A DNA stretch of 32,511 nt from Candidatus Omnitrophota bacterium (GTDB lineage: Bacteria; Omnitrophota; Gorgyraeia; Zapsychrales; Zapsychraceae). The notes under the pieces are model-generated. The model worked only from the letters and a program-made list of their open reading frames with translations, had not been told where the DNA came from and searched no databases. Location: NCBI GenBank assembly GCA_029568545.1, contig JAKQAH010000084.1, positions 1 to 32,511 on the forward strand. The letters are read 5' to 3'. Each line of letters starts with the position of its first letter. The stretch's first letter is position 1. This document shows, piece after piece, positions 1 through 32,511 of the stretch. The position numbers and the translations under genes were made by a program.

Positions 1-222
1 GGCGTGAAGATCATCGGGGCGACCAGCCATTATGTGACGGAAGAGCTCGACGGCGGGCCGATCATCGAGCAGGATACGGTGCGCATCAGCCACCGCGACG
101 CGCTGACGGACCTCATGCGCAAGGGCGAAGATCTCGAAAAAGCCGTTCTGAGCCGCGCGCTCCGGCTGGCGCTGCAGAAAAAGATCTTGAACTACGGCAA
201 CAAAACGGTTGTCTTTGATTAA
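1..222 (+). CDS. purU: formyltetrahydrofolate deformylase, C-terminal fragment (5' truncated by window edge)
   Basis: Translation [33 protein letters not shown]...YGNKTVVFD matches the conserved C-terminus of PurU. Confidence 0.9.
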
Positions 223-227
223 AGGGG

Positions 228-749
228 TTGACGATGCCGGCGCAGATCAAAGCGATCCAAGGCGATATTACGGCGCTGGAAGTTGATGCGATCGTCAATG
301 CGGCGAACACGTCGCTTTTGGGCGGCGGCGGCGTCGACGGAGCGATCCATCGGTCGGCCGGGCCGAAGCTGTTGGAGGAATGCCGGGGGCTCAACGGTTG
401 CGAGACGGGCGACGCGAAGCTGACCAAAGGCTATAACCTTCCGGCGAAATACGTGATCCACACGGTCGGGCCGGTTTGGGGCGGCGGGAAGAACCGGGAG
501 CCGCAAAAGCTGGAAAGCTGTTATCGACGCTGCATGGACATTGCACAGGAAAAACGCCTTCGGTCTGTCGCGTTTCCTTGTATCAGCACGGGCATCTATC
601 GGTTCCCCAAGGAGCAGGCGGCGCGGATCGCTTTCAAGGCTGTTCAGGAGAGCATCAAGCGGATTCCGGGGATCGATCAAGTCATTTTTTGCTGTTTTTC
701 ATCGGAAGACCTAACGCTTTACCGGAAATTATTATCTGAGAATGAATAA
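228..749 (+). CDS. macro domain protein (ADP-ribose binding / O-acetyl-ADP-ribose deacetylase family)
   Basis: [36 protein letters not shown] and the later [10 protein letters not shown] motif are hallmarks of MacroD/YmdB-type macro domains. The internal ATG at 234 may be the true start. Confidence 0.93.
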
Positions 750-2076
750 AGAATTCTTGCGCGTATCGGAATTAAATCTGCTGATCAAAGACGTGATCCA
801 TGCCGGCTTCCCGCAGCCGCTGTGGGTCTGTGGCGAGATCCAGGGCTATGACCGCAACCGCGGCAAGAACCATATCTTTTTCGATCTGATCGAGAAGGAC
901 TCGAAATCCAAGGACATTATCGCCAAGATCGGCCTTGTGCTTTTTGCCGGGAAAAAAGAATACATTCAGGATATTTTAAAACGCAGCGAGAACGCTTTTG
1001 AGCTAAAGGATGACATTGAGGTCAAATTTGCCTGCGCGATCGATTTTTACCCGCCGCACGGCGCCGTCCGCCTGATCGTCGAGAGCATCGATCCGACGTA
1101 TACGCTTGGAAAACTTGCGCAGGAAAAGCAGAAACTGATTGCCCTTCTCAAAGAGAAAGGCGTGCTCGATAAGAACAAGCAGCGGGAGCTTTCGCCCGTG
1201 CCGTTGCGGCTCGGGCTTGTGACGGCCGATGATTCGGCGGCGTACAATGATCTCCGGTCCGAATTAAAGAGGAGCGGATTCGCCTTCGAGGTTTATTTGC
1301 GCAATGCGCTCATGCAGGGCAAATCGGCGGAAAAAGATATTTGCGCAGCGATCGATCAGCTCGCCAAGATCGAAAAATTAGATGCGATTGTGATCACGCG
1401 CGGCGGCGGTTCGATCGCGGACCTGAGCTGTTTTGACAGCCAGATGATCGCCGAAAAGATCGCCGCTTGTCCTTTGCCGGTCTTAAGCGGGATCGGCCAC
1501 GAGATCAATATTACGATCACCGATCTGGCGGCCCATACGTATGCCAAGACGCCGACGGCGATTGCCCAGTTCCTGGTGAACCGGGTGCAGGCGTTTCTGG
1601 ATGAGATCGATCTAAAGCTGGAACAGGTGGTGGAAGGGGCCCAAGCCAAGATTAACGAGGAGCAGCAAAAGCTCAAGGACCATGCCGTGAGCCTGCAGGA
1701 GCATACGCGCAGTTACTTGAAGGACCATAACGAAAAAATGATCCGCTGGCAGGAGATTATTCGCCAGCGGCCGGCGGTTCTTCTGAGAAATTATGCCAAG
1801 GTCCTCGCGGAAAAGCAGGAAACCGTCCGGAAAACGGCAGAAAGGTCCTTGGTCAACAGCAGCAGAAAGCTTAACGGCTATCAGAAGATGATTGACATTG
1901 TCCATCCGGCGCATACAATAAAACGCGGTTTCAGCATCACCCGGACGCAGGACGGAAAGGTCCTCAAGCATGTTTCCGGCCTTCGGCCCGACGGCAGGTT
2001 GACGACCGAAGTTGCCGATGGGACCGTCACAAGCGAGATCAAAAAGATCCAATCCATATCGGGAAATGAAGTTTAA
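742..2076 (+). CDS. xseA: exodeoxyribonuclease VII large subunit
   Basis: N-terminal OB fold ([21 protein letters not shown]), then [60 protein letters not shown]. Overlaps the upstream stop and is followed by xseB. Confidence 0.96.
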
Positions 2077-2092
2077 CAAATGAGGGGATATT

Positions 2093-2287
2093 ATGGCGGA
2101 CGTCAAATACGGCAAATCGATCAAGAAGCTTGAGGAGATCATCGAGAAGATCGAGCGCGAGGAAATTGATGTTGATGAGCTTTCCGAAAGCGTCAAAGAA
2201 GCGGTCGCGCTGATCAAGACGTGCAAGGGCAAGATCGAGAAGGCCGAGATGGAGATCAAGAAAGTCGTCGAGGATTTCGACGGCTAA
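2093..2287 (+). CDS. xseB: exodeoxyribonuclease VII small subunit
   Basis: 64-aa acidic helical protein (YGKSIKKLEEIIEKIEREEIDVDELSESVKEAVALIKTCKGKIEKAE) directly after xseA. Confidence 0.93.
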   Translation: MADVKYGKSIKKLEEIIEKIEREEIDVDELSESVKEAVALIKTCKGKIEKAEMEIKKVVEDFDG

Positions 2288-2305
2288 GGAGTGAAAGGCG
2301 AAACG

Positions 2306-3214
2306 ATGCTATCAATCTCGACGGCATGGAAAGATGATAACACCAGCATGAAGGATTGGCTGCTCCAGGTCAAGGAAATAGGGTTTGATGCGGTGGAGTT
2401 CAGTTATAAGGTTCCCGAGAGGCAGCTCAAGGAAGCAGAGCCTCTTTTGGAAGATTTGGGCCTCAGCGTTTCCAGCGTCCATAATTTTTGTCCGGTCCCT
2501 AATGACGGCCCCAGCCCGAGGCATCTGTCCAATTACTACCGCTTATCTTCGATCGACGAAAAAGAGCGCCAGCTGGCCGTGAAATGGACCAATATCGCGA
2601 TCGATACGGCGGAGCATCTCGGCGCCGGTGTTGTTGTGATCCATGCCGGGACGCTGGATTTTGAGGATGAGCGGTCGCCGCGCCTATTTGAGCTGTATGC
2701 GGCCGGACGAAAAGATACGAACATTTACCTTGATGAGCGCAGGCGCATTCTGGAATTGCGCGAGGCGAAAAAAAGACCTTACATCGCGGCTTTGGAGCAA
2801 AGCTTGACGGAGGTGATCGGCTACAGCCAAAGAAAAAATATCAAGATCGGGCTGGAGACGCGCTATTATCCGATTGAGATCCCGAATTTTGAAGAGATCG
2901 GTTATTTTTTGGGGCTTTTTAATGCGGATCAAATGGGATACTGGCATGACGTCGGGCATGCGGAGATTAACGGCCGCTTGGGGATCCGGCCGCACGTTGA
3001 TTTCTTGGAAGCCTACAAGGACCGGATGATCGGCGTTCATCTGCACGGGATGAAGGGGGCCAGAGATCATTGGGCTCCGTTCGAAGGCGATCTGGACCTG
3101 AAAAAATATCTGCCGTATTTCGGCCCGGATGTTCTGCGCGTGGTGGAATCAAAACCCTTCGCCTCGCTATCGGCGATGCGGGTGGCAGTTTATGAGTTAA
3201 ATGAGAAGGAATAA
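2306..3214 (+). CDS. sugar phosphate isomerase/epimerase family protein (AP endonuclease 2-like TIM barrel)
   Basis: MLSISTAWKDDNTSMKDWLLQVKEIGFDAVEFSYK...VVVIHAGTLDF...IGLETRYYP...GYWHDVGHAEINGRLG...VHLHGMKGARDHWAPFEGDLDL. An alternative GTG start at 2291 is in the ORF track. Confidence 0.85.
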   Translation: MLSISTAWKDDNTSMKDWLLQVKEIGFDAVEFSYKVPERQLKEAEPLLEDLGLSVSSVHNFCPVPNDGPSPRHLSNYYRLSSIDEKERQLAVKWTNIAIDTAEHLGAGVVVIHAGTLDFEDERSPRLFELYAAGRKDTNIYLDERRRILELREAKKRPYIAALEQSLTEVIGYSQRKNIKIGLETRYYPIEIPNFEEIGYFLGLFNADQMGYWHDVGHAEINGRLGIRPHVDFLEAYKDRMIGVHLHGMKGARDHWAPFEGDLDLKKYLPYFGPDVLRVVESKPFASLSAMRVAVYELNEKE

Positions 3215-3296
3215 AAGTTAGAGATAGCGCCCGTACCCTGAGTTGATAGATGGGGTACAGGGCGCAAATTTAACGAGATATTAACTGCGGGAATTT

Positions 3297-3369
3297 GCGC
3301 CCGTAGTTCAATGGATAGAGCACATGGCTTCGGACCATGGAGTTGGGGGTTCGAGTCCTCCCGGGCGCG
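3297..3369 (+). tRNA. tRNA-Arg (anticodon TCG)
   Basis: Full cloverleaf by hand: acceptor GCGCCCG/CGGGCGC; D stem GTTC/GAGC; anticodon stem CATGG/CCATG with loop CTTCGGA (anticodon TCG, 3330-3332); T arm GGGGG-TTCGAGT-CCTCC; discriminator G; no encoded CCA. Confidence 0.96.
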
Positions 3370-3411
3370 TTCTTTTTCCGGGGGCTGTTTTCGTGGCCCT
3401 CGGAAAAAGAA
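3370..3411 (+). other. strong 16-bp hairpin directly abutting the tRNA 3' end
   Basis: TTCTTTTTCCGGGGGC (3370-3385), loop TGTTTTCGTG, GCCCTCGGAAAAAGAA (3396-3411); 16 contiguous pairs including one G-U. No T-tract follows on the + strand. Confidence 0.6.
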
Positions 3412-3593
3412 GAAGAACCTATCACGAAGCGATAGGCTTGCAGCATTCATCTTTCATATTTGTTTAGATAAGATCAATGCAGTCCTTGAGGCGGAGCCTC
3501 AAGCAAGTCCTCCCGAGGAAATTTCTCGCTATTGTCAGTAATTCCCCGGAAATTGATTTACAACATAAAAAGATTTTTGTAAGATAAGCCGTT

Positions 3594-4703
3594 ATGCTCA
3601 CCGAAGAAAAATTATTGCGCACTCCGTTGTATGAAGAACACCTGGCTTTGAACGCGCGCATGGTCCCGTTCGGCGGCTGGGAAATGCCTGTCCAGTACGA
3701 GGGGATCCTCAGCGAGCACGCGCAGACGCGCCAGGCCGCCGCGATCTTTGACATTTCCCACATGGGCGAATTTATCGTCGAGGGAGATTGCGCCGCAAGC
3801 GGGCTGGACCGCATTGTCACCATGGCCTTAAAGGATCTTCCGGTTCAATCCTGCCGGTACGGCTGTATTCTCAATGAAAAAGGCGGCGTGATCGATGACC
3901 TGATCGTGTTCCGTCTCGAGAAAAATAAATGGTTTATTGTCGTCAACGGCGCAACGACCGAAAAAGATGCGAAGCACTTCCGGCATCATCTTACAAAAGG
4001 AACGCCGTTCCGGGACGTCTCGATGCAGACCGGAAAGATCGACCTGCAAGGGCCGCTTTCCTTAAAAGTTTTAAGTTCTTTTGTTGCGGATGCTCAGAAA
4101 TTAGAATACTATACCTGTGATTATTTCGATCTTTTAGGCGAGCGCGTTCTCATCAGCCGGACAGGCTACACGGGCGAGCTGGGCTATGAGATCTATTTCC
4201 CGTGGGATAAGACACGAGATCTTTGGAAAGAATTGATCGCGCAGGAGTCGGTGAAGCCGGCCGGGTTGGGCGCGCGGGATGTTTTGCGCCTTGAGATGGG
4301 ATACAGCCTTTACGGCCATGAGCTGGAGGAAGCCATTTCTCCGCTCGAATCCGGACTTCAGCGCTTTATCGATTTTGAAAAAGATTTTATCGGGAAGGAC
4401 GCTCTTTTAAAGCAGCAGAAGGTAGGGCTTCAGCGTAAGGCCGTCGGCATCAAGTCGGAAAGCCGGCGGGCGCCGCGGCAGGGGCAGAAGATCTATTTAA
4501 CTTCCGGCGAACAGATCGGTATGGTGACCAGCGGAACATTTTCGCCGAGCCTCGGCCGGGGGATCGGTTTGGGGTTTGTCTCAATGCCTCATGCGCAAAC
4601 AGGCGCAGCGGTTCTCTTCGGCGATGAGACGAGCAGAAACCCCGCCGTCCTTACGCCGCGCGCGTTTTATAAAGGCGGATCGCTGCGCGCAAAGAAATCG
4701 TAA
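3594..4703 (+). CDS. gcvT: glycine cleavage system T protein (aminomethyltransferase)
   Basis: LRTPLYEEHLALNARMVPFGGWEMPVQYEGILSEHAQTRQAAAIFDISHMGE...SRTGYTGELGYEIYFP...GLGARDVLRLEMGYSLYGHEL. Confidence 0.97.
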   Translation: MLTEEKLLRTPLYEEHLALNARMVPFGGWEMPVQYEGILSEHAQTRQAAAIFDISHMGEFIVEGDCAASGLDRIVTMALKDLPVQSCRYGCILNEKGGVIDDLIVFRLEKNKWFIVVNGATTEKDAKHFRHHLTKGTPFRDVSMQTGKIDLQGPLSLKVLSSFVADAQKLEYYTCDYFDLLGERVLISRTGYTGELGYEIYFPWDKTRDLWKELIAQESVKPAGLGARDVLRLEMGYSLYGHELEEAISPLESGLQRFIDFEKDFIGKDALLKQQKVGLQRKAVGIKSESRRAPRQGQKIYLTSGEQIGMVTSGTFSPSLGRGIGLGFVSMPHAQTGAAVLFGDETSRNPAVLTPRAFYKGGSLRAKKS

Positions 4704-4796
4704 AAGTGTTTGGCAGGCGGCGGATTTTCGGTAGAATAAACCATTTGATAAACACGGCATCTTAAGGTAAAAATATTTCAGGACCAGGAGAGAGAA

Positions 4797-5183
4797 ATGG
4801 ATATTGCAGAGCATCTGTTATACACCAAAGAGCATGAATGGATCAATATCGACGGCAACGAGGCGACGATCGGGATTTCGGATTACGCGCAGGAATCGCT
4901 GGGCGATATTACCTTTATTGAGCTTCCCGAGGTCGGCGACGAGGTCGAGCAATTCGAGGAATTCGTTTCTCTCGAGTCCGTAAAAGCGGCGAGCGACATT
5001 TTTGCGCCGATGTCGGGCGAGATCATTGCCGTCAATGACGATCTGGCCGACCATCCCGGGCTGATCAACAAATCCCCTTACGATAAGGGATGGATCGCCC
5101 GGATCAAGATCTCCGACCCCGAAGAGCATTCGAACCTCATGACGGCGGAAGAATACGGCAAGTTCCTGGAGAGCATCGGATAG
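4797..5183 (+). CDS. gcvH: glycine cleavage system H protein
   Basis: YTKEHEWINIDGNEATIGISDYAQESLGDITFIELPEVGDEV...FVSLESVKAASDIFAPMSGEI, including the lipoyl-lysine context. RBS-like AGGAGAG upstream. Confidence 0.97.
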   Translation: MDIAEHLLYTKEHEWINIDGNEATIGISDYAQESLGDITFIELPEVGDEVEQFEEFVSLESVKAASDIFAPMSGEIIAVNDDLADHPGLINKSPYDKGWIARIKISDPEEHSNLMTAEEYGKFLESIG

Positions 5184-5309
5184 CGCGCCTCCGGACATTA
5201 GCGCCGTTTCCCTCCCGAAGCAAAGTCATCGATCAACAAAAAGCGCAACGCTCACGATCCCCGAGAAGGTCGTTCCTTAAAGCAGCAAAGAACATCGAAG
5301 GTTTTATCC

Positions 5310-6653
5310 GTGATTCCTTACATTTCCAATACGCCAGATGATATTAGCGCCATGCTCAAGACGGTTGGCGTGTCTTGTATTGATGATCTTTTCCGCGATA
5401 TCCAGCCTCACCAAAAGCCCAAATCCTTTGATCTTCCCGACAGCAAGTCCGAATTTGAAGTGATCGAGCGCATGAAGCGGCTGGCGGCCAAGAACGCGAC
5501 GAACTTGATCCCGTTCATCGGCGGCGGCTATTATGACCATTATGTTCCTTCCGTTGTGCCCGCGCTTGTTTCCCGGGGGGAATTTTATACGGCCTACACG
5601 CCCTACCAGCCGGAATGTTCGCAAGGTACGCTGCAGGCGCTTTATGAATATCAAAGCGCGATCTGCGCCTTGACCGCCATGGAGGCCGCCAACGCGTCTC
5701 TTTATGACGGAGGAACGGCCCTTTACGAAGCGGTCATGATGGCGATCCGCATTACTGAGCGCAAGAAGGTCATCATGGACGGGGGCGTGAGCCCGATCTA
5801 CCGCAAGATCATCAAGACCTATACCGGCAATCTTCATTACGCATTCGAGGAAACCCCGGTCCTGCACGGGCAAAGCAGCCGGGACGAGATCGAAAAGCTG
5901 ATCGATGAGGATACGGCGGCCGTGATCCTGCAGAACCCGAATTTTTTCGGGGCGGTCGACGATCATTCCGATATTGTCGAAAAAGCGCATGCGCTGGGAT
6001 GCCTGGTGATCGAGAGCGTCTATCCGATTTCGTTGGGATTGCTCAAAACGCCGGGGGAGATGGGCGTGGACATTGTGACGGGCGAAGGGCAAAGCCTGGG
6101 GCTGCCGCTGAATTTCGGCGGGCCGTATCTCGGGTTCATGGCGACGCGGAAAAAATATATCCGCAAAATGCCCGGGCGCATCGTCGGCGAGACGGTTGAC
6201 GCCCAGGGCCGCCGGTGTTTTGTCAATACGCTGCAGGCGCGCGAGCAGCATATCCGACGGGAGAAAGCGACGTCCAATATTTGCACGAACGTCGCTCTGT
6301 GCGCGGTCCAATCCGCGATCTACCTATCGTTGCTGGGCAAGCAGGGTTTCAAGGAGCTTGCGCAGCTGAACCTCGACAAGGCGGAATTCGCCCGCCGGGA
6401 GATCGGGAAGATCGACGGCGTGGAAGTGAAGCGCAGCTCGCCGACCTTTAACGAGTTCACGGTGCATTTGCCGGTCGACGCTTCGATCGTCGTCGAAGCC
6501 ATGATCGACAGAGGATTTGCCGCGGGATTTCCGTTGGGACGTTACTATAAGGGGATGGAACGCTACATGATCGTTGCGGTCACGGAAAAGCGGACGAAAG
6601 AAGAAATTCTGGCGTATGTACGGGCGTTGAAAGAGGTTTTAAAGAACGTGTAA
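5310..6653 (+). CDS. gcvPA: glycine dehydrogenase (decarboxylating) subunit 1
   Basis: MIPYISNTPDDISAMLKTVGVSCIDDLFRDIQP...IPFIGGGYYDHYVPSVVPALVSRGEFYTAYTPYQPECSQGTLQALYEYQSAI. GTG start. Confidence 0.96.
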   Translation: MIPYISNTPDDISAMLKTVGVSCIDDLFRDIQPHQKPKSFDLPDSKSEFEVIERMKRLAAKNATNLIPFIGGGYYDHYVPSVVPALVSRGEFYTAYTPYQPECSQGTLQALYEYQSAICALTAMEAANASLYDGGTALYEAVMMAIRITERKKVIMDGGVSPIYRKIIKTYTGNLHYAFEETPVLHGQSSRDEIEKLIDEDTAAVILQNPNFFGAVDDHSDIVEKAHALGCLVIESVYPISLGLLKTPGEMGVDIVTGEGQSLGLPLNFGGPYLGFMATRKKYIRKMPGRIVGETVDAQGRRCFVNTLQAREQHIRREKATSNICTNVALCAVQSAIYLSLLGKQGFKELAQLNLDKAEFARREIGKIDGVEVKRSSPTFNEFTVHLPVDASIVVEAMIDRGFAAGFPLGRYYKGMERYMIVAVTEKRTKEEILAYVRALKEVLKNV

Positions 6654-8150
6654 ATGGAGGGGCGCGCCGCGCTCCAATGTAGGGAAAATGGTTTTATGGA
6701 TTTAATATTCGAAAAGAGCGTTGCCGGCCGCCGGGGATTTGAGAACCCCCGGTCCGATGTCGGGATCGCGGGTGAAATTCCCGCAAAATACCGCCGGAAG
6801 GAAGAATGCCCGCTGCCGGAGGTTTCCGAGCTGGATGTGGTGCGCCATTTCACAAAACTTTCCCAAAGGAATTTCTCCGTCGATACGCAATTTTACCCGC
6901 TGGGCTCCTGCACGATGAAATACAATCCCAAATTCACGGAAACAGTCGCGGCCATGGAAGGCTTCAGCTGCCTGCATCCGTTGCTGCCGCAATTGAAGCA
7001 GGGGGAGCGGCTGGTCCAGGGGGCGCTGGAAGTCATTTATGATCTGGAACAATTACTCTGTGAAATCACCGGCATGGACCGTTTCACGATGCAGCCGTTA
7101 GCCGGGGCTCATGGCGAGCTGACCGGCGTCATGATGATAGCGGCGTATCATAAGGCCAAGGGCAACAAGAAAAAATATATCATCGTTCCCGATTCGGCGC
7201 ACGGCACCAATCCCGCCACGGCCGCCATCGCCGGCTATGAAATCATTTCCGTCCGTTCCAATCAAGACGGCGGGATGGACCTGGCCGAGCTGAAGGACAA
7301 GATCACCGATGAGGTTGCCGGATTGATGCTCACGTGCCCGAATACGCTGGGGCTGTTCGATCCCGGGATTGACAAGATCGCGGCCATGATCCACGCGGTG
7401 GACGGGATCATGTACTACGACGGGGCCAATCTCAACGCGATCCTGGGCCGCTGCCGGCCGGGAGATATCGGGTTCGATGTCATGCACATCAATGTGCATA
7501 AAACGTTCAGCACGCCGCACGGCGGCGGAGGCCCGGGCGCCGGGCCCGTCGGGGTCACTCAAAAATTGGTCCCGTTCTTGCCGGTCTCGCTCGTTGATAA
7601 GCGCAAAGGCGGCACGTATTATCTGAATTACGATTATCCCCAATCGATCGGGTATATCGCGTCGTTTTACGGGAATTTCTCGATCTTGCTGCGCGCGTAT
7701 GCGTACATTCTCATGGCCGGCAAAAAAGGGCTTGAGGATGTCAGCAATCATGCGGTCTTGAACGCCAACTACATGAAAGAGCGCTTAAAAGAGCGTTTCG
7801 CATTGGCTTATGACCGCATCTGCATGCACGAATCTGTTTTTTCAGCGTCGCGCCAAGCGGAGCGGGGCGTGCACGCCATCGATATCGCGAAATTCCTGAT
7901 CGACCAGGGCCTGCATCCGCCGACGGTCTATTTCCCGCTTTCGGTCAAAGAATCCATCATGGTCGAGCCGACGGAAACCGAGTCGAAAGAGAGCATGGAC
8001 CGCTTCATCGCGTGCATGTTCGAGGCCGACGAGCTGAGCCAAACGCATCCCGAGACCTTCCAGGGCCTTCCCAAGACGATGCCGATCGCGCGCCCCGACG
8101 AAGTTAAAGCCGCGCGCGATATCAATACCAGTTATTTCCAAAGCCGATAG
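6654..8150 (+). CDS. gcvPB: glycine dehydrogenase (decarboxylating) subunit 2 (true start probably ATG at 6696)
   Basis: FYPLGSCTMKYNPK, PDSAHGTNPATAAIAGYE, and PLP-lysine context HINVHKTFSTPHGGGGPGAGPVG. Confidence 0.96.
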   Translation: MEGRAALQCRENGFMDLIFEKSVAGRRGFENPRSDVGIAGEIPAKYRRKEECPLPEVSELDVVRHFTKLSQRNFSVDTQFYPLGSCTMKYNPKFTETVAAMEGFSCLHPLLPQLKQGERLVQGALEVIYDLEQLLCEITGMDRFTMQPLAGAHGELTGVMMIAAYHKAKGNKKKYIIVPDSAHGTNPATAAIAGYEIISVRSNQDGGMDLAELKDKITDEVAGLMLTCPNTLGLFDPGIDKIAAMIHAVDGIMYYDGANLNAILGRCRPGDIGFDVMHINVHKTFSTPHGGGGPGAGPVGVTQKLVPFLPVSLVDKRKGGTYYLNYDYPQSIGYIASFYGNFSILLRAYAYILMAGKKGLEDVSNHAVLNANYMKERLKERFALAYDRICMHESVFSASRQAERGVHAIDIAKFLIDQGLHPPTVYFPLSVKESIMVEPTETESKESMDRFIACMFEADELSQTHPETFQGLPKTMPIARPDEVKAARDINTSYFQSR

Positions 8151-8153
8151 CTC

Positions 8154-8879
8154 ATGCTGTTAAAAGATGTTTCTTTCCCTAGTCCCGAAGAAAATATCCT
8201 TTATGACGAGGTCTTGCTGCATCTGGCCGAGCAGGGGAAAAGCGGGGGCGTGTTGCGCTTTTGGGAATCGCCGGAAACATTCATTGTTTTGGGGCGCATC
8301 GGCAAGGAGCAGGACGATATCAAGATCGATGCCGCGCGCAAGGACCGCGTCCCGGTCCTGCGGCGCGCCTCCGGCGGCGGAACGGTCGTTCAGGGCAAAG
8401 GATGCCTCAATTACAGCCTTGTTTTACCGAAACCCCCGGGATCTCCGCTTGCGGACCTGCGCGGATCCTATGCCTATATTCTCGGGAAAGTGATCGCCGC
8501 GTTGAAGATGCTTGATGTCGAGACCGTATTCTGCCCGATTTCGGATATTGCCTTGGCGGAAAGCCTAAGAAAGGTATCCGGCAACGCGCAAAAACGCGGG
8601 CGGCATTTCTTTCTCCATCATGGCACTATCCTTTATGATTTTGATCTCACCGCCATGGAGCGCTATTTGCATCTTCCCAAAGATATTCCCGAATATCGCC
8701 GGGGCCGGACACATCCGGAATTTGTGGCCAATATCCCCCGGGCGGTAGCGGACATCAAGAATGCCTTAAGCGATGTTTTTGGCGTTGACCGCCGGGAATG
8801 CGATCTGGACACGGACGAAAGAGATGGCTTAAAGGCATTTTTAAGCCGGAGGAATGCTGCCGTGAAACTTGTCGCATAA
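8154..8879 (+). CDS. lipoate/biotin protein ligase A family protein
   Basis: NILYDEVLLHLAEQGKSGGVLRFWESPETFIVLGR...VPVLRRASGGGTVVQGKGCLNYSLVLP matches the LplA/LipM-type fold. Sits directly after the gcv genes. Confidence 0.88.
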   Translation: MLLKDVSFPSPEENILYDEVLLHLAEQGKSGGVLRFWESPETFIVLGRIGKEQDDIKIDAARKDRVPVLRRASGGGTVVQGKGCLNYSLVLPKPPGSPLADLRGSYAYILGKVIAALKMLDVETVFCPISDIALAESLRKVSGNAQKRGRHFFLHHGTILYDFDLTAMERYLHLPKDIPEYRRGRTHPEFVANIPRAVADIKNALSDVFGVDRRECDLDTDERDGLKAFLSRRNAAVKLVA

Positions 8880-8933
8880 TTTTCCGAGCCTCTGATATGC
8901 GGATAAAAAATTTTTCTCAACACGAGGCGAACC

Positions 8934-9893
8934 ATGAAAAAAATAATTTCCTTCCTGTTTTTTGCCGCTGTTCTCATGGGTTTATCCGTGCCGGGTGCGC
9001 AAGCGCAAGAAGTTGCGGGGACGTTTTTCGGGCAACCGGTCCCGATGGAGAACTACAATTTTGTTCTCAGAACCGTTTTATCCTTCAACTCTCCGTGGGG
9101 CGGCATTCCGCATAATCGCGAAGAGCTGGAAAAGCGTATTTGGGACGATCTGTTTCTTTCTTATGAAGCGCATCGCCGCGGGATCGCGGTCACGGACGAG
9201 GAATTAGAAGCGAAGATCGCGGAAACGCTCACCGGCAGTTCCGCTTCGTTTGACCGAAAGAAGGATCCTGAAGCGTACGCGAAATGGGCGCGCGATACGA
9301 TCGGCGTATCGGTCGCGGTTTTCGAGAATCAAATGCGCCATCTTGTTCAGGTCAAAAAATTGCAGGATCAGATCCTTGCGGGCATCGAGACTCCGGTGAC
9401 CGAAGAAGAAGCGTTTCAGGAATTCCTGAACGAATACAATAGTCTTAGCGTTGAGTTGGCCGAGTTTGAAAAAATAGAAGACGCTCAAAAGTTTTATGAA
9501 CAAGCGATGGCCGATCCTCTGTTCTGGCAACAAGAGGCCGATCAAGATCGGCAAAAAGAGCGAGAGGCAAGAGCGTTCCGCCAGCCCGGATTCGTCGCGT
9601 TGGAATTCTTGATCGAGATGTGGAAATTTCCTAAGAACGCCGTTTACGACATGATCGAAATGAAGGCGGGCAGCATTTATCCCCCGCAGCCGATCTACAA
9701 AGGATATGGTGTTTTCAGAATTCTCGAGGTCCGTCGCGCTGACGAATCCCTTTTCTCTTTAAAACGCGAATCTTATTTTGAACAGCTAAGGGCGCGGAAA
9801 AGATATCAAGGGTTCAGAGCGTGGCTGGAAAAACAAAAAAGTGATGCTGATACTCAGGTCTATAGAGATCCGCCTGCCGGGGTTCTTCCATAA
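8934..9893 (+). CDS. exported SurA/PpiC N-terminal-like periplasmic protein
   Basis: Signal peptide MKKIISFLFFAAVLMGLSVPGAQAQ, then a helical region with ELEKRIWDDLFLSYEAHRRGIAVTDEELEAKI resembling SurA/trigger-factor-like N-domains. Weak family-level match only. Confidence 0.55.
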   Translation: MKKIISFLFFAAVLMGLSVPGAQAQEVAGTFFGQPVPMENYNFVLRTVLSFNSPWGGIPHNREELEKRIWDDLFLSYEAHRRGIAVTDEELEAKIAETLTGSSASFDRKKDPEAYAKWARDTIGVSVAVFENQMRHLVQVKKLQDQILAGIETPVTEEEAFQEFLNEYNSLSVELAEFEKIEDAQKFYEQAMADPLFWQQEADQDRQKEREARAFRQPGFVALEFLIEMWKFPKNAVYDMIEMKAGSIYPPQPIYKGYGVFRILEVRRADESLFSLKRESYFEQLRARKRYQGFRAWLEKQKSDADTQVYRDPPAGVLP

Positions 9894-10261
9894 AACTTTT
9901 TATTTAAGCTGAAATCTATTTATTTCCAATAGGTTAGAGACTTCTTGAAGGATTCTGGTTTGTGGCTTTTAACTTGCGGTTGGTGATGGAGCATCATAAT
10001 GCCGATAGCTTTTAGAACGGAAATCGCTTTAAGCGAAACGAAGGATTTTAATAACCAACTTTTGATTCGGGTTGAAAAAGCAAGGCCCAAAAATCCTCAA
10101 AGATGAACGTTTTTTCCCAGAGCGGTCATCACTTTTTTAAAGGAATCATAAAAAAATGTAAATCGTTTTGAGAATGGGCCTTTTGCTCTGCCTGCGCATC
10201 ATATTCCTTTCTTTCTAAGTTCATTCTTTTCAAAAACTTTCGCAAATTTCCCTGATTTGTC

Positions 10262-10290
10262 TTGACACCCTTTTTAGGTTTTGATAACTT
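10262..10290 (+). promoter_or_regulatory. candidate sigma70-type promoter upstream of the AAA ATPase/secretin cluster
   Basis: TTGACA (10262-10267), 17-bp spacer, TAACTT (10285-10290), about 70 bp before the ATG at 10360. Same layout as the candidate promoter at 21587. Confidence 0.5.
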
Positions 10291-10359
10291 ATTTATAGTT
10301 ATAAATATTAGTGTTTCCGCGGCGGATCCTGACCGTTAATCATTCGTGACAAAGGAACT

Positions 10360-11235
10360 ATGAGCTATTATAAAGTTCTTGGATTCGAGAAAGAGCCATT
10401 TTCCACAAGTCCCGATCCTCATTTTTTTTATCTTTCCCGAGAGCACGAACAGGCCCTCACCAACACGATCATTGAGTTGCGTTTGCGAAGGGGCTTAAGC
10501 GTGATCTTAGGTGACATCGGCACCGGCAAAACAACATTATCCCGCAAATTGATCCAGGAGCTTAAATCCCGCCGGGATGTCATTTTCCATATCATTCTTG
10601 ATCCAACCTTTGAGAGCGAGCGCGATTTTCTTTATTCGTTGGCCCGCAATTTTCAGATCTCTCTCAACGACATGTCCGGCGCCATGTCGTTGGATATCCG
10701 CGAAGCCCTCGAGAAATTCCTTTTTCAGAAAGGCGTGACGGAGAATCAATCCGTCGTGCTGATCATTGACGAAGCGCAAAAATTAAGCGACAGGTCTTTG
10801 GAGATGCTGCGCGTCCTGCTGAACTACGAAACCAACGAATACAAGCTGCTGCAGCTGGTCCTGCTGGGGCAGACCGAATTGCACGAGAAGATCATCCATA
10901 TCCCGAATTTTTTTGACAGGATCAGTTTTAAATATACGCTCAACCCCCTCAGCCTCGAGGAGACGGAAGAGATGATCGGCTTCCGCATCGAGCGGGCCGG
11001 GTACACGGCGCGGATGCATTTGTTCTTAAAGGACGCAATCGCGGAAATTCACCATGTCACACAGGGCTATCCCCGACGGATAACGATGCTGTGCCACAAG
11101 GCGCTCAAGGAATTGGTCATGCGCAACAAATCTGTGGTCGATGCCGGTGTGATCGAAGATATCGTTCAAAATGAAATGCGGACCGGATGGCACAGGAAAG
11201 ATCCACTACTCCTGAAAAACAGTTACTCGACTTAA
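10360..11235 (+). CDS. ExeA/MshM-like AAA ATPase
   Basis: MSYYKVLGFEKEPFSTSPDPHFFYLSREHEQALTNTIIELRLRRGLSVILGDIGTGKTTLSRKL (Walker A), VVLIIDEAQKLSDRSLEMLRVLLNYET (Walker B). Confidence 0.93.
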   Translation: MSYYKVLGFEKEPFSTSPDPHFFYLSREHEQALTNTIIELRLRRGLSVILGDIGTGKTTLSRKLIQELKSRRDVIFHIILDPTFESERDFLYSLARNFQISLNDMSGAMSLDIREALEKFLFQKGVTENQSVVLIIDEAQKLSDRSLEMLRVLLNYETNEYKLLQLVLLGQTELHEKIIHIPNFFDRISFKYTLNPLSLEETEEMIGFRIERAGYTARMHLFLKDAIAEIHHVTQGYPRRITMLCHKALKELVMRNKSVVDAGVIEDIVQNEMRTGWHRKDPLLLKNSYST

Positions 11236-11885
11236 TAGAGGACCCGAGAGAACAGGATGTCAGCCAGCAAAAGATCAAGCGGCGGTCTTTTAGCCTGTTT
11301 TCGTTTTCGGCCTTGAGGGGCCGTCTTTCTTTTTTATTGGAGCGCGCCCGTTCGGGGCCGATTTTTAAAAAAGCCCTCCCTGATATCAAAGGGCTCAATA
11401 AGATCCTGAAGGTTTGCATCTTGGCGTTGGCGGTTTATCTCGTTGGGAATTTCCTGATGTCGTTGAGCAGGATCAAAAAAATTCCCGAATTCGGGGATAA
11501 AAATTCCCGGGCCGCCAAAGAAATACCGTTGGCGGGTTTATCGAGCAAGAAGGTCAACTATTATCTCGATGGGCCACGCGGACGCGATATTTTCAAGTTT
11601 GGCGACTTTGGGGCCATTGCGGAAAAAGGGGCGGATGAAACGGACGAAGTAACGGCCCCTGTCGTTGAAACCCTCTCGCAATCGGAAATCCTCGCTCAGC
11701 AACTGGGATTGGTGGGGATCGGATGGTCCGACGATCCGGACGTGATGGTGGAGAACACGGAGACCAAAAAGATTTATTTCCTCAAACGAGGGCAAAAAAT
11801 CGAAGGGCGGATCAAGGTCGAAGCGATTTTTGAAGACAAAGTGGTTTTGACCTATGACAACGGCAAAGAAATGGAATTGCGCTGA
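11187..11885 (+). CDS. single-TM GspC/PilP-like inner membrane protein
   Basis: TM segment ILKVCILALAVYLVGNFLMSL, then a periplasmic domain ending LGLVGIGWSDDPDVMVENTETKKIYFLKRGQKIEGRIKVEAIFEDKVVLTYDNGKEMELR, resembling the HR/PilP region. Lies between the AAA ATPase and the secretin and overlaps the former by 49 nt. Confidence 0.65.
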   Translation: MAQERSTTPEKQLLDLIEDPREQDVSQQKIKRRSFSLFSFSALRGRLSFLLERARSGPIFKKALPDIKGLNKILKVCILALAVYLVGNFLMSLSRIKKIPEFGDKNSRAAKEIPLAGLSSKKVNYYLDGPRGRDIFKFGDFGAIAEKGADETDEVTAPVVETLSQSEILAQQLGLVGIGWSDDPDVMVENTETKKIYFLKRGQKIEGRIKVEAIFEDKVVLTYDNGKEMELR

Positions 11886-11905
11886 AGCATAACGGGCATC
11901 ATCAT

Positions 11906-13840
11906 ATGAAAAAATACCTGATATTTATTTTCGCGCTTATTGCGGTGTTTTGCGGCCAATCGGCGTTGCGCGCCCAGGACGCCATGGAACCGGATGATCC
12001 TGAAACGATTGTCGCCGGAGATGAAGGGTTATTTGACACAACGGCGCCGGCGGCCGGGAACCTCGAAAATTTAGGCGCAGCTGAGGAACAAGAAAATGTT
12101 CAGGATGTTCCGGCAGACTTAAGAGATGAGCAAGAGAGCGCGGGCTTCGGGGAGCCTGCGGAAGAAAAAGCCGCCGCAACGATCGATCAGGCCGCGAAAG
12201 AGGAAACAGCGAGCGAAACTGAACAAACGCTCCCGAAATCCATCCGGCCCCGCCACGTCGATATGAACCAGCGCATCACTTTGGATTTGCGCAACATGGA
12301 TGTCAATGATGCCTTCACGTATCTATCCCTGAGAAGCGGGGCCAATATCGTTACCAGCAAGGCCGTGAGCGGGCGCGTCACGCTTCAACTGAAGGAGATT
12401 TCCCTGCAGGATATTTTCGATATCACTTTGCTTACGAACAATCTGGCATACGAAAAAAGAGGGGATATTTTCTATATCATGACGTCGGCCGAGTACGAGG
12501 AGCGTTACGGCCGCAGTTTCGGTGATATCCGCAAGGTCGAAATGTATCAATTGAAATATGCTATTCCCGAGAAAGCCTTCGACCTCCTGGATACGCTGAA
12601 AAGCAAGATCGGCCGCATCCTTGTGGACCAGGAATCCGGAACGGTCCTGATGGTTGACACGGTGGAAAAGATCAAGGAAATGAAAGAGGCGCTGGTGGTT
12701 TTGGAACGGAAAAGCGAAGTTACGGTTTTCAATCTGCAGTATGCCGTTGCGACCGATGTCGAGGAGCGGTTGCGGGGCGAGCTCAATGAGAAGAATGTGG
12801 GATCGATTTGGGCCGATGAGCGCAGCAACCAGGTGGTCGTCGAGGCCTTACCGGACCGCATGGAAGACATGAAAAGGATCATTGCGGCCTTGGATCAAAA
12901 GACCAAAGAGGTCTTGATCGACGCCAAGATCATTAAGGTGGATTTTTCCGATACGTTGGAGACCGGCGTTGAATGGGAAGGGATGTTTAAAAGTCTTGTC
13001 GGCAGCGGCTCATTCCTGGGCAGCCATCCGCTTGAGCCTGTCGTGCGTGCCGGACAAACATTCATCGATGATTTCACGGAGATTGCGCCTGAGGACGAAA
13101 ATCCGCCCGCCGGGGCAAAAACTACTTATGCGGAACGCATCTTTTTCGGGAAGATGGAAGAGGGAAGCACGAATTTTGAAGTAATGATGAAGTTTTTAGG
13201 AACATTGGGCGAGACGAAGCTTCTTTCCAATCCTAAATTGGCCGTTGTCAACAATCAGGAGGCGCGGATCCACGTCGGGCGCAAGGAAGCCTATATTACG
13301 ACGACCACAACCTCCGGTTCGACAACGACAACAACCGCGGAAGATGTCAACTTTGTCGATATCGGCATCCAGCTTTCTGTCACACCGACGATCAATGATG
13401 ACGGTTATGTCACGATGAAGATCAAGCCCGAGGTCAGCAGCCGGGTGGATACGCTGATCACGCCCAGCGGCAACCAGATCCCGATCATCGACACGTCGAT
13501 GGCCGAAACGACCGTGATGGTGGAAGATGACGCGACGATCATCATCGGCGGATTGCGCCGCGACGAAGAGACCGAAATCTCGAAACGTTTTCCGATCTTG
13601 TCCGACATCCCTCTGCTCGGGAATATTTTCAAGAACCAGAGCAAGCGGACGCAGCGTTCCGAACTGCTCGTCATGATCTCCCCGCACATTGTGGATGGCA
13701 CAATGGTGACGACCGGGGATGTGGACCCCGGCGAAGACGGAACGAAAGAATTCAAGGATTATAAGACCTTTGAAGGCATCGATGACGAAGTCTATGGGCC
13801 GGAGTTCGGGAAGCTGGAGTATAAATCTTTTCGTGACTGA
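11906..13840 (+). CDS. secretin (GspD/PilQ/MshL family)
   Basis: Signal peptide; STN-like ITLDLRNMDVNDAFTYLSLRSGANIVTSKAVSGRVTLQLKEISLQDIFDITLLTNNLAYEKRGDIFYI; repeated N-domains; C-terminal VDIGIQLSVTPTINDDGYVTMKIKPEVSSR...IPIIDTSMAETTVMVEDDATIIIGGLRRDEETEISKRFPILSDIPLLGNIFKNQ. Confidence 0.95.
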   Translation: MKKYLIFIFALIAVFCGQSALRAQDAMEPDDPETIVAGDEGLFDTTAPAAGNLENLGAAEEQENVQDVPADLRDEQESAGFGEPAEEKAAATIDQAAKEETASETEQTLPKSIRPRHVDMNQRITLDLRNMDVNDAFTYLSLRSGANIVTSKAVSGRVTLQLKEISLQDIFDITLLTNNLAYEKRGDIFYIMTSAEYEERYGRSFGDIRKVEMYQLKYAIPEKAFDLLDTLKSKIGRILVDQESGTVLMVDTVEKIKEMKEALVVLERKSEVTVFNLQYAVATDVEERLRGELNEKNVGSIWADERSNQVVVEALPDRMEDMKRIIAALDQKTKEVLIDAKIIKVDFSDTLETGVEWEGMFKSLVGSGSFLGSHPLEPVVRAGQTFIDDFTEIAPEDENPPAGAKTTYAERIFFGKMEEGSTNFEVMMKFLGTLGETKLLSNPKLAVVNNQEARIHVGRKEAYITTTTTSGSTTTTTAEDVNFVDIGIQLSVTPTINDDGYVTMKIKPEVSSRVDTLITPSGNQIPIIDTSMAETTVMVEDDATIIIGGLRRDEETEISKRFPILSDIPLLGNIFKNQSKRTQRSELLVMISPHIVDGTMVTTGDVDPGEDGTKEFKDYKTFEGIDDEVYGPEFGKLEYKSFRD

Positions 13841-13881
13841 GAAGGACTCGTAAAAAAGGGAAACGATAGGAGAAGGCGGGC

Positions 13882-15006
13882 ATGAATCGAATCTTACATT
13901 GGGCCGTGTTGACGACAGCTTTAGCTGCGCTGGGCGCTTCCCCTGCCGATAGCGCTTCGTTCTCAGATATGTTCGGCGGGAAGAAAGCCCAGGAATACAA
14001 GGCCGTTCTCGAGGAGAAAGAGCAGGAATGCCAGGCTAAGCTCGCCGAGAAGGACCGCCTTTATCAGCAGCTGTCCAATGACAGCGCCGGCGCTTTTCAG
14101 ACCATTCAGGGTCTGCGGGATAAGAACGCGACGCTGATGCAGGCTTACGAGAAGTTGAAAGTGGACCAAGGCAGCGTCACGGAGCAGATCACGCGTTTGC
14201 GGCGGGAAAACCAAGCGTGCAGTGACATCAAGAGCTCGTATGATAAGATGACCCAGGAGAACCAGGCGTTCATGGGTGAAAAGCAGTCGTTGGCCCAAAA
14301 GGCCCAGCAGAACGAAGCTACCGTGGAAAACCTCAAGAAGCATTTGAAGGAAGTGACGGCGGAAAAAGACCAACTCGCCGTCTTTCTCGCGGAAGCGCAG
14401 GAAGACGAGGATGTCAAGATCAAGAACATCCGGGACCAGGTGAAAGCGGAGATGGATGGCCTCAAGAAGCAAGTGGCGATGCTGACGCAGGAAAACAGCG
14501 CGGTGGCCAAACAATTAGCGGAAGCGCAGAAGCAATTGCGGTCCTCCCAGAACGAAGGCGTCGATCTCGTAAAAAAGATGGATCTTCTGAGGGCTGAACT
14601 GGAGGCCTCCGAGAAACGGCAAGAAGAGATCAAGAAAGAAAATATCTATCTCGCGAAAGAAGCCACGCAATTTCCCCAGAAATTTGCCGATTTGGCCCGC
14701 CATAACCGGAAACTTGTCAGTGAGACGGCGGACATGCATTATAATCTTGGGGTGTCGAATATCAAAAACAAAGAGTACAAACGCGCAATCAAGGAGTTCG
14801 AAAAGGTACTTGAGCTCAAGCCCGACGATGCTTATGCCAACTACAACCTGGGCTATATCTATGCTGAGCATCTGGTCGACCGGGAGAAAGCGATCGAGCA
14901 TTTCAAGAAATATCTTACTTATGCGCCCAACGAAAAGGATGCCAATTGGGTCAGAAAATATGTCCTGACGTGGCAAACATGGTACAAAAAGAATATTGCT
15001 AAATAG
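13882..15006 (+). CDS. exported coiled-coil protein with C-terminal TPR repeats
   Basis: Long Glu/Lys/Gln-rich helical region, then MHYNLGVSNIKNKEYKRAIKEFEKVLELKPDDAYANYNLGYIYAEHLVDREKAIEHFKKYLTYAPNEKDA, a canonical TPR pattern. Confidence 0.85.
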   Translation: MNRILHWAVLTTALAALGASPADSASFSDMFGGKKAQEYKAVLEEKEQECQAKLAEKDRLYQQLSNDSAGAFQTIQGLRDKNATLMQAYEKLKVDQGSVTEQITRLRRENQACSDIKSSYDKMTQENQAFMGEKQSLAQKAQQNEATVENLKKHLKEVTAEKDQLAVFLAEAQEDEDVKIKNIRDQVKAEMDGLKKQVAMLTQENSAVAKQLAEAQKQLRSSQNEGVDLVKKMDLLRAELEASEKRQEEIKKENIYLAKEATQFPQKFADLARHNRKLVSETADMHYNLGVSNIKNKEYKRAIKEFEKVLELKPDDAYANYNLGYIYAEHLVDREKAIEHFKKYLTYAPNEKDANWVRKYVLTWQTWYKKNIAK

Positions 15007-15057
15007 GCCGATGACCATCGCCATCCAAAAATCACTTTTACCTTTGAGGTCAGCATC

Positions 15058-18000
15058 GTGAAGAACAAACGTATTCTCATTCTTTTGGGCTTTGTCTTTT
15101 TTTCTTTTGCCCTGATATTATCCCCGCGGCCCGGATCTGCCGAGGGTGAGGTTATTATCCCGGGTATTGTCGAGGTTGAAGAAAATCATCTCTACATGGT
15201 TCCGATCGGGACGGATGACGGCGTCAAGAAAGGCGATACCGTCGAGATCATCCGCAACGATCAGAAAATCGCCGATGCGCGGCTGATCTCCGTGCTGTCG
15301 GACAATTCGATGGCGGAGATCGTCGTGATGTTCATCCGCACGGATATCCTCGAATCTGATTCCGTCAAATTTACCGAGAAAAAGGACGAAGTAGCGCGGG
15401 CCGCAAGGCGCAAAACGCTGACGACAAGCGAGCGGACGGTCGTGGAAGAGGCCCCCGCCAGGGCGGTCACGGAGGTCAAAGCGTCGGAGGACAAACGCCG
15501 CGGCCTTCTGGGCAGCGAAATGCACCGCTATGAGGAGGTTGCCGCGGTGGAAGGCCCGCTTAAGCAGGAGATCGAACAGTTGAAAGCGGGGCTGGTCACG
15601 GTCCGGGACGAATATGAAGGGAAGATCGATACGATCCTCAGCTCTGTTCAAGGGTCCTCCAAGGATGCGTTGGCCGTCGAGAAAAAGTGGCAGGATAAAT
15701 TGATTTCGACCGAAAAGAGATATCAGGCGCAGTACAATGAGCGCAAAAAACTTTTGGAACGGGAATCGGCCAGGCTGGAGGCGAAAGTCGCGCAATTGAC
15801 GAATGAATTGAAGGTTGTCAACGAAGGAACGGACAAGCGCATCGAGCAGCTGCTGTCCGACCTTAAAGAGAAAGAGGCGGAGATCTCTTCCATAAAGAAA
15901 CAGTTTGTCGAGGAGCATTTAGCCGGCGAAAAACAATGGCAAGCAAAACTGGAGAATCTCGAGGCGCAGTATCAGGGCCAATTACGGACGCTGGAAGAAT
16001 CATTGAAGAAGGAATCGGCGACGAGCCAAGAGCAATCGCAAAAAGACATCAGCAGTTTGGCGGGCGAATTGGCCTCGGTAAGGGAGCAGGCCCGCAGCGC
16101 AACCGATAATTTTCAAATACGGCTCAAAGAGCGGGAAGATCTCATTGATGCCTTGCGCCAAGACCAGATCGCGCTGGAATCTGACCTGAGCCGGGAACGC
16201 GAGCGGGCCAATAAGCTGGAAGGGGATATTGTCACCTTAAAAGATGTGATCGCCGCAGCCAAAAGGGTTCATGAGAAAGAGCTTGCGTTTGCGCAAAAAC
16301 CGCTCGAGAAAAAAATCGAGGATATGAGCGTCGATTTTATTGCTACGAAACATCAATATGAAAACGAACTCAACGCCCTTCGCCAAGGCGCGCAAGAAGA
16401 CCTGCTCAAGAACGAATCCCAATGGGTCGAAAAACTTGCGTCCGTGGAACAGAATTATCAAACACAACTCAATGATTTGAATGTCAAAACTGCCGCGCAG
16501 GTGAACCAATTGCGGGCCGAGTTGGAAGGCCAAAACAACGTCATCGATTTGCTCAAACAAAATAACGCGGAGCTTGCGGCTAAGCTTCAGGCCAGCGAAC
16601 AGGCCTTTGCGCTGGCCCACAACGATATCAAAACCCTGGAAAAGCAGATAACAATTGACCGGGCGACCCGGACTGAAAAAATCAATCTGGCCAAACAGCC
16701 TCTTGAGGCGAAAGTTGCGGAACTCAGCGCCCAGATCGTGGTTCTCCAGAAACAACATGAAGCCAAGACCGGCGAGGACGCTTCGGTGATCGAGTTTCTT
16801 AACGGAAGCATGGCGGAGTTGACCAGTGACTTGGAAGCCCGGGAAAAGCAGCTGGGCGAGCTTCAAGAGCGTTTTTCAATTTCACAGAATGAGCTCGAGG
16901 CTTTGAAAAAATCTTATACGGATGGGATTGCGCTTGCCAAAAAACCTTTAGAAGATCAGATGGAAGATCTTTATGCTCAAAGTGTTGCTCTTAAAGCGGA
17001 CTATGAAAACCAGATCAAGACGCTCCAAGAAAATGCCAGTCGGGATCTTTTGGCGTCGGAAGAGAAATGGCAGATGCAGTGGGCGGCCAAAGAAGCGGAA
17101 ATGGACACAGCCAAACAATCTCTGGCAGATCAGGTTCTTGCGCTGCAGGCGTCGATGGATTCATTGAATAAAGAGCATGATGCCAAGGTGCAGGAAATGG
17201 CAGCTATCGCGGAAAAAGATCAAGCTTCGGTTAATGAGCAATGGCAAGCGAAATTGGCTCAGTTGCAGGACGATCATCAGAAAGAGCTTGCGTTGAAACT
17301 TCGGGAGAGGCAAGGTGTTATCGATGGATTGGAGAGTGAGAAGCTCGAATTAGCAAGACAGATTCCGGCGTTGCAGGAAGAGTACGAGAAAAAGATGAAA
17401 GCGGTTGAAGACGAATTTGCGCAAAATCAGAGCGTCAGTGATCAAAAGTGGCAGGAGAGGTTAGCTCAAATCCAGAATGATTATCAAGGGGAGCTTGGAA
17501 CGAAGTTGCAGGAGAAGCAAGTTGCTATTGACCGGTTGGAGAGTGAGAAGCTCGAATTAGCAAAACAGATTCCGGCGTTGCAGGAAGACTATGAAAAGAA
17601 GATAAAGCTTCTTATCGAAGAATCCGGCAGGGATCGGGCGGTTAGTGATCAGCAATGGCAAGCGAATTTGGCTCAGTTGCAGGACGATCATCAGAAAGAG
17701 CTTGAGACGAGACTGCAAGAGAGGCAGACTATTATTGACCAGCTGGAGGATGAAAAGTTTGAGTTGGCAAAACAAATCCCGGTTTTGCAGGAAGAATATG
17801 AGAAGAAAATGAAGGTCATTGCGGATGAATTTGCCCAGAATAAAACTTCCAATGATCAGCAATGGCAGGCGAAACTGGATGAAAAAGATACGGCGATTGC
17901 TTTATTGGAGAATGAGCGCCTTGGCCTGACAGAGCAGTTAAGCGCTCTGAAGAAAGACAGCAGCAGCGTGATCGAAGAATTGCAGGTCCAATCCTCGAGA

Positions 18001-20799
18001 AAGCAAGAGGAAATTGATGCCTTGACGACGGCCAAATCCGATCTGGCCTCTCAATTGGCCCAGACGGGCAGCCTTTTGGCCAAAGCGCAGAACGATATCG
18101 CTGTTCTCAAGAGCCAGATCAGCGAGACGGAAGCGGCCCGCGCGACGTGGATCACTTCTGTCAAAAAACCGCTGGAAGATGAAGTCAAGAAATTGAATGA
18201 CGAGATCGTCCAGCTCAACGAGGCTCATAAAAACGAGATTCAAGCGATCGAACAAAACGCCGCGGCGAATGCGGAAAGTTTGGATAAGAAATGGCAGGAA
18301 AAATTGGCTGAGAAAGATGGCGAGATCGCCGAGCTTACGAAAGCATCCGAGATCGCGTCGCAATCGAGGATCGCGGAAAATGACCAGGTCTGGGCCGATA
18401 AAATGGCGAAGGCCGAACAGGCGTATCAGGAACAGTTGAAGAAACAAGAAGAGGGGCTGCAGGCAAAGATCGCCGATCTTAGCCAAGCTCTTGAGGTTTT
18501 GCGCAAAGACAGCGGGAGCGTGATTGTTCAATTGCAGACCGACCTCAAGGCCAAGCAAACCGCTATTGACGCGCTGGAAAACACGAAATCCGGATTTGAG
18601 ACGGCTATCACCCAGAAAGAGGAGGAGCTGTCGGGATTGCGCGACGAAATAGCTCAATTGAAGAAAGATCTCAAAGCCAGCGATTCTTTGAAGGACAATG
18701 CGGCTAAATCTTCGGCGGAAATCGCCCGTTTAAAAGACCAAATGCAGGAATTGAAAGGGGCCAATGCCCGCGAGGAAGAGGCCCTGAAGAAAGATTTAGA
18801 GATCGAACGGCAGACTGTCGCTGATCTCGAGAAAAAGCTTGCCGAGCAGGAATCGTCGAGCATTCAACGCGCGCAGCTGGCCAAAGAATCTTTGGAGGCC
18901 GAGATCAAGACGCTGAAAGCGGAACTGGCTTTCACGAAAAGCCAGCATGAACAAAAAACGACTGCCTTGCTGGAAAGAGCGAGTGAAAATCAAACGGTTT
19001 CGGAAAAGGAAGGGCAGGCGAAATTAGCGGCTAAAGAGGCCGAATGGCAGGCGAGATGGGCGGCGCGCCAAGCCGAGCATCAGGAAGAGCTCAATGCCGA
19101 GCTGGCGGCCTTGGAACAAAAATTATTCGGCGGGAAAAAAGAAGTGCGGCAAACGGTTGTCGATCTCAATAACCGTTTGAGCATGCTCAAGAACAGCAGT
19201 GACAGCCAGATCAGGGAACTGGAAGCGGAATTGGCGGCCCAGCAATATCAACTATCGATCAAGGAAAGCGAAGCTCAAGAGCGGCTGATCGAGGCTGAGA
19301 AAAAATGGAAAGACAATGCGGCGTTATTGGAGAAAGCCTATCAGGAGAAACTTGAGCAGGAAAAACGCGCGCTCAACGAGAATTTCCTCGCCGAGAAGAA
19401 AGAATTGCGCGAAACCGTCGTGGACCTCACCCGGCAGTTCAGCGAATTGCGCGACGGCAGCAACAGCCGCATCAAAGCTCTTGAAACCGAAATTGAGAAA
19501 AGGGATTATAAGATCAGCTTGCTTGAGAATAGCTCCGAGCAGAATATTGTCGGGACGGAAGAAAAATGGCAGGCCAAGCTTACCGCGCTAGAGGAGAAAC
19601 GCCAAAGGGAATTGCTGGAGCAGAAACGGGATATGCAAAACCAGTCTCTCGTGATGCAGGAAAAGTTGCAGGCAACAGTCGCCGATCTTACGAAACAGCT
19701 TGATGCGATGCGGGACCAATCCAGGCTGGACCTTGCGATGAAAGACGAGGAGCGGGCGGCGGAGGTCGCGCTTCTGGAACGCAAATATCAGGACCAGCTC
19801 TCGACGGCTAAAACGGGAACAAGCAATGAGGTGGCGCAACTTTCCGCGAAAGTCCAATGGCAGCAGGATTTGATCGATTCCCTGAAAACGGAGAAAAGCG
19901 GGTTGACGCTTGATCTCGAGGAGAGGGAGCGCGAACTGGCAAGGTATCGGGCTTCGATCGAAGATTTAAAGAAAGAATCGAAGATGGCGGAATTGACCCA
20001 GTCGGAGAGGGTGAGGCTATCCAAGCAGTCGCTGGAGTCCCAAATCCAGGACCTGACCGCCCAGCTGAGCATCGCAAATAAGAAAGCCGAACAGGATCGG
20101 GCCGCATTGGAGGACCTCTGGAAGAATAAGCTGGCAAGGGCGGAGGAAGAGTATCTGCAAAAACTGAAGCTTCAGCGCCAGAGCATGGAGCAGGAGAAGG
20201 CGGATTTGAATAATAGGGTCGGATCCTTGGCCAGCACTCGCGATGAAGAGATCAACGAAATCCGGGCGGAGCTGGAAGACAATCAAACCCTTATCCGGCT
20301 GCTGAGCAAGGAAAAATACGATCTCGCCGATAAACTGGAAGCCAAAAGCCGGGAGATCGTCCGGCTCAACGAGGAGATCATTGACCTCAAAGAGGGGCTG
20401 GAAACATACAAGGACCTGGCCTCGTCCGGAACCGCCGGCGGATATGATATAAAAAGCGATGGGAATATCGCGTCCGAAGAAAAATCACGGTACGGAAATA
20501 ATACGATAGCCACGACGGAAGATTATTACACAGTTGTCCGCAAGGCGATCTTAGACAAATTCAAAGAATCCGATTTCTCGAAATATGAAGGCCGCGAGGA
20601 TGTCGTGAAGATCGATTTTGAGCTTTTCGCCAACGGTTCGCCTAAGAAAGGCCCGGAGTTTTTCGGAACGGAGGATGAAGGGCTCAAGGACCTATTAACC
20701 CAGTGCTTTGAAGACGCGTTGCCTTTTCCGCCGTTCCCGGAGAATTTAGGAAAAGAATCTCAGCGGTTTTCCCTGGGGATTTCTTTTAGGAAGAAATAA
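15058..20799 (+). CDS. giant (1913 aa) exported coiled-coil protein with TonB/TolA-C-like C-terminal domain
   Basis: Signal-like N-terminus NKRILILLGFVFFSFALILSPRPGSA; small beta domain (GIVEVEENHLYMVPIGTDDGVKKGDTVEIIRNDQ); about 1700 aa of heptad-like coiled coil; C-terminal globular VVKIDFELFANGSPKKGPEFFGTEDEGLKDLLTQCFEDALPFPPFPENLGKESQRFSLGISFRKK. Confidence 0.85.
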   Translation: MKNKRILILLGFVFFSFALILSPRPGSAEGEVIIPGIVEVEENHLYMVPIGTDDGVKKGDTVEIIRNDQKIADARLISVLSDNSMAEIVVMFIRTDILESDSVKFTEKKDEVARAARRKTLTTSERTVVEEAPARAVTEVKASEDKRRGLLGSEMHRYEEVAAVEGPLKQEIEQLKAGLVTVRDEYEGKIDTILSSVQGSSKDALAVEKKWQDKLISTEKRYQAQYNERKKLLERESARLEAKVAQLTNELKVVNEGTDKRIEQLLSDLKEKEAEISSIKKQFVEEHLAGEKQWQAKLENLEAQYQGQLRTLEESLKKESATSQEQSQKDISSLAGELASVREQARSATDNFQIRLKEREDLIDALRQDQIALESDLSRERERANKLEGDIVTLKDVIAAAKRVHEKELAFAQKPLEKKIEDMSVDFIATKHQYENELNALRQGAQEDLLKNESQWVEKLASVEQNYQTQLNDLNVKTAAQVNQLRAELEGQNNVIDLLKQNNAELAAKLQASEQAFALAHNDIKTLEKQITIDRATRTEKINLAKQPLEAKVAELSAQIVVLQKQHEAKTGEDASVIEFLNGSMAELTSDLEAREKQLGELQERFSISQNELEALKKSYTDGIALAKKPLEDQMEDLYAQSVALKADYENQIKTLQENASRDLLASEEKWQMQWAAKEAEMDTAKQSLADQVLALQASMDSLNKEHDAKVQEMAAIAEKDQASVNEQWQAKLAQLQDDHQKELALKLRERQGVIDGLESEKLELARQIPALQEEYEKKMKAVEDEFAQNQSVSDQKWQERLAQIQNDYQGELGTKLQEKQVAIDRLESEKLELAKQIPALQEDYEKKIKLLIEESGRDRAVSDQQWQANLAQLQDDHQKELETRLQERQTIIDQLEDEKFELAKQIPVLQEEYEKKMKVIADEFAQNKTSNDQQWQAKLDEKDTAIALLENERLGLTEQLSALKKDSSSVIEELQVQSSRKQEEIDALTTAKSDLASQLAQTGSLLAKAQNDIAVLKSQISETEAARATWITSVKKPLEDEVKKLNDEIVQLNEAHKNEIQAIEQNAAANAESLDKKWQEKLAEKDGEIAELTKASEIASQSRIAENDQVWADKMAKAEQAYQEQLKKQEEGLQAKIADLSQALEVLRKDSGSVIVQLQTDLKAKQTAIDALENTKSGFETAITQKEEELSGLRDEIAQLKKDLKASDSLKDNAAKSSAEIARLKDQMQELKGANAREEEALKKDLEIERQTVADLEKKLAEQESSSIQRAQLAKESLEAEIKTLKAELAFTKSQHEQKTTALLERASENQTVSEKEGQAKLAAKEAEWQARWAARQAEHQEELNAELAALEQKLFGGKKEVRQTVVDLNNRLSMLKNSSDSQIRELEAELAAQQYQLSIKESEAQERLIEAEKKWKDNAALLEKAYQEKLEQEKRALNENFLAEKKELRETVVDLTRQFSELRDGSNSRIKALETEIEKRDYKISLLENSSEQNIVGTEEKWQAKLTALEEKRQRELLEQKRDMQNQSLVMQEKLQATVADLTKQLDAMRDQSRLDLAMKDEERAAEVALLERKYQDQLSTAKTGTSNEVAQLSAKVQWQQDLIDSLKTEKSGLTLDLEERERELARYRASIEDLKKESKMAELTQSERVRLSKQSLESQIQDLTAQLSIANKKAEQDRAALEDLWKNKLARAEEEYLQKLKLQRQSMEQEKADLNNRVGSLASTRDEEINEIRAELEDNQTLIRLLSKEKYDLADKLEAKSREIVRLNEEIIDLKEGLETYKDLASSGTAGGYDIKSDGNIASEEKSRYGNNTIATTEDYYTVVRKAILDKFKESDFSKYEGREDVVKIDFELFANGSPKKGPEFFGTEDEGLKDLLTQCFEDALPFPPFPENLGKESQRFSLGISFRKK
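17230..17880 (+). repeat. in-gene tandem repeat, period 207 bp (69 aa), three full copies plus a partial fourth
   Basis: The Trp codon of the conserved (E/D)Q(K/Q)WQ motif recurs at 17242, 17449, 17656 and 17863, always 207 bp apart. CAATGGCAAGCGAA[A/T]TTGGCTCAGTTGCAGGACGATCATCAGAAAGAGCTTG is shared by units 1 and 3; TTGGAGAGTGAGAAGCTCGAATTAGCAA[G/A]ACAGATTCCGGCGTTGCAGGAAGA is shared by units 1 and 2. Confidence 0.9.
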
Positions 20800-20871
20800 A
20801 AGACGCAACTTTTAGTCATAGTCAGTGTTTGTTAGTGGTGAGCGCAAACTAATTTAACCAAGGAGATTAAG

Positions 20872-21495
20872 ATGAAAAAAAACGGGATATCAATGAAATT
20901 TTTAACACTGATAGGATTGTTTATTGGGGCTTTTTTCATGCTCTCGGGGTTCGCGGCCGCTCAAGAGGAGGAGGCTGAAAAGGTCCCTTTGGAATTGGAC
21001 GGTTCCAAATGGGCGATTGTGCAGACATTGGTTGAAAAAAGCGGAAAAACGAGTACCGTTGAAGATACGCTGAATTTTGAAAATAAGAAATTCTACTCGG
21101 AAGTATTCCGTGATAAAGAATATGAGCCGACGAACTATTCGGTGTCTTTGAATGACGATGGGACGACAAAGTTCGGTACCATGCAAAACAAAGACGAAGA
21201 AACGGTTTATTGGGAAGGGCGGGTCAAAGGCGAGACGATTGACGGAACGATCAATGTTTACTCAAAGAAAGCAAAAGGGATTAGAGAAGAGTATTATTTT
21301 AACGGCACTCGTTTAAGCGGGGAATTGAAGCCTAAGGTCATGCCAAAACCCACGGCAGATGGCCCTGTTCAGGTGGCGCCGTCGTTAATGTCTAAAACTC
21401 CTGGTGTTCAGGAGGAGGCGGTTCAACCCATTATTGAAGATGCCCAAGAGCCGGCTGCTCAGACGGAAGATCTTCAATTAATTGGCAATGAATAA
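20872..21495 (+). CDS. exported small protein with W...D.L.F...Y...T.Q...TV.W.G.V.G beta domain
   Basis: RBS AAGGAG; hydrophobic leader MKFLTLIGLFIGAFFMLSGFAAAQ; beta-rich domain alignable by eye with the C-terminal domain of the 21975-23246 product. Confidence 0.8.
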   Translation: MKKNGISMKFLTLIGLFIGAFFMLSGFAAAQEEEAEKVPLELDGSKWAIVQTLVEKSGKTSTVEDTLNFENKKFYSEVFRDKEYEPTNYSVSLNDDGTTKFGTMQNKDEETVYWEGRVKGETIDGTINVYSKKAKGIREEYYFNGTRLSGELKPKVMPKPTADGPVQVAPSLMSKTPGVQEEAVQPIIEDAQEPAAQTEDLQLIGNE

Positions 21496-21586
21496 GTTAC
21501 AGGCGTAGCAAGAGATTTGATCGTTGCAACCGTTAGTGAAGTCAAGCTGACGTCAAGTTATTGTAAAATTTTCTTTGGGGGAGCCC

Positions 21587-21615
21587 TTGACAATAGCTGA
21601 TTTATCAGGTAACCT
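21587..21615 (+). promoter_or_regulatory. candidate sigma70-type promoter driving the riboswitch leader
   Basis: TTGACA (21587-21592), 17-bp spacer, TAACCT (21610-21615), just upstream of the aptamer-like region. Confidence 0.55.
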
Positions 21616-21634
21616 TTTAGTGAACAAAATATAT

Positions 21635-21720
21635 GACTCGAAAAGGCAAACTCAGAGCGATCTGAGGGCGCAAAGCTGTGCATCCTTTTCCCGTAAGGAA
21701 CGGCAAGCTACCGAAATCGT
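21635..21720 (+). ncRNA. GEMM / cyclic-di-GMP-I-like riboswitch aptamer
   Basis: GGCAAA-CTCAGA-GCGA-TCTGAG-GGCGCAAAGC: conserved GGCAAAC, a 6-bp stem capped by a GNRA tetraloop (GCGA), then G-GCGCAAAGC, a second hairpin (TCCTT...AAGGA), and CAAGCTACCG at the 3' side. Matches the GEMM layout; the 3' half diverges from the consensus I know. A terminator follows immediately. Confidence 0.72.
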
Positions 21721-21731
21721 AAAAAACACAG

Positions 21732-21758
21732 ATCCAGGCAAACTGCCTGGATTTTTTT
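21732..21758 (+). terminator. rho-independent terminator (probable riboswitch expression platform)
   Basis: ATCCAGGCA-AAC-TGCCTGGAT perfect 9-bp stem followed by a run of T. Confidence 0.85.
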
Positions 21759-21773
21759 ATGTTCATTAACAAG

Positions 21774-21784
21774 GTGCCAGGCAC
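21774..21784. repeat. GTGCCAGGCAC palindrome, copy 1
   Basis: Perfect 11-nt odd-centred palindrome, identical to 21846-21856. Confidence 0.75.
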
Positions 21785-21794
21785 AAGGGTTCAA

Positions 21795-21830
21795 GTTGGG
21801 AAAAAATGAGATTTTCCCAACGGTTTTTTT
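21795..21830 (+). terminator. second terminator-like hairpin between the two GTGCCAGGCAC copies
   Basis: GTTGGGAAAA-AATGAGA-TTTTCCCAAC perfect 10-bp inverted repeat followed by GGTTTTTTT. Confidence 0.65.
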
Positions 21831-21845
21831 AGGTTTTTGGCGAAA

Positions 21846-21856
21846 GTGCCAGGCAC
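21846..21856. repeat. GTGCCAGGCAC palindrome, copy 2
   Basis: Identical to 21774-21784, 72 bp downstream. Confidence 0.75.
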
Positions 21857-21882
21857 TCCGTTGAAAATAGCTCAAATCCTTC

Positions 21883-21947
21883 GTCATTCTGAGCGAAGCG
21901 AAGAATCTCAATAGGCCAGATCCTTCGCCCTTCGGGCTCAGGATGAC
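21883..21947. repeat. 65-bp near-palindromic REP-like element
   Basis: GTCATTCTGAGC (21883-21894) pairs with GCTCAGGATGAC (21936-21947); nested CGAAG and CGAAGAATCT pair with AGATCCTTCG and CTTCG. Resembles the GTCATTCTGAGCGAAGCGAAGAATCT-type repeat that I recall as dispersed in many bacterial genomes. Confidence 0.75.
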
Positions 21948-21974
21948 AATGGAGAGCAAAAAAGGCGGGTTAAA

Positions 21975-23246
21975 GTGCCACGGGAGCCAAGAATATATTT
22001 AGAAAACGCCTTATACCTCGTTACCGCGAAGGGTGATGAGGAGCGCGATTTGTTCTATGACGCGGAGGATTTCAACGCGTATTTCAAGGCGTTAAGCGAA
22101 TACAAGCGAGAATATGGCTTCAAGCTGTTTGCGTTTTCGCTTCTTCCGAAAAGCCTGTATCTGTTGATCGAGTTGAGGAACAACGTGACCATCTCTCAAA
22201 TCATGCATGATTTGAACTCCGGGTACACCAAAGCCTACAACGGCCGTTATGGGAAAAAAGGCCATCTCTTCCAAAGCCGTTTCAAATCCGTCATTGTCCA
22301 GAAAGAAAATTATCTTCTGCGCCTGACCAGATACATCCATCTTCTTCCCAAAGATTCCGAGCATCCTGATCCTTCCAAATATCCTTACAGTAGCTGTTCC
22401 CTATATATATCGGACGGGCAAGGGCATCCGAGGAATCCCGAGATGCCGGAGATGAATTTCGAAATCAACGAGGTCTTAAGCCAGTTCGCCGATATGGAAA
22501 CGGAAACGAATCGACGCCGGGCCTATGAAAATTACGTGCATGCGGCTGAGGATCAAGAAGTCGCCGCGGTAGCAAAACTTCTTCACCGCAAGGCCTTTGT
22601 CGGGTCGAACGAGTTCATCGAAAAGGTTGAGGATGAGGTCAAGCAGCATGTGATCGAAGAAGAGCAGACACGGATCGTTCGCAAGACTAATCCTGTTTTT
22701 GCGGTGGCCGGCGCATTGATCATTTTGTTCTTGGGATTTGTCGCCTACAATTTTTATAACAATCAGTCAGAGCTCCAGCAGACGCTGAATAAGACGGCCA
22801 GCGGTTTTGAAACCGCCCGGGAGGATCTTGCCCGGCGGGTGACAACTTTGCAGAGTCAAGTATACGGATTCGAACAAAAAGAAAATTACGGGCTCGGCGG
22901 TTTTGCCTGGGAACTTCAATTCATGCCGGTGGCGCAAGGGGCGCCAGGCGAAACCTTCACGGACCGCCTGCAATTCAAGGGCGGGAAGATTATTTCTTCG
23001 GGGCTTGTGGCGCGCGGTTTTTCGCCGTTTGATTACACGATCACTCAGGAATCGCATGGAAAAATGATCTGGAAAACGAGCCAGACGAACGCCGAGGGCA
23101 CGACCGTGCGCTGGTACGGCGTCGTCACAGGCGATCAGATGCGGGGAGTTTTGAGTGAAATCCCGGTTCAAGGTCAGAACCGGGATTTTGCTTTTGTGAG
23201 TTTAGGGCGGGTCAAAGAGGCTGGGAGGACCGACAATGCAATATAA
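21975..23246 (+). CDS. RAYT/Y1-transposase-like domain fused to a TM helix, short coiled coil and C-terminal beta domain; HUH histidines replaced
   Basis: N-terminus MPREPRIYLENALYLVTAKGDEERDLFYDAEDFNAYFKALSEYKREYGFKLFAFSLLPKSLYLLIEL...GKKGHLFQSRFKSVIVQKENYLLRLTRYIHLLPKDSEHPDPSKYPYSS follows the REP-associated tyrosine transposase pattern. TM NPVFAVAGALIILFLGFVAYNFY. C-terminal domain alignable with the 20872 product. GTG start. Confidence 0.88.
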   Translation: MPREPRIYLENALYLVTAKGDEERDLFYDAEDFNAYFKALSEYKREYGFKLFAFSLLPKSLYLLIELRNNVTISQIMHDLNSGYTKAYNGRYGKKGHLFQSRFKSVIVQKENYLLRLTRYIHLLPKDSEHPDPSKYPYSSCSLYISDGQGHPRNPEMPEMNFEINEVLSQFADMETETNRRRAYENYVHAAEDQEVAAVAKLLHRKAFVGSNEFIEKVEDEVKQHVIEEEQTRIVRKTNPVFAVAGALIILFLGFVAYNFYNNQSELQQTLNKTASGFETAREDLARRVTTLQSQVYGFEQKENYGLGGFAWELQFMPVAQGAPGETFTDRLQFKGGKIISSGLVARGFSPFDYTITQESHGKMIWKTSQTNAEGTTVRWYGVVTGDQMRGVLSEIPVQGQNRDFAFVSLGRVKEAGRTDNAI

Positions 23247-23670
23247 AAGAACTTTTCAAAAATCTTTCTTGATGGTTTTGATGAGCTTATGCTTTTGTTC
23301 TCTTCTCTATATGGGGGTGTCCGAAGCGGCGCAAGGCGCAAAGGGCGGAGCAGGCGATGAAGTCAAAGAAAGCAAAACGATCAGCGGCAAGGTCGGGTTT
23401 ATTAACAATGAATTTATTTCGATCATTGACCAGAGCGACGAAGGCCAGGGGATCGAGCATGAGATCCTGATGTACCGGGATAAGGACCTTGAGGTCAAGA
23501 ATAAGGCGAGCCTTAATGAGATCAAGCCGGGAGATGTCATCCAGATCGAATATGAAAAATCCACCAAGACTTCGAAAGATGTGCGCAAGAGCAAGCAGAC
23601 TGTCAAGTCGGTCAAATTTTTAAGGGCGGCAGAGGAGAAGGATTCAACGCTGAGATCGGGAAAGAAGTGA
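23236..23670 (+). CDS. small exported protein of unknown function
   Basis: Hydrophobic leader SFLMVLMSLCFCSLLYMGVSEA, then ISGKVGFINNEFISIIDQ...LNEIKPGDVIQIEYEKS. Start overlaps the upstream gene by 11 nt. Confidence 0.75.
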   Translation: MQYKRTFQKSFLMVLMSLCFCSLLYMGVSEAAQGAKGGAGDEVKESKTISGKVGFINNEFISIIDQSDEGQGIEHEILMYRDKDLEVKNKASLNEIKPGDVIQIEYEKSTKTSKDVRKSKQTVKSVKFLRAAEEKDSTLRSGKK

Positions 23671-23677
23671 ACCTAAA

Positions 23678-26600
23678 ATGAAACCGCATGTCTACATAGG
23701 CGATTATGTCCAAGGGAATAAAGGCCCTCTTGCTTCGAGGATCTGCTTCAAGGCCATTATTCATCTTCTGGTCATTTCGATGGTCGTTCTCGGCGTTCCT
23801 TTCCCGAGGATCCCGACCTATCTTCCGCCTGTGGTTCGTGAGCCGTTAGAACTTGCCCGCGAAACAGTTGAAACCAAAGAGGCCGAGGCCGTGCAGGCTA
23901 ACTTGGTTCAGGACGTTGGCTATGTAGATATCCTGGCAGGAGCTTATTTTGCCTCTATTGATAGTACCAGTAACGGAGATTTTGACACGGCCGTTAATAC
24001 GTCTAAATCGCTTATATTTACAACGTGGAAGTGCGACCAAGCTAACACTTATGTGAGAGGCGGAACCAACGAGTCCGGAGGCGAGGGGCCCGCGATATGG
24101 ACGTCCTATTTTGGGGATACGCAGAGCGTTGTTCTTCAGCGCAATATGTTGGAGCCGAGTACTACAGGCGGTACCAGTACGGCTGGCGCTTATGTTGTCG
24201 AATTTGGCTCCGGGGCGAGTACGGAGATGAAGAAATTTTCCGGAAGTACTGTTGTCCTTCCAACTATCTATATTAAAGAAGTTGGCCTTCCTGAACCTAT
24301 AGCGGCGAATAAAAGCTTTGTTATAATTGACAGGGCCATTGAGTTGGCCCAAGCTGCGGAAACAGAGGCCACGACTCCTCTTGCCACCCTTTATCGAAAA
24401 GATACCACTAATACCCCTGTCGGTTATGTTGACACATTGAAATTGGAGCGTTACCAGCTCCCAACGGGATATGCTGCTCTTAAGATCACCCACGATCCTC
24501 CTGCGATGACCGTGGGCTATCAGGTTGTCGAGCTCGACGGCCGGGTTAAGGTTCAGAGCGGTACGGCACAGATTGCGGCCGGCAGTACCTCGACAACGAC
24601 ACTAACACCTTCTTTAACTTCTGTGGATACTAATAAGTCCTTTTTGATTCATAATTTTGCCGGCGGATCAGGCACGGACGGTGTTGAGGGTATGATCTAT
24701 GTGCGCGGGACGATCACAAATGCGACGACTCTCACCTTTACCCGGGCCGCGAGCGGTTCGACAAACGATCATGTGAATATTTCCTGGTTTGTGATCGAGT
24801 TCACTGATGGGAGCAGGGTGCAGAAGGGCTCCACAACGATTGCTAGTGGCAGTTTGACGCCGGCAAGCCAACCGACCATAAGTACAGTTGACCTTGAAAG
24901 AGCATTTCCTGTTATTTCTGTTTCAGGCGGAGACGGTTCAGATAGCACAGATCTTAGCAATGTCTCCGTTCTAGCAAAGATAGCGAATGCCACCACTCTT
25001 AATTTGAGCCGTAAAACGACAACCGTGGCTTCGATTGTGGACTGGTTTGTCGTGGAGATGTCCCCGTTAACACTCAAGGTTCCCGATGGCGGCCAAACGT
25101 GGTATGTCGGCGATACGTATCAAATCACTTGGGAGCATGCGAACTCAACGCTGGTGCCCGACGATACTGTTTCCTTGCAGATCTCTACGAATGGAGGGTC
25201 GAGTTATATTGGAACAGCTCTGACCTGCGCGGAAGGGGCGCGCACGGCTGATGACGATATTTGTACCTGGCGTATCCCAGAAAAGGTCGGCGGCACGGAC
25301 ATCATGGGCACGAACATCAAGATCAAGATTACCGATACCACGCTGGGCAACGGTTATGACTTTGATGCGTCCAATACTCCTTTTGAGATTAGAGGAAAGA
25401 TTGATGTCACTTCGCCCGACGGCGATGAGGTATGGTACATCAAAGATACGTACCGCGAGATCACCTGGAATTTTAACGGCGATTTTGACACGGTGAATGT
25501 CCAGAGGGCAATTGACGGAGATCAAGAAACTCCGACGTGGGTGAATCTTGCCACAGGAGTGGCTATTGATAATAATTACTCTGGCAGTCACGACACATAT
25601 GGCGGCCAGGGTTCATGGGCCTGGAACCCGATTCCCGACCTTCCTTATGCGACGATGAAGGTCAGAATACAATCCACGACCAGCGCGAGCTGGACGCAAG
25701 TTGCCAACGCGTCGGATGATGTTTTTGAGATCAGGCCTAACATCACCGTGACCCAGCCGGCCTCCGGGGATCAATGGCTGGTCGGGCGCACTGAGACCGT
25801 TGAGTGGACATCATCGGGAACGGTTACCAGCGTCAATCTTTATTACAACCCGGCCGGTACCGGTTATGTGGTGCCTCCGGGGGTTACCAATCCCGTGACA
25901 GGATTTGTCGCGGCGGATTATCCGACTTACAAGCGGTCGGATGGAACGGCCTGCCCGGCGGACACTTTTTGTTATAACTGGCTTCTTGATCCCACGACGG
26001 TGTTGGCGGCCAGCGCGAAAGTAAAAGTCGAGAAGCCCGACAGCACGTCGGTCGCGGATGAGAGCGATGACTTTACGCTGATGCCGGCCTTGAGTCTCGA
26101 CAATCCGGCCACGACAACGACTCTTCGTGTTTATGATAATATTCTTGCGACGCAGGTTCCGATCGACTGGAGCCATCCGTCCAGCCCGGCGATGAGCAAT
26201 GTCGGTATCAAATATACAAAAAGTTACCTTGTCGGCGCTACGCCCTGTAAAGACCAAATAACCTCGCATTCCTGTTGGGAAGACATTTCCGTCAACCCGG
26301 GAGAAAATCCCGGTCTGACCGGTGGCACCTACTATTGGCAGGTTCCCCCGACGGCGATTGGAACGGACATCGGCATTAGGATTTATGAATTGGGCAAAGC
26401 TGACCTGGTCTTTGACCAAGACGGGCAATACACCGTCAAAGGAAGCATTACGATCGGCGCTCCGACGGGAGCCAACGTAGGCAAATTAGGGTCGATCCGT
26501 GTGGGTGACACCTTCCTGATCCAATGGACGCCGTACGGGGATTTCGGGCGGGTTTATATCGGGCTTTCGAAAGACAACGGGAGCAGCTATACCGTTCCGA

Positions 26601-29600
26601 TCGTTCATGAAAACTTATATACGGATTCCGGATGCAGTACATCATTCGTCCTGGATGAGAGTGCTCTTTCCTATAATTGGGGTAGGACGGACCTTTATGA
26701 AGATGATGGGTTAGGGGGGGCGTGCAATCCGACAACGCGGATCCCTGTCAGCGCTATTTGCGGCAATGAAGATGAATGCATGGTCAAGGTTTATAAATGG
26801 GATGAACCCAGCCCCGAAACCGGTACCGCAGGAGAATCGCAATCGTTCAATTTGACCGGAAACATTTCAGGCGCTACCCGAAATTCCAATGTTTATCTGA
26901 TCAATAATACGGCAACGATTACCTGGAGTGTCGCGCCGACCGGATGGACGCAACCGGTCAATCTCAAATGGTGTAAAAGCACGAGTTGCACCAGTCAAGC
27001 CCAATGGGACGCGCGCCCGGTTATTCCTTCAGGGCAATTAACACCTGCAACACCGATCGCGGGTGACGGTGCGACGGGTGTTCAATGGAGGATTCCTGAT
27101 GAAGCCGGCATTGTCCAGCCGGATATTGTTGTGCGGGTCGAACAAGCCACAAACCCGGCCGTTACCTATTCCGATACGAGTTCCATGCAAATCAAAGGAA
27201 GTGTCCAGCTTGCGGCAGGCACCCCTGCGAAAACCGGCGGGGTTATCTGGCGGATCGGAGAAGAGAAAGCTATTTCGTGGAACAAGAGCGGCGACATTGG
27301 GAATATTGTTCTTAAGTATTCGTTGGACGATGGTGTTGATAACTACGCCCGCACGATCGCGACGGTTGACGACGATGCTTCTCCTTACACCTGGTGCGTC
27401 GGCTATCCGGATGGATGTGTGGGGGAACCTACTTCCGGAGCGCATCATCCGGATCAAGTTATTAATACGGTTGACCGCAACGTCGATATCAAGATCATGA
27501 TCGTTTCGGCCAGTGATAGCGATATTAAAGATTGTACAGGAACAGCTTGCGCGGGTGATTCAACGTCTTTGACGATCCAAAAAAGATTTGCCGGCGTGTC
27601 TGTCGGCGCAACGACCTTGATCGTTGATGATACCAGCTCCAATGCGGACATTACCTGGGATACCTACGGATACCTGGCGGTTCCTCCGAACGTGAACCTG
27701 TTCTTTGACTATGATGACGAGCCGTTAACCTATCCCAATCAGATCAACGGGAACATTATCGATGTGGGGGCTTACACCAGCTGGCAGGTCCCGAACTATA
27801 TCAGCGAGACGGTGCGCATCCGCGTGGCCTCGGCGGCCGCTCCGACGACCGTGTACGGGGATATGACCGATGATTTTATTATCAAAGGAGATCTGGATGT
27901 TACATCTCCTGTCGGCACCGATGTTCTGGTTGTCGGACATCCCGCGAACTACAATTCCGCCGGGATCACGTATGTCAAGCACGGGTCGATCGGGAATTTG
28001 AGGATCGAAGATGTCCGTTCGGGCTGCGCTACGCCTTTATTGTTAACGCCGGGGCCTACTCCGGGGCCGGAAGGGACTGATCAAGCGACATCATTCACGT
28101 GGACTGTTCCCGCGACCGACGGTTGTGGCGCCAGCATTATCGACATCGGCGCGGCCAAAACCCATCAGTTGAGACTGACCGGCCTAACCCATGAGTTAAA
28201 CAATAATTTAAAAGTTATTAAGCTCACATCATCGTTCCAGATCCGCGGCGAGATCTACGATATTGAGCCGGGATTGACTTCTGAAGAAGTTTATCTGATC
28301 GGCGAGACGGCTTATATCAAATGGAAATCATACGGCAATATCGGGAACGTCAAGATCCGCGCGGACAAAAATAACAACAATACGTTTGATATTGTTGTGA
28401 CAGGGCCAGACCCGACTTATCCTAACGGCGAATCTGTTCCCTATAATTATAACGGCGGCGACGGGGCCGGAAGCTGGCTCTGGAATGTTCCGAATGATCC
28501 GTCCACGGCGTATCGTATCCGTGTCGAGAGCATTGATAATCCAGTCGGCGGTCTGGGTGGCGCCGCAATGGCGACGTATGACGATTCTCTGCAAACCTTC
28601 ACGGTCCGGGGTTCGATATCACTGACGGTTCCTAACACGGCTGTGATCTACAAAGTGAACGATACGATCAATATTAACTGGAGCACGACCGGCAATGTCG
28701 GTGACGTGGCTATTACCCTTTATTATGATAGCACTAACTCCGGAGACCCCTTGGATCTGGAATCTTACAGCAATACCGTTATTGTCACATCCGACAACAA
28801 CAGCGTTAAACCGTTTCCTTTCCAATTGCCTGTTGCATCCGTTTCTGATACGGCTGTCATCGGATTGGTCTCCTTGATCGACCCGGCTGTTAAGGACAAT
28901 TCCGCAGCCAATTTCAAGATCAAGCCGGTTTTAACTCTGACATCGCCGAACAATAATCTGGCTAACGTAGTGGTCGGCAGCAGTTACAGGATCGTTTGGC
29001 CTTTGCCGGTTGGTACTGCCTCGTCATTCAAGGTCAATGTATCGACAGACGGAGGAACGACATGGACCGATACGTCGCCGCCGACGCTTGTCGCTAAAGG
29101 CGGACTTGTTGCCGCTTCCGTCGCTGCTGGCAACCTTGGTGTTGACTGGAGCGTGCAAGATATCATGACCAACCAGGGCGTTATTCGCATCTGCAAGGAA
29201 GGGGATCCGGATGCCTGCGATAATTCCGATTCTTTCTTCTATGTAAAAGGTTCTATCACGAATGTGCATGTTAAGACTCTGGTGACCGATCCGGCCCCAG
29301 GTTCTCCGATCGACCTGCCGATTGCGACAGAAAAATATGTTACGTGGGATTATACCGGAACTTTGGGCAGCGTTAATGTCTATTATTCCACAGATGCCAA
29401 TCAAGGCTCGCCGACTTGGGTTCCGACAACTGGACAGTGTATGAATGTTTCTATTGATCCTGATGCGACCGGAAGTACGGGATACTGTCAATGGGACATC
29501 CCCGATGCGCCGTCGCCGTACGTGCGGGTCAGGGTCCAAAGTGTCACCAATGCCAACTGGCAGACCGTCGAAGGATTGTCACCGGCCTATAATGCGATTA

Positions 29601-32511
29601 TCGGAAGCATTTTGAATGTTTTGGTCGTTGATCAGGGAGCCCCGAATTATGACAATCTTGTTATGGGTGACTCTAAGACGATTCAATGGACGCCCAACGG
29701 GGCTATCACCGGTTACAAAATTGAGTATCGTATTAACAATGGTTCATGGGTTGATATCACCATTGATGATGTGAACGGAGACACGGGAACAGTCGCTTGC
29801 GGCGGAGCCTGCCGGCAGTGGACCTGGAATCCGATTCCGAGCACGATTGCACCTTCCAATGATATTGATTTCCAGGTTTCAGATTGGGACAATCCTACAA
29901 AGGTCAATAATCTTAACAATCAAACGGCAGGATTAGAATACACAATCAAAGGGCAGTTAAGTCTCGTCGCTCCCGACTCAGCGCTGGTTTATTCGATCAA
30001 TGATACAATCCCCATTACTTGGAACCAGACCGGAGCCATCGGCAATAAGAATATTACCTATACGGCGGTGGATGATTTCAGCGATGCCTTGCCGGCGATC
30101 AGCGCCAGTTATATTGCGAATGGGGATGGTCAGCATAGCTTGAGCCCGGTTTGGAACGCTCCGTATTCTGTTTCGGAAGAATACAGAGTGAAGATCCGGA
30201 ACAATACCGCCATCTCGGAAACGCAGCTGGAAGATATTTCCCAGACGACCTTTGCGGTGCGCCCGACATTTGAATCTCTGGTGTCTCCTGTCGGCGGCAG
30301 CACGGTCTGGAACGTCGGCAATACGGCCCTGATCCGGTGGACCGCGAAAAGCGCTATTGATGCAACGACATCCGCTTACCCCAAAGTCAAGATCGAATAT
30401 GACGTTGACGGCGGCGGATATCAGTTGCTTGAAGCGGGATCCGGCAATCTTGACGGGCAGAACTTGAGCAACGATTATGTTTGGTCATCCGTGCCTGATG
30501 TGAAAAGCGGCAATGTCATGATCAAGCTTACCTATACCAATCCGGCCTACGGCGGAACGATCACGATTGATACAGGATCGCCGATAGCGATCTATCCGGT
30601 GATCACTGTGGGGGACGTGACGCAAGATTCTCAATACACGGAACCGGTAACGGGGATCGTGGGGTTAAAGGCCGGGAGTACCTATAACAATATTGTGAAG
30701 TGGAGTTACACCGGGACAAAAATCAATACAGTTTCGCTACTCTATGATGCGAATGAAGACGGGACATATGAAGGTGTTATTGCGAACTCCGTGGCGGTAC
30801 CGATCGCGGTGGCGCAGGGAGCAACGGGGGTGACCTGGACATTGCCGAACACGATCGCTTTCACGGAAGCGGCGAAGATCAAAGTTGTTGACTCTCAAAA
30901 TGCAAATGTTTTCGGTGAATCGACGGTCGTATTCAAGACGCGCGGCGGCCTGACATTGAGCGCACCTATTGGAGGTCAGACATGGGTGGCGAACACGACA
31001 CAAAATATTACTTGGTCATATAACGGCAGCAGCATGGGAAACGTGAATTTATATTATGACTCAGACAGTGGTGATGGATACCAGTGGGGTGTGCCGATTG
31101 CGACTGTTGCGGCATCGGCGACGAGTTATCCTTGGTACGTGCCACAGGCAGTTACGAACACGGGAGCGATTAGGATCGCGGAACAAGCCGATGCGGATAT
31201 TTATAATATTGGGACCGATTTTAAGATCACGGCGACATTTAATATAACGGCGCCGGAGAACGGAGCACCGGTAAACCTGGCGGACGGCCAATACACGATC
31301 GCATGGAATACGCTCAAAGGCAGCGGCGTGACGGCGGTCAACTTGTATTACACAAACAATGGTGACGCGGGCACGCCGACGTGGATCCCGATCACGGGAT
31401 GTACGAACACATCGAACGATGGGCAATGCGCGTGGACGCTGCCGACAACGTATGCGGACATCAACAACTCGGTGCACAAGGTTAAGATTACGCAGGCGAT
31501 TCCGGCTAATGAAGGGAATGACACATTAAATACGGAGAAGATCGGGGCGGGATATTTTGAGATTGTCGGTGATCTTAACTTTACAACACCAGCGGCCAAT
31601 GATTCGTGGGATGTAAACACGACGGAAGATATTGTATTCACGAAGACAGGGGATATCCATTCGGCTAATATCCAGTATTCGGCGACCGGGGCGGCTCCTT
31701 GGACGACGATTAACGGAGCAGCAATCGACACGACAGCGGCAGGGCCGTTTACTTATCAATGGTATTTGAACCCTGCATCAACGGCATTAACCAGCGGTTA
31801 TGCGGGCAAGTTGCGCCTGGTGGCCGTGGATCCTTCGCCGCCGGTGGTGGCCAAGATTCTCTCTCCGAGTTTGGAAGTTAAGGGTTCGATCAGCTTAAGC
31901 GCGCCGAGTGCCAGCGATATTATCATGACGCGCGGCGGGGCGTCGTATCCGATCAGCTGGACGGTCTACGGGGCTATCACCAATGTGGATTTGCATTATT
32001 CCACAGATGGCGGCACAACATTTCCGCATGTGATCGAGTTGGGGCGGACCGCAAGCAGTGTGCCCTTGAACTGGACGGTGCCGGATGCCTTAGGCAATAA
32101 CCTAAAAGTGCGTGTGCGGGATAGCAACAACAATAACGTCGAGGCTGTTAGCGCGAATACTTTTGAGATTGAAGGGCAGATTACGCTGAACGTGCCGAAC
32201 AATCCCGGATTATCGTATGTGGTTGGTTCGACGATGAATGTTGACTGGAACCCGGAAGGGACCTATCCGACGGTCCAGATCCATTATGACCTGGACGGGG
32301 ATTTTGGAACGACCGGCGACACGTATCCGATCCTGCCGTTAAGCAGCGTGACCAACTGTGCGGAAGCGGTCAGCAATTGCACGGCTGTGTGGAACATTCC
32401 CGACTCCATCGGGACGACGGTGAAGATCCGGGTCAGGAATGCCGGGGATTACGATGTTGAGGATATTAGCGAAAATAATATCAGGATCAAGGGGCGGATC
32501 TTATCGATCAC
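23678..32511 (+). CDS. giant multi-repeat surface/secreted protein, 3' truncated by window edge (at least 2944 codons)
   Basis: ATG at 23678, with no stop seen where I read codons in the 5' part, at spot checks (around 26462, 28622, 30602) and at the window end, all in one frame. N-terminal hydrophobic segment AIIHLLVISMVVLGVPFP, four N-terminal repeats, then about 22 Ig-like repeats of the form 'P..G..W.VG.T..ITW...G....V.I.YS.D.G..W......W.VP......VRIRV......F.I+G.I.L..P'. The supplied ORF track omits it, presumably because no stop occurs before the edge. Confidence 0.93.
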   Translation, partial: MKPHVYIGDYVQGNKGPLASRICFKAIIHLLVISMVVLGVPFPRIPTYLPPVVREPLELARETVETKEAEAVQANLVQDVGYVDILAGAYFASIDSTSNGDFDTAVNTSKSLIFTTWKCDQANTYVRGGTNESGGEGPAIWTSYFGDTQSVVLQRNMLEPSTTGGTSTAGAYVVEFGSGASTEMKKFSGSTVVLPTIYIKEVGLPEPIAANKSFVIIDRAIELAQAAETEATTPLATLYRKDTTNTPVGYVDTLKLERYQLPTGYAALKITHDPPAMTVGYQVVELDGRVKVQSGTAQIAAGSTSTTTLTPSLTSVDTNKSFLIHNFAGGSGTDGVEGMIYVRGTITNATTLTFTRAASGSTNDHVNISWFVIEFTDGSRVQKGSTTIASGSLTPASQPTISTVDLERAFPVISVSGGDGSDSTDLSNVSVLAKIANATTLNLSRKTTTVASIVDWFVVEMSPLTLKVPDGGQTWYVGDTYQITWEHANSTLVPDDTVSLQISTNGGSSYIGTALTCAEGARTADDDICTWRIPEKVGGTDIMGTNIKIKITDTTLGNGYDFDASNTPFEIRGKIDVTSPDGDEVWYIKDTYREITWNFNGDFDTVNVQRAIDGDQETPTWVNLATGVAIDNNYSGSHDTYGGQGSWAWNPIPDLPYATMKVRIQSTTSASWTQVANASDDVFEIRPNITVTQPASGDQWLVGRTETVEWTSSGTVTSVNLYYNPAGTGYVVPPGVTNPVTGFVAADYPTYKRSDGTACPADTFCYNWLLDPTTVLAASAKVKVEKPDSTSVADESDDFTLMPALSLDNPATTTTLRVYDNILATQVPIDWSHPSSPAMSNVGIKYTKSYLVGATPCKDQITSHSCWEDISVNPGENPGLTGGTYYWQVPPTAIGTDIGIRIYELGKADLVFDQDGQYTVKGSITIGAPTGANVGKLGSIRVGDTFLIQWTPYGDFGRVYIGLSKDNGSSYTVPIVHENLYTDSGCSTSFVLDESALSYNWGRTDLYEDDGLGGACNPTTRIPVSAICGNEDECMVKVYKWDEPSPETGTAGESQSFNLTGNISGATRNSNVYLINNTATITWSVAPTGWTQPVNLKWCKSTSCTSQAQWDARPVIPSGQLTPATPIAGDGATGVQWRIPDEAGIVQPDIVVRVEQATNPAVTYSDTSSMQIKGSVQLAAGTPAKTGGVIWRIGEEKAISWNKSGDIGNIVLKYSLDDGVDNYARTIATVDDDASPYTWCVGYPDGCVGEPTSGAHHPDQVINTVDRNVDIKIMIVSASDSDIKDCTGTACAGDSTSLTIQKRFAGVSVGATTLIVDDTSSNADITWDTYGYLAVPPNVNLFFDYDDEPLTYPNQINGNIIDVGAYTSWQVPNYISETVRIRVASAAAPTTVYGDMTDDFIIKGDLDVTSPVGTDVLVVGHPANYNSAGITYVKHGSIGNLRIEDVRSGCATPLLLTPGPTPGPEGTDQATSFTWTVPATDGCGASIIDIGAAKTHQLRLTGLTHELNNNLKVIKLTSSFQIRGEIYDIEPGLTSEEVYLIGETAYIKWKSYGNIGNVKIRADKNNNNTFDIVVTGPDPTYPNGESVPYNYNGGDGAGSWLWNVPNDPSTAYRIRVESIDNPVGGLGGAAMATYDDSLQTFTVRGSISLTVPNTAVIYKVNDTININWSTTGNVGDVAITLYYDSTNSGDPLDLESYSNTVIVTSDNNSVKPFPFQLPVASVSDTAVIGLVSLIDPAVKDNSAANFKIKPVLTLTSPNNNLANVVVGSSYRIVWPLPVGTASSFKVNVSTDGGTTWTDTSPPTLVAKGGLVAASVAAGNLGVDWSVQDIMTNQGVIRICKEGDPDACDNSDSFFYVKGSITNVHVKTLVTDPAPGSPIDLPIATEKYVTWDYTGTLGSVNVYYSTDANQGSPTWVPTTGQCMNVSIDPDATGSTGYCQWDIPDAPSPYVRVRVQSVTNANWQTVEGLSPAYNAIIGSILNVLVVDQGAPNYDNLVMGDSKTIQWTPNGAITGYKIEYRINNGSWVDITIDDVNGDTGTVACGGACRQWTWNPIPSTIAPSNDIDFQVSDWDNPTKVNNLNNQTAGLEYTIKGQLSLVAPDSALVYSINDTIPITWNQTGAIGNKNITYTAVDDFSDALPAISASYIANGDGQHSLSPVWNAPYSVSEEYRVKIRNNTAISETQLEDISQTTFAVRPTFESLVSPVGGSTVWNVGNTALIRWTAKSAIDATTSAYPKVKIEYDVDGGGYQLLEAGSGNLDGQNLSNDYVWSSVPDVKSGNVMIKLTYTNPAYGGTITIDTGSPIAIYPVITVGDVTQDSQYTEPVTGIVGLKAGSTYNNIVKWSYTGTKINTVSLLYDANEDGTYEGVIANSVAVPIAVAQGATGVTWTLPNTIAFTEAAKIKVVDSQNANVFGESTVVFKTRGGLTLSAPIGGQTWVANTTQNITWSYNGSSMGNVNLYYDSDSGDGYQWGVPIATVAASATSYPWYVPQAVTNTGAIRIAEQADADIYNIGTDFKITATFNITAPENGAPVNLADGQYTIAWNTLKGSGVTAVNLYYTNNGDAGTPTWIPITGCTNTSNDGQCAWTLPTTYADINNSVHKVKITQAIPANEGNDTLNTEKIGAGYFEIVGDLNFTTPAANDSWDVNTTEDIVFTKTGDIHSANIQYSATGAAPWTTINGAAIDTTAAGPFTYQWYLNPASTALTSGYAGKLRLVAVDPSPPVVAKILSPSLEVKGSISLSAPSASDIIMTRGGASYPISWTVYGAITNVDLHYSTDGGTTFPHVIELGRTASSVPLNWTVPDALGNNLKVRVRDSNNNNVEAVSANTFEIEGQITLNVPNNPGLSYVVGSTMNVDWNPEGTYPTVQIHYDLDGDFGTTGDTYPILPLSSVTNCAEAVSNCTAVWNIPDSIGTTVKIRVRNAGDYDVEDISENNIRIKGRILSI
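23922..25063 (+). repeat. four N-terminal repeats (about 85-108 aa) in the giant protein, each ending in a (V/W).VVE(F/L/M).. motif
   Basis: Copies end YVVEFGSG (about 24220), YQVVELDG (about 24541), WFVIEFTDG (about 24810), WFVVEMSP (about 25063). Internal 'V(D/A).(N/E)(K/R)(S/A)F' and 'NATTLTFTR/NATTLNLSR' motifs are shared by the last copies. Confidence 0.65.
25064..32511 (+). repeat. about 22 tandem Ig-like (Kre9/KNH-like, Ser-Thr-rich surface protein type) domain repeats of about 95-140 aa
   Basis: Recurring domain starts, e.g. LKVPDGGQTWYVGDTYQITW, IDVTSPDGDEVWYIKDTYREITW, ITVTQPASGDQWLVGRTETVEW, LTLSAPIGGQTWVANTTQNITW, ITLNVPNNPGLSYVVGSTMNVDW; domain ends F.I(+)G. Confidence 0.8.

Follow-up and report, generated by a model that had tools for sequence, protein, structure and literature searches.

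A membrane-anchored RAYT-like protein and REP-like sites in a c-di-GMP riboswitch operon for giant secreted proteins of Omnitrophota

Genetic context of the anchored RAYT gene

The window examined here, i.e. the whole 32,511 nt stretch of Candidatus Omnitrophota contig JAKQAH010000084.1 that was analysed, includes a gene for a transmembrane (TM)-anchored protein related to the REP-associated tyrosine transposases (RAYTs). This gene was found to be the first in an operon preceded by a c-di-GMP riboswitch, and the following genes and leader features were identified:

20872–21495 (+): secreted beta-domain protein, a distant homologue of the C-terminal domain of the RAYT fusion (profile comparison)
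21587–21615 (+): probable promoter of the sigma-70 type, TTGACA-17-TAACCT, immediately before the riboswitch (consensus match only)
21635–21715 (+): c-di-GMP-I riboswitch aptamer, RF01051 (55 bits, cut-off 35; same place in relatives)
21732–21758 (+): intrinsic riboswitch terminator, ATCCAGGCA-AAC-TGCCTGGAT and a T run (from the sequence; similar hairpins in relatives)
21774–21784 (+): REP-like site 1, GTGCCAGGCAC (conserved in relatives; exact genome copy)
21795–21830 (+): second terminator-like hairpin with a T run, between both REP-like sites (from the sequence)
21846–21856 (+): REP-like site 2, AAA-GTGCCAGGCAC (conserved in relatives; exact genome copy)
21875–21955 (no strand): palindromic insertion CATTCTGAGCGAAGCGAAGAATCTC...CCTTCGGGCTCAGGATGACA, outside the module (absent from the leaders of congeneric genomes G001 and G004)
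21975–23246 (+): TM-anchored RAYT gene, 423 aa, GTG start (homology and relatives)
23236–23670 (+): small secreted protein of 144 aa, the ORF of which overlaps the RAYT stop codon (conserved position)
23678–32509 (+): giant repeat protein, secreted, of at least 2944 aa; truncated by the contig end (ORF and relatives)

A preliminary description of this DNA had placed and read the 21975–23246 frame correctly; the c-di-GMP-I riboswitch and the giant-protein operon were missing from it. It had also listed REP-like elements at 21774–21947, of which the GTGCCAGGCAC pair is kept in relatives, whereas the palindromic stretch at ~21875–21955, located between REP-like site 2 and the RAYT gene, is not.

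Further upstream (10360–20799), the window encodes an ExeA-like AAA ATPase, a small T2SS-like protein, a secretin, a coiled-coil TPR protein and a 1913-aa coiled-coil protein. This gene set recurs in relatives, and may serve to export or anchor the giant protein.

Domains and topology of the protein

The domains of the 423-aa protein were assigned as follows:

21975–22619 (+): RAYT (Y1_Tnp) domain, residues 1–215 (Pfam, NCBIfam and weak structure matches)
22152–22160 (+): degenerate HUH motif, with Ser60 (22152) and Tyr62 (22158) replacing both His (alignments)
22332–22334 (+): Tyr120, in RYIHLLP versus RYIxLNP (at the position of the catalytic Tyr in alignments with Y1 transposases)
22692–22760 (+): single TM helix, approximately residues 240–262 (hydropathy 2.36 at residue 240)
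22761–22874 (+): short coiled coil after the TM helix (predicted helix, low-confidence region of the model)
22887–23213 (+): eight-stranded beta domain, most likely extracytoplasmic (separate model, profile homology and fold comparison)

The RAYT-like character of the N-terminus, proposed earlier from its sequence pattern, was borne out by matches of residues 31–122 to Pfam Y1_Tnp (PF01797; E=1.7e-8, 35.1 bits, cut-off 23) and of residues 5–139 to NCBIfam REP_Tyr_transpos (E=5.7e-15, 55.5 bits, below the equivalog cut-off of 80). A PDB sequence search with a 5-sequence profile found no match. The full-length AlphaFold model, for which the input was the window protein and one relative only, is poor (pLDDT 47), but for the N-terminus this weak model still retrieves IS200/IS605 transposases and 4er8, a RAYT-REP structure. 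In the window genome, which is 78% complete, this gene is the only Y1_Tnp.

Both HUH histidines are replaced, as had been noted, and a scan of the whole 423 aa found no HxH elsewhere. Tyr120, by alignment the probable catalytic residue, is kept, whereas many relatives have lost this tyrosine.

The TM helix, the coiled coil and the beta-rich C-terminal domain of the preliminary description were all recovered, the last as ~110 residues that form an eight-stranded domain with a pLDDT of 84 if modelled alone. Fold matches of this domain are weak (lipocalin-type and other small barrels, best E=0.009), and the name lipocalin-like was for this reason dropped. The domain is homologous to small secreted proteins, encoded both by neighbouring genes and in relatives (profile-profile comparison, probability 99.2%, E=1e-19), a relationship that required profile-profile comparison, as BLASTP of the beta domain against that of the 20872–21495 protein gave no match. 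As these homologous neighbours start with signal-peptide-like sequences, the beta domain most likely lies outside the cytoplasm, in agreement with the placement first suggested. The positive-inside signal is weak, with a mean K+R of 3.8 before the TM helix and 2.8 after it.

Distribution and evolution in Omnitrophota

The full-length fusion, for which a search of related genomes had been suggested, was found at 59% and 56% identity in two genomes of the same genus, in more distant genomes at 36–37% identity and in ~50 further genomes, and this conservation rules out the frameshift or assembly artefact that had been considered. A profile of five fusions was run over 384 sampled genomes, all of them MAGs of Omnitrophota, and the loci were then read, giving 55 TM-anchored RAYT genes, each with the TM helix at a similar position. 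Two architectures were seen, RAYT-TM-beta and a short type, RAYT-TM-coiled coil, with a conserved KYRADMVSY motif.

RAYTs are common in Omnitrophota, and a tree was made from 104 RAYT domains, 50 soluble and 54 anchored (those of the 55 that could be placed). All 54 anchored domains, and no soluble ones, fall into a single clade (SH support 0.933), the sister group of which consists of soluble RAYTs. The H-H-Y residues are complete in 21/54 anchored and 46/50 soluble RAYTs, and hence incomplete in 33/54 versus 4/50 (P=9e-9, an optimistic value, as the genes and windows are phylogenetically non-independent). Between seven (Fitch) and 12 (irreversible loss) independent catalytic losses are reconstructed in the anchored clade. 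Residues kept where catalytic positions are lost are structural and basic ones (Gly96, Tyr84, Lys86, Arg102, Phe103 and Arg3/Arg6, i.e. G96, Y84, K86, R102, F103, R3/R6), and some deviating proteins, e.g. those of genomes G307 and G120, have few active-site residues left. A Group II intron domain (RF00029) was seen near an ordinary RAYT gene (L019:803–870).

As 21/54 anchored relatives retain H-H-Y, anchoring preceded HUH loss. Loss of the HUH motif is hence not the defining step, and anchoring arose once, ahead of the loss of catalysis. The check for purifying selection suggested in the preliminary description was positive, as the RAYT part of close, catalytically incomplete pairs has a dN/dS of ~0.06–0.12, indicating strong purifying selection (e.g. 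dS 1.29 with dN 0.081, and dS 0.86 with dN 0.10). Together, the one-time anchoring, repeated catalytic loss and purifying selection indicate that a function other than cutting is under selection.

Riboswitch and operon partners

The order of the module is conserved, with the riboswitch followed by REP-like sites, the TM-RAYT gene, usually a small secreted protein (~140 aa in relatives) and the giant secreted protein. Using Rfam cut-offs, a c-di-GMP-I or c-di-GMP-I-GGC riboswitch was found directly upstream in 42/55 anchored loci, and in two further loci between the RAYT and giant genes. Near soluble RAYTs it was found in 0/20 loci, for which shorter flanks were read (Fisher P=7e-10, optimistic for the reasons given above). 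The TTGACA ahead of the aptamer also recurs in leaders of relatives. Derivation of the terminator from a REP was considered and rejected, with a CCAGGC/GCCTGG stem common to only 15/53. At one locus (L114:1027–1142, G266), a REP-like site has been inserted into the c-di-GMP-I-GGC aptamer itself, in its variable loop.

A giant secreted ORF is present downstream in 36/37 loci with enough sequence, and the complete ones are 4,111–8,471 aa in length. In G199 (L180), the sole testable locus with no giant ORF within 3.5 kb downstream, two TM-RAYT genes are found in tandem. In G007, the riboswitch and the small and giant genes are present, but an unrelated 317-aa membrane protein replaces the RAYT (L035:4971–6215), and the leader contains no REP-like sites. 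At four loci (L165, L185, L186 and L191, in G239, G322, G359 and G220, respectively), a gene for a ~740–770-aa multi-TM protein, which by eye resembles membrane-fused spermidine synthases, lies between the small and giant genes. Giant proteins of the short type (G104, G226 and G294) share a C-terminal tail, LKAAMExNxKMVDNIAxKPVTQTWFEYK, that is a candidate anchoring or export signal.

REP-like sites

One to three directional sites with the consensus AAAGTGCCAGGCAC are found upstream of anchored genes. The only two exact GTGCCAGGCAC copies in the window genome (78% complete) are both in the leader of this operon, and within genomes G000, G004 and G020 the exact copies are likewise the leader ones only. 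Among 92 relatives, the four genomes with the fusion all have the spaced pair, only at the fusion locus, and no other genome has it. A degenerate core (matching at least 10 of its 11 positions, in the 320 nt ahead of the gene) was found at 51/55 anchored genes, compared with 50/1574 background windows (3%) and 8/50 soluble RAYTs. A search for tandem sites that included ~80 newly drawn genomes returned seven places, four of which are known loci. The three new ones are a further TM-RAYT (G479, 404 aa), a place truncated where the contig ends and an exception, upstream of a fumarase/aspartase-like (lyase-type) gene rather than a TM-RAYT.

The same palindrome is dispersed in other Omnitrophota, with 138 copies in G202, where the reversed control has 0. 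In G202 and G176 it is found on the flanks of soluble RAYTs with an intact HUH motif, and the G176 RAYT belongs to the sister clade. The copy number in G202 and the position next to HUH-intact soluble RAYTs indicate that the leader palindrome is a true REP. At the RAYTs nearest in the first search it had been found in 0/26 loci, and the link emerged from phylum-wide counting.

The sites are oriented, with the AAA foot on the sense strand in 45 cases versus 3, and foot and palindrome together have the tetranucleotide-plus-hairpin geometry described for REPs (PMC8266576). Proof of the stem-loop by covariation was rejected, as a compensatory change is seen in only one pair. Site and protein change together across subtypes: of the classifiable beta-type genes, 41/41 have G as the loop base, compared with C in 8/10 of the short type. 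At most loci the sites lie between the riboswitch terminator and the start codon. In the short type, one site precedes the -35 box by ~10 bp and the other is in the leader, with a distance between them of ~210 bp in five genomes.

Possible role of the anchored RAYT

The favoured explanation, with a probability of roughly 0.55, is that this domesticated RAYT acts as a membrane-tethered, non-cutting nucleic-acid-binding regulator of its own operon. We infer that it probably binds the REP-like sites of the operon, a reading that is strongly, if indirectly, supported, as the leader palindrome is a true REP and accompanies the anchored RAYT across the phylum. The N-terminal RAYT fold would face the cytoplasm and recognise AAAGTGCCAGGCAC-type sites in its own promoter or leader, the TM helix would keep the complex of RAYT and site at the membrane, and the outer beta domain, or the coiled coil of the sister subtype, would read or contact secreted products, the giant or small secreted protein being a natural guess for the ligand. 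Via the riboswitch, c-di-GMP would decide transcription of the RAYT and of the small and giant secreted protein genes, and bound RAYT would add a second, feedback-type control, coupling giant-protein expression to the membrane. We infer both the direction of this control (repression or activation) and sensing by the outer domain as parts of the model. Speaking against it, 21/54 anchored proteins have H-H-Y and some may still cut.

DNA-level and RNA-level binding are nearly balanced, with DNA slightly more likely. DNA is favoured by the site copy upstream of the probable promoter in the short type, and RNA or single strands by the strand orientation and leader position. The strict sense orientation is more in line with recognition of a single strand, of RNA or DNA, than with a symmetrical duplex operator.

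It is possible, but somewhat doubtful, that the anchored RAYT instead binds REP-like hairpins in its own mRNA leader, and keeps this very long transcript at the membrane for translation and export of the giant protein, or controls translation. Known RAYTs bind single-stranded REP hairpins (PMC8266576). Sites between terminator and start codon would be part of every full-length transcript in most loci, the sense-strand bias is as expected for RNA, and the protein encoded downstream, with up to 8,471 aa, is exported. However, the short-type copy upstream of the probable promoter would stay untranscribed, a compensatory change was seen in one stem pair only, and we know of no RAYT that binds RNA.

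Loss of nucleic-acid binding, with the RAYT domain serving as a protein-protein module or structural base and the sites read by something else, appears unlikely. The repeated loss of catalysis and the few active-site residues retained in G307 and G120 would be consistent with it, but the conserved site tracks the protein phylum-wide, its loop base shifts with subtype and conserved basic residues persist. A membrane-anchored nuclease, in which H-H-Y members nick single-stranded REP sites at the operon and the window protein is a dead paralogue, either a competitor or a relic, would account for the 21/54 intact triads, but is very improbable, as dead and intact anchored copies occurred together in no genome examined closely and the window genome (incomplete) has one Y1_Tnp only. 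An ordinary REP/RAYT element, decaying or still mobile, retained by chance upstream of surface-protein genes and accidentally fused, is strongly disfavoured despite the abundance of RAYTs in the phylum and the H-H-Y kept in 21/54, as the anchored proteins form a single clade with a constant operon position in 36/37 loci, dN/dS is well below 1 in dead pairs, and the sites are upstream only, with two copies in the window genome and no genome-wide spread.

If the regulator reading is followed further, it can be proposed, tentatively and at less than even odds, that a transposase fold has become a membrane receptor-like regulator, which ties the giant-protein gene or mRNA to the membrane via dedicated REP sites and so coordinates c-di-GMP signalling, expression and export in one place.

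Relationship to known systems and significance

RAYTs have been called domesticated transposases, and their cellular role is debated. The window protein shares fold and sequence family with RAYT/TnpA_REP (Y1_Tnp, HUH superfamily; E. coli TnpA_REP, PDB 4er8), as well as short palindromic REP sites and core residues of the GHxFQxRFKS and YI-HL-P regions. It differs in that it lacks HUH, carries a TM anchor and an outer domain, and scores below the NCBIfam equivalog cut-off. The foot of the site is AAAG here but GTAG there, and, unlike in a REPtron, the sites are upstream only, neither flanking nor disseminated, with two exact copies in a genome that is 78% complete. No mention of a membrane-anchored RAYT was found among the open-access papers searched.

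Membrane-bound one-component regulators of the ToxR/CadC type have a cytoplasmic nucleic-acid-binding winged helix, one TM helix and an extracytoplasmic domain. The anchored RAYT resembles these in its cytoplasmic domain, single TM helix and outer domain, and in the operator-like sites near its own promoter. However, it has a transposase fold in place of the winged helix, its binding is putative and its leader also has a riboswitch.

In Bacillus thuringiensis, a c-di-GMP-I riboswitch controls the adhesin gene cap (PMC4933901), and the two systems have in common that the 5' leader of the transcript for a surface protein contains a riboswitch for a second messenger. The Omnitrophota module differs in that the riboswitch is separated from the giant gene by REP sites and by the gene for a transposase-derived membrane protein.

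The genes downstream of the TM-RAYT belong to the giant ORFs of Omnitrophota, a class of poorly understood giant secreted proteins (PMC10066038); the words transposase, riboswitch and c-di-GMP are absent from the main text of that paper. Roles in cell-cell adhesion, and possibly predation, have been proposed for these proteins. The module places them under c-di-GMP and would provide a regulatory handle on giant secreted proteins of an uncultured phylum. With the sites, operon and membrane placement fixed by selection and catalysis repeatedly lost, a binding-only function of a RAYT becomes directly testable using one protein and one leader. The recurrence of this arrangement, with its dedicated DNA signal, across Omnitrophota points to a new sort of transposase-derived regulator.
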